From: Halopiger goleimassiliensis
GTDB taxonomy: Archaea > Halobacteriota > Halobacteria > Halobacteriales > Natrialbaceae
Direction of reading: 5' to 3'
Length of the DNA stretch: 64,000 bases
Assembly: GCF_000455345.1 (NCBI RefSeq)
Contig: NZ_HG315690.1
Span: 2,890,339 to 2,954,338, forward strand
Part shown: positions 1 through 64,000 of the stretch, piece after piece
Numbering within the stretch: the first letter of the stretch is position 1
How the letters are laid out: each line of letters starts with the position of its first letter
The notes under the pieces: model-generated
The model's input: the letters and a program-made list of their open reading frames with translations, nothing else
Told to the model about the DNA's origin: nothing
Database searches by the model: none
Program-made: the position numbers and the translations under genes

Positions 1-123
1 CGGCGGGCCGACTACGAAGCGGAACTGCGCGCGATCATCGCCGACGAGGCCGGCCCGGAGGCGATCGGCGACTGTTTCCCGGACCACGACCAGACGTACG
101 TGACCGGCGTCCGGGACGAGTAG
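1..123 (+). CDS. C-terminal fragment of an unidentified protein (5' end outside window)
   Basis: Frame 1 is open from the first base to a TAG at 121-123 and encodes 40 residues ending in YVTGVRDE. The composition is acidic and like neighbouring proteins, so this is probably the tail of a real gene entering the window. It is too short to assign to a family. The next gene begins within about 70 bases on the same strand. Confidence 0.45.
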   Translation, partial: RRADYEAELRAIIADEAGPEAIGDCFPDHDQTYVTGVRDE

Positions 124-190
124 CCACCGTTCGGTGTTCGATCCTCGAGCGTCCGATAGTTCTACGTCGCAACCGGTCGATGTCCGTGAC

Positions 191-838
191 GTGACGACAT
201 CCGTGTACTTCGATCTCGACGGAACGCTCCTCGAGTACACGCGGCCGTTCGACGAGATCTTCGCCGACGTGATGCCCGCCGGCGTCGACGTCACCGAGTC
301 GATGGCGGCAGCCTACTCCGAACGAGTACTCGCCGGACTCGACGATCTCGAGGACGATCCCTACGAGCAAGCGTTTGCGGCGATCTGCCGCGAGTACGAC
401 GTCTCCGCGGACCCCGCAGCCCTCGCGGCTGAACGCGTTCGAACGGAGGTCGCCGCGACGCGCGTCCCCGAGTCGGTCCGTCGCCTCGTCGAACTCGTCG
501 CGCGAGATCACGACGTGGGGATTCTGACGAACGGCGACGGGCGGATGCAACGGCGGAAACTCGAGGTTCACGGCCTCGACGACCTCGTGGATACGATCGT
601 CGTCTCCAACGAGTTCGGTGCTCGAAAGCCCGCTCCGGAACTCTTCGAGCACGCGAAGTCGGAACTGCCGGCCGAGACGTTCGTCTACGTCGGCGACTCG
701 CTCGAGGAGGACGTCTTGCCGGCGCGAGAGCACGGGTTCGAGACGGTGTACGTCGGCAACGAGCACCCACCGGAGACGACGCTGACAGTCTCTACTGTCG
801 AGGATCTGGCGACAGTGCTGGGGCCGCTTCTGGACTGA
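191..838 (+). CDS. HAD-superfamily hydrolase (phosphatase-like)
   Basis: This is a soluble haloacid-dehalogenase-like hydrolase of about 215 residues. The nucleophile motif I (FDLDGT) lies right at the N-terminus. A motif II-like ILTNGDG follows, then a motif III region around RKP, and the metal-binding motif IV reads YVGDSLEEDV. The family uses an aspartyl-phosphate intermediate, but the substrate cannot be read from sequence. I chose the GTG at 191 because HAD proteins usually start just before DxDGT. An in-frame GTG at 134 would add 19 residues of low-information sequence. The gene lies between a truncated upstream gene and hisS on the same strand. Confidence 0.85.
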   Translation: MTTSVYFDLDGTLLEYTRPFDEIFADVMPAGVDVTESMAAAYSERVLAGLDDLEDDPYEQAFAAICREYDVSADPAALAAERVRTEVAATRVPESVRRLVELVARDHDVGILTNGDGRMQRRKLEVHGLDDLVDTIVVSNEFGARKPAPELFEHAKSELPAETFVYVGDSLEEDVLPAREHGFETVYVGNEHPPETTLTVSTVEDLATVLGPLLD

Positions 839-912
839 AACCGTCGCGGCGCTGGCTCGAAGACTGTGCGGAAACGAAAGGATAGAAGTCCGCGGTCGGC
901 CAATCCATTCCC

Positions 913-2211
913 ATGTACGACCGGATCAAGGGCTTTCGCGACTTCTATCCCGGCGAGATGGCCGCCCGGCGGGAGACGATCGACACCGTCGAGGACACCG
1001 CCCGCCGCTACGGCTTCCGCGAGATCGGCACGCCCGCGGTCGAGCGCGCCGAGATGTGGACCGACAAGAGCGGCGACGAGATCGTCGAGGAACTGTACGC
1101 CTTCGAGGACCAGGGCGGCCGTCACGTCACCCTGACGCCCGAACTGACGCCGACGGTCGCGCGGATGGTCGTCGCCAAGCAACAGGAACTCTCGAAGCCG
1201 ATCAAGTGGTTCTCGACGCGGCCGTTCTGGCGCTACGAACAGGTCCAGCAGGGCCGCCAGCGTGAGTTCTACCAGACCAACGTCGACATCTTCGGCTCGT
1301 CGGAACCGGAGGCCGACGCCGAGATCCTCGCGTGGGCGGCCGACGCGCTCACCAACCTCGGACTGACGGGCGAGCACTTCGAGTTCCGGGTCTCCCACCG
1401 GGACATCCTCGGCGGCGTCCTCGAGACCTACGACGCCGACGTCGATATCGACGAGGCGATCCGGGCGGTCGACAAATCGGAGAAGATCTCCACCGCGGAG
1501 TACCACGACCTGCTGGTCGAGGCCGGCCTGGACTACGACCAGGCCGCCGAGTTCGACGACCTCATCGCGGCGGGCGACCTCGAGGCGGTCGAGGAGTTCG
1601 CGAACACCGAACGCGTCACCGACGCCGTCGAGAACCTCCAGCACGTCCTCGACGCGGCCGAGGACTTCGGCGCGCGCGAGTACTGTACGATCTCGCTCGA
1701 GACGGCCCGCGGACTCGACTACTACACCGGCGTCGTCTTCGAGTGTTTCGACTCCGCGGGCGAGGTCTCGCGGTCGATCTTCGGCGGCGGCCGCTACGAC
1801 GACCTCATCGAGAGCTTCGGCGGCCAGCCCACGCCCGCGGTCGGCGTCGCGCCCGGCCACGCGACGCTGTCGCTGCTGTGTCAGCGGGCCGGCGTCTGGC
1901 CCGAAGAAGCGGTGACGACCGACTACTACGTCCTCCAGATCGGCGACACCCGCTCGGAGGCGGCCCGGATCTGCCGGGAGCTCCGCGAGCGCGGCCACGT
2001 CGTCGAGACCGACGTCGCCGGACGCTCGTTCGGCTCGCAACTCGACTACGCCGACTCGATCAACGCCGAGACGGTCGTCATCGTCGGCGAACAGGACCTC
2101 GCGAACGACGAGGTGACGATCAAGGACATGGAGTCGGGCGACCAGACCCAGGTCGCCGTCGACGAGTTCCCCGGCGATCTCGAACGACCGACGTACGACG
2201 ACGTCGCCTGA
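913..2211 (+). CDS. hisS: Histidyl-tRNA synthetase
   Basis: The protein has 432 residues, normal for archaeal class II HisRS, and charges tRNA-His with histidine in the cytoplasm. The N-terminus (MYDRIKGFRDFYPGEM) is typical. Motif 2 is seen in RPFWRYEQVQ, the histidine-specific signature in RGLDYYTG, and motif 3 around GVAPGHA. The C-terminal anticodon-binding domain starts near residue 335. The ATG lies about 75 bases after the HAD gene stop. The long antisense frame on the other strand is a codon-bias shadow. Confidence 0.97.
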   Translation: MYDRIKGFRDFYPGEMAARRETIDTVEDTARRYGFREIGTPAVERAEMWTDKSGDEIVEELYAFEDQGGRHVTLTPELTPTVARMVVAKQQELSKPIKWFSTRPFWRYEQVQQGRQREFYQTNVDIFGSSEPEADAEILAWAADALTNLGLTGEHFEFRVSHRDILGGVLETYDADVDIDEAIRAVDKSEKISTAEYHDLLVEAGLDYDQAAEFDDLIAAGDLEAVEEFANTERVTDAVENLQHVLDAAEDFGAREYCTISLETARGLDYYTGVVFECFDSAGEVSRSIFGGGRYDDLIESFGGQPTPAVGVAPGHATLSLLCQRAGVWPEEAVTTDYYVLQIGDTRSEAARICRELRERGHVVETDVAGRSFGSQLDYADSINAETVVIVGEQDLANDEVTIKDMESGDQTQVAVDEFPGDLERPTYDDVA

Positions 2212-2366
2212 GGCGGCGGTTGCTACTCGACGTGTGACAGCGGTTCCGTCGATACCTTTGTCGCCCGAATACTCGTTTTCGCGATCTCGACGCTGTTCGA
2301 TCGGACGCTGGACGGTCTCGAAGTAGTGATTCGTGCTGTGAGGTCGAAACGCAGACTCGTGTGCCG

Positions 2367-3251
2367 CTATCGCCGGCGTTCACGCGCGACCAGCGTCGCG
2401 GCGAGCAGGGAACCGAGCGCGGCCGAAATGCCGAACCCGGGGATGCCGTCGTCCGAGTCGTCGGATTCCGCGTCGCGTTCGGTCGCGGTCGACTCGTCTT
2501 CGGCATCGGTCGACGATTCGTCGGCATCGGCCGTTTCGTCGGCGGATTCGTCGTCCGCGTTCGCCTCGGCCGCGGCGGCTTCGTCGACGACCGCTTCGAC
2601 GGAGAGTTCGTCCGGACGCTCCTCGTGGAGGAGCCAGGTCGCCGCGTTGTCGCCGTCCACGCTGGCCGTCGCGGCGACGACCTCGCGGGGGAGGTCGTCC
2701 TCGTGGAGGTGCCACTCCTCCGGACCGGTCTCGTCAGCGTTGGTCTCGGAGACCTCCGCCGGCATGACGACGTTGTAGACGAACTCGTCGAGGTCCGCCG
2801 GGTCGGCCGGGTTCACGACGACCGAACCATCGTAGCTGACGATCCCGTTTTCGACCTCGACGCTGACGTCGTCGACCTCGTCCGCGATGCCGTCGACGGC
2901 GGTGGTCGTGATGAACACGAGGTAGCCGTCCTCGGTCTCGAGGTCTTCGCCCGCGGCGTACTGGATGCCGTTGTCAGCCAGTTCCATGTCGCCCGCGAAG
3001 TTCTCGCCGAGCGTGGGACGCGGAGCGTCGCCGACTTCCCGCTCCGTGTACAACTGATCGTACGTCTCCTCGTCCAGCTGCCAGGCGATGTCGATGGAGA
3101 CGATCTCTCCGTCTTCGGTCACCGTCGTCTCGATCTCCATCGCCTGTTCGTCCTCGGCCGCGACGGACGCCGTCATGGCAGTGAGCACGATCGACAGGAG
3201 GACGATCGTGAGCGGTGCTCCCCCGAATCGCCCGCTTGCTATCTCTGTCAC
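2367..3251 (-). CDS. Secreted protein with PGF-CTERM surface anchor
   Basis: This 294-residue protein begins with a GTG. An N-terminal hydrophobic signal segment (about residues 12-32) ends near VAAEDEQ. The central domain of about 190 residues is unrecognised. It is followed by a low-complexity Asp/Glu/Ser/Ala stretch, then IPGFG, a hydrophobic helix and a terminal ERRR. That tripartite C-terminus is the PGF-CTERM signal, which archaeosortase A processes to attach proteins to the haloarchaeal surface through a lipid. The spacer is likely O-glycosylated or exposed. The gene diverges from the sulfatase at 3361, so the 109-base gap should hold two promoters. Function of the globular part is unknown. 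Confidence 0.8.
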   Translation of the reverse strand: MTEIASGRFGGAPLTIVLLSIVLTAMTASVAAEDEQAMEIETTVTEDGEIVSIDIAWQLDEETYDQLYTEREVGDAPRPTLGENFAGDMELADNGIQYAAGEDLETEDGYLVFITTTAVDGIADEVDDVSVEVENGIVSYDGSVVVNPADPADLDEFVYNVVMPAEVSETNADETGPEEWHLHEDDLPREVVAATASVDGDNAATWLLHEERPDELSVEAVVDEAAAAEANADDESADETADADESSTDAEDESTATERDAESDDSDDGIPGFGISAALGSLLAATLVARERRR

Positions 3252-3360
3252 GACCCGTGCCTTTCGAACCCGCCCCTATGAAACTATTCATTCGTCTGAA
3301 GTGTTCGGATCTTCCCGTGCCGGTGCCAGCATTAACTATCCGGTCGATGTACGACGGCCG

Positions 3361-4842
3361 ATGGCCGAGACCCGCCCGAACGTCCTGTTCGTCCTCACCG
3401 ACCAGGAGCGGTACGACTACAGCGCGCCTGACGGCCCGTCGGTCGAGACCCCGGCGATGGATCGGCTCTCGAGCGAGGGACTGCGCTTCGCCCGGGCGTT
3501 CACGCCGATCAGCATCTGCTCGAGCGCGCGGGCGTCGCTGCTGACCGGACGATTTCCGCACGGCCACGGCATGCTCAACAACTGCCACGAGGACGACGCC
3601 CTCCAGCCGAACCTCCCGCCGGACATCGAGACGTTCTCGGAGGCCCTCGACGCGGCGGGCTACGACTGCACCTACACCGGCAAGTGGCACGTCGGTCGCG
3701 ACCAGACGCCCGAGGACTTCGGCTTCGCCTACCTCGGCGGCAGCGACAAACACCACGACGACATCGACGAGGCGTTTCGCGAGTACCGCGAGCGGCGGGG
3801 CACCCCCCTCGGCGAGGTCGACCTCGAGGCGGAACTCTACACCGGCGAGGACCCCCGAGACCCGAGCGAAGGGACGTTCGTCGCCGCGACGACGCCCGTC
3901 GACGTCGAGGACACGCGGGCGTACTTCCTCGCCGAACGGACGATCGACGCGCTCGAGGCCCACGCCGACGGGTTCGATACCGGCGACGGACCGTTCTTCC
4001 ACCGGGCCGACTTCTACGGTCCGCACCACCCCTACGTCGTGCCGGAACCCTACGCCTCGATGTACGATCCCGACGAGATCGAGCGGCCCGACAGCTACGC
4101 CGAGACCTACGACGGCAAACCGCGGGTTCACGAGAACTACCTGCACTACCGCGGCGTCGCCGACTTCGACTGGGACCTGTGGACCGAGGCCGTCGCGAAG
4201 TACCGGGGGTTCGTCTCCCTGATCGACGATCAACTCGAGCGCGTGCTCGCGGCCCTCGAGGAGTACGGCCTCGCCGAGGAGACGGTCGTCGTCCACGCCT
4301 CGGATCACGGCGACTTCGTCGGCGGCCACCGCCAGTTCAACAAGGGACCGCTGATGTACGACGACACCTACCGCATCCCGTTGCAGGTACGCTGGCCCGG
4401 CGTCGTCGACCCCGGATCGACCTGCGACGCCCCCGTCCACCTCCACGACCTGGCTGCGACCTTCCTCGAGATCGCCGACCTCGAGGTCCCCGACGCGTTC
4501 GACGCGCGCAGCCTCCTGCCGGTACTCGAGGCCGGCGGCGATCCGGACGCCGCGGCAGGGGAGTGGCCCGACTCGGTCTTCGCCCAGTACCACGGCGACG
4601 AGTTCGGTCTCTACAGCCAGCGGATGGTCCGGACGGCGCGGTACAAGTACGTCTACAATGGGCCGGACGTCGACGAACTGTACGACCTCGAGGCGGACCC
4701 CGCGGAACTGCACAACCTGATCGACCACCCCGGCTACGGCGACGCCCGACGCGAGATGCGCGATCGGCTAATTGCGTGGATGGACCGAACCGACGATCCG
4801 AACCGGGGCTGGGTGCCGGCCGTCCTCGAGCGGGCGTCGTAG
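3361..4842 (+). CDS. Sulfatase family protein (alkaline phosphatase superfamily)
   Basis: The 493-residue protein starts RPNVLFVLTDQ, the metal-binding start of type I sulfatases. The active-site segment is CSSAR at residues 53-57, followed by SLLTGRFPHG. The family hydrolyses sulfate esters with a formylglycine made from the first Cys, and the usual motif is C/S-x-P/A-x-R. Here the third position is Ser, which may weaken modification by the classical enzyme. HASDHGDFVG supplies further metal and sulfate ligands, and GPLMYDDTYRIP is typical of the family. No signal peptide is visible, so it is probably cytoplasmic. ATG 3361 is preferred over upstream in-frame starts because those add non-homologous sequence. 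Substrate unknown. Confidence 0.88.
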   Translation: MAETRPNVLFVLTDQERYDYSAPDGPSVETPAMDRLSSEGLRFARAFTPISICSSARASLLTGRFPHGHGMLNNCHEDDALQPNLPPDIETFSEALDAAGYDCTYTGKWHVGRDQTPEDFGFAYLGGSDKHHDDIDEAFREYRERRGTPLGEVDLEAELYTGEDPRDPSEGTFVAATTPVDVEDTRAYFLAERTIDALEAHADGFDTGDGPFFHRADFYGPHHPYVVPEPYASMYDPDEIERPDSYAETYDGKPRVHENYLHYRGVADFDWDLWTEAVAKYRGFVSLIDDQLERVLAALEEYGLAEETVVVHASDHGDFVGGHRQFNKGPLMYDDTYRIPLQVRWPGVVDPGSTCDAPVHLHDLAATFLEIADLEVPDAFDARSLLPVLEAGGDPDAAAGEWPDSVFAQYHGDEFGLYSQRMVRTARYKYVYNGPDVDELYDLEADPAELHNLIDHPGYGDARREMRDRLIAWMDRTDDPNRGWVPAVLERAS

Positions 4843-4875
4843 TCCCGCTCGCTCGAGCCGTGGGGAATCCGGGTT

Positions 4876-5103
4876 TCACTCGTTCGATCCAGCGGACTCG
4901 GCGCGTTCGACGCCTGCAGCGACCGCGTGCTCGAGGCCGCGAAACGCGCCGAGGGCGGTAACGAACAGCCCCAGGAGGAGCGCGAACGCGGAGAAAAGAA
5001 ACGGCACGACCTCCCCGTTCCACGACAGTTTTGCGACAACGTACCCGGCGTACGCGAGGACGATTCCGAAGACGACGAGGGCCGCCGACCGCGCGTATTC
5101 CAT
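4876..5103 (-). CDS. Small two-helix membrane protein
   Basis: The predicted protein is 75 residues with two hydrophobic helices at about residues 6-25 and 32-55, followed by an acidic tail ending in GSNE. No enzymatic motif is visible. It is convergent with the sulfatase and divergent from the gene at 5233. Small two-helix proteins of this sort are common and mostly uncharacterised in haloarchaea. Confidence 0.65.
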   Translation of the reverse strand: MEYARSAALVVFGIVLAYAGYVVAKLSWNGEVVPFLFSAFALLLGLFVTALGAFRGLEHAVAAGVERAESAGSNE

Positions 5104-5232
5104 GTCGCGAACGCATCAACGAGCTACGATAAGCGGTTCGGTTACCGGGGCTCGAGAGAAGCGTACGTTTACGGCCACCAAGCGGTAAGGGCCGGCTATG
5201 TGCCAGCCGACCGTCGAACGGAGGGATCGCTG

Positions 5233-5670
5233 ATGGCGTGGGACGACGCCGGCGAGGACCCCGAATCGCTTCGCGAAGACGCCGAACGGTACGAGGAGAT
5301 CGTCGCCGGTCTCGAGGACCTGGTCGCGGAACTCCGAGAGGAGTCGGTCAAGGGGTCGCGACTCGAGGAACTGTACGACCAGGTGACGACGGCCAACCCG
5401 AACCTCTGGAACATCGCGACGGCGTTCATCGACGTCGAAGACGGCGAGGCGACCGTCTCGGACGTTTCGAAACTGGCCCAGGGGAAGTGGGCCCCGGAGA
5501 TAGTCGAGGACTGCGACGCGATGGTCACTCTCGAGATCCAGCGGGGGCTCATGCCCGACGACTTCACATACCTCGTGAGCCGGGAACTCGAGGACGAGAT
5601 CGACGCCTTCCGCGAGGAGGCGGCGAGCGCCAGACAGCGGGCCGCGGAACTGGAAGCCGACGAGGAGTGA
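5233..5670 (+). CDS. Hypothetical acidic helical protein
   Basis: This is a 145-residue soluble protein starting MAWDDAGEDPE. It appears all-helical: residues 12-45 form an amphipathic helix (RYEEIVAGLEDLVAELREE) and residues 110-140 another acidic helix. I chose the ATG at 5233. A GTG at 5200 is in frame, and an 11-codon frame (5198-5233) ends in a TGA overlapping the ATG, which could be incidental. A long palindromic repeat starts about 30 bases after the stop. Family not recognised. Confidence 0.65.
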   Translation: MAWDDAGEDPESLREDAERYEEIVAGLEDLVAELREESVKGSRLEELYDQVTTANPNLWNIATAFIDVEDGEATVSDVSKLAQGKWAPEIVEDCDAMVTLEIQRGLMPDDFTYLVSRELEDEIDAFREEAASARQRAAELEADEE

Positions 5671-5702
5671 TCGATCGCGGCGCTCGATGGAACGAGCGCG
5701 CG

Positions 5703-5779
5703 GTATACGAACTGCTGTACGTCAGTTCCGGCATGACCGCGTCACGTCGCGGTTGAACCGGTACAGCACTCCGTGTGCG
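5703..5779. repeat. Dispersed long palindrome, copy R0
   Basis: This imperfect inverted repeat of about 77 bases has arms that share CTGTAC and a CGG-rich centre. It matches, in the same order of blocks, the copies at 21217, 23115 and 44001. It is the most diverged of the four. It lies just after the stop of the gene at 5233. Confidence 0.6.
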
Positions 5780-5865
5780 TGCCATAGAACACGTTCGAAA
5801 GCGATCAGTTCAGGCTGTGTTGTATCACTCCGCAGGCGTTCGTCAGGCATGCGGTGGCGCGCGCT

Positions 5866-6036
5866 GTCGAGCGGCCGAGGGAAGCGAGGGATGAGCGTAG
5901 CGAATCCCTCGAAAAGCGAACGGGGAACGAAGTGACCCGTAAGCACCTGCGAGGCCGCTCGACGATATCGTGCGAGGGATGAGTGAGGGAGCGTAGCGAC
6001 CGAACGAATCGGCTGGGGAGGGCGTGGCAACTCCCC
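5866..6036. repeat. Hairpin-rich non-coding island
   Basis: The 474-base gap from 5671 to 6144 holds no credible gene. Within it, GTCGAGCGGCC (5866-5876) pairs with GGCCGCTCGAC (5953-5963). That 11-bp stem encloses two smaller inverted repeats: CGAGGGAT with ATCCCTCG (5885-5911), and ACGGG with CCCGT (5920-5940). Downstream, the block CGGCTGGGGAGGGCG (6010-6024) is identical to one at 14341-14355. The layout could fold as a multi-branch RNA or DNA cruciform. Function unknown. Confidence 0.5.
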
Positions 6037-6144
6037 GTGTCCACGATAGCAGGACGCTTCATTTCAACAGCCGTCGATCGAACTCACCGACCAATTCACG
6101 CTCTACCGATCGGCAAAACCGATCCTACGACACGCTGCTCCGTA

Positions 6145-6651
6145 TCACTCGACGACGAGTCGTTCGCGCTCGAAGCCGCCGCTCTTCCCCGACTCCTCGG
6201 AATCGACGGCGGACGATCCGCACGATCCGTCTGTAGAACGTTCGCTCGAGCGCCACCGCCACGAGCCGATCGTCTCGGGCTCGAGCGAAACGATCAGGTA
6301 CGAGCGATCCGGCCACGTCGCCGCCGCGACGTCGGTCTCGCTCGGTCGTGGCGGTCCCCGGGGATGGGAGTGGTAGAAGCCGACGACCTCCTCGCCGCGG
6401 TCCTCGAAGCGCTCGAAGACGGCGAGCTGTTCCTCCGGATCGATCAGATAGCGCGTGTGGGGGTTCTCGGCGACGTTTTCGGCGGGGTACTGCGAACGAA
6501 CGTGACTCCGATCGGGTCCGAACGCGCCGCCGAAGACGCCACAGATCTCCCGCGGGCGACCGTCGCGAGCGCGCTCGAGGACGGCGTCGCGGATCTCGGA
6601 CGGCACGTGCAGCGTCGGGCGATCGTCGGTGTCGGCATCGGGTCCCGTCAC
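6145..6651 (-). CDS. JAMM/MPN-domain metalloprotease (desampylase-like)
   Basis: The 168-residue protein carries the JAMM zinc motif HSHPRGPPRPSETD at about residues 95-108, with the upstream catalytic Glu in REICGVFGG (about residue 35). In haloarchaea such single-domain JAMM proteins remove ubiquitin-like SAMP modifiers, and HvJAMM1 is the studied example. This one has a Ser/Gly-rich C-terminal tail that may be disordered. The gene lies 4 bases downstream of the BtuF-like gene on the same strand and is likely co-transcribed. Alternative JAMM substrates cannot be excluded. Confidence 0.85.
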   Translation of the reverse strand: MTGPDADTDDRPTLHVPSEIRDAVLERARDGRPREICGVFGGAFGPDRSHVRSQYPAENVAENPHTRYLIDPEEQLAVFERFEDRGEEVVGFYHSHPRGPPRPSETDVAAATWPDRSYLIVSLEPETIGSWRWRSSERSTDGSCGSSAVDSEESGKSGGFERERLVVE

Positions 6652-6655
6652 GGCC

Positions 6656-7657
6656 TCAGAGCGTCGCGTCGGAGCGTGCTCGCGTCTCGAGCAGCCGATC
6701 GAGTTCGTCGAACGGGACCGCGATCTCGTCGAACGACGGCGTCGGCGTCTCGAACCCGTCGAAGACGTCGTCCTCGGGAAGCGGTTCCTCGCGGAGTTCG
6801 GGCCGGAGGATGCGCGCCAGCGCCTCGAGGGACTCGACCAGTCGCGGCCCCGGGCGGTTGAGATAGTGGTGGCCGTCCATCGCCCAGACGCGGCCCTCGC
6901 GAACGGCAGTCAGGTCGTCCCAGCCCTCGCGCTCGGTGAGATCGCTGCGGTTGGCGGCGGTCTGCTCGAGTCCGAAGCCACAGGGGGCGACGATCACGAC
7001 CTGGGGGTCGTAGGCCAGGATCTCGTCCCACTCGCGGGGCCGCGAGGGATCGCCGACGTCCGCCAGGCCGTAGTCGCCGCCGGCCCACGAGACGAGGTCG
7101 GCCGTCCAGTGGCCGGCGGTCATGACGGGGTCGGTCCAGTCGAAGATCGCCACGCGCGGGCGCTCCCCCGACGCGAGGGCGGCGGTTCGCTCCCGGACGC
7201 GGTCGATCCGTGCCTCGAGGCGCTCCCGGACCTCGCTCGCTCGGGCCTCCCGGCCGACGGCCCGGCCGATTCGCTCGACGTCCTCGAGTACGTCGGCGAC
7301 GCTGTGCGGATCGGTCGTCAACAGGTCGGGATCGGCGTCGATCTCGTCGATCGCCCGCTCGACGACGACGTCGTCGACCGCACAGACGTCGCACATCCCC
7401 TGGGTGACGATCAGTTCGGGGTCGAGCGCGTCCAGCGTTTCGACCGCGACGTCGTAGACGCCCCCTTCCTCCTCGGCGGCGAGCACCTGCTCGTCGATCT
7501 CGCCGCTCGAGGCGTCCGTCTCGATCCGCGAGCGGGTAACCGACGGCACCTCCTCGACCGCGGGCGGGAAGTCACACTCGTGGGAGACGCCGACCGGCTC
7601 CAGGCCCAGCGCGGCGAGGGTCTCGGTGGCGGCGGGGAGCGTCGTGACGGTTCGCAT
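6656..7657 (-). CDS. BtuF-like cobalamin/metal-chelate binding protein without signal peptide
   Basis: This 333-residue protein has the helical-backbone periplasmic-binding fold: LPAATETLAALGL at the start, LIVTQGMCDVCAVD near residue 110, a long linking helix, and a C-terminal lobe with AGGDYGLADVG and NRPGPRLVESLEALA. These features match the BtuF/TroA group that binds vitamin B12 or siderophore-type ligands. No signal peptide or lipobox is present when starting at ATG 7657, so the protein may act inside the cell, perhaps as a corrinoid-binding protein. An in-frame start 27 bases upstream exists but adds no export signal. It probably forms an operon with the JAMM gene. Confidence 0.75.
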   Translation of the reverse strand: MRTVTTLPAATETLAALGLEPVGVSHECDFPPAVEEVPSVTRSRIETDASSGEIDEQVLAAEEEGGVYDVAVETLDALDPELIVTQGMCDVCAVDDVVVERAIDEIDADPDLLTTDPHSVADVLEDVERIGRAVGREARASEVRERLEARIDRVRERTAALASGERPRVAIFDWTDPVMTAGHWTADLVSWAGGDYGLADVGDPSRPREWDEILAYDPQVVIVAPCGFGLEQTAANRSDLTEREGWDDLTAVREGRVWAMDGHHYLNRPGPRLVESLEALARILRPELREEPLPEDDVFDGFETPTPSFDEIAVPFDELDRLLETRARSDATL

Positions 7658-7740
7658 GGCCGGTCCTACGGACCGGACCGACAAAAGGCCGATCCCGGGC
7701 GGAACGAAACTACTTGGATTCCCGTCACGTAGGCGGCAGT

Positions 7741-8325
7741 ATGTTCCCGGAGACGATCGAGCGGGAGGCGATCACCCTCCGGCGGTTCGACGACGAGCGG
7801 GTCGACCCCTTCGAACTCTACGCCCTCTTCGCTGCGAACCGCGAGGAGGCCGCGGAGGTGTTCGCGTACGTTCCCCAGGAGCCGTACGAGACGGTGAAAG
7901 ACGCCGTCGATCGGCTCGAGTCCGCGGCGTCGGCGTGGGACGACGGCGAGGAGGCACAGTACGCCGTGTACACGCACGACGATGCTCTGGCGGGGTACAC
8001 CGGCCTGATTCCCGAGTGGGACCGCCGAATGGGTCGGATCGGGTTCATCCTCGGCAAGCCGTACTGGGGGAACGGATACGCCGAAGACTGCGCCCGGGCG
8101 CTGCTCGAGGTCGCCTTCGAACGACTCGATCTCGAGGTCGTCGCGTTCGACCACGCGGAGGGGAACGAGCGCTCGAAGCGCGTGCTCGAGCGGATCGTCG
8201 ACGCCGCCGGCGGCCAGTACGACGGCGTCTTGCGGAACTGGCTCCCGGTCGGCGAGGAAGTGCCCGACCACCACCGCTACACCGTCACGCAGGAGCAGTA
8301 CCGCAGTTCGAGAGACGGGGCGTAG
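7741..8325 (+). CDS. GNAT acetyltransferase, RimJ/RimL type
   Basis: The protein has 194 residues. It opens with ETIEREAITLRRFDDE, typical of the RimJ/RimL branch of N-acetyltransferases. The acetyl-CoA loop lies around GKPYWGNGYAEDCARALLEVAF (residues about 108-129), and the C-terminal strand contains VVAFDHAEGNERSKRVLERI. The family acetylates protein N-termini or small amines, and the substrate here is unknown. It starts divergently from the BtuF-like gene with 83 bases between them. Confidence 0.85.
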   Translation: MFPETIEREAITLRRFDDERVDPFELYALFAANREEAAEVFAYVPQEPYETVKDAVDRLESAASAWDDGEEAQYAVYTHDDALAGYTGLIPEWDRRMGRIGFILGKPYWGNGYAEDCARALLEVAFERLDLEVVAFDHAEGNERSKRVLERIVDAAGGQYDGVLRNWLPVGEEVPDHHRYTVTQEQYRSSRDGA

Positions 8326-8385
8326 CCGTCGGCGTCGACGGACGGAGCGTAATCGTCGCCGCTCGGCGTCGGGCCGCAGGGCAGG

Positions 8386-8994
8386 TCACTCGAGGTCGAC
8401 GCGGCCGCTGGTCGCGCTACGGAGCCGATCCCGGAGTGCCTCGGCCTCGGCAAGGGGAACGCGGACGTCGAACGAGACGTCGGCCTCGTAGCTGGCGTCG
8501 AACTCGTAGCCCTCGCTCTCGAGGATCGAGCGGACGGTGCCGGAATCGTCGTAGTCGACGGTGACGGCGATCCGTTCGTGTGGGCGCTCCTCGACGACCC
8601 CGGCCGTCTCGACGGCCTCCTTGACGGCCCGGGAGTAGGCCCGGACGAGGCCGCCGACGCCGAGGTTCGTCCCGCCGTAGTAGCGGGTGACGACCGTCGC
8701 GCAGTTCTCGAGGTCCTGCTGGGCGAGCACGTTCAGCGCCGGTTTCCCCGCCGACCCCGAGGGTTCGCCGTCGTCGCTCGAGTACTCCCGGAGGAAGTCG
8801 CCGTCGGCGTCGGCGCGGACTCGGTAGGCCGGGACGTTGTGCGTCGCGTCGGCGTACTCCTCGCGAACGGCGTCGACGAAGGATTCGGCAGCCGCGACGG
8901 ACTCGACGGGACGGACGTGGCCGACGAACTCCGACCCCTGGACGACGAACTCCGCGGTGGCGGGATCGGCGAGCGTGCGATACGTTCGACTCAC
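8386..8994 (-). CDS. YigZ/IMPACT family protein (UPF0029)
   Basis: Starting at GTG 8994 gives 202 residues, the normal length. The N-terminal domain has SEFVGHVRPV and the family signature YSSDDGEPSGSAGKP. This is followed by VVTRYYGGTNLGVGGLVRAY and a C-terminal ferredoxin-like domain (DUF1949-type). The family is related to eukaryotic IMPACT, but its bacterial and archaeal role is not settled. An upstream in-frame extension to 9159 adds a low-complexity segment and is not preferred. Confidence 0.85.
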   Translation of the reverse strand: MSRTYRTLADPATAEFVVQGSEFVGHVRPVESVAAAESFVDAVREEYADATHNVPAYRVRADADGDFLREYSSDDGEPSGSAGKPALNVLAQQDLENCATVVTRYYGGTNLGVGGLVRAYSRAVKEAVETAGVVEERPHERIAVTVDYDDSGTVRSILESEGYEFDASYEADVSFDVRVPLAEAEALRDRLRSATSGRVDLE

Positions 8995-9143
8995 GGTCGA
9001 CCACCGACGCCGCCCGGCCGCGTCCCGTCGAACATACGCAGTCCTACGCAGACGCCCGAAAAGAGCCCATCGGTCGGCGCTGGTCGAGACGGCCCGTTGC
9101 CACGTCCCGTAGGCTAATACCGGTCGGTGTGGTATGGCCGCGC

Positions 9144-9545
9144 ATGGACGGCGACGCAATCGAACAGGAGCTCGTGGACGAACTGCTGTCGGCCTGTCGA
9201 ACGACCGTCGGGGACGAACTCCGGAGTATCACCTACTTCACCGAGGACGACGTCGAACAGCTGTACTTGCGGTCGGATCTGGATCGGACCGCGGACCTCG
9301 TCGGGTTCGCGGAGCACGAACGCCTGGGCTTTCGATCGCAGTCGGCCTACCGGAACACCCAACTGGGCGAGTACGGAGCGACGATCCGGATGTTCGAGAA
9401 CGGCTACCTCTCGCGGGTGATCCGCGGGGACCACGGCGTCTGGGTGACGACCGACGACATGTCGATGGAGCGGTTCGAGGAACTGACGAGCACGCTCGAG
9501 TCGATCCTCGAGGATCACGAGCCCCTGGACATGAGCGAGGCGTGA
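9144..9545 (+). CDS. Conserved haloarchaeal protein of unknown function
   Basis: The 133-residue protein looks like a compact alpha/beta domain: an N-terminal helix (EQELVDELLSACRTTVGDEL), a YFTEDDVEQLYLRSDLD segment, and a C-terminal helix ending ILEDHEPLDMSEA. No catalytic signature, signal peptide or membrane helix is visible. Its composition matches core haloarchaeal proteins. ATG 9144 is the first plausible start. I recognise the pattern as a widespread haloarchaeal family but not its function. Confidence 0.7.
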   Translation: MDGDAIEQELVDELLSACRTTVGDELRSITYFTEDDVEQLYLRSDLDRTADLVGFAEHERLGFRSQSAYRNTQLGEYGATIRMFENGYLSRVIRGDHGVWVTTDDMSMERFEELTSTLESILEDHEPLDMSEA

Positions 9546-9611
9546 CCGCGGCGGCACGGGTTAGCGGCTACGCTCGCCGGGGTCGCGGCGGGTAACCTGC
9601 GGTCGAAGTCG

Positions 9612-10115
9612 CTACTGCAGTTCGATCTTCCGGACGAACTCGAGGTCGCGCAGTTCGGTGATCACCTCGCCCGGGAGGTCGTGATCGGTGATCAGGTAGA
9701 GTTTCGGCTCGTCGGTGAACTCGGGGTCCTCGCTGATCGTCTGGCGGATCGAGATGTCGTGGTCGGCGAGCGTCCCCGTGACCTGGGAGACGATCCCCTT
9801 CTGTTCGGCGTTGTGAACGGAGATCGTCAGCACTGTCAGATCGAGGACGGGGGCCAGATCCATCAGGCTCGGCACCTGCGAGATGTTCTGGAAGATGCGC
9901 CGGAGTTCGGGATCCTCGAGGATGACGTCGGTCGTCGAGTCGACGACCCGGCGATCGACGTCGATCTCGCGGGCGATGCCCGTGTTCGGGATCTCGATCC
10001 CGCCCGAGACTACCCGGCCGTCGTCGTTGACCGAGAAGCCTCGCTCGAGCAGCAGTCGGATCACCGCCTGCTGACTCGGCGATCCCTCGAACTTCTCCAT
10101 GATCTCGTCGAACAT
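9612..10115 (-). CDS. ACT-domain regulatory protein
   Basis: ATG 10115 gives 167 residues. The N-terminal half (1-80) is helical, with SQQAVIRLLLERGFSVNDDGRV suggesting a helix-turn-helix. The C-terminal half (about 92-167) is an ACT domain: LTVLTISVHNAEQKGIVSQVTGTLADHDI, then LYLITDHDLPGEVI. ACT domains bind amino acids, so this is probably an amino-acid-responsive regulator. It is widespread in haloarchaea. An upstream extension runs antisense to the next gene and is rejected. Confidence 0.8.
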   Translation of the reverse strand: MFDEIMEKFEGSPSQQAVIRLLLERGFSVNDDGRVVSGGIEIPNTGIAREIDVDRRVVDSTTDVILEDPELRRIFQNISQVPSLMDLAPVLDLTVLTISVHNAEQKGIVSQVTGTLADHDISIRQTISEDPEFTDEPKLYLITDHDLPGEVITELRDLEFVRKIELQ

Positions 10116-10257
10116 TCGATGCGGAATATACGCGGTCGAACGTATAAGAACCGGTGATTGCCGTCCAGATTCGACGAAACCGGCGGCGAGAGCGTCGGAG
10201 ACGGACGACCGTCCGTCTGACGGACCGTTTTTACGCCGGGGCGCGTTACGGCTACGT

Positions 10258-11022
10258 ATGCGTCCACTCCGGACCTGCGACTTCTGTGACGAGACGGCCG
10301 CCGGGACGTTCGCGGTCGTCCCGCCGGAACTCGAACCCACCGAAGCCGAACAGCGCCGGGTCGTCCTCTGTGACGACTGTCGAGACAGACTCGAGACGCT
10401 GCTCGAGCCCCTGCTGGAGCGGGCCGGCGCGAGTACCGACGACACGGGCGGCGATCGGGAACTCCAGACCGGATCGGCCGAATCAGTCGCCCGGAGCGAC
10501 GACGGCGGAGGAGACGACGGCGACGGATCGGTCGTCGCGACGGCCGATCGATCGACCGCGACGGAGTCACGCACCCGCAGTCCGAACGCGGCCGTCTCCG
10601 ACGCCGAGACGAGCGACGGCGACGCTATCGACGAGGCCGGAATCACGTTCGAAACGGATGCCGGTGGCTCGAGCGACGAAACCGGCGACGCCGAGAGCCC
10701 TGCCAGCGACAGTACCGGGGCGGTCGACGCCGGACTCGAGACCGAGCGGGCGGCGGCCGACGACTCCGCTTCCGAGGCGTCCGGGGACGAGACGACCGAA
10801 ACCGACGCCGAGGCGAGTGCGAACCGGTCCAGTCCGCCGCGCGCCTACGGCAAGGTCGTCAGACTGCTGCGCAACCGGGAGTTGCCGATGAAGCGAGCCG
10901 ACGTCGAGGAGTTGGCCGCCGGTGCGTACGACCTCGAGGCCCACGAGGCCGAAGCGATCGTCGACTACGCGGTCGAATCCGGTGAGTTCGAGGAGCGACG
11001 CGGGAAACTCTACCGGAGCTAA
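10258..11022 (+). CDS. Zinc-finger protein with acidic linker and C-terminal helical domain
   Basis: This 254-residue protein has three parts. Residues 7-44 hold a four-cysteine treble-clef-like zinc site, CDFC and CDDC, separated by about 30 residues. Residues 60-195 are a low-complexity Asp/Glu/Ser/Thr linker. Residues 196-254 are a globular, probably winged-helix-like domain (AYGKVVRLLRNRELPMKRAD). That layout suggests a nucleic-acid-associated protein, but the function is not known. The start ATG at 10258 lies right before the first zinc ligands. The gene is convergent with hisB, with only 3 bases between the stops. Confidence 0.7.
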   Translation: MRPLRTCDFCDETAAGTFAVVPPELEPTEAEQRRVVLCDDCRDRLETLLEPLLERAGASTDDTGGDRELQTGSAESVARSDDGGGDDGDGSVVATADRSTATESRTRSPNAAVSDAETSDGDAIDEAGITFETDAGGSSDETGDAESPASDSTGAVDAGLETERAAADDSASEASGDETTETDAEASANRSSPPRAYGKVVRLLRNRELPMKRADVEELAAGAYDLEAHEAEAIVDYAVESGEFEERRGKLYRS

Positions 11023-11025
11023 GGA

Positions 11026-11619
11026 TTAGCCGTCGAGCGTCCCCTTCGTACTGGGAGCGCCCTCGCGGCGCTCGTCGATCCGCGTCGCGTCGTCGAGCGA
11101 CCGTGCGAGCGCCTTGAAGACGGCCTCGACCTCGTGGTGGGCGTTCTCGCCCGCGACCGCGAGGTGCAGCGTGAGTCCGGCGTTCATCGCGAGCGACTCG
11201 GCGAAGTGTCTGGCCATGTCGCTCGTGAACTCGCCGACCGCGGCCTGCGAGAACGCGCCGTCGAAATAGAAGCGCGGCCGGCCGCTGACGTCGACGACGA
11301 CGCTCGCGACGGCCTCGTCGAGCGGTACCCGTCGGTCGGCGTACCGGACGATCCCCGAGCGGTCGCCGAGCGCCTCGTCGATGGCCGTCCCGAGAACGAT
11401 CGCGACGTCCTCGACCGTGTGGTGGTCGTCGACCGCGAGATCCCCCTCACAGGACAGCTCGAGGTCGAACAGCCCGTGGCTGGCGAACGACGTCAGCATG
11501 TGGTCGAAGAAGCCGATCCCGGTGTCGACGTCGGCGGTCCCGCTGCCGTCGACGTCGACCGTACACTCGATGGCCGTCTCGGCGGTCTCGCGCGTGATGG
11601 TCGCCGTTCGCTCGCTCAT
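11026..11619 (-). CDS. hisB: Imidazoleglycerol-phosphate dehydratase
   Basis: The 197-residue protein catalyses the sixth step of histidine synthesis. The family's two manganese-binding motifs are clear: [18 protein letters not shown] near residue 36 and [13 protein letters not shown] near residue 65, repeated in the second half as [11 protein letters not shown] and [20 protein letters not shown]. Length is normal for the stand-alone enzyme. hisA lies on the same strand 2.9 kb upstream, separated by trkH and a repeat-rich island. Confidence 0.96.
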
Positions 11620-11896
11620 GTCGCCCCGGTCGCACTACGCGTACAAGGGGATTGCGCTCCCGGCGGATCCAGTGGGACCGCTCGAGCGCTAGATGGATCA
11701 CGACCTACACGAGGCGACAAGATCGGGATAGTGAATTAGCTCCTGTTTTAAAATATCTAACGAGATCTAAGGACGTTTCGAAAAGTCAGTAGTACTGACC
11801 TATCGGAGTGAAACGGCCCGAAACAGCGCCAATATTCAGTCCATTATATGATCCACTGGGTGAATGTCTCTGGTACGAAGAGGTGACACGAGTCCG

Positions 11897-12163
11897 ATGT
11901 CGAACCACTCCCCGCTCCCGAACGAATCGCTCGGTCCGTCCGGCCCTGAGACGGATCACCAACCTGACAGGCGATCGATCGTCCGATCGCTGAAAGGCCC
12001 CGCCCAGTTTCTCGCGTTCTGGATCGCGATCGCTCTCCCGTTCGTGCACTTCCCCCTCCTGGTGCAGGGACTGGGCGATCCGAGCGTGACTCTCACGTTC
12101 CTCGCGCTGCTGGCGCTGAACGTCCTCGCGCTCTATCTCGGCCACGGCTACAACCAGGACTAG
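11897..12163 (+). CDS. Small membrane protein upstream of trkH
   Basis: ATG 11897 gives an 88-residue protein: an N-terminal hydrophilic stretch of about 40 residues, then two hydrophobic helices (about 40-60 and 62-80), ending GHGYNQD. An in-frame GTG at 11864 is possible. The upstream DNA is relatively AT-rich (TTAAAATATC around 11745-11757), unlike the flanks. The gene is on the same strand as trkH, 142 bases upstream. Function is unknown; an accessory role with TrkH is only a guess. Confidence 0.6.
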   Translation: MSNHSPLPNESLGPSGPETDHQPDRRSIVRSLKGPAQFLAFWIAIALPFVHFPLLVQGLGDPSVTLTFLALLALNVLALYLGHGYNQD

Positions 12164-12305
12164 CCCGCTCCGCGCCCGACGGCGGCGTACGGGTCGGTTC
12201 GCGTTCGGCCCTCCCACTCGAGCGCCGTCGACGCCCCGATCGGACGCGTGATCGTTCCGACTCCGAATCGGTTATAGGCTCCCCGGACGCACGTTCTGTC
12301 ACTCG

Positions 12306-13835
12306 ATGGGGATCCGCGTCGACTGGCGCTCGAGTTGTAGCCTCACCGGAACGGTCCTCAAGTGGCTGGCCGTCCCGCTGGCGCTTCCGCTGGGACTCGC
12401 GATTCTCGACGGCGACGATCCGGTCCCGTTCGTGGCCGCGATCGTCGTGACGGTCGTTCTCGGCGTCGCGCTCGAGCGCGTCACGGACGACCGGGAACTC
12501 GGCCAGCGCGAGTCGTTCCTGATGGTCGCGTTGACCTGGTTCAGCGTCGCGGCGATCGGCGCGATCCCGTTTTTCGTCGTCGGCCTCGGGAACGGCGGGG
12601 AGTCGACCTTCGCCGGCGGGATCGACGGCCCGATCAACGCCATGTTCGAGAGCACCAGCGGGCTGACGACGACCGGCGCGACGGTCTTCAGCGGCTGGGA
12701 CTTCGCCAACCAGCCTCGATCGATCCTGCTCTGGCGACAGCTCCTCCAGTGGCTCGGGGGGCTGGGGATCCTGATCGTCGCGATCGGGCTCCTCTCGAAC
12801 CTGATGGTCGGCGGCGCGCAGCTGATGGAAACCGAGACCCAGACGCAGAACGTCCAGAAGTTGCGCCCGCGCATCTCCGAGACGGCGCGGCTGATCTGGG
12901 GGCTGTACGTCGGCCTCACGCTGCTCGCGGTCGGCGTCCTCTACGGGCTGGGGCTGGCCCAACTCGCACCCGAGATGGACCTGTTCAACGCCGTCTCACA
13001 CGCGCTGACGACGGTCTCGACCGCCGGCTTCTCGCCCGAAGCCGACAGCGTCGGCGCGTTCGCACCGATCGTCCAGTGGGCGATCATCCCCTTCATGATC
13101 GTCGGGTCGACCAACTTCGTCCTCCTGTACTACGTCACGCAGGGCGACTTCGAACGACCCTTCGCCTCGGAGGAGTTCCGGTTTTACATCGGCACGCTGG
13201 CCTTCTTCGGCGCGGTCGTCGTCGCCATCCTCACGTTCGATCCCGGCATCGACCTCGGCCTCGAGGAGACGGTCCGTCACGGCCTGTTCAACGTGACCTC
13301 GCTCATCACGACGACGGGGTACGCGTCGATCGACTTCGACCTCTGGACCGCCGGCGCGAAACACGCGCTGTTCCTGTGTATGTTCCTCGGCGGGATGGCC
13401 GGTTCGACGACCTGTTCGATCAAGTCGCTGCGCTGGCTGCTCGTCCTCAAGGCGTTCCGACGGAACCTCTTCCGGTCGGTCCACCCCCAGGCCGTCCGCC
13501 CGATCCGCCTGGGCGACGGCGTCGTCGACGAGGACACCGTCAACGACGTCTTCTCGTACGTCATGCTCGCCATCGTCATCTTCTTCCTGCTGACCGTCGT
13601 CCTCGTCGTCGACAGCGCTCGAGCGGGCGCGTTCGCCTCCGAGTTCGAGGCGCTCAGCGCGGCCGCGTCGATCTTCCTGAACATCGGCCCCGCGTTCGAA
13701 CGCGCCGGGCCGATGAACAGCTACGCCTGGTTCCCCGCCAGTTCCCGCCTCGTCATGATCGTCATGATGTGGATCGGCCGCATCGAGATCATCCCCGTTC
13801 TCGTCCTGCTGACGCCCGCGTTCTGGAAGTCGTGA
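12306..13835 (+). CDS. trkH: TrkH-type potassium uptake channel subunit
   Basis: The 509-residue integral membrane protein has about ten transmembrane helices and the four pore-loop filters of the TrkH/KtrB family: TSGLTTTGATVF (near 116), LTTVSTAGFSP (near 235), LITTTGYAS (near 335) and GGMAGSTTCSIKSLR (near 362). The family imports K+ across the membrane, central to salt-in osmoadaptation, and normally works with a cytosolic TrkA-type NAD-binding subunit. No trkA lies in this window. The gene sits between hisB and hisA on the opposite strand. Confidence 0.95.
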   Translation: MGIRVDWRSSCSLTGTVLKWLAVPLALPLGLAILDGDDPVPFVAAIVVTVVLGVALERVTDDRELGQRESFLMVALTWFSVAAIGAIPFFVVGLGNGGESTFAGGIDGPINAMFESTSGLTTTGATVFSGWDFANQPRSILLWRQLLQWLGGLGILIVAIGLLSNLMVGGAQLMETETQTQNVQKLRPRISETARLIWGLYVGLTLLAVGVLYGLGLAQLAPEMDLFNAVSHALTTVSTAGFSPEADSVGAFAPIVQWAIIPFMIVGSTNFVLLYYVTQGDFERPFASEEFRFYIGTLAFFGAVVVAILTFDPGIDLGLEETVRHGLFNVTSLITTTGYASIDFDLWTAGAKHALFLCMFLGGMAGSTTCSIKSLRWLLVLKAFRRNLFRSVHPQAVRPIRLGDGVVDEDTVNDVFSYVMLAIVIFFLLTVVLVVDSARAGAFASEFEALSAAASIFLNIGPAFERAGPMNSYAWFPASSRLVMIVMMWIGRIEIIPVLVLLTPAFWKS

Positions 13836-13980
13836 GGGAGTGGCGTCCCCGACAGCGATCGATTTCGGGTGTGGATTTATCATACTCCCACCGAGACACG
13901 AATGCGACTTTTCGAATTCAGCGCGCTCGGTTTCTACGCAGCAAACACCTCGAAAGCCCTCGCCGCTGTCGCGGTCGCTC

Positions 13981-14016
13981 AGCGACATATCCGCGCAAGC
14001 GCGGATAGGGGTCGCT
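13981..14016. terminator. Strong palindrome downstream of trkH
   Basis: AGCGAC (13981-13986) pairs with GTCGCT (14011-14016). Inside it TATCCGCGC pairs with GCGCGGATA around an AA centre. It lies about 145 bases after the trkH stop. It may be a transcription end or part of the adjacent hairpin-rich element; archaeal terminators do not need hairpins, so the role is uncertain. Confidence 0.35.
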
Positions 14017-14047
14017 GAGGCGACTCCATAAACGCGACAGCGGCTCG

Positions 14048-14379
14048 CCCTTTCAGTCCGCCAGGAAAACAGCCTGCCCTTCCCCGGGTCGCCCGGCTCC
14101 GCGCCTGTCGCGCGGAGCCGCGCTCCCGGCCATGTGGCGCGCTTGCGAACCGTCCGAGCAAAGCGAGGTGCGACCAACGGGAGCACCTCGGAACGCGAAC
14201 GGCGAACGGAGTGAGCCGTGAGCAGATGCGAAGGACGGTTCGTCGACACGCGAGGGGCGAGCGAACGGAGTGAGCGTTAGCGCGGAACCGAAGGTTCCGC
14301 GAACCATGCGAACGGGTGCTGCGCACCCGTGAGCAGAAGCCGGCTGGGGAGGGCGAGGCTCTGGGCGGGACTGAAAGGG
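14048..14379. repeat. Hairpin-rich non-coding element with terminal inverted repeats
   Basis: The gap 13836-14503 holds no credible gene. Its core is bounded by CCCTTTCAGTCCGCC (14048-14062) and GGCGGGACTGAAAGGG (14364-14379), which are inverted copies of each other. Inside are perfect stems: GGCTCCGCGC (14095) with GCGCGGAGCC (14110), CGAGGTGC with GCACCTCG (14164-14190), CGCGGAACC with GGTTCCGCG (14281-14301), and ACGGGTGC with GCACCCGT (14312-14330). The block CGGCTGGGGAGGGCG (14341-14355) recurs at 6010-6024. It could be a MITE-like element or a structured RNA. No transposase is encoded. Confidence 0.55.
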
Positions 14380-14503
14380 GCCGGGGGCTTTCAGCGCGTT
14401 CTCGATCCAGTCGTCGACAACCGTTCCGCCGCCATCATGCTTTTATCGATGATCAATCCACACCCGGGATCGTACACGAGCGATTCTGCGCACCCGATCC
14501 GAG

Positions 14504-15232
14504 TCACTCGACCGCGGCCTGTGCCTCCGCGAGCGTGAACGCGCCCTCGTAGAGCGCGCTGCCGACGACGACGGCCGCCGCGCCGGCCGCTTTCAGGGCG
14601 CGCACGTCCTCGAGCGAAGCAACACCGCCGCTGGCGATCACTGGGACGTCGGTGGCCTCGACCAGTTCGCGAACCGGTTCCGTCGCCACGCCCTCGAGTT
14701 TCCCCTCGACGTCGACGTTGGTGAAGAGGATCGCGGTGGCCCCCAGTTTTTCGTAGCGTTCGGCGGCCTCGACCGGGGAGATGCCGGCCCCTTCGGTCCA
14801 GCCCTCGACGACGACCTCGCCGTCTTTCGCGTCGAGGCTGACGACCACGCTGTCGGGGTGGGTCTCGCTGATCTCGGCGACGATCTCGGGGTTCTCCACG
14901 GCGGCCGTACCGAGGATGACGCGGTCGACGCCCCGCTCGAGGAGCGTCTCGGCGTCCGCGGCGGTCCGGATGCCTCCGCCCAGTTGGACCGGAACGTCGA
15001 CGGTCTCGAGGACGGCGTCGATGGCCGCGGCGTTCTTGCGCTCGCCCTCGAACGCGCCGTCAAGGTCGACCAGGTGCAGCGACGCCGCGCCCGCGTCGAT
15101 CCAGCGCTCGGCGGCCTCGACGGGGTCGCCGTACGTTTTCTCGGTGCCCCGTTCGCCCTGGACCAGCTGGACGACCTCCCCGTCCTGTAGGTCGACGGCG
15201 GGGATCACCTCGAACGTGGGAAAGTGGCTCAT
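14504..15232 (-). CDS. hisA: Phosphoribosylformimino-5-aminoimidazole carboxamide ribotide isomerase
   Basis: The 242-residue protein is a (beta/alpha)8 barrel catalysing the fourth step of histidine synthesis, an Amadori rearrangement. VIPAVDLQDGEVVQLVQG holds the first catalytic Asp near residue 13. LGGGIRT and VILGTAAVENPE form the phosphate sites of the first half, and IASGGVASLEDVRALKAAG forms the second. Length is typical. It is transcribed away from serA, with 191 bases between the starts. Confidence 0.96.
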   Translation of the reverse strand: MSHFPTFEVIPAVDLQDGEVVQLVQGERGTEKTYGDPVEAAERWIDAGAASLHLVDLDGAFEGERKNAAAIDAVLETVDVPVQLGGGIRTAADAETLLERGVDRVILGTAAVENPEIVAEISETHPDSVVVSLDAKDGEVVVEGWTEGAGISPVEAAERYEKLGATAILFTNVDVEGKLEGVATEPVRELVEATDVPVIASGGVASLEDVRALKAAGAAAVVVGSALYEGAFTLAEAQAAVE

Positions 15233-15423
15233 ACCCGAGGGGACGGGTGACGGACGCCTAAAGCCAGCGTTTCGGCTCGCGATCCGATCGTTCGCTCGAG
15301 CGCGCGGACTGGATCAGCCGCCGTCGCTCGAGTCCGTGCCACGCTCGTCCAATGATCCGGCCAATTTTGCCGGCGCGGAGCGACAACGGAAGGGTTTACC
15401 TACTCGACCCGATTGTCTCGCGC

Positions 15424-17010
15424 ATGAAGGTACTCGTCACGGACCCGGTCGCGGACGCGGGTCTGGACGTCCTGCGAGAGGCCGGCTACGAGGTCGAAAC
15501 GGGGTACGAACTCGAGGGCGACGACCTCCTCGAGGCGGTCGCCGACGCACAGGGACTGATCGTTCGCTCGGGCACCGAGGTCACCGAGGAGGTACTCGAG
15601 GCCGCCGACGAACTGGTGATCGTCGGCCGCGCCGGCATCGGCGTCGACAACATCGACATCGACGCGGCAACCGACCACGGCGTCATCGTCGCCAACGCGC
15701 CCGAGGGCAACGTCCGGGCGGCGGCCGAACACACGGTTGCGATGGCGTTCGCGATCGCCCGCTCGATCCCGCAGGCGCACATCCGCCTCAAGGACGGCGA
15801 GTGGGCCAAAAGCGACTACCTCGGCACCGAACTCAACGGCAAGACCCTCGGCGTCGTCGGCCTCGGCCGGGTCGGCCAGGAGGTCGCCAAGAAACTCGAC
15901 GCGCTGGGGATGGACGTCGTCGCGTTCGACCCCTACATCTCCGAGGAACGCGCCGAGCGCATCGGTGCCGAACTCGTCGACCTCGAGCCGTGTCTCGAGC
16001 GCGCGGACTTCCTCTCGATCCACACGCCCCTGACCCCCGAAACGGAGGGGATGATCGGCCCCGAGGAACTGGACCTGCTCGAGGGCGGCTACCTGATCAA
16101 CGTCGGGCGCGGCGGCATCGTCCAGGAGGACGCCCTCGCGGCGAAAGTCGAGGACGGGACCCTCGAGGGGGCCGCCCTCGACGTCTTCGCCGAGGAACCG
16201 CTGCCCGCCGACTCGCCGCTGCTGGACCACGACGACGTCATCGTGACGCCCCACCTCGGCGCGTCGACCGAGGCCGCCCAGGAGAACGTCGCGACCTCGA
16301 CGGCCGAGCAGATCGTCGCCGCGCTCGAGGGCGAACCCGTCGCGAACGCGCTTAACGCGCCCTCGATCGACGAGAGCGCCTTCCCTCGCGTCGAACCGTA
16401 CGTCGACATCGCCGAGACCGCCGGCAAGGTCGCCGCCCAGTTGCTCGACGGCCGCATCGAGGAAGTCGAGGTCACCTACGAAGGCGACATCGCCGACGAG
16501 GACGTCGAGTTCGTCACCGCCTCGGCGCTGAAGGGGGTCTTCGAACCGCTCGAGTGGCAGGTCAACGCCGTCAACGCGCCCCAGATCGCCGAGGACCGGG
16601 GCGTCGACGTCACCGAGTCCAAGACCCGACAGGCCGAGGACTTCCAGAGCCTCGTCTCGGTGACGGTGACCAACGGCGACGACTCCGTGACCGTCGAGGG
16701 GACGCTGTTCGCCGGCGACGACCCCCGCATCGTCCGCGTCGACGGCTACCGCGTCGACGCCATCCCCCACGGGAAGATGGTCGTCACCCGCAACACCGAC
16801 GAACCCGGCGTCATCGGCCTCATCGGCTCCGTGATGGGCAAACACGGCGTCAACATCGCCGGTATGTTCAACGCCCGCGAGACCATCGGCGGCGAGGCGC
16901 TGACGGTGTACAACGTCGACAGCGAGGTCCCCGACGCGGCCAAGGCGGAACTGAACGAAGACGAGCGGATCATCGACGTCGACTACATCACGCTCAACGG
17001 CCAGTCCTGA
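15424..17010 (+). CDS. serA: D-3-phosphoglycerate dehydrogenase
   Basis: The 528-residue protein commits 3-phosphoglycerate to serine synthesis using NAD+. MKVLVTDPVADAGLDVL starts the substrate domain. The nucleotide fold has VVGLGRVGQEVAKKL near residue 145. Catalytic residues lie in NVGRGGIVQEDAL and HLGASTEAAQENVA. An allosteric substrate-binding domain (about 315-450) is followed by a C-terminal ACT domain (HGKMVVTRNTDEPGVIGLIG), which in this family often senses serine. ATG 15424 follows an AT-poor leader. Confidence 0.95.
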   Translation: MKVLVTDPVADAGLDVLREAGYEVETGYELEGDDLLEAVADAQGLIVRSGTEVTEEVLEAADELVIVGRAGIGVDNIDIDAATDHGVIVANAPEGNVRAAAEHTVAMAFAIARSIPQAHIRLKDGEWAKSDYLGTELNGKTLGVVGLGRVGQEVAKKLDALGMDVVAFDPYISEERAERIGAELVDLEPCLERADFLSIHTPLTPETEGMIGPEELDLLEGGYLINVGRGGIVQEDALAAKVEDGTLEGAALDVFAEEPLPADSPLLDHDDVIVTPHLGASTEAAQENVATSTAEQIVAALEGEPVANALNAPSIDESAFPRVEPYVDIAETAGKVAAQLLDGRIEEVEVTYEGDIADEDVEFVTASALKGVFEPLEWQVNAVNAPQIAEDRGVDVTESKTRQAEDFQSLVSVTVTNGDDSVTVEGTLFAGDDPRIVRVDGYRVDAIPHGKMVVTRNTDEPGVIGLIGSVMGKHGVNIAGMFNARETIGGEALTVYNVDSEVPDAAKAELNEDERIIDVDYITLNGQS

Positions 17011-17055
17011 CCAGTCTCCGTCCTCCGACCCCGTTTCTCGCTGCCGTCGTCCGGA

Positions 17056-17976
17056 TCAGTCCTCACCAGCCGCGCCCGTGAGTTCGTCCGGCATCTCGGG
17101 CGGTGCGCCGACGACCGTCGCCGTCCGCCCGTTCATCGACGACTCGAGGACGTCGCTCGAGATGGCCTCGAGTTCCGACAGCGTCTCCTCGGTCAGATCC
17201 GCCTCGCGCTCCAGGACGAACACCCACGTCAGCTCGTCGGACGAGGGTGTCTCGCTCGAGACGCCCCAGAGGTAGATCGACTCGAGGTTCACGGTCCCGT
17301 CGGCCGGCGGCCCGTACTCACCGGTGACGGTCGTGTCGTGAGGGAGATGCCGGAAGAGGTGCGTAAACTCCGGATCGACCTCCTCGAGGCGCTCGCCGGT
17401 TCCGCGATGGGCGTCGATCCGGGCCTCGTAGTCCGGCCCCACGACGATGGCGTCGTCGCCGACCGCGAGCGTTCGATCCTCGCCGGTCGGAAGGGTCTCG
17501 GCGACGACGGTGTACCCCCCGTACTCGTCGACGACCTCGGCATCGGCGGCGTCCTCGGCCGTCGCGGCGAGCGCGTCCGCGTCGAACGACCCGAAGAACA
17601 CCTGCGTGTACGTCTGGATGAGGTGGCCGTCGACGTCCTCGATCGTCAACTCGTCGAACGTCGGCAGGACGGTCTCGAGGTCGACGTCGTCCGGGAAGGT
17701 TTCGGTGTAGTCGAACCGGCGGTTGCCCCCCGGAGCCACGTCGCTGTCGATCAGCCAGGTGCGAAAGTCGGCGGCCGCGTCCCAGTTCGGCTCGACGTCC
17801 CGCTCGGGGACGTCACGGCCGTTGCCGTCCCCGTCGTCGGGTTCCTCGGCGTTGCCGGAAGCGTCCGTCTCGGTCGGCGTCGACGCGCCGTTGCCGTCTC
17901 CGCTTCCCGTACAGCCGGCCAGCGCGACGGCACCGAGCGCGAGCGCGCCGCGGCGCGTGAGACTCGAGCGTGTCAT
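17056..17976 (-). CDS. Tat-exported lipoprotein of unknown function
   Basis: The 306-residue protein begins MTRSSLTRRGALALGAVALAGC. That is a twin-arginine signal followed by a LAGC lipobox, so the mature N-terminal Cys is probably lipid-anchored on the outer face. A Ser/Gly/Asp/Thr-rich linker (about 27-60) precedes a globular domain without a recognised motif (FRTWLIDSDVAPGGNRRFDYTE, then YGPPADGTVNLESIYLWG). It is convergent with serA across 45 bases. Function not known. Confidence 0.8.
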   Translation of the reverse strand: MTRSSLTRRGALALGAVALAGCTGSGDGNGASTPTETDASGNAEEPDDGDGNGRDVPERDVEPNWDAAADFRTWLIDSDVAPGGNRRFDYTETFPDDVDLETVLPTFDELTIEDVDGHLIQTYTQVFFGSFDADALAATAEDAADAEVVDEYGGYTVVAETLPTGEDRTLAVGDDAIVVGPDYEARIDAHRGTGERLEEVDPEFTHLFRHLPHDTTVTGEYGPPADGTVNLESIYLWGVSSETPSSDELTWVFVLEREADLTEETLSELEAISSDVLESSMNGRTATVVGAPPEMPDELTGAAGED

Positions 17977-18162
17977 CTACGACGGACGACCACGAACGCA
18001 GCCATAACTGCTCGTGACTGTCCGCTCGGTGAGAACGTCCGAAACCCTCACGGGCGTCTCGAGCCCACCGGTCCGGGCTCGAGTCCGGCAGTTCGGCCTC
18101 GAGGAGATCGAGTCACGGAAAACGAGACGCGAACACCACACGCCGCCGGGGCAGTTCTCGCG

Positions 18163-18453
18163 CTACTGGATGTGTCCTTCCTCGCGGAGCTGATCGGCCT
18201 CGCTCTTCTCGTAGCGCCAGGTGATGTCGGCCTTCTCGTCCTGCCAGTCCCACGGCTCGACGAGGACGACGTCGTCCTCCCGGATCCAGATGCGTTTCTG
18301 CATCTTGCCGGGAATGCGCGCCGTGCGCTCTTTCCCGTCCGCACAGCGTACTTTGACGCGATTCGCCCCGAGCATGTCCGTGACGGTCGCGAACACCTCG
18401 TCGTCGTCGGGCATCCGGAGGTTCTTGCGACCGCCGTCGCCGTCGTCGCTCAT
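18163..18453 (-). CDS. eif1A: Translation initiation factor aIF-1A
   Basis: The 96-residue protein is a single OB/S1-type fold of normal length. The core reads [22 protein letters not shown], then [23 protein letters not shown], the hallmark of archaeal and eukaryotic initiation factor 1A, which binds the small subunit A site and assists start-codon scanning. The acidic C-terminal tail ends EEGHIQ. Confidence 0.96.
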
Positions 18454-18603
18454 GCCCGAGGGTTGGCCATCGAGGGGTTTACCCTTTATCGTTTCTCGCG
18501 GGCGTCGCCGCCGGTCGCGTCGCTCGTCGGGGTCGCTACCGGCCGTCTCGAGACGACACGACGAATCGGGTCGTTTATTTCACTCGGCTGGACAAGCCTG
18601 CGT

Positions 18604-18783
18604 ATGCTGCAGAACCTGGGTCCACTCGGTATCGTCGGGATCGTCCTGGTGCTGGCCGGCATCGGCGTCATCGCGTACGCGAGCCCCGTGATCGCCGGCG
18701 GGTTCGCGCTCGTCCTCGTCGGCCTCGCGCTTACGGTTCGCTCCGTGGTCAGCGGGGTGCTCAAACAGTTCGGCATGTTCTGA
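18604..18783 (+). CDS. Small haloarchaeal membrane protein (59 aa)
   Basis: ATG 18604 opens MLQNLGPLGIVGIVLVLAG. Two hydrophobic helices (about 8-24 and 29-47) are joined by YASPVIAGG, and the protein ends KQFGMF. No motif points to a function. The start is preceded by a TATA-like TTTATTTCA about 30 bases upstream (18570-18580), which fits leaderless transcription. Small proteins of this pattern are conserved in haloarchaea. Confidence 0.7.
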   Translation: MLQNLGPLGIVGIVLVLAGIGVIAYASPVIAGGFALVLVGLALTVRSVVSGVLKQFGMF

Positions 18784-18881
18784 TCGCCCCGTCAGGGACG
18801 ACGAAGACCCGCGAACGCCGACTGTAGCGGCCAGGCGGGTTCGCACCCAAGCGTTTTGACGGCACACAGCCTACTGAGCGT

Positions 18882-19136
18882 ATGGGATATACGCTTCACT
18901 ACTACGATATCGTCCTGCTCTGTATCGCCGCGAGCCTCGGGCTCGGTGCGCTGATCGGGTACGCGACGGCGGTGCCGATCGAGGCCTCGATCGTCGGCCT
19001 CGGCCTCGTCGCGATCGCCTTCATCGGACACGCCCTGTTCGTCAACGGACCGGTGGACCAGCCCGAGGACCTGACCGAAGAAGTGCCCGCCGAAGACGTG
19101 CCACAGGTGCTCTCGCCGGTCGACTCGCCGGAGTAA
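18882..19136 (+). CDS. Small membrane protein, two helices and acidic tail
   Basis: This is an 84-residue protein starting MGYTLHYYDIVLLCIAAS. It has two transmembrane helices (about 8-28 and 33-54) and a 30-residue acidic C-terminal tail ending SPVDSPE. It is convergent with the DUF460 gene across 13 bases. No function is apparent from sequence. Confidence 0.7.
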   Translation: MGYTLHYYDIVLLCIAASLGLGALIGYATAVPIEASIVGLGLVAIAFIGHALFVNGPVDQPEDLTEEVPAEDVPQVLSPVDSPE

Positions 19137-19149
19137 CTCCGGCCCCGTT

Positions 19150-21123
19150 CTACACTTCGTTGTCGCCGGCCCGGTGTTCACTGATGAGTTGATCGACCAT
19201 CGCGGCTTTCCTGTCTAACTGACGCTCGCGGGCCCGTTCGTGCCAGTCGTCGACGACGGCCTCGACGTCGTCCTCGCGAGCGACCGCGAGTTCGTCGACC
19301 TCCTGCATCGCGACGTCGTCGGCCGGCCCGACGGGAATCTCCTCGTCGAAGAGGATCTCGTCGGCGATATCGGAGAGCCCGCCCTCCTTCAGGATCACGC
19401 GCGGCTCGAAGCCGGCGAGCAGTTCGGCCGTCGAGCGGCCCGCGCCGCTGGCGTCCCGGAGGTAGACGACGTCGCCGGGGGCGATGCCGTACTGGTCGTC
19501 GGCCTCCCGAATCGCCCCTTTGGTGAACTTCTCGACGACCTTGACCGGAACGAGCCCCTCCTTCTCGGCCGAGACGTCGCTGAAGTTCGAGTGATCCAGC
19601 TTCCAGAGGGCCTTCATGCGCTCGACTTTCGTCTCGAGTTCCTCGACCTGCTCGCGGGCCTCGTCGCGCTCGTACTCGAGGCGTTCGGCCTTGCGCCGGT
19701 ACCGGGTCACCTCGCGGTCCCGGCGAACCTCCTTGCGTTCCTCCCGACGGGCGGCCTCGAGTTCGGACTCGAGTTCGTCGATCCGGTCGTCTTTCTCCTC
19801 GAGGCGGCCCTCCAGGGTCTCGACGTGTGACTGGAGGCGCTCGACCTGGCGCTCGAGGGAGTTGATGCGCTTTTCCTCCTCGGTGAGTTCCCGCGGCTGG
19901 TGTTCGGTCGACTCGGCCTCGTCCTCGTCGTCGTCCTCGAGGTCGGCGAGGACGGCCTCGACGCTCTCCCCGCCGGCGACGACCCGGGCCGTCACCTCGC
20001 CGCGGTCGATCCCCGGCGGGAGTTTCCGGGCGATGCGCTCGAACTGGTCCTCGTGGGCGTCGACGGCGTACAGCGCCGCGGCGAGCGCGTCGCGCTGGTG
20101 GTCGTTCTCGTAGCCGTGCTCACGGGTGCGGTGTTGTTTCTCGTCGATGGGGAGGTCGCTCTCGGGGGTCCAGCCGGCGGCGTCGAAGCTCCGGCGGAAC
20201 TTCTCGACCGTCTCGGGCATCGGCGTCACGTCGGCGGCGACGACGATCGGTCGGCCGCGCTCGACGATCCACTCGATCACGTCGGCGGTGTCGCTGGTGC
20301 GGGAACTCCAGACGTCGTACACCTCGCCCTCGAGGCCGACGATGGCGACCGCGGTCGTCGTCCCGGGATCGATGCCGACGACGACGTGGTCCCGTCGCTT
20401 GGCGAGCGGGCGAAACTCGATGCCGTCCCGGCGTTCGCGTTCGATCTCGACGCGGACGTCGCCCGAGCGGTTGCGCGACACCGGGATGTCCTGGGGTCTG
20501 GCCTCGACGGTGAAGACGGCGTTGGCGTAGCCGCCGTAGGCCTCGCGAACTTCGCGCTCGTACTCGAGGTTGGCGTCCTCGAGTTCGGACTCGACCTCGC
20601 GGGCGCGTTTCTTGACCGAACCGTGGATGCGGCGGGTGAAGCGGTCCTCGCTCCAGCCCCCGCTGCCCGTCGAGCGGCCCCGCGAGACCTTGACGGTCGT
20701 CGTATCGGTAAACGCCGAAACCTCGTGGCCGACGTTGTGAGCGGCCAGTCGGGCGGCGGCCTCGGCTTCCTGCATCGGCTCCTTGCCGTAGGGGATCCCG
20801 TGGCGTTTCGCGACCCGGGAGAGCGGTTCCGGCTGTTCCGCGCCGGTCACCTGGACCAGCATCGTTCCCGAGGGCAACGAGCCCAGAAAGTGGACGAGTT
20901 GGTCCTTGTCGGCGGCCAACTCGTACATGTTGTCGGTCGCGACGATCGCCGGCTCCTCGTCGTCGATCAGTCGCCGGAGTTTGCGGTGGGAGACGACGTC
21001 CCGGCTGACGTCCTCGCCGTCGTACCGAACCAGGGCGTAGGAGGGTGCGTCGCCCCGCACGTCGCCGCTTTGCACGTCGACTCCGAAGACGACTGCATCG
21101 AGCGCACTCGTTCGCGTACTCAC
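19150..21123 (-). CDS. DUF460 protein: RNase H-like domain with coiled coil
   Basis: The 657-residue protein matches the archaeal DUF460 family. An N-terminal RNase H-like segment (VVFGVDVQSGDVRG) is followed by a second one with VVGIDPGTTTAVAIVGLEGEVYDVWSS around residue 255, resembling RuvC/YqgF-type nuclease folds. HQRDALAAALYA supplies a later acidic position. Residues about 410-520 form a long Glu/Arg coiled coil, then a C-terminal domain (LDHSNFSDVSAEKEGLVPVKVV). The family is common in archaea; a nucleic-acid role is inferred from the fold and is not proven. Confidence 0.85.
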   Translation of the reverse strand: MSTRTSALDAVVFGVDVQSGDVRGDAPSYALVRYDGEDVSRDVVSHRKLRRLIDDEEPAIVATDNMYELAADKDQLVHFLGSLPSGTMLVQVTGAEQPEPLSRVAKRHGIPYGKEPMQEAEAAARLAAHNVGHEVSAFTDTTTVKVSRGRSTGSGGWSEDRFTRRIHGSVKKRAREVESELEDANLEYEREVREAYGGYANAVFTVEARPQDIPVSRNRSGDVRVEIERERRDGIEFRPLAKRRDHVVVGIDPGTTTAVAIVGLEGEVYDVWSSRTSDTADVIEWIVERGRPIVVAADVTPMPETVEKFRRSFDAAGWTPESDLPIDEKQHRTREHGYENDHQRDALAAALYAVDAHEDQFERIARKLPPGIDRGEVTARVVAGGESVEAVLADLEDDDEDEAESTEHQPRELTEEEKRINSLERQVERLQSHVETLEGRLEEKDDRIDELESELEAARREERKEVRRDREVTRYRRKAERLEYERDEAREQVEELETKVERMKALWKLDHSNFSDVSAEKEGLVPVKVVEKFTKGAIREADDQYGIAPGDVVYLRDASGAGRSTAELLAGFEPRVILKEGGLSDIADEILFDEEIPVGPADDVAMQEVDELAVAREDDVEAVVDDWHERARERQLDRKAAMVDQLISEHRAGDNEV

Positions 21124-21216
21124 AGGGGGCCATAGGAAGGAGTCGCGTATAAATCCGACGCGGGTTCGCGCTCAGCGATCGTGGCTCGGTACCCACTCGA
21201 GCCGGCCGGCGAATGT

Positions 21217-21302
21217 CATACGGTCCGCTGTAAGTCATGTCCGGCACACCTGCCGCCCGGGTCGCGGGTGGACCGGAACGTCGGTACAGCAACCCGTCTC
21301 AG
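21217..21302. repeat. Dispersed long palindrome, copy R1
   Basis: About 86 bases lie between the DUF460 and histidine kinase starts. The core CCGGCACACC pairs imperfectly with GGGTGGACCGG around a CCGCCCGGGTCGC centre. The flanks are CATACGGT on the left and GTACAGCAACCCGTCTCAG on the right. It is highly similar to R2 at 23115 read on the opposite strand, and to R3 at 44001. Confidence 0.75.
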
Positions 21303-21414
21303 TCAGCGGAATCGGCGGAGGGGCCGGCCGAACCGTTTATACGGCCGCCATCTGATCGTTCCTATCAGACCGGGAGAACCTCGAGGGTTCGACCGAGTTC
21401 GGAGTCACCCACGT

Positions 21415-23118
21415 ATGGCATCTGGACACGTGGTCGCAGGAGGGATCACGCTCGCTACCTGCCTCCCGCTCGCGGCCATGCTCTGGCTGTCCTCACGGCA
21501 CAGCCACACGCCCGGAGCGCGTGGACTGCGACTCACGCTCGCCGGCTTCCTGTGCTGGAACGCCGTCTCGGGCGTCATGATCCTGCGGCCGGCCGAGAGC
21601 GTCTTCTGGAGCGTCTGGGGCATCCACCTGTTCGCGGCGAACCTCACGGCGATCGGCTGGGCCGTCATGGTTCTCGAGTACACCCGTCGCCAGCGACTCG
21701 AGATCGGCTACCGGGGGTGGACGGTGCTGTTCGCGGTGCCGATCCTCACCCAGGTGTTGTACGCCACCAACGCCTGGCACTCCCTCGTGGTTCAGCCGAC
21801 GACGCCGTTGACGGAAAGCGGGGCGCTGGCCGTCGACCACGGACGGTGGTTCTACGTCCACGCGACGTACAACTACGGCATCCTCACGCTCGGCGGGACG
21901 GCACTGGTGGTGCGAGACCTCGTTCGCTCGTCGGGCATCCACCGCCGACAGACGCTGATCCTGCTCGCCGGCGTCGTCGTGGCGGCGCTCGCGTCGGTCG
22001 GATTCCTCGTCGAACTGCCGGTTCCCGACTACGTCGACCCCGGCCCGTTCGGCTTCCTGCTTACCGCGTCGCTGTGGACCGCCGCCGTCTTTCGCCACCG
22101 GCTATTTACGCTCGTCCCCGTCGCCAGGCGGAGAGCCGTCGAGACGATTCCGGACGCGATGGTCGTCGTGGACACGAACGGGATCGTCGTCGACGCCAAC
22201 GAGGCTGCGACCGACCTGTTCGACGCCTCCGACGGCGTCCTCGGGACGCCGGTCGAGGAACTGTTCGACGAGTATCAAATGCTGCTCGAGTGCTTCGAGG
22301 GCCGTCGCGAGTACGAAACCGAGATCACCGTCGTCACCGACGGGGAGGTGAGACACTTCGCGTTGACGATGACGCCGGTCTCGCGGGGTCCGACCGACAT
22401 CGGGACGATCGTCATGCTCCGGGACGTCACCTCGTTGAAAACGAGACAGGAGGAGTTCGCCGTCCTTCAGCGACTGCTCTCGCGCGTGCTCCGGCATAAC
22501 CTGCGTAACAGCCTCCAGTACATCCGGGGCTGTGCGGAGGAGATCGCCGAGGACGACGACGCGAGCGACCGGACGAGGGAGTTCGCCCGAAACATCGTCG
22601 AACAGGCCGACGACCTCGAGCAGACCAGCCAGAAGGCCCGCCGGATCGAGGACGTGATCGGGACCGATCACGATCGAACGATCCACGACCTGGGCGGGAT
22701 CCTCACCGCAACGACCGCCGGCCTGACCGCCTCCTATCCGAACGTCGAGATGCGGCGATCCGTTCCGGACGAGATCTGGGTCGAAGCCCACCCCGAGTTA
22801 CGAAGCGCCGTCAGGAACCTCCTCGAGAACGCGATCGTTCACGCCGAGACGGAGGATCCGCAGGTCGACGTGATCGTCACCGACGCAGGCGAGCGGGTCG
22901 AACTCACGGTCGCCGACAACGGCCCCGGCATTCCCCCGGACGAACTCGAGGCGCTGCGCAACCGCTCGGAGACGGCCCTCGAGCACGGCAGCGGCGCGGG
23001 ACTGTGGCTGACCGACTGGGTAGTCGAGAAATCCGGCGGCGAACTGACGTTCGAGGTTACCGAGACCGGAACCGTCGCTTCGGTCGTCCTCCCGAAAGCC
23101 GACGCGATGCCCGACTGA
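21415..23118 (+). CDS. Membrane-bound PAS histidine kinase
   Basis: The 567-residue protein has an N-terminal sensor of about seven transmembrane helices (residues 1-235, 7TM histidine-kinase type). A PAS domain (about 245-345) begins IPDAMVVVDTNGIVVDANEAA. The phosphoacceptor region carries His361 in RVLRHNLRNSLQYI. The HATPase domain has NLLENAIVHAE (N box), DNGPGIPPDEL (G1) and GSGAGLWLTDW (G2). No response regulator is adjacent. It is the nearest upstream gene to the dockerin/cohesin cluster, so a role in sensing polysaccharide is possible but unproven. Inverted copies of one palindrome flank the gene, and the downstream copy overlaps its stop codon. Confidence 0.88.
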   Translation: MASGHVVAGGITLATCLPLAAMLWLSSRHSHTPGARGLRLTLAGFLCWNAVSGVMILRPAESVFWSVWGIHLFAANLTAIGWAVMVLEYTRRQRLEIGYRGWTVLFAVPILTQVLYATNAWHSLVVQPTTPLTESGALAVDHGRWFYVHATYNYGILTLGGTALVVRDLVRSSGIHRRQTLILLAGVVVAALASVGFLVELPVPDYVDPGPFGFLLTASLWTAAVFRHRLFTLVPVARRRAVETIPDAMVVVDTNGIVVDANEAATDLFDASDGVLGTPVEELFDEYQMLLECFEGRREYETEITVVTDGEVRHFALTMTPVSRGPTDIGTIVMLRDVTSLKTRQEEFAVLQRLLSRVLRHNLRNSLQYIRGCAEEIAEDDDASDRTREFARNIVEQADDLEQTSQKARRIEDVIGTDHDRTIHDLGGILTATTAGLTASYPNVEMRRSVPDEIWVEAHPELRSAVRNLLENAIVHAETEDPQVDVIVTDAGERVELTVADNGPGIPPDELEALRNRSETALEHGSGAGLWLTDWVVEKSGGELTFEVTETGTVASVVLPKADAMPD

Positions 23119-23202
23119 GACGGATTGCTGTACCGATCTACCGGCACACCCGCGACCCGGGCGGCAGGTGCGCCGGACACGGCATACAGGAAACCGTATG
23201 AG
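23115..23202. repeat. Dispersed long palindrome, copy R2 (inverted relative to R1)
   Basis: This 88-base palindrome starts inside the histidine kinase stop codon. Arms pair as CTGAGACGGA with the reverse complement of ACCGTATGAG, and the core CCGGCACACC pairs with GGTGCGCCGG. Read on the minus strand it aligns with R1 over nearly its whole length, sharing the CCGCCCGGGTCGCGGGTG centre. Confidence 0.75.
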
Positions 23203-23254
23203 AGCGTCTCCAGCAACTCCGGAGACGAGCGTCCCCGAAAATTGAGTCGATTAT

Positions 23255-23340
23255 TCAGTTCTGTATGAATATTACTTTATCTATGAGTTCATAACATTGT
23301 ACTATCTAGATAAAAAATTTCATTACAACACTGCTAAAAT
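23255..23340 (+). promoter_or_regulatory. AT-rich promoter/operator island before the first GH5 gene
   Basis: The island is strongly AT-rich against a GC-rich background. It contains TATCTAGATAAAAAATTT (23303-23320) and GAATATTACTTTAT, both able to serve as TATA/BRE sites. The CTAG-AAAA-TTT element recurs before other genes of the cluster. Its distance to the ATG (about 100 bases) implies a leadered transcript or an upstream operator. Confidence 0.5.
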
Positions 23341-23415
23341 AAGGTCTCAAGGGAGCCGATCCCTTCGTACTCCGTGATCGGGTACCCCCCGTCCGCGGCG
23401 TACGCTCGAGAGACC

Positions 23416-25266
23416 ATGAGCGAACACACGACCCCATCCGACCGAGAGGCAGCGAACGGCGGCGACGAGACGACGGTCTCGACGTCGCGACGAACGATCA
23501 TGAAAGCGGCCGGGACGGCCGTCGTGGCCGGCGGCCTCGGGAGCGTTACCGGCAGCGTCACGGCACAGGAGGCCGACCTGCCGCCGCTGGCCCGCGACGG
23601 GAACAAGATCGTCGACCCCAGCGGTAACGAGGTCATCCTTCGTGGCGTCAACATCGCCGATCCGGGCGAACAAAGCCGCACGTGGCGCGGGCAAACCGCC
23701 CCGGAGACGTTCAAGCTCGCGACCGACGAAAGCGAGGGCTGGTACACGAACGTCGTCCGCGTGCCGGTTATGCCGGCGTTTCTCGCGTCCCAGACGACCG
23801 ATCCGTATCCGGACGATATGCCCCACGGCGACGACTGGGGACCGGCACTGCCGGGACAGTTCGACGCGAGCGACGTCGAGTGGTACTGTAACACGTACCT
23901 CGACGAACTCGTCGAGTTGGGTGCCCAGCGTGGCGCGTACGTGATGATCGACTACCACCGACACTACCCGGTCTTCCATCAGGAGGATCACAAGAACCAC
24001 GGCGTCCCCGGCAACGTCTGGCAGTGTTCGTCCGACGGCGGCGAGGACTGGCGCTATCCGGAGGTCTGTGGCGAACGCGGGGTCCTCTGGCACGGCGAGG
24101 ACCAGATCGACGAGATCTGGGATCTGATCTACGAACAGAACATCCTCGAGGCGTTCGACCTCGACGAGGACGACATCTACCTCGAGCCACCGGAGGTCTG
24201 TAACGCGCTCGACGAGGAACTGCACACGTTCTGGGAAGTCGTCGCCGACCGGTACGCGGGCGACGATCACGTCATCTTCGACGTGTACAACGAACCGACC
24301 GGACCGTACGGCGGCGACTGGGGCGGTCCACAGCGACAGGCCGGCGACCTCTCCGACCCGGCGGTCGCACCCGGCGACGCCGACGGCGACTACGACGTCG
24401 CCGTCGACGAGATGAAAGCCTGGTACGACCTGTGGGTCGAACGGGCCCAGCCGTGGGTCGACACGGTCGAGGAGAACGCCCCCGGTCACCTGATTACGAT
24501 CGGGTCGCCCCGCTGGAGCCAGTACACCTACTGGGCACCGTACAACGAGTTCGACGCCGAGAACATGTGCTACACCGCCCACGTCTACACGCAGGACGAC
24601 CTGCGGCCGCTCGATACGTACTTCGGCGAACCGTCGGAGTACGTCCCGGTCTTCTTCAGCGAGTTCGGCTGGATCGAAGGCGGCGGTATGCACGTCGACA
24701 CACCGTGGATGGACTGTTCCGGCGAACACGACGGGGACTGTGGTCCGTACATCGAGGGCTACGAGCAGTTCATCGACGAGTACGACGTCCATCCCCTCGC
24801 CTGGTCGTTCGACCATACCTACGAGCCGAACATGTTCGAACACGGCACCCCTGGGGCGAACGACGGCGCGAAGGGTGCCGACGACTGGATGGAGTATCTC
24901 AACGACGAGACGCCCGGCGTCTGGTGGCACGAACTCAACCAGCAACTGGTGGACGAGCGGTACGAACCCGCGCCGGGTGACGAACCGTACCCGGACGCCG
25001 ACAACGGCAAGAACCCGATTCACGTCGGCCCCGGTCCGATCGACGACGGGACGATCGAGGTCGGCGAGTACGAACCGCAGGATCCCGACGGTGACGGCCT
25101 CTACGACGACATCACCGGCGACGGGCAGACCAACCACGAGGACGTCGAGGCCTTCTACGAGCACATCGACGCCGACGGCGTCCAGTCGAATCCCGACGCC
25201 TTCGACTTCGATCAGGACGGGAACGTCAGCTTCGCCGACATTCTGGACCTGCTCGGGCGGCTCTGA
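23416..25266 (+). CDS. Secreted GH5 glycoside hydrolase with C-terminal dockerin
   Basis: The 616-residue protein is an endo-acting GH5 enzyme, probably an endoglucanase. A Tat signal (SRRTIMKAAG, residues 24-33) ends near VTAQEA. The (beta/alpha)8 catalytic domain spans about 58-515. VILRGVNIADPG is the usual GH5 start, IDYHRH lies at 178-183, the acid/base Glu293 is in YNEP and the nucleophile Glu416 is in FSEFGW. Several Cys pairs suggest disulfides. An acidic linker leads to a dockerin (556-616) with DxDxDG calcium loops. No CBM is present. It is the first of nine co-directional genes. ATG 23416 is chosen over an upstream start because it leaves a normal Tat leader. Confidence 0.92.
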   Translation: MSEHTTPSDREAANGGDETTVSTSRRTIMKAAGTAVVAGGLGSVTGSVTAQEADLPPLARDGNKIVDPSGNEVILRGVNIADPGEQSRTWRGQTAPETFKLATDESEGWYTNVVRVPVMPAFLASQTTDPYPDDMPHGDDWGPALPGQFDASDVEWYCNTYLDELVELGAQRGAYVMIDYHRHYPVFHQEDHKNHGVPGNVWQCSSDGGEDWRYPEVCGERGVLWHGEDQIDEIWDLIYEQNILEAFDLDEDDIYLEPPEVCNALDEELHTFWEVVADRYAGDDHVIFDVYNEPTGPYGGDWGGPQRQAGDLSDPAVAPGDADGDYDVAVDEMKAWYDLWVERAQPWVDTVEENAPGHLITIGSPRWSQYTYWAPYNEFDAENMCYTAHVYTQDDLRPLDTYFGEPSEYVPVFFSEFGWIEGGGMHVDTPWMDCSGEHDGDCGPYIEGYEQFIDEYDVHPLAWSFDHTYEPNMFEHGTPGANDGAKGADDWMEYLNDETPGVWWHELNQQLVDERYEPAPGDEPYPDADNGKNPIHVGPGPIDDGTIEVGEYEPQDPDGDGLYDDITGDGQTNHEDVEAFYEHIDADGVQSNPDAFDFDQDGNVSFADILDLLGRL

Positions 25267-25361
25267 TCGACTCCCCGAGACGAGCAACCGGCCGGTCGTT
25301 GACGGGCCGGCCGGAAGCCAGCGGGACGACCCGTCGTGCCGGCACCAACAGCTGTACGTGC

Positions 25362-25417
25362 CGTATTTTTCTCTACTTTAGTAGATAAAAAATCTTAATA
25401 CAGATTGGAATTAAAAC
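25362..25417 (+). promoter_or_regulatory. AT-rich promoter island before the scaffoldin gene
   Basis: A T-run (TATTTTT, 25364-25370) could end the GH5 transcript. It is followed by TTTAGTAGATAAAAAATCTTAATAC (25377 onward), close to the element in front of the other cluster genes. A Shine-Dalgarno-like GGAGG at 25498-25502 precedes the scaffoldin ATG by 9 bases, so this transcript is probably leadered. Confidence 0.5.
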
Positions 25418-25511
25418 AACCGCGTGTCCCTTACGCCGATGACTGGCACGCAAAAAACGGTCCGAGCGTGCCCAGGGGGGACAACAGACAGCACCGTGGA
25501 GGACGGTACTC

Positions 25512-27506
25512 ATGACGAACGATAACACCCACTCCGATCCGGAAGGACAGTCTACCGAGAACCGATCGACACCCACGTCACGTCGGTCGTTCATGAAAGC
25601 GACGGGCGTGAGCGCTGGCGTGCTCGCGTTCGGAACGTCGATGGCGGCAGCGCAGTCGGACCTGCCGACCGTATCGACCGAACTCGCCGACGACGTGATC
25701 GACGTCGGCGAGACGACGACCGCCACCATCGTGCTCGAGAACACGCCGGAAGACGAGATCGGCTCCGTCGTCGAGATCGACGTCGATACCGACGTCGCCA
25801 AACTCACCGACATCGAGGTCGGCGAGTACGTCCCGAACCAGCTCGAGGACAATTACCTCGAGGAGATCGAGGAAACCGGCGGGGCATCCGTCCGCGTCCA
25901 GTCGTGGGAACCGGGTGAACCGATCGCCGACGCCGACTACGAGATGATGACGGTCACCCTCGAAGGAGAGGCAGAGGGGGCCACCGAGATCGAACTCGTC
26001 GACTTCCTGCTGACGGACTCGGAGGGAGAGATCAACGAGGCCAACTACGAGGCACCGACGCTGACCGTCGGCGACGACGACACCGGCGGCGAGCCACCCG
26101 CGATGCCGACGGGCCTCGAGGTCGTCTCCGAGAACGAGACCTCGATCGAACTGGCGTGGAGCCCGGTCTCCGACGCCGTCGAGTACGCCGTCTCCGTCGA
26201 CGGCGAGCAGGAGAAGACGACGACGGCGACCGCCACGACGGTCCACGGCCTCGAGTCGGAGACCACCTACGAGATCGGCGTGAGTGCCGTCGACGAGGAC
26301 GGCAACGCCTCGGACCCGGCGACCGTCGAGGCCATGACCGTCCCCGGCTCCGAACCGGAAACGCCGACGGTCACCGTCGAACTCGCCGACGCGGCGATCG
26401 ATCCGAACGAGACGACGACCGTCGAACTCGGGCTGACCGAAGCGCCCAACGGGCTGGCCGGCTTCAACTTCAACACCTCCGTCGACACGGACGTCGCCAC
26501 GATCGTGGACGCCGAACTCGGCGAGACGTTCTCCGACGCCCTGTTCACCACTGTCGAGGTCTCCGACGAGACCGCGGTCATCGAAGCGGTGAAAGAGATC
26601 GAACCCGACTCCCCCGAGGCCACCGACCTCGACCTCGGGACCGTCGAAATCGAGGGCGTCGACGACGGCGAGACCGTCATCGACGTCACCGAACCCGAGG
26701 CCGAAACGCGCAGGACGGTCGACATCGACGGCACCCCCGTCGCACCCGACATCGAGTCGGCCACGCTAACCGTCGGCGATGGGGAACCCGAACCCCAACC
26801 GCCGAGCGTTCCCGAGGACCTCACGGTCGTCGAGGTCGACGAGACGTCCGTCGAAGTCGCCTGGAGTACGGACCCCAACGCCGTGGAGTACGTCGTCTAC
26901 CGCGACGGCCAGCACGAGACCACGACGACGGCGACCAGCGCGACGATCACCGGCCTCGAGCCGGACACCGCCTACGTGATCGGCGTCAGCGCCGTCGGCG
27001 AGACCGACGAGGAGACGGACACGGTGACGGTCGACGTGACGACCGACGAGGACGACGAAACCGATCCCGAACCCGATCCGGATCCGGAATACCCCGAGTG
27101 GGATCCCGACGAACTCTACCAGGAAGGCGACCGCGTCTCCTGGGACGGCGAGAACTGGGAAGCCAACTGGACGAACCAGGGCGAAGAACCCGAGTACGAC
27201 GAGTGGGGTGCCTGGGAGCCGGTCGACGGCGAGATTCCGCTCGAGCCGGGCGAAATCCACGCCGAGATCGATCCCTCGACGACGAGCGCCGAAGTCGGCG
27301 AACGGATCGAGTTCACCGCCGTCGACACCACGAGTCAGGGCAACTGGATCGAGAGCCTCGAGTGGGACTTTGACGACGGGACGACCGCCAGCGGCTGGTG
27401 GAACGCTCACAGTTACGACTCCAGCGGCGAGTACACCGTAACGCTCACCGCGGCAGACCAGCGCGGGCGGGAGACCACCCACGAGGTCACCATCTCGGTC
27501 TCGTAA
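25512..27506 (+). CDS. Scaffoldin-like protein: cohesin, Fn3, cohesin, Fn3, CBM5/12, PKD
   Basis: The 664-residue exported protein has no catalytic domain. In order it has a Tat signal (RR at 24-25, cleavage near AAAQS); cohesin-like domain 1 (about 53-187); Fn3 (196-278); cohesin-like domain 2 (285-422, with NGLAGFNFNTSVDTDVA typical of cohesin strands); Fn3 (432-511); an acidic Pro/Asp linker; a CBM5/12-like module (527-570: W530, Y536, W544, W549, W553); and a PKD domain (581-664). Cohesins bind dockerins, and six enzymes and one CBM-like protein beside it carry dockerins. It is therefore the likely assembly platform of an extracellular complex. There is no lipobox, PGF-CTERM or S-layer module, so it may be released. 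GH10 follows in the same probable transcript. Cohesin 1 is the less certain of the two. Confidence 0.85.
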   Translation: MTNDNTHSDPEGQSTENRSTPTSRRSFMKATGVSAGVLAFGTSMAAAQSDLPTVSTELADDVIDVGETTTATIVLENTPEDEIGSVVEIDVDTDVAKLTDIEVGEYVPNQLEDNYLEEIEETGGASVRVQSWEPGEPIADADYEMMTVTLEGEAEGATEIELVDFLLTDSEGEINEANYEAPTLTVGDDDTGGEPPAMPTGLEVVSENETSIELAWSPVSDAVEYAVSVDGEQEKTTTATATTVHGLESETTYEIGVSAVDEDGNASDPATVEAMTVPGSEPETPTVTVELADAAIDPNETTTVELGLTEAPNGLAGFNFNTSVDTDVATIVDAELGETFSDALFTTVEVSDETAVIEAVKEIEPDSPEATDLDLGTVEIEGVDDGETVIDVTEPEAETRRTVDIDGTPVAPDIESATLTVGDGEPEPQPPSVPEDLTVVEVDETSVEVAWSTDPNAVEYVVYRDGQHETTTTATSATITGLEPDTAYVIGVSAVGETDEETDTVTVDVTTDEDDETDPEPDPDPEYPEWDPDELYQEGDRVSWDGENWEANWTNQGEEPEYDEWGAWEPVDGEIPLEPGEIHAEIDPSTTSAEVGERIEFTAVDTTSQGNWIESLEWDFDDGTTASGWWNAHSYDSSGEYTVTLTAADQRGRETTHEVTISVS

Positions 27507-27751
27507 CGACGCGCTCGCGACGGACCGCCGACCGGTCCTCGCATCACGATCCAGCGATCGTCACCACACCACGCTCCGTCCCGGGTCGTCGGTCACGCTC
27601 CGACCGACCCTCGAGACCTGTCCACCGACTCACCTCACCGGGACGGCTCGCCCGTAGTCGTCACGGAGACGCAACCACCTCCCGAACCGGGGGTGTTCGA
27701 GAACGATTGTCCTGACGTTTCGGACGCCGATCACCACCCGCCCATACGACC

Positions 27752-29455
27752 ATGACAGACGATACCACGACACCCGATACGAACGACGCCGAATCGGCAG
27801 CACCGACGGACGAGGCGACCGACGACGGTCACGTACCCACGGTCGACCGCCGAACGTATCTGCAGGCCATCGCTGCCGCCGGCGCGCTGGGGACGCTCGG
27901 CGTCGAATCCGTCGCCACGGCCGGCGCGCAGACCGACGACTGGGAACGGGCGGCCGACGATCGCATCGCGACCCACCGGACCGGTGACCTCGAGGTCGTC
28001 GTTCGGGACCCGGCAGGACGAGCGATCCCGGATGCGACCGTCGAACTCGAGATGCAGGACCACGCGTACGGGTTCGGGACGGCCGTGAACGCGGAACTGC
28101 TCGTCGAGGGTGCTACCGACGACGAGTCGGTCGACGACGCCGATGTCGAGACGTATCGAGAACAGGTGGCGGACCTGTTCAACACGGCCGTGCTCGAGAA
28201 CTACCACAAGTGGCGGTTCTGGGAGGAAAACCGGGACGTCGCCGACGCCGCGACCGAGTGGCTCCTCGAGCAGGGACTCGACGTTCGCGGCCACACCTGC
28301 GTCTGGGGATCGTCGGACGCGTACGCGATTCCGCCGGACGTCCAGACGGCCATCGAGCAACGGGACGCAGAGACGATCCGCGAGCGAAGCCTCGAACACG
28401 TCGAGACGATCATCCGCCACTACGGCGACGACGTCGAGGAGTGGGACGTCGTCAACGAGGCGCTCCACGCCCACGATCTCCAGATCGGCGTCTACGACGA
28501 TGCGATCGACGAGGACCAACCCTGGACCGGCGAGGTCGTCCCCTGGCGGTCGGCGTTGCTGGCCGACTGGTGCGAACGCGCACGGGAGGTCGCGGACGAG
28601 GAAGGCGTCGACGTCGCGGTCAACGACTTCAACACCCTCGTCGGCCCCGAGGAGTACGCTCGAGACTGGTACACCGAGCAGATCGAGTTCCTCCGCGAGG
28701 AAGGGATCGACCTCGACGGGATCGGCTTCCAGTCACACGTCAGCGCCGACCAGCGGCTCTCGCCCGCGGAACTCGTCGCGGGACTGGACCAGTACGCTGA
28801 CTACGGGGCCGACCTCACCGTCACCGAGTTCGACATGTTCCAGGGCGACTGGGAGAGTCGCGAGCAGCAAGCGGCGTTCTTCCACGAGTTCCTGAAGACG
28901 TTCTTCAGCCATCCCGCGACGAGCGGCTTCCTCATGTGGGGGTTCTGGGACGGCGACCACTGGGCACCAGACTACGACGGCTCCGAGCCCGACGCGCCGC
29001 TGTACGAGGAAGACTGGACGCCCAAACCCGCCTACGACGTCTACGTCGATCTCGTGTTCGACGAGTGGTGGACCGAGACGTCGGGTGCGACCGACGCCGA
29101 CGGGCGTTTCGAGACGGCGGCGTTCCTCGGCACACACGACGTCACCGTCCACGTCGACGGCGCGTCGACGCGGAATCGAGTCGTCGTGGCCGACGCCGAC
29201 GAGACCACCGAGGTCGTCGTCACCGTCGACGGCCCCGGTACGATCGACATCGGCGAGTACCAGGCCCGGGACCCCGACGGCGACGGCCGCTACGACGATC
29301 TCACCGGCGACGGGCGGACCAACCACACGGACGTCGAGGCCTTCTACGAGCACCTCGACGCCGACGGGATCCAGGACAACCCCGAGGCCTTCGACTTCGA
29401 CGGCGACGGCCACGTCAGCTACGCCGACGTTCTCGAGTTGCTCGAGGAGTTGTAA
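27752..29455 (+). CDS. Secreted GH10 xylanase with C-terminal dockerin
   Basis: The 567-residue protein has a Tat-like leader (DRRTYLQAIAAAG, RR at 33-34). A short N-terminal beta domain (about 70-110) precedes a GH10 barrel to about residue 440. The acid/base Glu236 lies in WDVVNEAL and the nucleophile Glu359 in TVTEFD. NYHKWRFWE and RGHTCVWG are typical GH10 subsite motifs. A small beta domain (about 445-498, TDADGRFETAAFLGTHDV) and a dockerin (507-567) follow. GH10 enzymes cleave internal beta-1,4-xylan bonds. The 245-base gap before it is GC-rich with no AT island, so it is probably co-transcribed with the scaffoldin. Confidence 0.93.
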   Translation: MTDDTTTPDTNDAESAAPTDEATDDGHVPTVDRRTYLQAIAAAGALGTLGVESVATAGAQTDDWERAADDRIATHRTGDLEVVVRDPAGRAIPDATVELEMQDHAYGFGTAVNAELLVEGATDDESVDDADVETYREQVADLFNTAVLENYHKWRFWEENRDVADAATEWLLEQGLDVRGHTCVWGSSDAYAIPPDVQTAIEQRDAETIRERSLEHVETIIRHYGDDVEEWDVVNEALHAHDLQIGVYDDAIDEDQPWTGEVVPWRSALLADWCERAREVADEEGVDVAVNDFNTLVGPEEYARDWYTEQIEFLREEGIDLDGIGFQSHVSADQRLSPAELVAGLDQYADYGADLTVTEFDMFQGDWESREQQAAFFHEFLKTFFSHPATSGFLMWGFWDGDHWAPDYDGSEPDAPLYEEDWTPKPAYDVYVDLVFDEWWTETSGATDADGRFETAAFLGTHDVTVHVDGASTRNRVVVADADETTEVVVTVDGPGTIDIGEYQARDPDGDGRYDDLTGDGRTNHTDVEAFYEHLDADGIQDNPEAFDFDGDGHVSYADVLELLEEL

Positions 29456-29500
29456 CGACGGCCCACGCGGGTCCCTCGATTGGATCGACCACGCCGCCCG

Positions 29501-29580
29501 TGATTTATTTCTTGTATACTAAAAATAAAATCAAATATTTAATAAATAGATTTAATACTCGAAACTTAGTAAGAATAACT
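29501..29580 (+). promoter_or_regulatory. AT-rich promoter island before the second GH5 gene
   Basis: The stretch GATTTATTTCTTGTATACTA and the following AAAATAAAATCAAATATTT are the most AT-rich DNA of the window. They hold several TATA-like sites and possible T-rich termination signals for the GH10 transcript. The ATG of the next gene lies about 70 bases beyond. Confidence 0.45.
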
Positions 29581-29646
29581 ACTGCTCCGGCACCATCGCG
29601 GACCGCCGGAGCGAGACGGAGACCAACACTAATTGACGGGGCGACA

Positions 29647-31683
29647 ATGCACGACAACGACACACCACGGCAATCGACCGAATCGACAGCGACGAACGAG
29701 AACACGCGCCGCCGCGTACTGAACGAGGTCGACGACTCGGCCTCACCCATCGAACTCAGTCGTCGCGGGATGATGCGAACGGCCGCCGGGGCCGGCCTCG
29801 CCAGCCTCGCGCTCGGGGCCGGACTCAGCGGTACGGCCGCGGCCGACGGCATCGAGAACTTCCAGAACCTGACGGTCAGCAGCGACAACCGGATCGTCAA
29901 CGAGGACGGTGAGACGTTCAAGATGCGGGGGATCAACATCCCCGATCCGAAGCGGGTCCACCGGACGCGGTACCTGCGCGGCAAGACGCCCACCCAGATC
30001 GTCGACATGCTGACCGACGAGGACGCCGGCTGGTATCCGCGCGTCATCCGCGTCCCGGCACAGCCACAGGACATCGGCGAGCATCCGATGGGCCACACCG
30101 GGCCGACCTACGAGTTCGGCGAACTCGAGTCCCCACAGGCCGTCGACGACGACCGGCGGAAGATGCGCCCGCCACAGCCCGTCGCGTTCACCGAGGAACA
30201 ACTCGAGGACTACCTCGAGACCTACTACGATCCGGTCGTCGAGCGCTGTAAGGAACAGGGCGTCTACTGCATCGTCGATTACCACCGCCACTGGCACGAA
30301 CAGCCGCCGGGTATCGAGGAGCCGTCCTACGCCGAGAACCACCTGCCCTACGACAGCGAGTACACGAACTACTGGGCGTACAACAGCCACGAGATGTTCG
30401 GCCCGGAGGAGCCGGGGTCGTGGGGATACGTCGACCAGGTGTTCATCAACAACACGCCCGGGGACGGTTACGTCGAGGGGCTCAACAGCGAGAGCGACCT
30501 CCCCGGAACGCCGTACGCCTACGAGAACTGGACGGTCAACCAGGAACTGCTGGATGAGGTGCTCCTGTTCTGGGACGTCGTGGCGGAGCGGTACGCCGAC
30601 GAGCCTCACGTGCTCTTCGAGCCGTACAACGAGCCGACCGCGCCGGGCATCTGGGGTCCCGTCGAGGGCTGTTCGGCGTTCAAGCAAAAGCCCCTCTGGG
30701 ACACGTTCGTCGACGAGTTCATGGGGCCGATCATCGAGAAGATCCGCGAGTACCAGTCCGATCGCGTGCTGCTGGTCGGCGTCCCCGGCTGGTGTCAGTC
30801 GGTCCAGGCACTCCACTGGCGGGACTTCAACGACGCGGGCTACGACGACATCGCCGTCACGTGGCACAACTACGCGGGCCACGACGTCAGCCAGATGAAC
30901 AACTGGTTCAACGATACGAGCTACCAGTCACCGGAAGCCGTCGAAGCCGAAACCGGGGAAGCCCTCGAGGAGCCGTACCTGCCGGTCGACGATCACCCCG
31001 ACCACATGACGGACTGCTACGGCTGGGAGGCCTACGAGGCGGCGGGACTCCAGAACGCGATGGACCACCACCCGATCGCCGTCACGGAGTTCGGCTGGAT
31101 CAACGATCCCGACGTCTCCCACTGGCTGCGCGGAACGACCACCGGGCAGGGGACCCTGCCCGAGTACGGGGTGCCGTTCCTCGACCAGATCGAGCAGGAC
31201 GACCGGATCAGCTGGGTCGCCTGGTGTGCCGACGTCCGCTGGCTACCGAAGATGTTCGAGTATCCGGCCGCGCCGGAGGAAGGCGACCTCGACCTCGTCA
31301 ACGACAACTTCTACGACACGCCGATGGAGGACATCCCCGCACCTTGCGAAGACCTGCCCTGCGAGTGGGACCTCATCGGCGGCGAGAACAGCGGCGTCTA
31401 CCTCAAACAGCAACTCGAGGCCCACAAGGACGACGACGTGCCGTTCGAGACCGGCCCGATCGACGACACGATCGAGGTCGGCGAGTACGAACCCGAGGAC
31501 CCGACCGGGGACGGCCTCTACGACGACGTCACCGGCGACGGGCAGACCAACCACGAGGACGTCCAGGCCTTCTACGAGCACATCGACGACGAGGGCGTCC
31601 AGGAGAACCCCGACGCCTTCGACTTCGATCAGGACGGGAGCGTCAGCTTCGCCGACGTCCTCGAGTTGCTCAATCGACTCTGA
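29647..31683 (+). CDS. Secreted GH5 glycoside hydrolase with C-terminal dockerin
   Basis: The 678-residue protein has a long pre-sequence, then a Tat signal (LSRRGMMRTAAGAG, RR at 39-40). The catalytic domain (about 75-595) is homologous to that of the GH5 at 23416: FKMRGINIPDP, IVDYHRHWHE (209-218), acid/base Glu329 in YNEP and nucleophile Glu481 in TEFGW. Insertions around 220-295 and 420-465 make it longer than the first paralogue and may shape the substrate cleft. The dockerin occupies 618-678. Substrate is probably a beta-1,4-glucan, inferred from cluster context. ATG 29647 is chosen because it directly precedes the Tat leader. Confidence 0.9.
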   Translation: MHDNDTPRQSTESTATNENTRRRVLNEVDDSASPIELSRRGMMRTAAGAGLASLALGAGLSGTAAADGIENFQNLTVSSDNRIVNEDGETFKMRGINIPDPKRVHRTRYLRGKTPTQIVDMLTDEDAGWYPRVIRVPAQPQDIGEHPMGHTGPTYEFGELESPQAVDDDRRKMRPPQPVAFTEEQLEDYLETYYDPVVERCKEQGVYCIVDYHRHWHEQPPGIEEPSYAENHLPYDSEYTNYWAYNSHEMFGPEEPGSWGYVDQVFINNTPGDGYVEGLNSESDLPGTPYAYENWTVNQELLDEVLLFWDVVAERYADEPHVLFEPYNEPTAPGIWGPVEGCSAFKQKPLWDTFVDEFMGPIIEKIREYQSDRVLLVGVPGWCQSVQALHWRDFNDAGYDDIAVTWHNYAGHDVSQMNNWFNDTSYQSPEAVEAETGEALEEPYLPVDDHPDHMTDCYGWEAYEAAGLQNAMDHHPIAVTEFGWINDPDVSHWLRGTTTGQGTLPEYGVPFLDQIEQDDRISWVAWCADVRWLPKMFEYPAAPEEGDLDLVNDNFYDTPMEDIPAPCEDLPCEWDLIGGENSGVYLKQQLEAHKDDDVPFETGPIDDTIEVGEYEPEDPTGDGLYDDVTGDGQTNHEDVQAFYEHIDDEGVQENPDAFDFDQDGSVSFADVLELLNRL

Positions 31684-31741
31684 TACTCTCGGCTGACCAC
31701 CGGCACGGACGCACACCCCGGACCAGTCCCAATTCCCCACT

Positions 31742-31786
31742 CCTATTCTAGAAAATTTACTATATTCTAGGTAAAATTTATTGCTT
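31742..31786 (+). promoter_or_regulatory. Tandem CTAG elements before the GH9 gene
   Basis: Two direct copies, TTCTAGAAAATTTA (31746-31759) and TTCTAGGTAAAATTTA (31765-31780), stand 19 bases apart. This is the clearest instance of the element shared by the cluster promoters. CTAG is generally under-represented in haloarchaeal DNA, so its clustering is notable. Confidence 0.5.
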
Positions 31787-31836
31787 CTGGAGGACATTCC
31801 CCGGTGAGATCGCAGGCTGCGGTCTCCGGAGCCACC

Positions 31837-33897
31837 ATGCCAGGATCAACGAACGGTTCGAACGGAGAATCGACGACAGCGGATCGAAACCGAGGGCGGA
31901 ACGCCGGTCGCGAGCGGTCGAGGCGGCGCTTCCTGCAGTCGACGGCGGTCGCGGGTGCGGCCGTCGCCGGGTTCGGAACGCTCTCCGGGACGGCGGCGGC
32001 GGAGTTCGTCGTCGACGACCGACCGGTTCGCGTCGATCAGGTCGGATATCTCCCCGATGCGGCCAAGATGGCCGTCGTCCTCGAGGACACCGAGACGTTC
32101 GAGGTGAAAGACGCCACTACGGGCGAGGTCGTCTACGAGGGCTCGGTATCGGCACCGATGGACGACCCGGCGTCGGGCCAGACGGTTCGCCACGCGACGT
32201 TTTCCGACGTGACGACGCCCGGCGAGTACGTCGTCGCCGTCGACGGCGGCACGTCGTATCCGTTCCGGATCGCCGAGGACGTCTACGACGAAGCGCTGGC
32301 GACGATGGGGCGGTTGTTCACCCTCAAACGGGCGGGAACCCGGATCGAAGATCCGATCACCGGCGTCGAGATCGGCCCGGGGCACACGCAGGACGCGAAC
32401 GCGGCGATGGCTGCACCCGACGACGCGTTCTACGACGAGGGCGAACCCCTCGACGTCTCCGGCGGCTGGTACGACGCCGGCGATTACGGCAAGTACGTGA
32501 CCCCAACCGCGATTTCGGTCGGCTGTCTGTTGTTCGCCTACGAGCGCAACCCCGAGGCGTTCTCGGTGGGACAGTTCGACGTGCCGGACAGCGTCGATGA
32601 CCCCCACGTCGGCACCATGCCGGACGTCCTCGTGGAGTGTCGAACCGCACTCGAGTGGCTCGAGGCGATGCAACGACCCGACGGCGGACTCTACTACACC
32701 GTCGCCGGACTCGAGTTCCCCGAGATGGAGACGAGACCCGCGGAGGACGGGATGGACCGGTACGTCTTCGGCCTCTCCTCGGCCGGCACCGCGATGGCCG
32801 CGGCGGCGTTCGCCCGGGCGGCACGGCTCTATGCGGACCACCAGCCGGCGTTCGCCGACCGGATGCTCGCGAACGCCGAAGACGCGTTCGACTTCCTCGA
32901 GGCCAACCCCGACGTCGTCTGGCGCGAAGATCCGGGACAAAACGAGGGGTCGGGAGCGTATACCAGATCCGAGGACGAAGAGGACCGGTTCTGGGCCGCG
33001 GCGGAGTTGCTCAAGACGACCGGCGAGGACCAGTACGCCGAGTACATCGAGTCGGAACTGTCGCACCTGTTTTCCGAAGGGCCGGTAACGTACGACTGGA
33101 CCTCCGGGTTCACGATCGGACTGTGGGCCTACCGCACCGCCGACGCGAGTGATCCGAGCCGGACCGCCCAGATCGAAGACGAAATCGTCGGCTGGGCCTA
33201 CTACATCCTCGAGGAGTCGATCCAGGGCGACGGCTACAACAACGCGTTGGACAGCTACTACTGGGGCTGTCTCAAAAACGGCGTCGGGCGAGGCCACGTG
33301 CTGTTGCTCGCCAACGAGATCCAGCCCAACGACGCGTTCGTCGAGGCCGCGATGGACCAGTTGCACCACCTCTTCGGCCGGAGCGCGACGGGCTTCAGCT
33401 ACGTCACCGGGATCGGAACCCTGACGCCGGAGAACCCCCACGATCGGATCGTCGAGAGCACCGGAACCGTGCTTCCCGGCATGGTCGTCGGCGGGCCCAA
33501 CGAGAGCGCCCCCCAGGAAGGTGACGACTCCGGCGACTACATCGACCCGGACACCCCGCCGGCGCTGTCGTACGTCGACGTCACGGGCTCGTACGCGACG
33601 AACGAGTGGGCGATCAACTACTCCGCACCGGTGGTGTTGCTGGTCTCGGAGTTCGTCGACCTCGAGGACGGCGACGATGGGCCGATTCAGGTCGGCGACT
33701 ACGAGGCACAGGACCCCGACGGCGACGGCCTGTACGACGACGTCACCGGCGACGGACGGACCAACCACGAGGACGTCCAGGCCTTCTACGAGCACATCGA
33801 CGCCGAGGGCGTCCAGAACAACCCCACCGCTTTCGACTTCGACGAAGACGGCCGCGTCGGCTTCGCCGACGTCCTCGAACTGCTCGAGGAACTGTAA
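31837..33897 (+). CDS. Secreted GH9 endoglucanase with Ig-like domain and dockerin
   Basis: The 686-residue protein has a Tat signal (RSRRRFLQSTAVAG), an N-terminal Ig-like cellulase domain (about 58-145, VRVDQVGYLPDAAKMAVV) and a GH9 (alpha/alpha)6 barrel (about 148-606). Catalytic Asp213 and Asp216 lie in WYDAGDYGKY, the conserved His motif in PENPHDR (531-537) and the general acid Glu590 in YATNEWAINY. The dockerin is residues 626-686. GH9 enzymes are inverting beta-1,4-glucanases and are major cellulosome components in clostridia. An in-frame GTG at 31804 has GGAGG 10 bases upstream and could be the true start, adding 11 residues. Confidence 0.93.
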   Translation: MPGSTNGSNGESTTADRNRGRNAGRERSRRRFLQSTAVAGAAVAGFGTLSGTAAAEFVVDDRPVRVDQVGYLPDAAKMAVVLEDTETFEVKDATTGEVVYEGSVSAPMDDPASGQTVRHATFSDVTTPGEYVVAVDGGTSYPFRIAEDVYDEALATMGRLFTLKRAGTRIEDPITGVEIGPGHTQDANAAMAAPDDAFYDEGEPLDVSGGWYDAGDYGKYVTPTAISVGCLLFAYERNPEAFSVGQFDVPDSVDDPHVGTMPDVLVECRTALEWLEAMQRPDGGLYYTVAGLEFPEMETRPAEDGMDRYVFGLSSAGTAMAAAAFARAARLYADHQPAFADRMLANAEDAFDFLEANPDVVWREDPGQNEGSGAYTRSEDEEDRFWAAAELLKTTGEDQYAEYIESELSHLFSEGPVTYDWTSGFTIGLWAYRTADASDPSRTAQIEDEIVGWAYYILEESIQGDGYNNALDSYYWGCLKNGVGRGHVLLLANEIQPNDAFVEAAMDQLHHLFGRSATGFSYVTGIGTLTPENPHDRIVESTGTVLPGMVVGGPNESAPQEGDDSGDYIDPDTPPALSYVDVTGSYATNEWAINYSAPVVLLVSEFVDLEDGDDGPIQVGDYEAQDPDGDGLYDDVTGDGRTNHEDVQAFYEHIDAEGVQNNPTAFDFDEDGRVGFADVLELLEEL

Positions 33898-33907
33898 GCC
33901 CCACAGA

Positions 33908-33939
33908 CACCGTTATTACAATTAAAAATATTTGAAAAT
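33908..33939 (+). promoter_or_regulatory. AT-rich leaderless promoter before the third GH5 gene
   Basis: The bases directly before ATG 33940 are TTACAATTAAAAATATTTGA and neighbours, almost free of G and C. A TATA box at about -25 to -20 would give a leaderless or near-leaderless mRNA, common in haloarchaea. Only 42 bases separate this gene from the GH9 stop. Confidence 0.5.
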
Positions 33940-35433
33940 ATGGTAGAACGACGTGATTCGACGCCGTCACGGCGACCCGGACGGCCCGAAACGGTACAGT
34001 CGACGCGACGGACGTTCGTGAAAGCGACCGGCGTCGGCGTCGCCGGCCTCGGATTCGGTCCCCTCACGGGGACGGCCGCCGCGGTCGACAATCCGACGCC
34101 GCGACTGCACACCGACGGCAAGTGGATCGTCACCGAGGACGGGCAACGAGTCAAACTCCGCGGGTTCGCGACGGCGTCGCTGGATTACATGCAGGAGTGG
34201 TACTTCCCCAAAACCCAGACGGAGGTCCTCGAGCAGGCGACCGACGGCGAGACGTGGCACCCGAACACGATCCGGCTACCGGTCGGGGAAGACGCGGTCC
34301 ACGAGCAGGGTATGGAGTACGTCGTCGACGAACTGCTGCGGCCCGCGGTCGACCTGCTGGGCGACCGCGGCGTGTACGCGCTGATCGACTTCCACCTCAT
34401 CCGGCCCTACATCGACACGCTGAATCAGGCCGAAGAGATGGTCGAAGACGGGTGGGCGAACAGTCTCGACGGGCTCGGGTTCAACCCGTGGGTCGACACC
34501 GACGACCTGCTCGAGGAGTTCTGGTCGACGGTCGCACCTGCCTTCGCCGACGACGATCACGTCCTCTTCGAGTTGTTCAACGAACCGACCCTGCCGGTCA
34601 CGTGGTCGGAGTACGGCGAGTACGGGGACGACGTCGAGACCGAGGAAGACGAGTGGCTGTACTGGCGCGACGCCGCCCAGCCGTGGGTCGACCTGATTCG
34701 CGAGGAGGCCCCGGAGACGCCGGTCGTCATCGGCTCGCCGGACTGGACCTCCCGGACCAGGTTCGCCGCCGAGTATCCGTTCGAGGGCGAGAACCTCGTC
34801 TACGCCTCCCACATCTACCCGCCGGACGGGCTGCCCCACGACACGCGGGAGGTCGCCGACGGTACCGGCGGTACCTACGAGGCCGGCCCCTTCGATCCGG
34901 AGTACGGCGCACCCGCCGAGGAGGTGCCGGTCATCTGTACCGAGTTCGGGTGGGATCCCGACCTCGAGGAGGACGACGAGGGTTACGGTCACACCTCGTC
35001 GTGGGGCGAGCCGGTCCGCGAGTGGCTGGAGTCGTACGAGAACATGGGCTGGATCGCGTGGTGTTTCGACGACACCTGGGCACCGACGTTCTTCGAGTCA
35101 CCGACCGACGGAGCCGACGAACCGTGGGAACTGAAAGACGATTCCGAGCAGATGGGCTGGTTCGTCCGGGACTGGCTCGAGGAGACGCGCGACGACACGT
35201 TCCGTGACCCGAACGAGCCGATCCCGGTCGGCGACTACGAGGCCCACGATCCCGACGGCGACGGCCTGTACGACGACGTCACCGGCGACGGACGGACCAA
35301 CCACGAGGACGTCGAAGCATTCTACGAGCACCTCGACGCCGACGGGGTCCAGAAAAATCCCGACGCCTTCGACTTCGACGAGGACGATAACGTCAGCTAC
35401 GCCGACGTCCTCGAGTTGCTCGAGCGACTCTGA
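33940..35433 (+). CDS. Secreted GH5 glycoside hydrolase with C-terminal dockerin
   Basis: The 497-residue protein has a Tat signal (STRRTFVKATG, RR at 23-24) and a compact GH5 barrel (about 52-425). KLRGFATASLDYM starts the domain, LIDFHLIRPY lies at 148-157, the acid/base Glu215 is in FNEP and the nucleophile Glu335 in TEFGWD. The final barrel strand carries IAWCFDDTWAP. The dockerin is 437-497. It differs clearly from the two larger GH5 paralogues and likely belongs to another GH5 subfamily; specificity cannot be assigned. Its second calcium loop reads EDDN where others have EDGH. Confidence 0.9.
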   Translation: MVERRDSTPSRRPGRPETVQSTRRTFVKATGVGVAGLGFGPLTGTAAAVDNPTPRLHTDGKWIVTEDGQRVKLRGFATASLDYMQEWYFPKTQTEVLEQATDGETWHPNTIRLPVGEDAVHEQGMEYVVDELLRPAVDLLGDRGVYALIDFHLIRPYIDTLNQAEEMVEDGWANSLDGLGFNPWVDTDDLLEEFWSTVAPAFADDDHVLFELFNEPTLPVTWSEYGEYGDDVETEEDEWLYWRDAAQPWVDLIREEAPETPVVIGSPDWTSRTRFAAEYPFEGENLVYASHIYPPDGLPHDTREVADGTGGTYEAGPFDPEYGAPAEEVPVICTEFGWDPDLEEDDEGYGHTSSWGEPVREWLESYENMGWIAWCFDDTWAPTFFESPTDGADEPWELKDDSEQMGWFVRDWLEETRDDTFRDPNEPIPVGDYEAHDPDGDGLYDDVTGDGRTNHEDVEAFYEHLDADGVQKNPDAFDFDEDDNVSYADVLELLERL

Positions 35434-35459
35434 CGGGACCGGGGTCACTACCTCCCCGA

Positions 35460-35503
35460 CAGTTATTTTTATACTACTTCGAGTTAATTATACTGGTGAA
35501 GAT
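35460..35503 (+). promoter_or_regulatory. AT-rich promoter before the CBM-dockerin gene
   Basis: TTATTTTTATAC (35462-35473) is a candidate TATA element or T-rich terminator of the preceding gene. It is followed by GAGTTAATTATAC and a Shine-Dalgarno-like GGTGA about five bases before ATG 35504. Confidence 0.45.
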
Positions 35504-36226
35504 ATGAATACGTCCGACACACGTGGACGCTCCACCACGAACGCCACCCTCCCGTCGATTCAGCAATCGACCGACGGCCCGGTCGTCATCGAGGACTTCT
35601 CGTCGTGGCCCGGGGAGAACCGACTCGGCGAGTACTCGAACGCGGGCGCGTTCGCGAACGGCGACGGCGAACTGGTCGAGGACGCCTTGCGACTCGAGTT
35701 CGACGACGGCGGCTGGTTCCTCAGCAACGTTCGAGCGGACCTCTCGGGGTACACCCACCTCGAGCTGGACGTCCGTGGCGACGACGGCGGCGAGGAGTCT
35801 GCCGTCTTCCTCGAGATCGACAGCGTTGCAGGTCCGCTCGGCTCGCTGACCGACGAGTCGATCGAGACCGAGTTCACGACCGTCGGCGTCGACCTCGAGG
35901 CCGTCGGCGTCGATCCGTCGTCGGTACAGGACGTGTGGCTGACCTGCTGGAACGCCGGCAGCGGTGCGATCGAGATCGACGAACTCCGGTTCGTCGACCG
36001 GGACGGCGATACGATCACGGTCGGCGACCACGACGCCCGCGATCCCGACGGGGATGGCCGCTACGACGACGTCACCGGCGACGGCCTGACCAACCACGAG
36101 GACGTCGAGGCCTTCTACGAACACCTCGACGCCGACGGCGTCCAGGAGAACCCCGACGCCTTCGACTTCGACGAGGACGGTCACGTCAGCTACGCCGACG
36201 TCCTCGAACTCCTGGACGACCTCTAG
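35504..36226 (+). CDS. CBM-like module fused to dockerin, no signal peptide
   Basis: The 240-residue protein has two parts. Residues 26-166 form a beta-sandwich-like module (VVIEDFSS, LRLEFDDGGWFLSN, LDVRGDDGGEE, FTTVGVDL) that resembles carbohydrate-binding jelly-roll domains. Residues 180-240 are a dockerin. The same module occurs in the next gene at residues 43-182. No catalytic residues are evident, so it may add a binding function to the complex. The 25-residue N-terminus (MNTSDTRGRSTTNATL) has no Tat, Sec or lipobox feature, unlike every other dockerin protein here, and no in-frame upstream start repairs it. It may be exported by another route or be a decayed gene. Confidence 0.8.
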   Translation: MNTSDTRGRSTTNATLPSIQQSTDGPVVIEDFSSWPGENRLGEYSNAGAFANGDGELVEDALRLEFDDGGWFLSNVRADLSGYTHLELDVRGDDGGEESAVFLEIDSVAGPLGSLTDESIETEFTTVGVDLEAVGVDPSSVQDVWLTCWNAGSGAIEIDELRFVDRDGDTITVGDHDARDPDGDGRYDDVTGDGLTNHEDVEAFYEHLDADGVQENPDAFDFDEDGHVSYADVLELLDDL

Positions 36227-36239
36227 CTCGCCGCAGTCG

Positions 36240-36299
36240 CGTATTTTCCATAATCTAGTACTAGAAAATATTTATTATTCGGAAGTCGAATTAATATGT
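36240..36299 (+). promoter_or_regulatory. AT-rich promoter before the unknown-domain gene
   Basis: TAATCTAGTACTAGAAAAT (36251-36269), followed by ATTTATTATTC, matches the cluster element and lies about 30-50 bases before ATG 36300, right for a TATA/BRE region of a leaderless mRNA. The CTAGTACTAG palindrome (36254-36263) is a plausible operator. Confidence 0.5.
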
Positions 36300-38009
36300 A
36301 TGGCCAAACGGAGAGCCGTCCTGAAGAACGGTATCGCCGTCGGAACAGCCGCGCTGGTCGGCCTGAGCGCCGGCGGAACGGGGACGACGGCTGCGACGCA
36401 GCAGGACAGCGAGACCGGGACGTCCGGGCTCGTCGTCAACGACTTCGAAGCGGGCGCGTACCCGGGGACGAACGAACTCGAGGAGTGGGCCGACCACGTC
36501 GCGTTCGATGGCGAGGACCTCGACGACGGCGTGTTGCGACTCGAGTACGACGACGGCGGGTTCTTCGCGACCAATCTCTTCGCCGATCTCTCGGCCTACG
36601 ATCGGCTCGAACTGGTCGTCCGCGGTGACGACGGCGGCGAGGAAACCGACGTCGACCTCAGGATCGGAAACGTTCGCGATCGGCTGGCGAACCTGACCGA
36701 CGACGCGATCGGAACCGAGTTCACGACCGTCGACGTCGACCTCGAGGACGCCGGCGTCGACCGATCGGCCGTCAGACAGCTTCGGCTCGCGTTCTGGCAC
36801 GGTGCCAGCGGGGCCATCGAACTCGAGGAGATCGCGTTCGTCGACGAGGGCTCGAGCGGCGGTGGGGAGCTGACTCCCGACACGACGCTGGCCGAGTTCT
36901 ACCCCGAGTACGACGAGGAGACCTACATCGAACAGGTCTGGACACAGTATCTCCCCGGCGACACCGACGCCGACGGCCACGGCGACTACGGCGACGTCGA
37001 CTGGCCCGACGAGCAGAAGGCGGCCGAGTTCGACGTCGACCTGGACGCGATTCAGGAGACGGTCGGCGACGGGACGCTCACGTTCGGGGAGATGGGCACG
37101 CAGGCGCTCGAACACGTCAAGCAGTACGAGGCCGAAGGGGTCCCGCGGCGGGCCAGCGTGAAGCTCCTGCCGCGACTGAGCCTGCTTCCCGACGAGACCG
37201 AGGAGCCGTCCTACCACAACGAGCCGATGGACTTCTGGGACGAGACCGCGGGACCGATCCCCGCGACGAACGATCCGGACCAACTCGTGCAGGAGCCGTG
37301 GCCGACCGACGCGGCGACCTACGACCCCGAGGAGGTCGCCGAGCGTGACCGGGCTCACGACCAGCCGGAACACGAGGACGGCGAGGGCTGGACCCGCGCC
37401 GACCGCCTCCCCGACGAGCGCTACTACGACGACGAGAACCCGATCCACGACATCGCCGACGGAATCCACCCCGCGACGGGCGACCCGCTCGGCGGCGACG
37501 GCTTCACCGCGAACGCGCCGATGGAGGTCGAGGCGAAGATCCACGAGCAAAACGGCGGTTTCTGGTATCAGGTTCTGCAGTTCAAGAACACGAGCGCGGT
37601 CCCGTACCACCTGAACGCCGCGGTGATCATGTGGATCGGCCCGTCGGGCGCGAACGGGCAGTTGCGAGCCGGCCACTACAACAACGAACAGCGCCCGGAC
37701 CCGGGCTACGGCCACCCCCAGCGCGACGTCATCGAGGTCGTCCACGACGAGGAGCGTGCGCTGTCGGCCTACGCCGTCCGCCTCGCGTTCCACGACGAGC
37801 CGTACAACATGCGGACGGCCTACCCGAACCAGTACTGGAGCCTCGAGCAGGGCATGACCCCGCCCGAGGGCCACTTCGAGACGCCCGAGGAACGCCAGGA
37901 ACTGGTCGACATCATGGCCGAAACCTGTCACGTCGAGATCGAGACCGACATGGACCGCAACGACGCGCTGCTCGATGCGGTCGACCTGCGCAACCGGATG
38001 ACGAACTAA
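36300..38009 (+). CDS. Exported protein: CBM-like module plus unrecognised 380-residue domain
   Basis: The 569-residue protein has a Tat-type leader (KRRAVLKNGIAVGTAALVG) cut near ATQQD. Residues 43-182 repeat the CBM-like module of the CBM-dockerin protein. Residues 190-569 form a domain I do not recognise. It is rich in Glu, Asp, Tyr and His, with HVKQYEAEGVPRRASVKLLPR (272-292), DENPIHDIADGIHPATGDP (378-396), FWYQVLQFKNTSAVPYHLNA (421-440) and GQLRAGHYNNEQRPDPGYG (453-471). It has no dockerin, unlike the enzymes around it. The mature N-terminus is not His, so a standard LPMO is unlikely. GH5_7-like mannanase follows 78 bases later, probably in the same transcript. An unknown polysaccharide-active or binding protein is the best guess. 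Confidence 0.75.
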   Translation: MAKRRAVLKNGIAVGTAALVGLSAGGTGTTAATQQDSETGTSGLVVNDFEAGAYPGTNELEEWADHVAFDGEDLDDGVLRLEYDDGGFFATNLFADLSAYDRLELVVRGDDGGEETDVDLRIGNVRDRLANLTDDAIGTEFTTVDVDLEDAGVDRSAVRQLRLAFWHGASGAIELEEIAFVDEGSSGGGELTPDTTLAEFYPEYDEETYIEQVWTQYLPGDTDADGHGDYGDVDWPDEQKAAEFDVDLDAIQETVGDGTLTFGEMGTQALEHVKQYEAEGVPRRASVKLLPRLSLLPDETEEPSYHNEPMDFWDETAGPIPATNDPDQLVQEPWPTDAATYDPEEVAERDRAHDQPEHEDGEGWTRADRLPDERYYDDENPIHDIADGIHPATGDPLGGDGFTANAPMEVEAKIHEQNGGFWYQVLQFKNTSAVPYHLNAAVIMWIGPSGANGQLRAGHYNNEQRPDPGYGHPQRDVIEVVHDEERALSAYAVRLAFHDEPYNMRTAYPNQYWSLEQGMTPPEGHFETPEERQELVDIMAETCHVEIETDMDRNDALLDAVDLRNRMTN

Positions 38010-38087
38010 TCTCGAGCGGAACCGGCCCCCGGCCCGTCGACTGCGGCGCTGCCGGCCGGAGAACGGACCACGAGACCCGACCAAATC

Positions 38088-39557
38088 ATGACACGACACC
38101 AGTCGACTGAAACCGACGAGACGATCGATCGAACGGTACGGACGACCCGACGCGGATTCGTGAAAGCCGTCGGTACGGGCGCGGCGCTCACCGTCGGACT
38201 CGGCAGCGCGTCGCCGGCGACCGCGGCGGTCGACGCGCCGATGGACGCGTTCGTCCGGACCGACGGCACCGAGTTCGTCGTCGACGGCGAACCGGTCTAC
38301 TTCACCGGTGCGAACAACTTCTGGATCACCCACGAGTACGAGGGCACGAAAGAACGGATCGACGACGTCCTCGACCTCTACGCGGACCTGGGGATCGACC
38401 TCGTCCGGTTCTGGGCGCACGGGGAGGGGAAAGACGGCCCCCTCGCGCTCCAGCCCGAACCGGGCGAGTACAACGAGGACGCCCTCGAGAACCTCGATTA
38501 CCTGATCGAAGCGGCCAGGGAGCGTGGCATCAGGCTCGTCGCGGCGCTGGTCGACAACTGGGACCACGAGGGCGGCATGCTCCAGTACGCCGAGTGGGCC
38601 GGCGGCGAGTCGCGCTACGAGTTCTACACGATGGACGAGACCCGCGAGATGTATCGCGACCACGTCGAGACCATCCTGACGCGCGAGAACACCTACAGCG
38701 GACTCGAGTGGCGTGAGGACCCGACGATCGCGATGTGGGAGCTGGCCAACGAGCCCCGCCTCGAGCAGGACGACGTCCCCGAGGGGATGGACGACCTCGA
38801 ACCGCCCGAGCACAAGGAGATCCTCGGCGACTGGATCCAGGAGATGTCGGCGTACCTCACGGACCTCGACGACGACCACCTCGTCTCGACGGGGTCGGAA
38901 GGCCACTACTACGGCGACTGGGACGACGACTACCCCGACGACGACTGGGACGGCCAATCGTACCTCGACCACCACGCGTTCGAGACGATCGACGCCTGCT
39001 CGTTCCACCTGTACCCCGACCACTGGGACATCCCGCTGGAGGACGGCGCGGAGTACGTCCAGAGCCGGATCGTCGACGCCCACGAGGAACTCGGCAAGCC
39101 GGCCTACCTCGGCGAGTTCAACGTCAACGCGTACGAACACGACCTCGAGACGAAAAACGAGTATCTCGAGGCGTGGTACGACGTCGCCGACGAGTACGAC
39201 TGCAACGCCGTCATCCCCTGGCAGGTCGTCCTCGAGGAGACGCAGGATCACGACGGGTTCCAGATCTACGCGAGCGAATCGGGTCACCTCATCGAATCCT
39301 ACGCCGACGCCGCGGCCGCGAAGAGCGGAACCTGGGACGACTCGATCCAGGTCGGCGACTACGAGGCACGGGACCCCGACGGCGACGGCCTGTACGACGA
39401 CGTCACCGGCGACGGACGGACCAACCACGAGGACGTCGAGGCCTTCTACGAACACCTCGACGCCGACGGCGTCCAGGAAAATCCCGACGCCTTCGACTTC
39501 GACGAGGACGGCCACGTCGGCTTCGCCGACGTCCTCGAACTGCTCGAGGGGCTGTGA
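38088..39557 (+). CDS. Secreted GH5 (mannanase-like) with C-terminal dockerin
   Basis: The 489-residue protein has a Tat signal (TTRRGFVKAVGTG, RR at 21-22). The barrel (about 50-412) opens FVVDGEPVYFTGANNFW, the style of GH5_7 beta-mannanases. The acid/base Glu222 is in WELANEPR and the nucleophile Glu343 in LGEFNVN. HLYPDHW at 307-313 fits the catalytic His/Tyr region. The dockerin is 429-489. The likely activity is endo-beta-1,4-mannan hydrolysis, inferred from motif resemblance only. It is the last gene of the cluster and is convergent with RNase Z. Confidence 0.9.
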   Translation: MTRHQSTETDETIDRTVRTTRRGFVKAVGTGAALTVGLGSASPATAAVDAPMDAFVRTDGTEFVVDGEPVYFTGANNFWITHEYEGTKERIDDVLDLYADLGIDLVRFWAHGEGKDGPLALQPEPGEYNEDALENLDYLIEAARERGIRLVAALVDNWDHEGGMLQYAEWAGGESRYEFYTMDETREMYRDHVETILTRENTYSGLEWREDPTIAMWELANEPRLEQDDVPEGMDDLEPPEHKEILGDWIQEMSAYLTDLDDDHLVSTGSEGHYYGDWDDDYPDDDWDGQSYLDHHAFETIDACSFHLYPDHWDIPLEDGAEYVQSRIVDAHEELGKPAYLGEFNVNAYEHDLETKNEYLEAWYDVADEYDCNAVIPWQVVLEETQDHDGFQIYASESGHLIESYADAAAAKSGTWDDSIQVGDYEARDPDGDGLYDDVTGDGRTNHEDVEAFYEHLDADGVQENPDAFDFDEDGHVGFADVLELLEGL

Positions 39558-39704
39558 GACCGAGGGCGCGGCCAGTGGCGACGACCACCGGCTGGCCCCG
39601 CGTCGCCTCGAGCAACCAGCATCGCGTCCGATCTGCTGGCGGGCAGTGACGACGCAACTGCGTTCTGATCGGCGGTTGCCCGGAGAGATCGGTACGGGTC
39701 CGGA

Positions 39705-40634
39705 TCAGTCGTCGTCCGGATACGGAATCTCGAGTTCGTCGCCGTCCGCCGGCAACAGGACCTCCCCGTCGAACGCCTCGCGGGCCTGCTCGAGGTGATC
39801 CGCGGTGTGGCCGGCGTACCGCGAGGAGATGTGCATCAGGGCGAGCCGTTTCGCGCCGGCGCGGGCGGCGATTTCGGCCGCGCCACGGGCGGTCGAGTGG
39901 GCCGTCTTCGTCGCGCGCTCGGCGCGGTCGTCCGCGAACGTCGCGTCGTGGATCAACAGATCGGGGTCGTCGGCGACCTCGATCGTCGCGACGGTCGGGC
40001 GGGTGTCGCCGGTGTAGACGATCGTTCGCCCGGGTCGGGGATCGCCGACGACCTGGTCCGGTTCGACGACGGTGCCGTCCTCGAGTTCGACGGGTTCGCC
40101 CTCGTGGAGTTTGGAGAACTTCGGCCCGACCGGTACCCCGAGTTCTTCGGCGCGCTCACGGTCGAACCGTCCCTTGCGCTCGTCCTCGACGAGGGCGTAG
40201 CCGACCGACCGGGCGTCGTGGTCGGTCTCGAACGTCCGGACCTCGTACTCGTCGGCGCGGTAGGCGACGTCGCCGTCGCCGACCTCGCTGATCCGGACCG
40301 GAAAGGAGGGCCGGTTGTCCAGCGCGTTCACGAGGCTCTTGAGCTGTCTGCGGGTCCCCCGTGGCGCGTGAATCGCCAGCGGTTCCTCGCGGTCGTTGAA
40401 GTCCATCGTCTGCAACAGGCCGGGAATCCCCAGCACGTGGTCACCGTGCAGGTGGGTGACGAACAGGTGGGAGACCGAAAACCCCGTGCCAAAGCGCATC
40501 ATCTGGCGCTGCGTTCCCTCGCCGGCGTCGAACAACAGCTGTTCGCCCGCTCGAGAGACGAAGATTCCGCTCGGGTTCCGTTCGGTCGTCGGAACCGCTC
40601 CGGCCGTCCCCAGGAACGTCACGCGCAGTGGCAT
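39705..40634 (-). CDS. rnz: Ribonuclease Z (tRNA 3' endonuclease)
   Basis: ATG 40634 gives 309 residues, the usual length of short-form RNase Z. The metallo-beta-lactamase motif THLHGDHVLGIPG is near residue 60. FLGTAGAVPTTERNPS at the start and GDTRP, HDATFADD and ALMHISSRYAG later provide further zinc ligands. The enzyme removes 3' trailers from pre-tRNAs. An upstream in-frame extension of 19 residues is not conserved-looking. Confidence 0.95.
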   Translation of the reverse strand: MPLRVTFLGTAGAVPTTERNPSGIFVSRAGEQLLFDAGEGTQRQMMRFGTGFSVSHLFVTHLHGDHVLGIPGLLQTMDFNDREEPLAIHAPRGTRRQLKSLVNALDNRPSFPVRISEVGDGDVAYRADEYEVRTFETDHDARSVGYALVEDERKGRFDRERAEELGVPVGPKFSKLHEGEPVELEDGTVVEPDQVVGDPRPGRTIVYTGDTRPTVATIEVADDPDLLIHDATFADDRAERATKTAHSTARGAAEIAARAGAKRLALMHISSRYAGHTADHLEQAREAFDGEVLLPADGDELEIPYPDDD

Positions 40635-40773
40635 CGGGTAGGTGTTCGGCCGTCCGGGGCTAAACCGGCTTCGATCGCCGGAGCCGGGCAATCGGGCGGC
40701 CCGATGACTGCGAAAGGACGACGCGTTTTAGAACCCTCGAGGACGTACCCTTCGGTATCGAAACACGAGACCA

Positions 40774-41946
40774 ATGAGTTCCGGATCGATTCTGGGAACT
40801 GCAAAGCGGATCGTCGCCATCCTGCTGGCGATCGTGATCGTCCTCGCCGCAGGCGTCGTCATCGGGCAAGCGCCGGCCATCTTCGGCGTCGAGGACGACC
40901 CCGAGGCGTCGATCACGTTTCCGGATCAGGACGGCGAGGGGACGAACGTCACCGTCGAGGAGGTTACCCTCTCGGACGGCGGCTTCGTCGTCCTGAGCGA
41001 CGGCGACGAGGTACTCACCGTCTCCGAGTACCTCGAGGCGGGACCACACGAGAACGTCACGATCGAGAAAGCGGAGAACGGCCCCGACCTGCGGGGTACC
41101 ATCACCGCGACGGTCCACCAGGACACCGACGACGACGAGACCTACGCCTACGAGCAGACCGACGGCGAGGAGGACAGACCCTACCTCGAGGACGGCTACC
41201 CCGTCAGCGACACCGCGACGGTCACGATTCCCGGCGAGGACGATCCGCTGACCGACTCGTTCGCCGTCGAGGAACTCGACGCGCCCGACTTCGCGACGAC
41301 CAACGGGACGGTCACGGTGACCGCCGAGATTTCGAACCCGACCGACCTCGAACTCCAACAGCCCGTCGAGATCCGGATCGACGGCGAGTTGCTCGAGCAG
41401 CAGACGGTCGATCTGGGACCGGGCGACGCCCAGGAGATCACCAGCGAGATCGACACCCGAACGCGCGCACCCGGCGAACGGACGATCGGCGTCTACACGA
41501 ACGCCGACGGTGCGCACGCGACGATCGACCTCGAGTTCCACACCGATCCCGCGGTCGCTGTCGTGAACGGGACCGACGACGGTCTGACGATCGACGCCGC
41601 CATCCCGACCGAAGGCTTCGTCGCCGTCACGGACAACGAGACCGACGAGCGCCTCGGGACGAGCGAGCAAGTCGCCGCCGGCGAACACGAGAACGTCTCC
41701 GTCTCGTTCGACGAGAACGTCACCGTCGCGGACGACGACGAACTCCGCGTGGCCCTCTTCGAGGGCGACCCCGACGATCCGGACGCGGCCAGCCCGATCG
41801 AACACGACGACGAACCGGTCGAGACGGTCGTCACGCTCGAGGGTGCCCGCGCGGCCGGTGAGCGGGGCGACGATGCCGACTCCGAACCCGACGCAGGCAA
41901 CGAAACGACCGACGCCGGCGAAGGAACCGACGACGGGGACGAGTAA
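40774..41946 (+). CDS. Membrane-anchored extracellular protein with repeated beta domains
   Basis: The 390-residue protein has one N-terminal transmembrane helix (about 11-32), after which the rest should face outside. Two similar domains (about 45-155 and 255-355) share GGFVVLSDGDEVLTVSEYLEAG and GFVAVTDNETDERLGTSEQV, each followed by HENV. Between them sits a CARDB-like beta domain (about 165-250, TVTAEISNPTDLELQQPVEI). The C-terminus is an acidic Asp/Glu/Gly tail. Multiple NxT/S sites suggest N-glycosylation. The role is unknown, perhaps a surface adhesion or envelope protein. Confidence 0.75.
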   Translation: MSSGSILGTAKRIVAILLAIVIVLAAGVVIGQAPAIFGVEDDPEASITFPDQDGEGTNVTVEEVTLSDGGFVVLSDGDEVLTVSEYLEAGPHENVTIEKAENGPDLRGTITATVHQDTDDDETYAYEQTDGEEDRPYLEDGYPVSDTATVTIPGEDDPLTDSFAVEELDAPDFATTNGTVTVTAEISNPTDLELQQPVEIRIDGELLEQQTVDLGPGDAQEITSEIDTRTRAPGERTIGVYTNADGAHATIDLEFHTDPAVAVVNGTDDGLTIDAAIPTEGFVAVTDNETDERLGTSEQVAAGEHENVSVSFDENVTVADDDELRVALFEGDPDDPDAASPIEHDDEPVETVVTLEGARAAGERGDDADSEPDAGNETTDAGEGTDDGDE

Positions 41947-42024
41947 GCGGGTGGCTCGAGGGCCGCGCTCGAGGCGAGCGAGCGATCGACCGATTCTTAC
42001 CCGACCCGTCCGTAGGGGACGGCG

Positions 42025-43029
42025 ATGGACGCGCCGCTGTGGACGGACACCCACGCCCCGGAGTTGGCCGAGTTGCCCCAGGACGACGCCCGCGAGTACC
42101 TCCAGCGGGCCGTCGACGAGCCGATCAACCTCCTCCTGCAGGGGCCGCCGGGCAGCGGCAAGACGGCCGCGGCACGCGCGCTGGCCCGTGAGGCGCACGC
42201 CGACCCGGACAACGACCTGATCGAGATCAACGTCGCGGACTTCTTCGGCCGGACGAAGACCGAGATCAAGAACGATCCCCGGTTCGCGCAGTTCCTCGTC
42301 GGCCGATCGGGCCTCTCGAAGCGAGACATGATCAACCACGTCTTGAAGGAGTCGGCCAGCTACGCCTCCGTCTCCGGAGAGTACAAGACGATCCTGCTGG
42401 ACAACGCCGAAGACGTCCGCGAGGACTTCCAGCAGGCGCTGCGCCGGATCATGGAACAGCACCACCGGACGACCCAGTTTATCATCGCGACGCGCCAGCC
42501 GACCAAACTGATCCCGCCGATCCGCTCGCGGTGTTTCCCCGTTCCCTTCCGCGCACCGTCGACGAGCGAAATCGCGACCGTCCTCGAGCGCATCGTCGAG
42601 CGCGAGGACGTCGAGTACGACGACGACGGCCTCGAGTTCGTCGCGGGCTACGCCGACGGTAACCTGCGCGAGGCGATCCTCGCCGCCCAGACGACCGTCG
42701 AGGACGCCGGCGAACTCACGATGACCGGGGCCTACGAGACCATCGGCGAAGTCGGTCTCGACGAGGACGTCGAGTCCATGCTCGACGACGCCGAAGCCGG
42801 CGAGTTCACGGACGCCCGCAAGACCCTGGACGACCTGCTGGTCGACGAGGGACTCGACGGCGGGGAAGTCCTCGACGAGATCCTCGCGGTCGCGCGCAAA
42901 CGCTACCAGGGCGAGAAACTCGCCCGGATCCACCGCCTCGCGGCCGACGTCGAGTTCGAGATGCACGAGGGCTCGAGCGACCGGATTCACGTCTCGCACC
43001 TGCTGGCCGAGCTGGGACGGGACGCCTGA
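42025..43029 (+). CDS. Replication factor C small-subunit paralogue (AAA+ clamp loader)
   Basis: The 334-residue AAA+ protein has a Walker A GPPGSGKT (42-49), an RFC box (SRC in IPPIRSRCFPVPF) and a C-terminal collar domain. Archaeal RFC loads the PCNA clamp at primer ends. The Walker B reads TILLDNAED instead of the usual LDEAD, so the catalytic Glu is replaced by Asn. That suggests a non-hydrolysing or specialised subunit; haloarchaea carry several rfcS paralogues. The insertion FFGRTKTEIKNDPRFAQFLVG (about 73-93) is also unlike standard RfcS. I leave the gene symbol open because the paralogue class is uncertain. Confidence 0.85.
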   Translation: MDAPLWTDTHAPELAELPQDDAREYLQRAVDEPINLLLQGPPGSGKTAAARALAREAHADPDNDLIEINVADFFGRTKTEIKNDPRFAQFLVGRSGLSKRDMINHVLKESASYASVSGEYKTILLDNAEDVREDFQQALRRIMEQHHRTTQFIIATRQPTKLIPPIRSRCFPVPFRAPSTSEIATVLERIVEREDVEYDDDGLEFVAGYADGNLREAILAAQTTVEDAGELTMTGAYETIGEVGLDEDVESMLDDAEAGEFTDARKTLDDLLVDEGLDGGEVLDEILAVARKRYQGEKLARIHRLAADVEFEMHEGSSDRIHVSHLLAELGRDA

Positions 43030-43053
43030 GACGAACCACTGTACGGGAAAACG

Positions 43054-43485
43054 ATGGGAACGCCGACGGCCGGAGCCGACGACCACGATCGCGACGACCA
43101 CCCGTTCCTCGCGAGCCGCGGCCCCGTGCTCGATCGGCTGTCGACCATCGCGGCCGTGACCGGCTACCTGCTGCTCGCGACGAACGACGCGCCGCCGCTG
43201 TCCGCGTTCGGCTTCCTCGAGGTCGTCGTGGGCTGTCTCGCCGTCGGGACGCTCGTCGGCCTCGTCCTCTATCGCCTCCTCGGGCCGGGCGTCCGCGGCC
43301 CGCTGTGGCTGGGCGTCATCACTGCCGTCGCCCTCTCGATACCCCTGTTGCTCGTGCTGTTGCTCACCGGGAACTACACGTCGCAGCTGGGGTGGGTCCT
43401 CTCCCTGGGAGCCGCGACGTTCGGCCTCGGCGCGACCGCTCGAGCGGTGCGCGCACGACGCGTGGACGCTCGCTCGGAGCGCTAG
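43054..43485 (+). CDS. Four-helix membrane protein of unknown function
   Basis: The 143-residue protein has an acidic N-terminus (about 1-26) and four predicted helices (about 28-45, 50-72, 80-100 and 105-125), ending in an Arg-rich tail. No transporter or enzyme signature is visible. It follows the RFC paralogue by 24 bases on the same strand, suggesting co-transcription without indicating function. Confidence 0.65.
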   Translation: MGTPTAGADDHDRDDHPFLASRGPVLDRLSTIAAVTGYLLLATNDAPPLSAFGFLEVVVGCLAVGTLVGLVLYRLLGPGVRGPLWLGVITAVALSIPLLLVLLLTGNYTSQLGWVLSLGAATFGLGATARAVRARRVDARSER

Positions 43486-43548
43486 CGTCGGCTCGCTCGC
43501 GAGCGCCGGCCCCCGACGTTTTCTCGCGCGCGACCGAACGGAGAAGAC

Positions 43549-43986
43549 GTGCCCACCGTCTGCGATACCCACATCGAGAACCGGTTTCGCGTCCAGCCAC
43601 ACCACGCGAACAACAACGGGACGCTCCACGGCGGCAACCTCATGAAGTGGCTCGACGAGGTCGGAGCCATGTCCGCGATGCGCTTCGCGGGCGAGACCTG
43701 CGTCACCGCGCGGGTGAACGAACTCGATTTCGAGCGGCCGATCGAGATCGGTGACACCGCGCTCGTCGAGGCCTACGTCTACGACGCCGGCCGAACGAGC
43801 GTCCACGTCGCGCTCCGGGCCTGGCGCGAGGAACCCCGTACCGGCGAGACGGAGAAGACGACCGAATCCTCCTTTACCTTCGTCGCGATCGACGCCGACG
43901 GCCGCCCCCAGCCGGTCCCCGACCTCAGCGTCGAGAGCGAGGAGGGCGAACGGTTGCGCGAGCGGGCGCTCGAGGCCGACTACTGA
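43549..43986 (+). CDS. Acyl-CoA thioesterase, hotdog fold
   Basis: Starting at GTG 43549 gives 145 residues. NNNGTLHGGNLMKWLDEVGAMSA is the hotdog-fold helix with the family's HGG turn, as in YciA/BFIT-type acyl-CoA hydrolases. CVTARVNELDFERPI and VEAYVYDAGRTSVHV form the beta sheet. The enzyme releases free fatty acids or short acids from CoA. It is convergent with the VapBC pair, and a long palindrome occupies the gap. Confidence 0.88.
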   Translation: MPTVCDTHIENRFRVQPHHANNNGTLHGGNLMKWLDEVGAMSAMRFAGETCVTARVNELDFERPIEIGDTALVEAYVYDAGRTSVHVALRAWREEPRTGETEKTTESSFTFVAIDADGRPQPVPDLSVESEEGERLRERALEADY

Positions 43987-44000
43987 TTGGGAGCGATCTT

Positions 44001-44080
44001 CTCATCCGGAGTACTGAACCGGCGCACCCACCATCCGGGCCGTGGGTGCGCCGGAACTGACGTACAGTAACCCGTATCAG
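44001..44080. repeat. Dispersed long palindrome, copy R3
   Basis: About 80 bases contain a perfect 13-bp stem, CCGGCGCACCCAC (44019-44031) with GTGGGTGCGCCGG (44042-44054), around a 10-base loop. The right flank GTACAGTAACCCGTATCAG matches R1 and R2. The repeat overlaps the stop codon of the PIN-domain gene, as R2 overlaps the stop of the histidine kinase. Confidence 0.75.
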
Positions 44081-44541
44081 GAGTCGCCGATTTCGTGGAA
44101 TCGATCGAGAACCTCGTCAGGGACCGGGTTGACGTAGCGAAACGATTCGCCGTCACAAAGCCGGTCGAAATCGCGATCGGTCGTCACGAGAACGTCGATA
44201 GCTGCCTGCCTCGCGAGAGCGATGTAGAAACAATCGTAGACGTCGTGATTCTTCTCGGCGCTGATTTCGTAGGCCTCGAGAACCGTGTCGTCGTCCACGT
44301 CGACGAACTCGAGTGGGTACTGAAGCAACGACGAAACGGCGTTTCTCGCCTCGTACGATTCGAATCCCAGGTCCTCGAGCACCCACTGAATCCGCAGCGG
44401 CAAATAGCCGAAGACGACGAGCGTGTCACCGCCGGTGAGCGAAGGCACGAGTTCGTCCGCGATGTAAGGATGGCCAGGATGATCGTCGACTAACTGTATC
44501 GCCAGCGCATTGAGATCCGGGAGGATACGGGTTTCGCCCAT
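44077..44541 (-). CDS. PIN-domain toxin (VapC-like ribonuclease)
   Basis: ATG 44541 gives 154 residues. The PIN metal-binding acids are seen in ILPDLNALAIQLV (Asp9), the central Glu/Asp region (HDVYDCFYIALA) and TTDRDFDRL. PIN toxins cleave specific RNAs and are held inactive by a partner antitoxin. The AbrB-type gene lies 1 base upstream on the same strand, the typical VapBC layout. The stop codon lies inside palindrome R3. Confidence 0.85.
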   Translation of the reverse strand: MGETRILPDLNALAIQLVDDHPGHPYIADELVPSLTGGDTLVVFGYLPLRIQWVLEDLGFESYEARNAVSSLLQYPLEFVDVDDDTVLEAYEISAEKNHDVYDCFYIALARQAAIDVLVTTDRDFDRLCDGESFRYVNPVPDEVLDRFHEIGDS

Positions 44542-44542
44542 G

Positions 44543-44791
44543 TTATCGGCCGCCAAACGTGGAGTCACCCGCGTCCCGGAACGCTTCCGAGCCCCACTCC
44601 TCGTCGCGAGTTACCGTCTCGAGGTCAGGGAGTTCCCGTACGAGCCGAATATCGCCACCTTCGCGAACGACCCTGAACTCGGTACCGTCCTCTAGATTGA
44701 GGTCGTCGCGAAGTGCTTTCGGAATCGTCAACCGCCCGCGATGATTGAGCTGTGCCGTCCCGTACTCCTCCTGATTTTCGGACCCACTCAT
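44543..44791 (-). CDS. AbrB/SpoVT-type antitoxin (VapB-like)
   Basis: ATG 44791 gives 82 residues. The swapped-hairpin AbrB domain is clear: YGTAQLNHRGRLTIPKALRDDLNLEDGTEFRVV. The C-terminal part should wrap around the PIN toxin. An upstream in-frame ATG at 44830 would start inside a set of ATCACC/GGTGAT half-sites, so I prefer the shorter form. The protein likely binds those sites and represses its own operon. Confidence 0.82.
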   Translation of the reverse strand: MSGSENQEEYGTAQLNHRGRLTIPKALRDDLNLEDGTEFRVVREGGDIRLVRELPDLETVTRDEEWGSEAFRDAGDSTFGGR

Positions 44792-44794
44792 GTG

Positions 44795-44842
44795 ATCACC
44801 CGTACGCGTGGTGATGGACTCGATCACCATAAACCGTGGTGA
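44795..44842 (-). promoter_or_regulatory. Candidate autoregulatory operator of the VapBC operon
   Basis: Two inverted repeats lie just upstream of the antitoxin start: ATCACC (44795-44800) with GGTGAT (44810-44815), and TCACC (44824-44828) with GGTGA (44838-44842). Half-site spacing is nearly equal in both, as expected for dimeric AbrB-type binding. Confidence 0.5.
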
Positions 44843-44872
44843 GAGGTTTAGTTCGATATCGGCCGTCGGGTA

Positions 44873-46027
44873 TCACTCGAGGACCAGCACGTACCGCGTC
44901 AGCGACCGGTGCACCCGGCGTTCGAACGCGGCCTCGAGCGTCCAGCCCGCGTCCCCCGCTTCGGCGGCCCACGAGCGATCGGCGATCACGACGGCCCGGG
45001 AGGCGACCCGGCGCGCTTGTGCGAGCGCGCCCGAGACGAGGTCCTCGAGCCGGTGGGTGTCGATCTTCGACTGGCGGCCGTAGGGTGCGTCGAAGACGAC
45101 GGCGTCGGCGGCGTCGTCGGCCAGCGGGAGTCGCGTCGCGTCGCCCCGACCCACGTGCCAGGATCCCCGCGGGACGCCCGTGGGCGAGGGGTCGTCGCGC
45201 TCGAGGAAGTGTCGCAGGTTCTCCCGCGCCCCCCGGACCATCTTCCCCTGGGCGTCCGTCCCGACGACGTCGGCCCCGACGAGGCCGGCCTCGACGAGGA
45301 CGCCGCCGGTGCCACACATCGGATCGAGGACGGTCCGTCCCGGCTGCGCACCCGCGACGTTCGCGACCGCCCGGGCGAGCAGCGGGTCCATGCTGCCGGG
45401 CTGGAAGAACGGTTTGTCCGTCGGCGCGCGGTCGCCGAAGTCGCGGACGCTCTCGGCCTCGAGCCAGCCCAGCGCACAGACGGAGACCCGCTCGCCGCGC
45501 GAGCGGTCGCCGACCGCTGTCACGTCGGCGGGGCCGTCCCCGTCACCGCTCGAGTCGGGGTCGTCGGACTCCTCGAGCGGCGTCACGAGGTCGCCGGTCG
45601 CCTCGTCGGCCGCGAGCGCGCCGCCGGACTCGAGTCGGCCCTCGGCGAACACCGCCCGGAGGACGTGATCCGGATCGTCGAGATCCACCGTGAATCCCCG
45701 GTCGACCAGTACGGAGCCGAGCGTCCGCTCCGCATCGGTCGTGCTGACGCCCGCGGAGCCGTGGACGTCCGTCGCCCGGACCGCAACCGACCCCTCGCGC
45801 TCGAGTGCCGCGGCCTCGAGCAACGCGCGGGCGCTGGCGACGTCGGCGTCCGTACGGCCGAGCAGCCGACTCGCCCGGTGCGTGTAGGCCAGTCCTCGAA
45901 CGCGCTCGGGAACGACGGCGTCCGCGACGGCGAGACCCGGCGCGATCCGCCGGACGCCGGTCGCGGCGCTTGCCGCCTCGCAGGCCGCGAACACGTCGTC
46001 CTCGCCGCCGAGTTCGAGCAGATACAC
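44873..46027 (-). CDS. trmG10: tRNA (guanine(10)-N2)-dimethyltransferase
   Basis: The 384-residue protein has an N-terminal THUMP-type RNA-binding region (about 1-160) and a Rossmann methyltransferase domain. The latter holds the SAM motif LDPMCGTGGVLVEAGLVGADVVGTD (about 238-262) and the catalytic N/D-PPY variant DAPYGRQSK (about 323-331). The archaeal enzyme methylates G10 of tRNA. An acidic insertion (about 155-175, SDDPDSSGDGDGP) separates the two parts and is probably disordered. Confidence 0.92.
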   Translation of the reverse strand: MYLLELGGEDDVFAACEAASAATGVRRIAPGLAVADAVVPERVRGLAYTHRASRLLGRTDADVASARALLEAAALEREGSVAVRATDVHGSAGVSTTDAERTLGSVLVDRGFTVDLDDPDHVLRAVFAEGRLESGGALAADEATGDLVTPLEESDDPDSSGDGDGPADVTAVGDRSRGERVSVCALGWLEAESVRDFGDRAPTDKPFFQPGSMDPLLARAVANVAGAQPGRTVLDPMCGTGGVLVEAGLVGADVVGTDAQGKMVRGARENLRHFLERDDPSPTGVPRGSWHVGRGDATRLPLADDAADAVVFDAPYGRQSKIDTHRLEDLVSGALAQARRVASRAVVIADRSWAAEAGDAGWTLEAAFERRVHRSLTRYVLVLE

Positions 46028-46206
46028 GTTCGATCCTCGCTCCGGCGCGGCTATCAGCCTACCGCTTTGCCGACCGCCGACCGACGGTCACGACGACGCC
46101 CCCGTCCCCGTGGCTGCCGGCAGCAACCATTTCCGTCCGCTCGTCGACCTTGCTGGCGAGGCGTGCGTCCCGTTTCCAGCCATCGCGGCCGGCCCGCTCG
46201 AGCGCG

Positions 46207-47289
46207 ATGAGCGGGGACGAGAACGGTCCGACGACTCGAGGGCAGCACCAGCACGAGGCCGACGCGCCGGCTTCGCAACCCGATCCGCTGGTCGGCGGCG
46301 ACTCGATCGCGGATCGGGCGTTACACTGGCTCTACCTCGACGGCGATCGGCGCGTGCTGTCCGGACTGCTCCTGGCCGGCGTCTTCGCCGCCTGCCTGCT
46401 GTTGATCGCCGCCGACCTGATCACGCCGGCGGCGGCGGGCGACGTCACCGCCATCGCCGCGGCGCTGATCGGCGGCATGCTGCCGTTCATCACGGTCGTC
46501 CTCGCGATCAACCAGCTGATCCTCTCGGAGGAGTTCGGCACGACGGGTGCCTTCTTCGAACGGCTCGAGGCGACTCGCGAGTACCGGCGGTCGATCGAGT
46601 CCCACACCGGCTACCGGCCGAGTCCGGTCGAGCCGTCCGAGTTCCTGCGAGTGCTGATCGAGTCGAAGCGGCGGACGGCACTCGGGCTGCGGAACGTCTG
46701 CCGGGACGCCACACCGGAGCTGCGCGACGCCGTCGACGACTACGTCTCGCTGACGGCTCCGCGCGACGAGGACGCTATCGAGACCCTCGAAGGAGCGACG
46801 TTCGGCACCTTCGACGTGATCGCCGTCATCGTCCACTACAACGATCCCTGGCAACTACAGGAGGTGCGCAAGCTCCGCGAGCACCACTCCCACGACCTCT
46901 CCGAGGCCGCCGAGAACCAGCTCGATCGCCTCGAGGAACTGCTCGGGGACATCCACGTCGCCCGCCAGTACTTCAAGACTGTACATATGCAGCAGGAGCT
47001 GGCGGACCTCTCGAAGATCCTGCTGTACGTCGGCTTCCCGACCCTGCTGGGCGGCTCGTTCGTCATCGTCGGCTACGGCAACCTGCTGGCGCTCGAGTTC
47101 CACCCCTGGGTCTACGTGGCGGTCGTCTCGGTCACCATCACGGCGCTGTTCAGCCCGTTCGCCGTACTGCTGGCCTACGTGCTCCGGATCGCGACCATCG
47201 CCCGGCGGACGGCCGCCGACTTCGGCCCGTTCGTCCTGCAGCAACAGCTCCCCCGGGAGGACCTCGAGACGAGCGACATCGACCAGTAG
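46207..47289 (+). CDS. Membrane protein with cytoplasmic helical domain
   Basis: ATG 46207 gives 360 residues. Two helices (about 52-72 and 78-100) are followed by a largely helical soluble segment (about 105-265) and two more helices (about 275-298 and 303-330). The soluble part contains HYNDPWQLQEVRKLREHHSHD. No channel, kinase or transporter motif is recognised. It is divergent from trmG10. Confidence 0.7.
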   Translation: MSGDENGPTTRGQHQHEADAPASQPDPLVGGDSIADRALHWLYLDGDRRVLSGLLLAGVFAACLLLIAADLITPAAAGDVTAIAAALIGGMLPFITVVLAINQLILSEEFGTTGAFFERLEATREYRRSIESHTGYRPSPVEPSEFLRVLIESKRRTALGLRNVCRDATPELRDAVDDYVSLTAPRDEDAIETLEGATFGTFDVIAVIVHYNDPWQLQEVRKLREHHSHDLSEAAENQLDRLEELLGDIHVARQYFKTVHMQQELADLSKILLYVGFPTLLGGSFVIVGYGNLLALEFHPWVYVAVVSVTITALFSPFAVLLAYVLRIATIARRTAADFGPFVLQQQLPREDLETSDIDQ

Positions 47290-47366
47290 CGCTCGTGAAC
47301 CGCCTCGGGGTCCAGCCCCGAGGCACTCGGCCTGCTCCTCCTGTAGACGCCGTCGTCGTAGCGGGC

Positions 47367-47870
47367 TCAGACGCCCTCATCGTAGCGCGCGCTCAGCCGT
47401 TCGGTCGCGAGCAGGAGTTCGTGGCCGAGGACCAGGACGACCACGGCGACGAGGATCAGCGCGCCCTCGAACGGCGACGGGAGCAATCCGAGCGAGACGA
47501 TCAGCGTCGTCGCACACGCCGGCGGGTGGCGGGTTTCCGTGACGAGCATGCCCCCGGCCGTCAGCGTCGTCGCGAGGACGCCGCTGGCCGCGAGGCGCAG
47601 TCCGTCGAGCGAGGCAGGCGCGGTCGCCGCCGTCATGGAGACGTCGCCGGCGAGCAGGTGATAGGCGAGCAAGCCGGCGACGACGCCGATCGCGTGGCCG
47701 CCGATCACCCGGCGGGGCGACGCCGCGTCGCTATCTTGGAAGAGCGCGAGCACGAACGCCGACGGGCCGAGACTGGGAAACAGCATCGGCAATCCCGAGA
47801 GCCAGGCGAGCCCCGCCGTCGTCGAGAGCAAGAGCCCGGTGTGAAGCGTCGTCCCCAACCGATCGTCCAT
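47367..47870 (-). CDS. HPP-family integral membrane protein
   Basis: The 167-residue protein has four to five transmembrane helices. Its family motifs are SLGPSAFVLALF near residue 33 and ETRHPPACATTLIVSLG near residue 111, the His-Pro-Pro that names the family. Related proteins are linked to nitrite transport in plants and cyanobacteria; the haloarchaeal role is unproven. Several neighbours on the same strand (UspA, M50) may share transcription. Confidence 0.82.
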   Translation of the reverse strand: MDDRLGTTLHTGLLLSTTAGLAWLSGLPMLFPSLGPSAFVLALFQDSDAASPRRVIGGHAIGVVAGLLAYHLLAGDVSMTAATAPASLDGLRLAASGVLATTLTAGGMLVTETRHPPACATTLIVSLGLLPSPFEGALILVAVVVLVLGHELLLATERLSARYDEGV

Positions 47871-47958
47871 GGCTGGAGGTTCCGGTTCGCAGGGAAAACG
47901 TCCGCGGTTTCGCGCGCCGATTGCCGCCGCCCGATCGCCGGGGGCTCGCCGGCGACGG

Positions 47959-48366
47959 TCACTCCGGAGCCGGAACGATCGTCACCGGCACCGACGACCG
48001 GCGCGTGACCGCTTCGGCGACGCTACCGAGCAACATCCGGGAGACGCCGGAGCGACCCTCGCTTCCCATCACGATCCCGTCGACGCCCTCGGCGTGGGCG
48101 TACTCGAGGATCGCGTCGGCCGCCGTTCCCCCGAGCAGTTCCGTCTCGACGGTCCGGTCGACCTCGGCGGCGATCGCGCTGGCGTCTTCGAAGATGTCGA
48201 TCTCGGCCGCGTCGTCGGCCGTCGGCGTTCCGCCGTAGCCCGCCTCGAGGTCGTCGACGACGTGGACCACCGTCACGTCGGCGTCGGGAAACGCCGACAG
48301 CGCGTGCTCGAGGGCCGCTCGAGCGGTCGCGGAGTCGTCCATCGGGACGAGCAATTCGCGGGACAT
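47959..48366 (-). CDS. Universal stress protein UspA family
   Basis: ATG 48366 gives 135 residues. The fold begins ELLVPMDDSATARAALEHAL and ends with the ATP-binding loop GSEGRSGVSRMLLGSVAEAVTRRSSVPVTIV, the G-2x-G-9x-G(S/T) pattern. It is therefore an ATP-binding UspA protein. The larger frame upstream to 48618 adds unlike sequence. Its function in stress is inferred from the family. Confidence 0.92.
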   Translation of the reverse strand: MSRELLVPMDDSATARAALEHALSAFPDADVTVVHVVDDLEAGYGGTPTADDAAEIDIFEDASAIAAEVDRTVETELLGGTAADAILEYAHAEGVDGIVMGSEGRSGVSRMLLGSVAEAVTRRSSVPVTIVPAPE

Positions 48367-48404
48367 GGGTTCGACTACGGGGCGAACGTACATCTCCGTT
48401 GGGC

Positions 48405-50180
48405 TCAGGACCCGAGGAGCATCGGCCCGAACACCGTCGTCACCACTGCGAGTGCGACGACGCCGCTGAGCAACGCCGTCCCGGCCGTTGCGACCCGTCC
48501 CGGAGACGGTACTGACAGTCTCGCGGCGATCGCTTCGGCGGCCGTCCGAACGAGGCGGCCGCCGTCGAGCGGATAGACCGGCAGACAGTTGAAGACGCCG
48601 ACGAGGAGACTGATCCACCCGGTCCAGAAGAGGACGGTCGCGGCCGGGAGAACGAGACCCCCGACGACCGAGAGCGGTCCCGTCACCGTGTAGAAGTTCG
48701 GAACTGCGCCGACGAATCCGCCGAAGTTCTCCGCGAAGAGTCCGATCGATCCCGCGACGGGCAGGACGGTAACCCCGAGGAACCGATCGAGTACCGTCCC
48801 CGTCAGCGGAACGCCCCCGCCGCTGACGACGGCGAGGTGTTCCGCGGCCGGATAGGGGTCGACGCCCAGATCCGAGAGCGCGAGGCCGCCGATGCCGGCC
48901 TGCGGGACGACGCCGAGATACGCCCCGTTACCGTTCGGGGACGCGCCGAGCGATACCCGGAACTCCTCGAGGTGCCCGGACGTGTAGAACTCGACGCCGA
49001 CGGTCTCCCCGGCCGTGGCGTTCTCGAGGGTCGCAAACAGTCCCTCGTGGCCGTACACGCGGTCGCCGTCGATCGCGGTGACGACGCCCGGGTCGCCCGC
49101 CGGTGCCCCCGCCCGTGCGAGCGGCCCGTCCGCGACGACTTCGGCGACGGCTGCGCCGCCGACCAGGGTCTCGGATCGCTCCCGGCCGTCAGCGTCCCGA
49201 AGCGTCACCGGAACGGCCGGTGCCGAGGCGTTCTCGAGCGCGGCCCGGAACGCCGGGGTCGTCCGTACGGGCGTCCCGTCGACCGCGTCGATCCTGGACC
49301 CCACCGCGAACGCGTTCGGACCGCCGTCGGGTGCGCCGGTGACCACGACCGACGGCTCGAGCGAGACCGACTCCCCGTCGGCCAGCTCGACGGTGACGGG
49401 ACCGTCGCCGTCGGCGACGGCCGCCCGGACGTCGTCCGCGTCCTCGATCGGCGTCCCGTCGACGGCGGTGAGTACGTCGCCCCGCTCGAGGGACGCCTCG
49501 TCGGCCGGCGTGCCGGGAAGGACGCCGCCGACGGCCAGCCCGGGGACGACGGCGATCGACGTCGCGGCGAGGGCGACGAGCAACAGCGTACAGGCCACCG
49601 CGAGGACGAGATTGCTCGAGACGCCCGCGGCGTAGATCCGGTGCTGGCTCGCCGTCGACGTCTCCCGTTCGTTGCCGTCCATGTCGACGTACGCGCCGAA
49701 CGGGAGAAGGGTGAGGAAGATCATCCCCATCGACGCCACGTCGACGCCCTCCACGCGACCGAGCAGCGCGTGACCGACCTCGTGGACGGCGACGCCGACG
49801 AACAGCCCGAAGACGATCTCGGGAGCGGCCGCGAGCGGCAGGAAATCGTTGACGCCTGGCACTGCGACGACGTTGTGCGGCTGGTTGACCGCGCTGGCCG
49901 TATCCCGCGTCACTGCCAGGACGGCAGCCGTCAGCACCAGCACCAGCGACAGCACGAGCAGGCCGTACGCGACGACGACCCCCACGTCGACCAGCCGTCG
50001 CCAGAGCCGTCGGCGAGCGGCGAGGCGCTCGAGGGCGGCCGGAACCGTCCGCCGCTCCAGGGTCACGACCGGGCCGCTGACGGAAACCCACGACGGAAGG
50101 GCACCTCGCGCGGCCAACGCCATCACGCCGAGCGTGTAGACGAGGAGGCCGACCCCGATCGCAAGCAGGGTCTCGGTCAT
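48405..50180 (-). CDS. Site-2 protease family intramembrane metalloprotease with PDZ domains
   Basis: The 591-residue protein is a multi-pass M50 peptidase. The zinc motif HEVGH lies at 133-137 in a membrane helix. The third ligand is in NCLPVYPLDGGR near residue 542. Two PDZ-like domains lie between (about 215-285 and 300-410, GGVLPGTPADEASLERGDVLTAV and ARAGAPAGDPGVVTAIDG). Such enzymes cut transmembrane substrates in regulated signalling. The substrate is unknown. Confidence 0.92.
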   Translation of the reverse strand: MTETLLAIGVGLLVYTLGVMALAARGALPSWVSVSGPVVTLERRTVPAALERLAARRRLWRRLVDVGVVVAYGLLVLSLVLVLTAAVLAVTRDTASAVNQPHNVVAVPGVNDFLPLAAAPEIVFGLFVGVAVHEVGHALLGRVEGVDVASMGMIFLTLLPFGAYVDMDGNERETSTASQHRIYAAGVSSNLVLAVACTLLLVALAATSIAVVPGLAVGGVLPGTPADEASLERGDVLTAVDGTPIEDADDVRAAVADGDGPVTVELADGESVSLEPSVVVTGAPDGGPNAFAVGSRIDAVDGTPVRTTPAFRAALENASAPAVPVTLRDADGRERSETLVGGAAVAEVVADGPLARAGAPAGDPGVVTAIDGDRVYGHEGLFATLENATAGETVGVEFYTSGHLEEFRVSLGASPNGNGAYLGVVPQAGIGGLALSDLGVDPYPAAEHLAVVSGGGVPLTGTVLDRFLGVTVLPVAGSIGLFAENFGGFVGAVPNFYTVTGPLSVVGGLVLPAATVLFWTGWISLLVGVFNCLPVYPLDGGRLVRTAAEAIAARLSVPSPGRVATAGTALLSGVVALAVVTTVFGPMLLGS

Positions 50181-50348
50181 CCACGAGTCCCCCGGCTACG
50201 GCCGACCGACCGGCCCGCAACGCTCCACGTCACCGGTCGTCGTTCTCCGTTCATCCGTCGTCTTCGTCGAACTCGTCCCGGACGGTACATAAATTAACAG
50301 AATACGAACGGTTCGCCGGGCGACCGTCCCCGACCGACACGCCGGTCC

Positions 50349-51515
50349 TCAGATCGGATCGTCGACCTCGAGAGCGGCCTCGAGGCGGTCGCGTTCCTCC
50401 CGCAGGCGCTCGAGTTCGTCCGCGACGCGGCCGTCCGCCAGGCGTTCTCGCTCGTCCGGGGACAGCTGAGCGACCGCTTGGGCCGCCGTCTGGAGGCGAT
50501 CGAAGTCGTCGTCGTAGGTCCGCCGACGGACCGCACGCAGGGCCTCGACGACGTCGTCGTCCGCGACGCGTTCGACGAACGGGCGCAGTTCGCGGGTGCG
50601 CCGGCGGAGGACGCCGGCGGGGCCGGGCGGCCAGTCGACGGTCAACGCGTCGGCGTCGATACCGTCGAGGTAGGTCTGCTGGGTCGCCACGCGGCGCTTG
50701 AGCACGTCGGCGTCCGCGACGTAGTGCGAGAGCTTCGACCGGGAGTAGTCGGCGAACTCGAGCAGTTCCGGGATCGTGTGCTCGCCGTCGGGGCTGTCCC
50801 GGACGTACTCGCGCAGGTCCGCCGGCGGTCGCGCGAAGTCGACGAACGGGTACCACCGACTGCGTTCGAGCAGGTCGAACACCTCCCGGGCCGAGGCTTC
50901 GAGACGGTAGTCAGAAAAGGCCTCGCGGATCGCCTCGTTGTAGCGCTCGATCGGCTCGCGAAGGTCCGCGACCGGGGCGTCTAGATCCGCCGTTGCGAGT
51001 TCGAGCAGCCGTTCGCGCTCGTCGATCTCGTCGCCGACCTCTCGCAGGCGGACGGACGCAGCCTTCCGGGCCTCCGCGAGCGCCTCGCGGGCGTCCTCGC
51101 GGTCCTCGAGCAGGTCGGCGTACCGCGATGCGGGCTCGAGGGCGTCGTGGGCCGCCTCGAAGTCCGACTCGCTGAGGCGGCGCTTGTCGATGGCGTCCAG
51201 GGCGTCCTCGAAGGCCTCTCGATCCCGGAGGTCGTCGGGCAGGTTCTCGACCAGGGTCGCGAACTGGCCCTCGAGTTCCACGTAGGCCTTGAAGTTCTCC
51301 CGGCCGGTACCGGTCGCCCGGTCGACGTAGTCCTCGAGCAGCGTCGTCGCCGATCGGTAGGCCTCGGCCGTCCGTTCGACGGTCTCCCGGCCGTGGTCGT
51401 CGATTCGCTCCTCGATGCGTTCGAATCGGCCGCGGGCGGCCTCGAGGCGCTCGAGCGGCGTCGCGTCCGGGCCGTCCGTCTCGTCGGCCGCGGGGGAGTG
51501 GACGCGTTCGCTCAT
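50349..51515 (-). CDS. Conserved haloarchaeal coiled-coil protein
   Basis: ATG 51515 gives 388 residues. It is almost entirely charged helix: heptad-like stretches at about 20-100, 130-190 and 330-385 ([19 protein letters not shown]). The middle (about 220-270) is more globular ([20 protein letters not shown]). There is no membrane segment. It overlaps the hisI stop by four bases (51512-51515), so the two are translationally coupled. The family occurs in haloarchaea but its function is not known. Confidence 0.72.
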
Positions 51516-51880
51516 TCGTAGACGGCGTCGGGATCGAACACTTGCTCGCCCACGTCTTCCCCGTCGATCGTCCGGTAGAAACACGACCGGCGGCCGGTGT
51601 GACACGCGCCACCCTCCTGATCGACCAGGTAGAGGAGGGTATCGGCGTCGCAGTCCACCCGCACTTCGTCGACGTGCTGGACGTGACCGCTCGTCTTGCC
51701 TTTCTGCCACAACTCGTCCCGGCTCCGGGAGTAGTAGTGAGCCAGTCCGGTCTCGCGGGTTCGCTCGAGGGCCTCTGGGGAGACGTAGGCGAGCATCAGG
51801 ACCTCGCCCGTCTCGGCGTCCTGTGCGACGGCGGGGACCAGGCCGTCCTCGCCGAAGTCGACCGCAACGGCGTCGTCCAT
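51512..51880 (-). CDS. hisI: Phosphoribosyl-AMP cyclohydrolase
   Basis: The 122-residue single-domain enzyme opens the purine ring in step three of histidine synthesis. [18 protein letters not shown], then [20 protein letters not shown], and [27 protein letters not shown] supply the zinc Cys and magnesium Asp ligands. The separate hisE (pyrophosphohydrolase) is not fused. ATG 51880 is the natural start. Confidence 0.96.
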
Positions 51881-52133
51881 AGTCGACCGATCGTTCGTCG
51901 GAGCGATAGGTCTTTTGCCGCTGGCACGGTGGCCGGGACCGACCGCGGTCGCAGTGGCGAGTTCGAGACGCCCGTGGTCGACTTCTGAACCCGTCATCGA
52001 ACGGTTCACACAGGAACCACGACGCGGAATTCGTCTCGAGTTCGGCACGCGCGTCAGCGGGGATCATGGAACGAACGTGCTACGGTCACCACAGGTGTTT
52101 TGTGAGCCACTCCGGTAGCTAGCGATAGCCACA

Positions 52134-52529
52134 GTGAAGGCAGAATCAGCGGGGGACCGAGACCGGGCGCGGCTGCGGCTCTTTCGGCGACCGTATTCGG
52201 AACTGGTAGTCGCGATTCTCGTAACGGGGGCGTTCTACGTCGACCGATGGGGAGGATCACCCCCCGCAGTACCGGACCCGGCGACGACCGCGGTGGTCGT
52301 CGTTCTCGGCCTCGCCGTCGGCTTCGTTTCGGCCGTCACCAGCGATACCGGAGACGGTCGACGGGTGACCCGCCGGCACGTCATCGGCTTCCTCGTTGTC
52401 GCCGCGATCGCCGTTTCCCTCCCGCCGGTCGACACCCCCGCAGTCGTCGATATCGGCCTGCTCGCCGCGGTCTGGGGTGCGGCCGGCGGAAGCGTCGCGA
52501 CGTCGGTGCGCGACGGTACCGATCAGTAA
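52134..52529 (+). CDS. Four-helix membrane protein convergent with the halocin-like gene
   Basis: GTG 52134 gives 131 residues with four hydrophobic helices (about 22-38, 48-68, 82-100 and 103-122) and charged termini. No motif is recognised. Its stop is 14 bases from the stop of the cysteine-rich precursor on the other strand. It could be unrelated or serve immunity, but nothing in the sequence decides this. Confidence 0.6.
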   Translation: MKAESAGDRDRARLRLFRRPYSELVVAILVTGAFYVDRWGGSPPAVPDPATTAVVVVLGLAVGFVSAVTSDTGDGRRVTRRHVIGFLVVAAIAVSLPPVDTPAVVDIGLLAAVWGAAGGSVATSVRDGTDQ

Positions 52530-52543
52530 CCGGTGATCCTGCG

Positions 52544-53536
52544 TCAACAGATGATAATACCGTCACAAGCCTCGCACGGACAACAGAAGTATCCGAAATC
52601 GTCTTCCTCGATGATCTCCGCCACACAGACCGCACACGAGGGGGTCGCCCACCCACTCGAGCCGACGCAGGTGCCACAGGCGACGATTTCGACGGAGTAC
52701 ACGTTCGCGAGGTCGGCGATACAGTCCGTATCGGGAATTCCACACGGGGCACAGAGTGTCAACGGGTTCGCCAACAGGGAGTTGCAGTCACAGCCCTGCG
52801 TCGATACCTCTCTGTTTTTCTCCACTGGTAACGTCAGCGAGTCCGTCTCTTGCCTAACGTCGGCGTCGTCCGGCCAGAGCTTGGTGTGCTCGATCACGAC
52901 CGGAACGGTGTCGATCGAGTCGAGATCGACGTCACGTTCGCGCAGTTCCCGTTCGACCTCGGTGGGGTCACCGTCGTAGTCGACCGTTCGGGTAGTGACG
53001 TATCCGTGCGGGTCGATTTCCGCTGCAGTGTTCCAGACGATCGCGCCTGTTTCGGCGACGTCACCGTCGTCCTCGAGATCGAGGGAGTCGCTGTGTCTAG
53101 CGTCGAACGGGATTCTGACGAACTGCCACTCCCGATCCTGGTAGTTCGTCTCGTACCCCGTCACCGAACTCAGATCCGGCTCGAGACCGCGGGAAACGAG
53201 CTCCTGCCACATCGCGTTGACCCGCTCGTCGGACCGCGCGTCCGAGACGAGGCGGTTCTTCTCGCGTGCTGTCAGTTCGACCGTCTCCTTGTCCGGATCG
53301 AGTGAGACGGTCTCCGCGGCCGAAACGTTCGTGATCGACGCTCCAGCGAAGAGGCTTGCAACCACGCCCGCGAGGAACGATCGCCGGTTCCCGTTCCGGG
53401 ACTCTCGAGCGGCGTTCCACGCTTCGACACAGCCGCCACCGCTCTCGACCGCGTCGTTCAAACGCTCTCGGTGCGCTTCGGTGTCAGTCTGTTCGGACGT
53501 CGTGGCGTCAGTTTCTCGATCGATTTCGTCAGTCAT
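52544..53536 (-). CDS. Tat-exported precursor with 14-Cys C-terminal peptide (halocin C8-like candidate)
   Basis: The 330-residue protein has a hydrophilic pre-sequence and then a Tat signal (NRRSFLAGVVASLFAG, RR at 51-52). A hydrophilic middle domain (about 75-245) follows. The last 82 residues hold 14 cysteines (249, 251, 262, 265, 271, 287, 290, 301, 304, 318, 319, 321, 324, 330), several as CxxC. Halocin C8 is made from a Tat precursor whose N-terminal part gives immunity and whose Cys-rich C-terminus is the peptide antibiotic. The layout matches that plan, though the Cys pattern differs. A metal-binding surface protein is the alternative. The promoter is AT-rich and unlike the flanks. 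Confidence 0.75.
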   Translation of the reverse strand: MTDEIDRETDATTSEQTDTEAHRERLNDAVESGGGCVEAWNAARESRNGNRRSFLAGVVASLFAGASITNVSAAETVSLDPDKETVELTAREKNRLVSDARSDERVNAMWQELVSRGLEPDLSSVTGYETNYQDREWQFVRIPFDARHSDSLDLEDDGDVAETGAIVWNTAAEIDPHGYVTTRTVDYDGDPTEVERELRERDVDLDSIDTVPVVIEHTKLWPDDADVRQETDSLTLPVEKNREVSTQGCDCNSLLANPLTLCAPCGIPDTDCIADLANVYSVEIVACGTCVGSSGWATPSCAVCVAEIIEEDDFGYFCCPCEACDGIIIC

Positions 53537-53544
53537 TTTCTAAC

Positions 53545-53630
53545 ACCCGGATGGAAATTGATTACATTCTACGTAAAGCCCATTTTGCCTATACAATTAT
53601 GCTATTAATATGTTATAATAAGAGGGCGGA
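53545..53630 (-). promoter_or_regulatory. AT-rich promoter of the halocin-like gene
   Basis: Upstream of ATG 53536 the DNA turns AT-rich: GTTATAATAAG, TGCTATTAATATG and TACAATTATG lie within 53590-53625. Several TATA-like sites would give an mRNA with a leader of roughly 50-60 bases. The contrast with the GC-rich flanks suggests an acquired or strongly regulated gene. Confidence 0.45.
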
Positions 53631-53717
53631 ATAGACGGCCCTCCCCGGCAAACGTTGGACCAGAAGCGCTCCCCTCCCGTTCCGGTCCTGCATCGCGCGG
53701 CTCGGCTCACGGTGGTT

Positions 53718-53864
53718 CGAGAGAGCTACGCTCTCTCGTCATCTCGCAGAACTTCGCTCCGCGACGACTCATCGAGGTGGCTTCGCCACCTCGAGATCAC
53801 GAAAGGCGCTTCGCGCCTTTCGATCGACTTCGCCGTTCGCCTAATCGCGGCGCGTCGCGCCGCG
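53718..53864. repeat. Array of perfect short hairpins
   Basis: The gap 53537-53933 holds no credible gene. Four perfect inverted repeats follow one another: CGAGAGAGC with GCTCTCTCG (53718-53738), CGAGGTGGC with GCCACCTCG (53773-53793), CGAAAGGCGC with GCGCCTTTCG (53800-53822), and CGCGGCG with CGCCGCG (53846-53864). The first has a TAC loop, and the second and third have a TTC loop. They lie 70-200 bases beyond the aminotransferase stop, on its 3' side. Confidence 0.6.
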
Positions 53865-53933
53865 CACTCCACATCGGTCGTCGGCCCGCTCACTCGCGCT
53901 GCTCGCTCGCGGTACCGTGTTCGGTGACTGGAT

Positions 53934-55055
53934 TCAGAGGCCCGCAACGTCCTCGATGGCGTCGGTCAGCGCTGCGATCGACTCGCGGTCGTGTTCGCCC
54001 ATGTGCCCGATACGGAACGTCTTCTCGCCCAGATCCGAGCCGTAGCCGTTAGCGAAGACCATGTCGTACTCCTCGCTGACGGCCTCGATGGTTTCCGCGA
54101 CGTCGATCCCCTGCGTGTTCTCGATGCAGGAGACGGTCTGGGATTCGTAGCCCTCCTCGGGGAACATGTCGAAGTGTTCGCGTGCCCACTCGCGGGTGTA
54201 CTCGGCCATCTCGCGGTGGCGCTCGTCCCGGGCGTCGTGGCCCTCCTCGAGCATATGCTTCATCTGCTTTCGGTACGCGAGCATGACGGGGATCGCGGGC
54301 GTGGAGTGGGTCTGGCCCTTCCGGTCGTAGTAGTCCAGCGAGCGCTGGAAGCCGCCGTACCACGAGGCCGAGTCGGACTCGAGTTCGCGCTCGTAGGCCT
54401 CGTCGCTGACGACGCAGACGGCCAGGCCGGGCGGCATGGCGAAGGCCTTCTGGACGGAGGTGAAGATGACGTCGACGTTGTGCTCGTCGATGTCGACGTA
54501 ATCGCCGCCCAGCGCGGAGACGGCGTCGACGACGAAGTAGGTGTCCGGGTACTCGGCGATTACGTCGCCGATCTCCTCGATGGGGTTGCGGACGCCCGTC
54601 GAGGACTCGTTCATCACGCACGTGACGACGTCGTACTCGGTGTCGCTTCGCTCGAGCACCTCGCGAACGTCCCCGGGTTTGACCGCCTGGCCCCACTCGT
54701 ACTCGAGGGTATCGACGTTCTTGCCGAGGCGTTCGGCCACGTTGGCCTGTCGCTCGCTGAAACTGCCGCAGGTCGTCACGAGGAGGTTCTCGTCGACGAG
54801 GTTCAGGATGGCGCTCTCCATGAACGCCGTCCCCGACGCCGTGAGGACGATCACCTCGTGGTCGGTGCCGAGGAACTCCTTGGTGTCCTCGACGATGGTC
54901 GTGTAGAGGTCGGTCATCCGGTCCATCCGGTGGCCGAACAGCGGCTGGTTCATCGCCTCGAGGACGTCCTCGCGAACCTCCGTCGGGCCCGGGATGTACA
55001 GCGTCTTCTCGGGATAATCGTCGGTATACTCGCGTTTGTCGGGCACGAAACTCAC
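53934..55055 (-). CDS. PLP-dependent aminotransferase, class V (alanine-glyoxylate/serine-pyruvate type)
   Basis: GTG 55055 gives 373 residues. A second GTG at 55046 is also possible. TLYIPGPTEVREDVLEAM is the typical start of alanine-glyoxylate aminotransferases. VLTASGTAFMESAILNLV binds the PLP phosphate, VVDAVSALGGDYVDIDE holds the pyridine-N Asp, and TSVQKAFAMPPGLA has the Schiff-base Lys. The enzyme probably interconverts small amino and oxo acids such as alanine, serine or glyoxylate. Confidence 0.92.
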   Translation of the reverse strand: MSFVPDKREYTDDYPEKTLYIPGPTEVREDVLEAMNQPLFGHRMDRMTDLYTTIVEDTKEFLGTDHEVIVLTASGTAFMESAILNLVDENLLVTTCGSFSERQANVAERLGKNVDTLEYEWGQAVKPGDVREVLERSDTEYDVVTCVMNESSTGVRNPIEEIGDVIAEYPDTYFVVDAVSALGGDYVDIDEHNVDVIFTSVQKAFAMPPGLAVCVVSDEAYERELESDSASWYGGFQRSLDYYDRKGQTHSTPAIPVMLAYRKQMKHMLEEGHDARDERHREMAEYTREWAREHFDMFPEEGYESQTVSCIENTQGIDVAETIEAVSEEYDMVFANGYGSDLGEKTFRIGHMGEHDRESIAALTDAIEDVAGL

Positions 55056-55146
55056 CTGATACGGAGACGTGGGCGGCGAGACGGTATGGGAGTTTTGATG
55101 GAGGCGGATAGCGCCGCCCCACGTGAGGTTCTCGTGGATGGGTGGC

Positions 55147-55695
55147 CTACCCGCCCCCAGCCTCGTCGCCGCTGTCCTCGTCGTCTCCGCCGCTACCGTC
55201 TTCGTCGTCACCGTCCTCGGATTCTTGCACCTCGATCTCACCGACCATCTCGCTCGTGTGGATGTCACACATGTACTCGACGAGGTCCGTCGTCGCCTCG
55301 AACGACAGCGTGGCCGTCTCGCCTTCCTCGTTGAGAATCTCGGTCTCCGCGAGCGGGTCGTGCATCGCGGAATCGTCCTCCTCCGCGTCGGCGTCGTAGA
55401 CGCCGAGGTTGTGATCTTCACCGTCGCCGTTCTCCCAGGAGAGTTCGTACTCGGTACCCGCCTCGAGAACCAGCGTCGGATTTCGCTCGTCGAGGATGAG
55501 TTCAGGTTCGACGCCGGTCCAGCCGTCGGTCGTCGCCTCGAGCGCGATCGCGTCGACGTCGGCCCAGGCGTCGGCAGCCGGTTCGTCGCCGTCGTCGCTT
55601 TCGGTTCCGGGACCGCCACAGCCGGCGAGGGCGGTCGTCAGGCCGGCGATCCCGACCAGTCGAAGCGCCTCGCGTCGGGGAAGCGAATCGGTCAT
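55147..55695 (-). CDS. Cupredoxin lipoprotein (halocyanin/plastocyanin-like)
   Basis: The 182-residue protein has a Tat-type lipoprotein leader (PRREALRLVGIAGLTTALAGC, Cys26). A cupredoxin domain spans about 45-158. The type 1 copper ligands are His95 (GEDHNLGVY), Cys143, His146 and Met150 (CDIHTSEMVG). It should carry electrons at the outer membrane face. The C-terminus is an acidic Gly/Asp/Glu tail. A paralogue with a changed axial ligand lies 178 bases upstream on the same strand. Confidence 0.88.
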   Translation of the reverse strand: MTDSLPRREALRLVGIAGLTTALAGCGGPGTESDDGDEPAADAWADVDAIALEATTDGWTGVEPELILDERNPTLVLEAGTEYELSWENGDGEDHNLGVYDADAEEDDSAMHDPLAETEILNEEGETATLSFEATTDLVEYMCDIHTSEMVGEIEVQESEDGDDEDGSGGDDEDSGDEAGGG

Positions 55696-55873
55696 ACGAA
55701 CTCGACGCGCGTCGCGGGGAAAAGTCGACGGCCGACATGTTCGCGGCGCTGCGGGACAGGCGATCGGTCAAAAAGTGCAGTGAGAATCGATCGCTCGACA
55801 CCGACGGACCTCGAACCGGGTCGCGGCCGCGACGGCCTCGAGCGAAGTGCTCTCCCAGAATCGCTCGCGGTCG

Positions 55874-56362
55874 TTACTCGACGACGAGGTCGCCGACCTG
55901 CTGGAGTTCGTGGTAGGAGCAGATGTAGGTGGTCATCTCGCTGGAGGCTTCGAACTCGAGGGTCGCACTCTCGCCTTGGTCGCCGACGTCGTCGGTCTCC
56001 TCGAGGGTCTCGTCGTCGTCGTTACGGAGCTGGAGGTCGTGGGTAGCGCCGTCGCCGTTGGTCCACTCGATGGTGTACTCCTCGCCCTCCTCGAGGACGA
56101 GCGTCGGGTTCTCGACGCCGTCGATGTCGCCAGCAGCGCCTTCCCAGCCGGTGGTGTAGCCCTCGAGTTCGATCGTCTCGTCGGGCGAGATCTCGAACTC
56201 GTCGCCGTCGCCACCGTTGCCACCGTTGCCGCCGTTGCCGCCGTTACCTTCTTCGCCGTTACCATTACCGCCGTCGTCGCTACAGCCAGCGATGAGCCCC
56301 GTGGCAGCCGCAGCACCGGTGAGCTTCAGCGCAGTCCGTCGTGAAACACTCTTCTCGTGCAT
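55874..56362 (-). CDS. Cupredoxin lipoprotein with axial Gln
   Basis: The 162-residue protein has a Tat lipobox leader (VSRRTALKLTGAAAATGLIAGC, Cys27) and a Gly/Asn-rich linker with repeated GGN units (about 31-52). The cupredoxin domain (about 55-161) has His108 (ATHDLQL), Cys148 and His151. The axial position is Gln155 (CSYHELQQVG), where the paralogue has Met. In stellacyanin an axial Gln lowers the redox potential. It is probably an outer-face electron carrier. Confidence 0.85.
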   Translation of the reverse strand: MHEKSVSRRTALKLTGAAAATGLIAGCSDDGGNGNGEEGNGGNGGNGGNGGDGDEFEISPDETIELEGYTTGWEGAAGDIDGVENPTLVLEEGEEYTIEWTNGDGATHDLQLRNDDDETLEETDDVGDQGESATLEFEASSEMTTYICSYHELQQVGDLVVE

Positions 56363-56548
56363 ACTCAGCTATCGGTAAGTTTCGGGAACATAAAAAGGGA
56401 TTCCCTCTGGTCGTGCATAGTTATGCGATCACATACCACCAAAACCCCCGTAGTTGTTCACGTGTGCGGATATTTACGCCATCACGAGTTCAAATTGAGA
56501 GAAGGTCGTATTTGAAAGAGGAAGACTGACGAATCGTGCGAATGGGCA

Positions 56549-57778
56549 TCACGCGTTCGGATCACCGGTCTCGAGTTGCTCGCGGGCACCGAGCGAGAGA
56601 CGAAGGAACAGCGGGACCGTGACGACGGCGATCAGGATCTCGAGGCCGCCGACGACGAGAAAAGCGGAGCCGTAGCCGTAGGAACCGGCGACCAGACCGC
56701 CCACCAGGAACCCGCCGAGGAAGCCGAGACTTCCGGCGAGGTTGAAGCCGGCCATCGCGAGGCCGCGTTCGCTCTCGGCGGCGACGTCCGTGACCAGCGC
56801 CATCGTCGCGGGGGAGACGAGCGCACCAAGGACGCCGACGCCGATCATCGCCACGGCGGCGGTCACGACCGTAGGTACGGCACCGACGGCCAGGATACCC
56901 ACGCCGTAGCACATCGAACCGATCACGATCGGGATCCGGCGGCCGATCCGATCCGACAGGGCACCCATCGGGTACTGCAACAGCGCGAACGGGGCGAAAA
57001 AGCAGGCCAGCAGGAGGCCGGTCGTTCCGGGACCGATCTCGAAGGCGTCCTGGAAGTACCGGGTGCCGACGAGCGCGAAGAAGCCCGCAGTCATGCGGTC
57101 GACGAACCCGAACGCGAAGGGAATGGACAGCGTCGGCCGTCGGCGAACGCCCCTGAGCAGCGCCCGAGCGGTCCGTCGGTGGCTGGGTGCCCGATCCTCG
57201 AGCGTCCAGACGAGCGTCCCGACGACGACGAGCAACCCGGCGGCGGCGAGCAGCGGCGCGAGCGGGTCGAGTTCCGATAGCTGGCCGCCGATCGGCGCGC
57301 CGAGCGCGGCCCCGAGACCGATGGCGATGCCGGCCGCACCCATGTTCCGGCCGTGCCCGCCCTCGAGGTCCATCAGCATGGTCATCGTGAGCGAGAACGC
57401 GCCGATGGTCATCGCACCCTGGAAGAATCGCAGGAGGAGCACGCCCTCGAACGGGATCGAACCGACGACCGGGACGGCCGCAAGCGTCGCGTAACCGACC
57501 GCGCCGGCGAGCGCGCCGGCGACGATGAACGGCGTTCGGCGGCCGGTGACGTCGCTGAGCGTCCCCCAGACTCCGACGAAGACGACGTAACCGACGAACT
57601 CCGCGACGAGGAACCACATGCTGGCGTCGAGTTCGCTCGCGGCCAGTTCGGACGGCGACGTGTCCGCCCCCAGCGCGTCCACGAGCGTACCGATGCCCGG
57701 ATAGAGCAGTAGCTGCGAGAAGAGGACGGCGAAGACGACGGCCGCGAGGACGATACGATCTCGGTCTCTCGAGTGCAC
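56549..57778 (-). CDS. Major facilitator superfamily transporter
   Basis: The 409-residue protein has about 12 transmembrane helices. The A-like motif GTLSDVTGRRTPFIVAG (about 66-82) and its mirror GALSDRIGRRIPIVIG (about 274-289) mark the two halves. It resembles drug/proton antiporters, but the substrate is not apparent. The start lies 61 bases downstream of the GT87-type gene stop on the same strand. Confidence 0.9.
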   Translation of the reverse strand: MHSRDRDRIVLAAVVFAVLFSQLLLYPGIGTLVDALGADTSPSELAASELDASMWFLVAEFVGYVVFVGVWGTLSDVTGRRTPFIVAGALAGAVGYATLAAVPVVGSIPFEGVLLLRFFQGAMTIGAFSLTMTMLMDLEGGHGRNMGAAGIAIGLGAALGAPIGGQLSELDPLAPLLAAAGLLVVVGTLVWTLEDRAPSHRRTARALLRGVRRRPTLSIPFAFGFVDRMTAGFFALVGTRYFQDAFEIGPGTTGLLLACFFAPFALLQYPMGALSDRIGRRIPIVIGSMCYGVGILAVGAVPTVVTAAVAMIGVGVLGALVSPATMALVTDVAAESERGLAMAGFNLAGSLGFLGGFLVGGLVAGSYGYGSAFLVVGGLEILIAVVTVPLFLRLSLGAREQLETGDPNA

Positions 57779-57839
57779 GCTCGGCGGTACGGGCTGTAGG
57801 ACTAAGAACTCGGTTATCTCGGTTGACGGGTTCCGGAAG

Positions 57840-59123
57840 CTACGACGACGCGCGCCCGGTCGATTCGCGCGCGACTCCCCGGCGATACCGGTGACAGACG
57901 CAGCCGGCGAGCATCACCAGACAGCCCACCAGGACGGGTGAGGCAACCGAGAGGACGGCGAAGCCGACGGTCTCGAGCGGCCCCGCGAACGGCGAGGGAA
58001 CCAATTCGACGATCGATGCGAACGTCCGACCCATGACGACGACGTTCGCGAGCAGAGCGCCCCCGACGAGCAGCCCTCGAGCGAGGGGATCGGCGACGAG
58101 ATACACCGCTGGAACGAGCGTCGCGAAGACGATCGGGTAATAGAGCGGATACGAGGGGAAGTAGACGAACACCGCAAGCAACGTCGCGTGGGCCGCGAGG
58201 AGCCGGTCGGTAGACGTCTCGAGGTCGGTGTAGACGTACGCGAGCAGCGGCGCGAGGACGACCGCCGCGAGGGGCCACAGGAGCGTCGGCTCGAGGTCCG
58301 GCAACAGGTACGACAGCGGCCGCCTGACGGTCACGTAGGTTTCCATCGGATCGAGGCCGCCGGCGAAGACCGCGTCGTCGGTCCGGCCCAGCAGGGCGTC
58401 CCGGAAGAACGTCCGGGTGCGGTCGAGGCCGAAGATGGCGACACCGAGCGCGAGTCCGCCGACGCCGGTCACGAGCGCGCCGGCGACGGCCCGCCACGCC
58501 CGGAGCCTGAGCAGCCAGACGCCGACTGCGGCCGGGAACACCTTCAGCAGCGCCGCGCCTCCCAGCGCGACGCCGCCCAGCGTCTCGAGGCGGTCCGACG
58601 ACAATCGTCCAGTGGCCGCGTCCGCCGAAACCGATCGCTCGAGCAGCCACAGCCCCAGCCCGACCAGCAGTCCCATCCGGAGGTTGACCTGGCCGTAGAC
58701 CAGCGACGGCATCGTGTGAACGGAAGCGACGACGAAGCCGGCGATCATGGCGTAATCGAGTCGCTCGAGGTCGCGGTGGCGCTCGATCCAGCGGACGATC
58801 ACCCAGGCCAGCAGGAGGCCGACGCCCACCTCGAGCAGCGTGTGGACGGCGAAGCCGGTCCGGAGCCCGACGACGGTAAACGGGAGGAAGGGGACGATCG
58901 TGATCGGCGGGTAGAGGTAGTAGAACTCGGGGAACCGCTCCGGCGCGACGTCGTAGAAGTCCGCCCCCGCGAGCGCCGCCTCGGCGGCGACCCGGTAGAC
59001 CTCGAAGTTCGCGGCGACCATGTGGGCGCGCTCGAGCGCCATGCTGGCGAGCATGACGACTCCCAGCAGGATGCCGGACGCGAGAACCGCACGAGCACCC
59101 CTCGCGGGTGGCGGACTGGTCAC
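57840..59123 (-). CDS. GT87-type polyprenyl-phosphate mannosyltransferase-like membrane protein
   Basis: The 427-residue protein has about ten transmembrane helices. The first extracytoplasmic loop has FEVYRVAAEAALAGADFYDVAP and FYYLYPPITIVPFLP, typical of the DUF2029/GT87 family, which uses lipid-linked sugars. GQVNLRMGLLVGLGLWLLERS and LLKVFPAAVGVWLL follow. It may mannosylate surface lipids or glycoproteins, inferred from the family. Confidence 0.85.
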   Translation of the reverse strand: MTSPPPARGARAVLASGILLGVVMLASMALERAHMVAANFEVYRVAAEAALAGADFYDVAPERFPEFYYLYPPITIVPFLPFTVVGLRTGFAVHTLLEVGVGLLLAWVIVRWIERHRDLERLDYAMIAGFVVASVHTMPSLVYGQVNLRMGLLVGLGLWLLERSVSADAATGRLSSDRLETLGGVALGGAALLKVFPAAVGVWLLRLRAWRAVAGALVTGVGGLALGVAIFGLDRTRTFFRDALLGRTDDAVFAGGLDPMETYVTVRRPLSYLLPDLEPTLLWPLAAVVLAPLLAYVYTDLETSTDRLLAAHATLLAVFVYFPSYPLYYPIVFATLVPAVYLVADPLARGLLVGGALLANVVVMGRTFASIVELVPSPFAGPLETVGFAVLSVASPVLVGCLVMLAGCVCHRYRRGVARESTGRASS

Positions 59124-59229
59124 GGGAGTCGGTTTCGACCGCCGGTAAGTCAGTGTAGCGATTCCCGGAAACGGGAGTGTCAGGATCCGCTGTACTCGCG
59201 CTTATCTCCGCTCGAGGCGTAGCTTCCGC

Positions 59230-59475
59230 ATGGATTCGTCCTCATCCCAGTCGCGATCGCCCACCCGGACGCAACGCGAGGCCCAGCGGTCGCTTCACCA
59301 CCGTATCGCGACGCTCGAGGAGAACCAGCGGACACTCGAACGAACGCTGCACGGCCTCGCTATCGAAACCGGCGTGATCGTCGCCGGGCGGTGTGCCCGC
59401 TGTGGGAAAGCGGACATGCTCGGGACGGACGGGATGGTTCACTGCCCCCACTGCGGGAACCGACACTCGCTCTGA
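59230..59475 (+). CDS. Small zinc-ribbon protein
   Basis: The 81-residue protein has a helical N-terminus (about 15-45, a short coiled coil) and a C-terminal zinc ribbon with CARCGK and CPHCGN. Small proteins of this type are numerous in haloarchaea and may bind nucleic acids or partner proteins. The function is unknown. Confidence 0.75.
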   Translation: MDSSSSQSRSPTRTQREAQRSLHHRIATLEENQRTLERTLHGLAIETGVIVAGRCARCGKADMLGTDGMVHCPHCGNRHSL

Positions 59476-59575
59476 GGGCCAGTCGGTGGACGGTAGCGTG
59501 TGACAGAGGGCGATCGCCTGCGGTTTTTGCCGTTACTGAGGCGCATATGAAGATCGAGGAGTATGCGTACTAAAC

Positions 59576-60919
59576 ATGAGCGACGACGAGAGCGACGGGA
59601 CCGCCGACGAGTCAGACCGTCCCGGCGGCGGATTCGGGACGCGAAGCGTCCACGCCGGCCAGCGGCCCGATCCGGAGACGGGCGCGCAGGCCCCGCCGAT
59701 CCACCAGACCACCTCATACGTCTTCGACGACGCCGACACGGCGGCCGCCCGCTACGCCCTCGAGGAGGAGGGATACATCTACTCCCGCATCGCGAACCCC
59801 ACGGTGCGAACGCTCGAGGAACGCCTCGCCTCCCTCGAGGGCGGGGGCGACGCGGTCGCGACGGCCAGCGGACTGGCAGCGCTCGATTCTGCGACGCTCG
59901 TACTCGCCAAGGCGGGCGACAACGTGGTCTGTTCGACGGACACCTACGGCGGGACGACCGCCTACCTCTCGAAGACCGCCGCGGCCCGCCGGGACGTCGA
60001 AGCGCGGTTCGTCCCGACGCTCGAGTACAACGCCTACGCGGACGCGATCGACGAAGACACCGCGTTCGTCCACGTCGAGACGATCGGCAACCCGTCGCTC
60101 GTGACCCCCGATTTCGAACGCATCGCCGACATCGCCCACGACCGCGGCGTCCCACTCGTGGTGGACAACACGTTCGCGACGCCCGCCCTGTGTCGTCCCC
60201 TCGAGCACGGTGCCGACGTCGTCTGGGAGTCGACGACCAAGTGGCTCCACGGCTCCGGGACGACCGTCGGCGGCGTCCTCGTCGACGGCGGCGACTTCCC
60301 GTGGGCGGAAGAGGGGTACGAGGAGATCGCCGGTCCGAACCACGCCTACCCCGACGTCGACTTCTCGCGGGACTTCCCCGAGGCACCGTTCGCCGCCGCC
60401 GTTCGGTATCGGTCGCTGCGCAGCCTCGGCAACCAGCAGTCACCGTTCGACGCCTGGCAAACGCTGCAGGGACTCGAGTCGCTGCCCCTGCGCGTGGAGA
60501 AACACTGCGAGAACGCCGCCATCGTCGCGGAGTACCTCGAGGACCACGAGGACGTCGCCTGGGTCACCCACCCCGGACTCGAGTCGCACCCGACCCACGA
60601 GAACGCCGAGCGGTACCTCGCCGATTACGGCGGGATGGTCTCGTTCGGACTCGAGGGCGGATTCGAGGCCGGGAAAACGTTCTGCGAGGAGGTCGAACTC
60701 GCCTCCTTCCTGGCGAACATCGGCGACGCGAAGACGCTGGTGATCCACCCCGCGAGCACGACCCACGGGCAGTTGACGCCCGCGGAACGCGAGGAGGCCG
60801 GCGTCACCGAGGACCTGATCCGGATGTCCGTCGGCATCGAGGACCCCAGGGACATCCTGGCCGACCTCGAGCGGGCGATCGAGGCGGCGACGCGCGCCTG
60901 TCGGGGGGACGACCCATGA
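59576..60919 (+). CDS. metY: O-acetylhomoserine sulfhydrylase / cystathionine gamma-synthase family
   Basis: The 447-residue PLP enzyme has [19 protein letters not shown] at the start and [25 protein letters not shown] binding includes [17 protein letters not shown] and the Schiff-base Lys222 in [11 protein letters not shown]. It likely converts O-acetylhomoserine to homocysteine. The stop overlaps the metX start (ATGA at 60916-60919), so the two are coupled. A short frame (MKIEEYAY, 59547-59573) ends two bases before the ATG; its significance is unclear. Confidence 0.9.
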
Positions 60920-62175
60920 CGACGAAAGACACCGTCGACCTCGGCGAGTTCGAGTTCCTCTCGGGCGAGTCGATCCCCTCGCTCGAGGTCGCCTACGAGA
61001 CCTACGGCGAGTTCACGGGCGACAGCGCGGAGCAACGCTCCGCGAGCGATCGGGCGCGGCCCGAAAGCAACGCCGTGTTGATCTGTCACGCCCTGACGGG
61101 CAGTTCCCACGTCGCGCGCCGCCCCGACGCCGGCGGAGAGACCGCGGGTCAGGCGCGGGCCTGGTGGGGCGACGTGGTCGGTCCCGGGAAGGCCATCGAC
61201 ACCACCGAGTACTACGTGGTCTGTGCGAACGTCCCGGGCTCCTGTTACGGCACGACGGGACCAGCGAGCGAGAACCCCGAAACTGGCGAGCCCTACGGCA
61301 CTGACTTCCCGCCGGTGACGGTCGGCGACTGGACCCGCGCCCAGCGAAAACTGCTCGACGAACTCGGCGTCGGTCGCCTCCACGCCGTCGTCGGCGGCAG
61401 CGTCGGCGGGATGAACGTCCTCGACTGGCTGCGCCGGTATCCCGACGACGTCGAGCGCGCGGGGGCGGTCGCGACCGCCGCGCGACTCGATCCGCAGTGT
61501 CTCGCGCTCGACACCGTCGCTCGGCGCGCGATCACCAGCGATCCGAACTGGAACGGCGGTCACTACTACGGCGGCCCCGAACCCGACGACGGCCTCGCCC
61601 GCGCGCGCCAGATCGGTCACGTCATGTACCTCTCGAAGTCCTCGATGGCCCGCAAGTTCGGGCGTCGCTCCGCGGGGCGGGAGACGGTCCGCGAGGAGCC
61701 GCCGGACCCCGCCGCGGCCTTCTTCCCGTACCGGGAGGTCGAGTCCTACCTGGACTACCAGGCCGAGAAGTTCGTCGACCGGTTCGACGCCAACAGCTAC
61801 CTCTACCTGACCCGCGCGATGGACGACTTCGACCTCTCGGCAGGCTACGAGTCGGACGCCGACGCACTGGCCGCGTTCGAGGGCGAACTGCTGATCCTGT
61901 CGTTCACCGGCGACTGGCACTTCACCGTCGAGCAGGCCGAGTCGCTGGCCGAGGCCGCCCGCGAGGCCGACGTCGACGTCGCCCACCACGTCGTCGAGTC
62001 CGACCACGGCCACGACGCCTTCCTCGTCGAACCCGAAAAAGTGGGACCGCCGCTCTCGGCATTCCTCGAGACCGGCCTCGAGGGACGGACCATCACCGAT
62101 ACGACGACCGAGGGACGCGAGTCGTCCTCCTCGGAGACGTTCGCGCCGGTCCACACGAGCCTCTTTTCGGAGTGA
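60916..62175 (+). CDS. metX: Homoserine O-acetyltransferase
   Basis: ATG 60916 gives 419 residues. The alpha/beta-hydrolase fold has the nucleophile Ser162 in [27 protein letters not shown] forms the oxyanion region and [13 protein letters not shown] holds the catalytic His. Acetyl-CoA acetylates homoserine, supplying metY next door for methionine synthesis. The C-terminus has an unusual Ser/Thr-rich extension after the catalytic His region. Confidence 0.94.
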
Positions 62176-62278
62176 CGGGGCCGCGGCTCGAGGCGGTGAC
62201 TGCCGTCTCCCGGGAGGTCCCGAAAAGAGGAGGAGCGAAAGCGAACACGCCGGAAACGAACGGAGAGAGCCGAAGCGC

Positions 62279-62644
62279 CTAGCGGTTGCCGTGGTTGTCG
62301 ACGGAGACGTACTGGTCGGCGAGCGCGTGTCCGGAGCGTCGGCGGGCGGCCCAGCGCTGGACGTCGCTGGCGAACAGGGCGAGGCCGGTCGATTCCGCGA
62401 AGCGTCGGGCGGTCGGCGAGCGGAACATCGCGATGAGCGCCCACATCGAACCCGCCGAGAGCGCGCCGGCCGCGGAGAACGTCATCCCGAGGGTGAAGAA
62501 CGTGAAGCCGTAGACGAACCCGATGGCCATCGAGGGGAGGCTCGTACCCAGCGGGACGCGAGCGCTCGCATCGCGCAGGGTCGGCGCGAGGAACACGATC
62601 GAGAGGCCGCTTCCAACCATGAAGACGAAATCTTGCCACATCAT
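62279..62644 (-). CDS. Small membrane protein of unknown function
   Basis: ATG 62644 gives 121 residues starting MMWQDFVFMVGSGLSIVF. It has three helices (about 5-22, 38-55 and 58-75) and a hydrophilic C-terminal tail ending SVDNHGNR. The larger frame upstream adds unlike sequence. No motif was recognised. It is convergent with metX, 103 bases away. Confidence 0.65.
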   Translation of the reverse strand: MMWQDFVFMVGSGLSIVFLAPTLRDASARVPLGTSLPSMAIGFVYGFTFFTLGMTFSAAGALSAGSMWALIAMFRSPTARRFAESTGLALFASDVQRWAARRRSGHALADQYVSVDNHGNR

Positions 62645-62862
62645 CGTACAACACCTTACTCGGCCTCGAGTTAATAACTCGTTCGGTGCTGAAATCGGTT
62701 CTTGGCGGTTATATTCACTGTTTCCGGGCAATTAGGATGTTGACTGTTCGCACGCCCGGTGCGAGCGGCGGACGGACGATCAACGAGGGGTTACCGGTCG
62801 CCGGTCCCGACAACGGATCGGTCCACGCGCGGTAGCGGAAGATTTCGAACGCGGTGCCGAAA

Positions 62863-64000
62863 CTACCGCTCGAGGACGCCGCCGCGCTCGAGCACCCGAC
62901 GGCCGGAGCGGACGAGTTGCTCCCGACGGGTTCGACCGGTCTCGTTGCGAAGGTCGCCGTGGCGTTTGCGAATCTCGCCGTCGACCAGCACGGTGTCGAC
63001 GGCGGCGACGCTCGCCTGGAAGACGAGCGTTTCGACCGGGTCGTGAACCGGCGTCGTGTTGACGTCGCCCGTACGGACGAGGACGACGTCCGCGCGCTTG
63101 CCGGGCGTCAGCGAGCCGATTTCGTCCTCGAGGCCGAGCGCTCGTGCGCCGTCGATGGTGGCGAACTCGAGGGCCTGGCGGGCGGTCAGCGACACGTCTT
63201 CGAGCTGTTCACCCGCCTCGACGGTCGGCTGGTTGTCCAGCGCCCGCTGGGTCTGCAGAGCGAACCGCGTCTGCGTGAACATGTCGCCGCTGACGTTCGA
63301 GACGATGTCGACGCCGATCGAGGGGATCGCGCCGGCCTCGAGGGTCTCCCGCAGCGGCGGCATCCCCATTCCCATCTGCATCTCGACCTCGGGCGTGGTC
63401 GTCACCGAGCCGCCCGACTCGCCGATCAGCGCGAACTCCTCGGCGGTGAGGCGATTGCCGTGGACGTAGTTGAGGTCCGGACCGAGTAGGTCGAGTTCCT
63501 CGAGGGTCTCGACGCCGCCTGGGCCGAGCGAGCCGATGTGCATCGACGCCGGAACGCCGAGTTCGCGGGCGAGTTCGATATCGTGGGCGGTTACCTCCGC
63601 GGTCGAGTAGTCGGGGCCGCGGATCCCCAGCGCCAGGGTGAGCAGGCCGTCGTCGGTCGGGAACCGCTCGTCGGCGAGTCGGCGGACGTCGTCGGGGTGG
63701 GGCTCCGTGCTCTCCTCCCACCACAGATCGCTGTCGTCGCCCGGCGGTCCGTGCGCGAAGACGGCGCGAATGCCGGCGTCCTCGAGCGCGTCGATCGCCC
63801 GGTTCGTGTGGCCCGGCGAATTGGCGACGTGGAACCAGTCCAGAATCGTCGTCACGCCGGCGTTCAGCTGCTCGAGCGCCCCGAAGAGGTTGCCCAGGTA
63901 GACGTCGGCGGGTTCGTAGTGGGCGCTGACCTCGCCGAGCATCAGGTCGAGGTACTCCATGAACGACCAGTCGCTGGCGACGCCGCGGACGCCGGCCTGC
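62863..64000 (-). CDS. Amidohydrolase of the TrzA/ATZ-chlorohydrolase type, 5' end outside window
   Basis: The frame is open to the window edge, so the N-terminus (with the first metal ligands) is missing. The visible 379 residues have LNAGVTTILDWFHVANSPGHTN (a metal-site strand), MHIGS, NYVHGNRL with a metal His, and IPSIGVDIVSN with the metal Asp. LTPGKRADVVLV is the usual C-terminal lobe. The family deaminates or dechlorinates heterocycles or acts on N-methylated compounds. The substrate is unknown. Confidence 0.82.
   Translation of the reverse strand, partial: QAGVRGVASDWSFMEYLDLMLGEVSAHYEPADVYLGNLFGALEQLNAGVTTILDWFHVANSPGHTNRAIDALEDAGIRAVFAHGPPGDDSDLWWEESTEPHPDDVRRLADERFPTDDGLLTLALGIRGPDYSTAEVTAHDIELARELGVPASMHIGSLGPGGVETLEELDLLGPDLNYVHGNRLTAEEFALIGESGGSVTTTPEVEMQMGMGMPPLRETLEAGAIPSIGVDIVSNVSGDMFTQTRFALQTQRALDNQPTVEAGEQLEDVSLTARQALEFATIDGARALGLEDEIGSLTPGKRADVVLVRTGDVNTTPVHDPVETLVFQASVAAVDTVLVDGEIRKRHGDLRNETGRTRREQLVRSGRRVLERGGVLER

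Follow-up and report, generated by a model that had tools for sequence, protein, structure and literature searches.

Nine consecutive genes at positions 23416-39557, all on the plus strand of the window (the whole 64,000-nucleotide stretch of the Halopiger goleimassiliensis genome analysed here), very probably encode a small haloarchaeal cellulosome-like system that would assemble outside the cell at high salt. Cellulosomes are regarded as belonging to anaerobic bacteria, and related complexes exist in fungi. The initial annotation had proposed one scaffoldin accompanied by seven dockerin proteins, and this is the best-supported reading, judging from cohesin fold, conservation, co-occurrence, concerted dockerin evolution and multi-cohesin relatives. 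All nine genes lie at the coordinates originally given, and Pfam agrees with the assignment of six to glycoside hydrolases (GH5 four times, GH10 and GH9, the last with a CelD_N domain). The genes and the scaffoldin modules are:

23416-25266, plus strand: GH5a, a Tat-exported GH5 cellulase (PF00150, E 5.9e-18) with a C-terminal dockerin (about 25048-25263; Dockerin_1, 21.7 bits)
25512-27506, plus strand: putative scaffoldin, Tat signal-Coh1-FN3-Coh2-FN3-CBM5/12-like-PKD by Pfam, alignment and NCBIfam, with orthologs in nine genomes
25659-26078, plus strand: Coh1, amino acids (aa) 50-189, predicted divergent cohesin in its own tree clade (family cohesin profile E 6e-46, the profile including the Coh1 row)
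26355-26783, plus strand: Coh2, aa 282-424, predicted cohesin (PF00963 E 7.8e-4 when searched alone; AlphaFold pLDDT 91; cohesin fold matches at E 3.8e-8)
27096-27215, plus strand: CBM5/12-like module of the scaffoldin, aa 529-568 (PF02839 E 5.9e-5), kept in orthologs
27752-29455, plus strand: Tat-exported GH10 (PF00331 E 4.6e-44) with a C-terminal dockerin (Dockerin_1, 26.5 bits)
29644-31683, plus strand: GH5b, Tat-exported (PF00150 E 5.4e-17), with a C-terminal dockerin (Dockerin_1, 29.7 bits)
31837-33897, plus strand: Tat-exported GH9 cellulase (PF00759 E 2.5e-78) with a CelD_N Ig domain (PF02927) and a C-terminal dockerin (Dockerin_1, 23.8 bits)
33940-35433, plus strand: GH5c, Tat-exported (PF00150 E 2.4e-29), with a C-terminal dockerin (Dockerin_1, 21.8 bits)
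35501-36226, plus strand: CBM6-like (galactose-binding-like) protein with a C-terminal dockerin (Dockerin_1, 23.2 bits) and no visible signal peptide
36300-38009, plus strand: Tat-exported protein without a dockerin, comprising a CBM6-like module and a conserved 370-aa domain of unknown function
38088-39557, plus strand: GH5d, Tat-exported (PF00150 E 9.2e-10), with a C-terminal dockerin (Dockerin_1, 21.4 bits)

Dockerin_1 matches occur at the C terminus of exactly seven proteins, as first annotated, scoring 21.4-29.7 bits in the protein scan (cut-off 22.9); in a genome scan all seven exceed the PF00404 cut-off. That scan found only two more dockerins, both on the second replicon. The cluster dockerins are of the two-loop type I, with calcium loops DxTxDGxxNxxD and DxDxDxxx(S/G)xxD, and among solved structures they come closest to the CelS dockerin entries of C. 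thermocellum (E 1.4e-4). Compared with GH5a, the remaining six dockerin proteins show 72-83% identity over their C-terminal 72 residues. Our Pfam scan detected a recognised CBM in none of the cluster enzymes, in line with the initial annotation. That annotation had also assigned Tat signals to all proteins but one; such signals are indeed present elsewhere, but in the 35501-36226 protein no signal peptide of any kind is visible. No shared cis-regulatory motif was obvious by eye in the intergenic stretches.

The proposed scaffoldin has no catalytic domain, no dockerin and no anchor. Pfam recognises two FN3 domains and one PKD domain, and the Tat signal scores above the TIGR01409 cut-off. The carbohydrate-binding module first described as CBM5/12-like does match PF02839, but weakly, at 23.5 bits against a cut-off of 26.2, and its type is chitin/cellulose 5/12 rather than CBM3. 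Pfam, which the initial annotation had suggested as a check, misses the two cohesins at its cut-off: PF00963 matched neither Coh1 nor Coh2 in a scan of the whole scaffoldin, and Coh2 alone reached 20.1 bits, under the gathering cut-off of 24.1, in a test in which Big_12 also matched weakly. Coh2 is nevertheless identified as a cohesin by family profile and fold, within boundaries close to the aa 285-422 first given. When all PDB sequences were searched with a 20-row haloarchaeal cohesin profile, ten of the 11 matches were chains of cellulosome cohesins (best E 1.4e-4). A narrower profile, limited to cohesins of scaffoldin clusters, omitted two rows already matching Pfam cohesin as well as rows taken from other loci (PhoX and single-cohesin proteins); its top PDB match was still a Scaffoldin C cohesin (5lxv), albeit at E 0.036. 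An AlphaFold model of Coh2 built from a seven-row alignment has nine strands and a mean pLDDT of 91; a single-sequence model (pLDDT 36) was discarded. Nearly all of the 50 best PDB matches to the seven-row model in Foldseek were cohesins, mostly from cohesin-dockerin complexes, with TM scores of about 0.7-0.75 and Archaeoglobus 2xdh among the best. The nine-stranded jelly roll of solved cohesins is thus well supported by modelling for Coh2, the domain for which it was shown, and for Coh1 we infer it from homology to Coh2 within the family. Coh1 lacks the GLxGF-type motif present in Coh2 and forms a separate, divergent lineage in the cohesin tree; its partner may be something other than the cluster dockerins, or it may have none.

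We searched 125 genomes of the family separately with the window dockerin profile and the scaffoldin cohesin profile. Each was found in 58 genomes; 54 held both types, four held one only, another four the other only, and 63 neither (Fisher P = 1.7e-25, for genomes that are related and not independent). A single conserved pair, made up of a PhoX-like cohesin-dockerin protein and an adjacent single-cohesin protein, accounts for much of this presence/absence signal, and many genomes have that pair alone. Copy numbers of the two types also increase in parallel (Spearman 0.87 over the genomes that have both), and every genome with at least six such dockerins holds at least three such cohesins.

Dockerin sequence follows the genome, not the enzyme or substrate class. 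Across nine genomes, dockerins on different enzymes within one genome are 79.2% identical while the enzyme bodies, where alignable, are 29% identical; on orthologous enzymes across genomes the values are 66.2% for dockerins and 75% for bodies (these pairs are not independent). Once an enzyme body is corrected for, between-genome distances of dockerins and cohesins remain correlated in 12 genomes (partial r 0.66; Mantel P = 2e-4). In the nine closest genomes, for which the coefficient alone was computed, the partial correlation is 0.55. Both the homogenisation and the distance tracking are expected if one partner is shared by the dockerins of each genome. Gene conversion alone, without a shared partner, could also homogenise dockerins.

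These patterns bear on a different account, in which the dockerins are tails that bind substrate or give stability through calcium, the enzymes act freely and the cohesin-like protein is no more than an adhesin. A dockerin is described as substrate-binding for Natronoglomus mannanivorans (PMC10963439), a statement repeated for a GAG lyase, and EF-hand-like calcium sites might make enzymes more stable at high salt. We consider this account improbable, given that dockerin and cohesin types co-occur and scale together, that dockerins are homogenised by genome and not by substrate or enzyme class, and that dockerin-rich genomes hold multi-cohesin proteins in the same cluster. Cohesins go unmentioned in both the Natronoglomus and the GAG lyase papers, and Pfam likewise misses those of the 1755-aa Natronoglomus protein discussed below.

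Nine genomes have an ortholog of the scaffoldin bearing two or three cohesins (G211, G255, G208, G320, G321, G324, G317, G122 and G174). G255 is Natrinema ejinorense JCM 13890, of another genus than the window organism, within the shared family Natrialbaceae. In eight of the nine, the same GH5-dockerin gene lies directly upstream (the GH5a ortholog, 73-83% identical) and more dockerin-bearing glycoside hydrolase genes follow; the exception, G317, has a two-cohesin scaffoldin without neighbouring dockerin enzymes. GH5b has orthologs in ten genomes at 61-79% identity. Since other genera retain the cluster in full, a chance arrangement is excluded. A contig search with the scaffoldin alignment recovered N. 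ejinorense, N. salsiterrestre and, weakly through the FN3 region, a Thermoplasmata metagenome-assembled genome, a contig search with the single scaffoldin sequence matched nothing, and the viral contigs searched held no relatives. Counts of scaffoldin homologs (141 of 293 genomes) were rejected as evidence, being mostly matches to CBM5/12-PKD or FN3 parts.

Larger systems exist in other relatives. In G295, a 1755-aa protein combines a Tat signal, a GH5 domain, eight cohesins and a CBM6-like module; a 258-aa Tat-cohesin-anchor protein follows, and at least 15 dockerin proteins surround the pair. One protein of G296 has ten cohesins, one of G169 at least five before the contig ends, and Halococcoides cellulosivorans (G003) has at least 21 dockerins and 15 cohesin matches. 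The eight- and ten-cohesin scaffoldins are catalytic. Protein sizes in G295, in order 637, 610, 1755, 258, 759, 741, 577, 815 and 835, are those of the published Natronoglomus mannanivorans cluster (PMC10963439), the same kind of GH5/GH10 dockerin cluster, reported as free enzymes. By this match, the 1755-aa 'GH5/CBM6' endoglucanase is a GH5 scaffoldin with eight cohesins and the 258-aa 'S-layer glycoprotein' carries a cohesin, none of these cohesins being recognised in our Pfam scan. Published annotation of the larger haloarchaeal versions has overlooked cohesins.

Such relatives also help to weigh a second account, in which cohesins and dockerins do pair, but chiefly so that single-cohesin anchors can hold enzymes at the cell surface, with the two-cohesin scaffold acting as a cross-linker or cellulose adhesin and not as a platform for several enzymes. 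Single-cohesin proteins with a C-terminal anchor do adjoin the scaffoldin in G208, G320 and G321, their cohesins group with Coh2 in the tree, and C2 of the window genome encodes cohesin proteins with anchors. The window cluster has no such anchor, however, and three, eight and ten cohesins per protein in relatives make a platform architecture, so that tethering as the main function seems to us a slim prospect. That Coh1 and Coh2 are generic Ig-like or Big-type linkers merely resembling cohesins, as the sub-threshold PF00963 scores and the weak Big_12 match might hint, is scarcely credible, as cohesins rank first in both profile (E 1e-4) and fold (4e-8) searches of the PDB and family cohesins co-occur with dockerins.

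Taking the cellulosome-like reading forward, the enzymes and scaffoldin would fold in the cytoplasm and, judging from their signal sequences, leave through the Tat pathway. Outside the cell, calcium-loaded C-terminal dockerins would dock on the scaffoldin cohesins, as fold, co-occurrence and concerted evolution suggest. The near identity of the seven dockerins would make any enzyme interchangeable at a given cohesin, giving mixed complexes in which a scaffold bears two enzymes at most. The CBM5/12-like and PKD modules of the scaffoldin would then carry the enzymes to insoluble cellulose, which would explain why the enzymes have no CBM of their own. Because the scaffoldin has neither dockerin nor membrane anchor, the complex is probably cell-free in the window strain; in relatives, the single-cohesin anchor protein beside the scaffoldin could keep enzymes on the surface. 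Two cohesins are few for seven dockerins, which counts against the reading, and since Coh1 belongs to a divergent lineage, the seven dockerins may not have two equivalent cohesins to share.

The likeness to a clostridial plan claimed at the outset holds for the layout alone. Like the simple cellulosomes of mesophilic clostridia (C. acetobutylicum, R. cellulolyticum), the cluster pairs a multi-cohesin, non-catalytic scaffoldin bearing a CBM with dockerin-fused glycoside hydrolases. It differs in being archaeal, high-salt and Tat-exported, in having CBM5/12, FN3 and PKD modules instead of CBM3 and X2, in its nearest cohesin kin, which are haloarchaeal, and in having only two cohesins, which are acidic and below the Pfam cut-off. 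Lacking an N-terminal CBM3 (often found with X2), it is not classed as a clostridial simple cellulosome. A working definition of a cellulosome asks for at least one protein with at least two cohesins and at least one dockerin-fused glycoside hydrolase (PMC11557425); the window supplies Coh1 and Coh2, which would not count were the Pfam cut-off used alone, and six dockerin-fused glycoside hydrolases. It does not have the form of a surface-anchored (complex) cellulosome, as its scaffoldin carries no dockerin to bind an anchoring scaffoldin. The Archaeoglobus fulgidus cohesin 2xdh shares the archaeal cohesin fold, and its PDB title calls it non-cellulosomal; the window cohesins, in contrast, accompany a set of dockerin glycosidases.

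An HMM-based survey of 305,693 prokaryotic genomes in 2024 listed cellulosomes in bacteria only, and divergent Ruminococcus cohesins missed by HMMs were detected by AlphaFold (PMC11557425). Our reading would also explain the many dockerins without an apparent partner in the haloarchaeal genomes studied here, since standard cohesin models place a good number of their cohesins under threshold. A comparison paper on cellulotrophic haloarchaea mentions neither cohesin nor dockerin, and we found no description of an archaeal cellulosome among 5.39 million open-access papers, the literature on which this provisional claim of novelty rests. If our reading is correct, cellulosome architecture reaches another domain of life, in a form that leaves the cell already folded through Tat and comes together close to salt saturation. 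Annotations would then change for the cellulolytic and mannanolytic haloarchaea already published, and protein engineering would gain salt-stable cohesin-dockerin pairs.

The cohesin tree, built without bacterial cohesins, suggests that expansions were separate by genus and the Coh1 clade distinct, with deep forks weakly resolved. We lean towards the view that cellulosomes arose in archaea from a resident haloarchaeal cohesin-dockerin stock and not by clostridial import, with repeated expansion to scaffoldins of 2-14 cohesins for different substrates (cellulose/mannan, and subtilisin-type proteases in another genus), as part of a general haloarchaeal strategy of scaffolded extracellular complexes.

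Two further proteins of the cluster, encoded at 35501-36226 and 36300-38009, have the CBM6-like module in common. The N-terminal module of the former and the C-terminal module shared by the eight- and ten-cohesin scaffoldins are homologous. The latter has no Pfam or NCBIfam match; its homologs, 65-74% identical, lie in four larger cohesin-dockerin clusters, and its 370-aa domain occurs in 32 of 292 haloarchaea, in some cases fused to CBM5/12-PKD.

Within the Natrialbaceae, genus g6 carries cohesins and dockerins in a protease cluster represented in two genomes.

L069 and L070 (genome G261); L071 and L072 (genome G087): 14-cohesin protein and S8 dockerin proteins

In G261, 14 Pfam cohesins lie on one 2087-aa protein with a C-terminal anchor, while the G087 counterpart is divided between two loci (L071 and L072). 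Neighbouring genes encode subtilase (S8) proteins with dockerins, often with cohesins too, and signals in the cluster are Sec-type rather than Tat. The cluster would apparently form a surface protease complex built on the cellulosome plan.

A further cohesin-dockerin architecture, common across the Natrialbaceae, is present on the second replicon of the window genome.

L041:1812-4457 (second replicon); also L045, L046 and L047: PhoX-like phosphatase with C-terminal cohesin and dockerin

Next to this phosphatase, relatives encode an anchored protein with one cohesin. These proteins are possibly an ancestral stock for the scaffoldin system. A two-cohesin scaffoldin ortholog at L067 (G317), with dockerin enzymes absent from its neighbourhood, may be a remnant. 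Haloarchaeal families other than Natrialbaceae encode proteins that we predict to be polyvalent and adaptor-like.

L078 (G265), L079 (G061) and L074 (G003): three to five cohesins and a C-terminal dockerin

Cohesins also appear to have been missed in published annotations of two Natronoglomus mannanivorans proteins, as read from the matching locus of genome G295.

L057:7114-12378: published as 'GH5/CBM6 endoglucanase'; eight cohesins
L057:12658-13431: published as 'S-layer glycoprotein'; one cohesin

Within the window, one cluster protein carries a conserved domain that is present in 32 of the 292 haloarchaea; some of these have it as a fusion to CBM5/12-PKD.

36300-38009: 370-aa conserved domain of unknown function

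Pfam and NCBIfam returned no match to this domain, and the PDB no convincing one. The G295 homolog of the protein (578 aa) fits a published 'CBM3' entry in size.

The window's sole ARAGORN match (57441-57515) is probably a false positive, having an undetermined anticodon and lying inside a long ORF.

No signal peptide is visible on the dockerin CBM-like protein at 35501-36226 or on the homolog closest to it, from G320. By contrast, the G295, G296 and G169 homologs begin with a likely signal.

Follow-up and report, generated by a model that had tools for sequence, protein, structure and literature searches.

A Tat-signal precursor with a 14-cysteine C-terminus and a conserved membrane neighbour in Halopiger goleimassiliensis: a probable archaeocin and its candidate immunity protein

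We describe in Halopiger goleimassiliensis a 330-residue protein that is probably a Tat-exported, proteolytically matured archaeocin precursor, encoded beside a small protein with three predicted transmembrane (TM) segments (hereinafter 3-TM) as its likely membrane immunity protein. It combines a conserved leader preceding the Tat signal, the signal itself, a hydrophilic middle domain, a short junction and a hydrophobic cysteine-rich C-terminal cargo. The corresponding features in the window, i.e. the whole 64,000-nucleotide stretch of DNA analysed, are:

52134..52529 (+): 131-residue, 3-TM membrane protein, candidate immunity protein; convergent to the precursor, with 14 bp between the 3' ends
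52544..53536 (-): precursor ORF, 330 residues, ATG start (from the ORF list and the homologue in Actinarchaeum halophilum)
52547..52795 (-): Cys-rich cargo, residues 248-330, 14 Cys, GRAVY +0.7 (from composition and profile A6)
52796..52807 (-): V-S-T-Q junction, residues 244-247, candidate processing site (from motif enrichment)
52808..53314 (-): hydrophilic middle (propeptide) domain, residues 75-243 (from profile similarity to the HalC8 precursor middle)
53315..53389 (-): twin-arginine signal, residues 50-74 (NRRSFLAGVVASLFAGASITNVSAA) (from sequence; RR invariant in alignment A2)
53393..53536 (-): pre-Tat leader, residues 1-48, with GGGCVEAW at residues 33-40 (from alignment A2)
53537..53636 (-): AT-rich upstream region, 34% GC, putative promoter (from GC content)

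Architecture of the precursor and its relation to halocin C8

The precursor contains 15 Cys in total, 14 of them at residues 249-330, its last 82 residues. This density is about 30 times that of the remaining called window genes, whose Cys content averages 0.54%; at that background the binomial probability of at least 14 Cys in 82 residues is about 3e-17, and none of the other called window genes has more than four in a stretch of this length. The cargo shows the CxxC pairs CAPC, CGTC, CAVC and CCPC and ends in CC-P-C-EA-C. The Tat motif, RRSFLAG at residues 51-57, fits the twin-arginine consensus and is followed, as read from the sequence, by a hydrophobic stretch. Upstream of the ORF, GC content falls to 34% over 100 bp vs 67% window-wide, a feature general to such precursors (mean 0.39, n=22, vs 0.58, n=209). 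The first-pass annotation had thus described the ORF and its 14 terminal Cys exactly, and its CxxC pairs, CC-P-C-EA-C knot, Tat signal and AT-rich promoter region are all present; the conserved pre-Tat leader GGGCVEAW, the V-S-T-Q junction and the adjoining 3-TM gene are additions to it. Four perfect GC-rich hairpins, with 9-10 bp arms and 1-3 nt loops, also occupy the intergenic stretch (53718-53864) that separates the aminotransferase gene from the precursor promoter.

Pfam and NCBIfam scans of the precursor returned no model above cut-off, the weak matches to the Pfam models SIMPL, Patatin and Siva all lying below it. Specifically, up to an E-value of 1 it matches neither TIGR04449 nor NF040679 (the halocin C8 precursor-like equivalog; criterion >200 bits) among NCBIfam models, and PF22862 (Hac8_like_N) is absent from its Pfam matches. 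Comparison of the window cargo with the HalC8 cargo by hhalign gives 0.2%, with E-values that are rough given alignments of 1-11 rows. Since neither TIGR04449 nor PF22862 matches, the precursor is not a member of the HalC8 family, which NCBIfam, Pfam and profile comparison together rule out. Hence, the earlier designation as halocin-like stands for the architecture (Tat signal, hydrophilic middle, hydrophobic Cys-rich end), for the leader that precedes true HalC8 cargos in relatives and for the bacteriocin-style neighbourhoods, but every profile tested speaks against HalC8/S8 membership. The accompanying suspicion that the Cys-rich part is unlike C8 proved correct in the HMM comparison, which gave no TIGR04449 match, and in the count of 14 Cys vs 10. 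This absence of homology between the cargo and HalC8 itself counts against the archaeocin reading.

The same genome does encode a genuine halocin C8-domain precursor elsewhere: its only TIGR04449 match (G000:C1:1403032-1403241, locus L007; 53.5 bits) is a different gene, with a 125-residue, 4-TM gene downstream, and its PF22862 match, below cut-off, is likewise another gene. In a genome of the same family (L006), TIGR04449 is matched over cut-off (60.5 bits) by a precursor lacking the GGGC leader, with a 10-Cys peptide; we take this sequence to be halocin C8.

One leader and its exchangeable cargos

At E <=0.001, 24 of the 392 genomes of the order match the precursor protein, the lower-scoring matches having mainly the leader in common. 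The closest full-length homologue, from a different family, is that of Actinarchaeum halophilum YIM 93972 (CP071306.1), with 58% identity and all 14 tail Cys conserved. A scan of genome contigs with the window protein alone found no relatives; repeated with the two-row alignment A4, it detected A. halophilum and Haladaptatus halobius. As for a mobile or viral origin, there was no match in phage records and two viral-contig scans yielded no relatives, while two plasmid records do carry relatives, both annotated as hypothetical. The Halorubrum trapanicum plasmid pCBA1232-01 (NZ_AP017570.1) has two leader precursors among transposases, each with a regulator diverging from it and, downstream, a small membrane gene. 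On plasmid phalar01 of halophilic archaeon DL31 (CP002989.1, Halar_0084), downstream of the precursor lie two small membrane genes together with genes for an ABC ATPase and a large membrane protein (permease). These plasmid precursors resemble that of the window in their GGGC leader, Tat signal, Cys-rich tail and directly downstream small membrane gene. They differ in having the membrane neighbour on the same strand and a divergent regulator, whereas the neighbour in the window is convergent; further, the DL31 cargo is unrelated to that of the window, and DL31 adds the ABC ATPase and permease.

More generally, several related loci encode a divergent regulator of the HVO_A0261/FilR1 type (all three regulators scanned contain HVO_A0261_N and FilR1_middle domains) and an ABC ATPase with a permease, the best NCBIfam scores of the ATPase including, below cut-off, the lantibiotic-protection ABC subfamily. 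These additions argue for the archaeocin reading; that neither a regulator nor an ABC transporter lies beside the window precursor counts against it.

The leader was defined from an alignment of 18 precursors (A2), comprising the window segment and 17 from search matches, in which G23, G25, E28, R41 and R42 (segment numbering) are invariant and C26, W30 and R37 are conserved in at least 90%. The window leader, with its Tat RR, scores 85.9 bits against the resulting HMM, a match by construction, being one of the 18 training rows. Above 55 bits the HMM recovers 25 distinct ORFs, of which 21 combine a Tat signal with a Cys-rich tail and four are truncated; among the 21, those at L017, L022, L032, L035 and L054 have TIGR04449 halocin C8 tails. 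That the leader thus finds Tat-bearing, Cys-rich ORFs, true TIGR04449 cargos included, supports the archaeocin reading. With the family defined by a Cys-rich C-terminus of at least 8 Cys in the last 90 residues, the window precursor has 14. Altogether, the one leader, GGGCxExW, precedes at least six sequence-unrelated Cys-rich C-termini, the six cargo groups never exceeding 17% probability in mutual profile similarity among the groups compared.

The leader is not specific to Cys-rich precursors, which again counts against the archaeocin reading. A2 has matches at E <=0.001 in 366 of the 392 genomes, and the weak ones inspected were short leader-only ORFs or other proteins, leading us to reject the GGGC leader as a halocin-specific marker. 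Its motif GGGCxEIWE occurs in short ORFs of about 40-100 residues in many haloarchaeal genomes (L004, L030, L100, L101 and others), and the leader also forms the N-terminus of 226-276-residue proteins without Cys-rich cargo (those of L059-L065 and L095-L097, at 226-252 residues, among them). The segment may be a docking or sorting micro-domain. Separately, broken-looking leader-bearing precursors, truncated or interrupted by stops (L093 1395-1625, L019, L027, L051/L103, L127), suggest frequent loss of such genes.

The window cargo, as profile A6, has matches in 11 of 224 genomes. Its conserved core consists of eight Cys, arranged as C, C and then three CxxC pairs, with A-C-x-x-C the most constant element; whereas the window and A. 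halophilum cargos have 14 Cys, other relatives have 8, 10 or 12. Such even-numbered additions fit disulfide pairs without proving them. The cargo matched no solved structure by sequence, and structural modelling was of too low quality (pLDDT 38.5 and 50.9) for a disulfide pattern to be seen. Window-type cargo also occurs without the leader (L025, L203-L206), indicating that leader and cargo recombine.

These cysteines could alternatively belong to a secreted metal-binding or redox protein, with CxxC pairs holding zinc, copper or iron and a C-terminus that stays attached. The presence of four to five CxxC motifs, which could bind metal and to that extent count against the archaeocin reading, fits such a protein, as does the Tat pathway, which exports folded, cofactor-holding proteins. 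However, the hydrophobicity of the cargo (GRAVY +0.7), the variable Cys number of its relatives, the swapping of unrelated Cys patterns at the same position and the membrane neighbour matched to the cargo make this unlikely. The recombination of cargos behind one leader is evidence for the archaeocin reading instead.

The cargo is also set off by a junction: of 71 precursor-like ORFs, 23 have the motif [VIL][STA][TAI]Q within 20 residues ahead of their first cargo Cys, as against five occurrences in 11001 positions elsewhere. This 43-fold enrichment (by odds) is for a motif picked after inspecting the sequences, and in a set of 71 that includes near-duplicates and at least one unlikely member (L163).

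The membrane neighbour and the question of immunity

The A. halophilum precursor has, in the same convergent position, a 3-TM homologue 36% identical to the 131-residue protein of the window (E 2e-29). The 57 called genes of the window and the 21 of the A. halophilum locus have none in common but the precursor and its 3-TM neighbour, which favours the archaeocin reading. A third genome (G117) carries a decayed cargo at 0.2 kb from a likewise decayed copy of the 3-TM gene. Beyond these, the association extends to other precursors: in loci that were selected by leader or cargo match rather than randomly, 16 of 22 precursors have a small protein (at most 160 residues) with at least two TM segments within 150 bp downstream, vs nine of 151 other genes of the same loci (Fisher p 7e-12). 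For these counts, a simple script served for gene calling in place of a trained gene finder, and TM segments were assigned with a Kyte-Doolittle window. Three loci were dropped in arriving at the 22: L143 as a duplicate of L133, L136 as its precursor was the last gene listed, and L137 as no precursor was called; L136 does have a 51-residue, 2-TM gene downstream. A small membrane neighbour is likewise present in all five loci found later through the cargo profile alone. The adjacency is weaker across halocin-C8-type loci taken regardless of leader (18 of 44 vs 6 of 41 controls, on short loci).

The neighbours also appear matched to their cargos: membrane-protein similarity tracks cargo similarity (Mantel r 0.73, with 0 of 5000 permutations as high), although with Spearman ranks significance is lost (0.03; 1840 of 5000). 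Examples of such co-varying pairs are window/A. halophilum, H. trapanicum/L138, L140/L141 and L142/L149. Such enriched and cargo-matched neighbours favour an archaeocin with a dedicated immunity protein. Counting against it, six of the 22 precursors, HalC8 itself included, have no small membrane gene downstream, and distant relatives of the 131-residue protein, found at 25 places in 21 of the 392 genomes, occur in genomes without a precursor beside them, lying next to window-type cargo in only three of those genomes.

The 3-TM gene was also considered as an ordinary neighbour of hisI and rejected as such: the hisI loci of 19 relatives (the window locus being the 20th) have no 3-TM, precursor or aminotransferase gene within 1.5 kb. 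As a separate observation, hisI lies within about 5 kb of the precursor in three loci (window 51512-51997; L136 3792-4166; L145 12024-12389), those of L136 and L145 being named by sequence resemblance only; this proximity possibly reflects a favoured insertion site or chance.

Co-variation of peptide and membrane protein, along with the divergent HTH regulators beside the precursor in several relatives, would also be expected of a secreted Cys-rich signalling peptide (pheromone), with the small membrane neighbour as receptor or exporter and the regulators as the response part. We judge this quite improbable: no regulator adjoins the window gene, none of the small membrane proteins scanned against Pfam and NCBIfam has a recognised domain, and the HalC8-type cargos behind the same leader point to antimicrobials.

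The first-pass annotation had suggested immunity for the middle domain, by analogy with HalC8. By profile, this domain weakly resembles that of the HalC8 precursor (73% probability over 59 columns, vs at most 0.31% for three control proteins). The similarity falls in a part modelled as two helices and then strands: the first 70 residues of the domain form a predicted helix-turn-helix followed by strands (pLDDT about 65-83), and a Foldseek search with the model gave no match at E <=0.001. A helix-loop-helix of HalI is reportedly the subject of Mei et al. 2008. Two 201-residue Tat proteins, L024 1297-1899(-) and L026 1252-1854(-), match the window middle domain and lack a Cys-rich cargo; they are possible orphan immunity or decoy proteins. 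A HalC8-style single-gene system, with immunity residing in the middle domain alone and an incidental 3-TM neighbour, could draw on the profile match, the predicted helix-turn-helix and these free-standing proteins, but it is rather improbable given that PF22862 does not match and that, apart from the precursor, A. halophilum has conserved nothing but the 3-TM gene. The conservation of this separate small membrane protein next to the precursor weakens a sole role for the middle domain in immunity, the 73% match notwithstanding.

Proposed mechanism and comparison with known systems

In the archaeocin reading, the pre-Tat GGGCxExW segment would probably keep the precursor soluble or aid its cytoplasmic targeting, after which the folded precursor would cross the membrane by Tat. 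An extracellular protease would then cut at or near the V-S-T-Q junction, freeing a hydrophobic peptide of 83 residues that could contain up to seven disulfides. This peptide may act on competing haloarchaea, probably at the membrane, and the convergently encoded 3-TM protein would protect the producer, perhaps helped by the attached middle domain. On a broader view, for which we regard the chances as roughly even, these loci represent a cassette-like archaeal warfare system. Here, one pre-Tat GGGCxExW sorting segment and propeptide would be reused before many unrelated disulfide-rich toxins, each paired with a matched small membrane immunity protein and in some cases located on a plasmid in the company of transposases; the window cargo would be a new disulfide-rich peptide class with no relation to the halocins described so far.

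Sequences have been established for few archaeal antimicrobial peptides, and precursors of this class escape searches based on the HalC8 domain. Together with the junction motif and a membrane neighbour matched to the cargo, the common leader provides a practical handle for finding such genes; the matching also makes immunity directly testable, each small membrane protein predicting protection against one named peptide. A 2019 mBio article by Makarova et al. on antimicrobial peptides and polymorphic toxins in archaea is said to have enlarged the halocin C8 family and put forward more predicted archaeocins; the idea as such, and perhaps some of these genes too, may therefore already be in print. 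In searches of the open-licence literature, no title or abstract opening described this leader or cargo class. A recent archaeome screen left out peptides with more than one cysteine (PMC12408343).

In terms of design, the arrangement would work like bacterial class II bacteriocin operons, which encode a small peptide with a short double-glycine or Sec leader and a small membrane immunity protein, sometimes with an ABC transporter and regulator; the window system instead has predicted Tat export and a large propeptide. Activation of an exported haloarchaeal precursor outside the cell by proteolysis, as proposed here, has published analogues, which together with seven subtilase (PF00082) matches in the H. 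goleimassiliensis genome favour the archaeocin reading. PMC12893001 presents halolysin cleavage as experimentally shown for HmHapP (HFX_0892) and as reported for HalH4 with the halolysin HlyR4; unlike in the window precursor, the active part of HmHapP is an α-helical N-terminal peptide, and the word cysteine is absent from the main text of that paper. HalC8 is the other analogue: its precursor is exported by Tat and cleaved to give an immunity part and a peptide (PMC11509114). The window precursor shares with it the Tat signal, the hydrophilic N-terminal/middle part with weak similarity over 59 columns and the hydrophobic Cys-rich C-terminal peptide, and some TIGR04449 precursors have the window's pre-Tat leader; it differs in a cargo unrelated by profile, with 14 Cys vs 10, and in the separate 3-TM neighbour conserved at the window. 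Thus, while HalC8-type halocins are already known, what is new here is a different peptide class with a conserved membrane partner.
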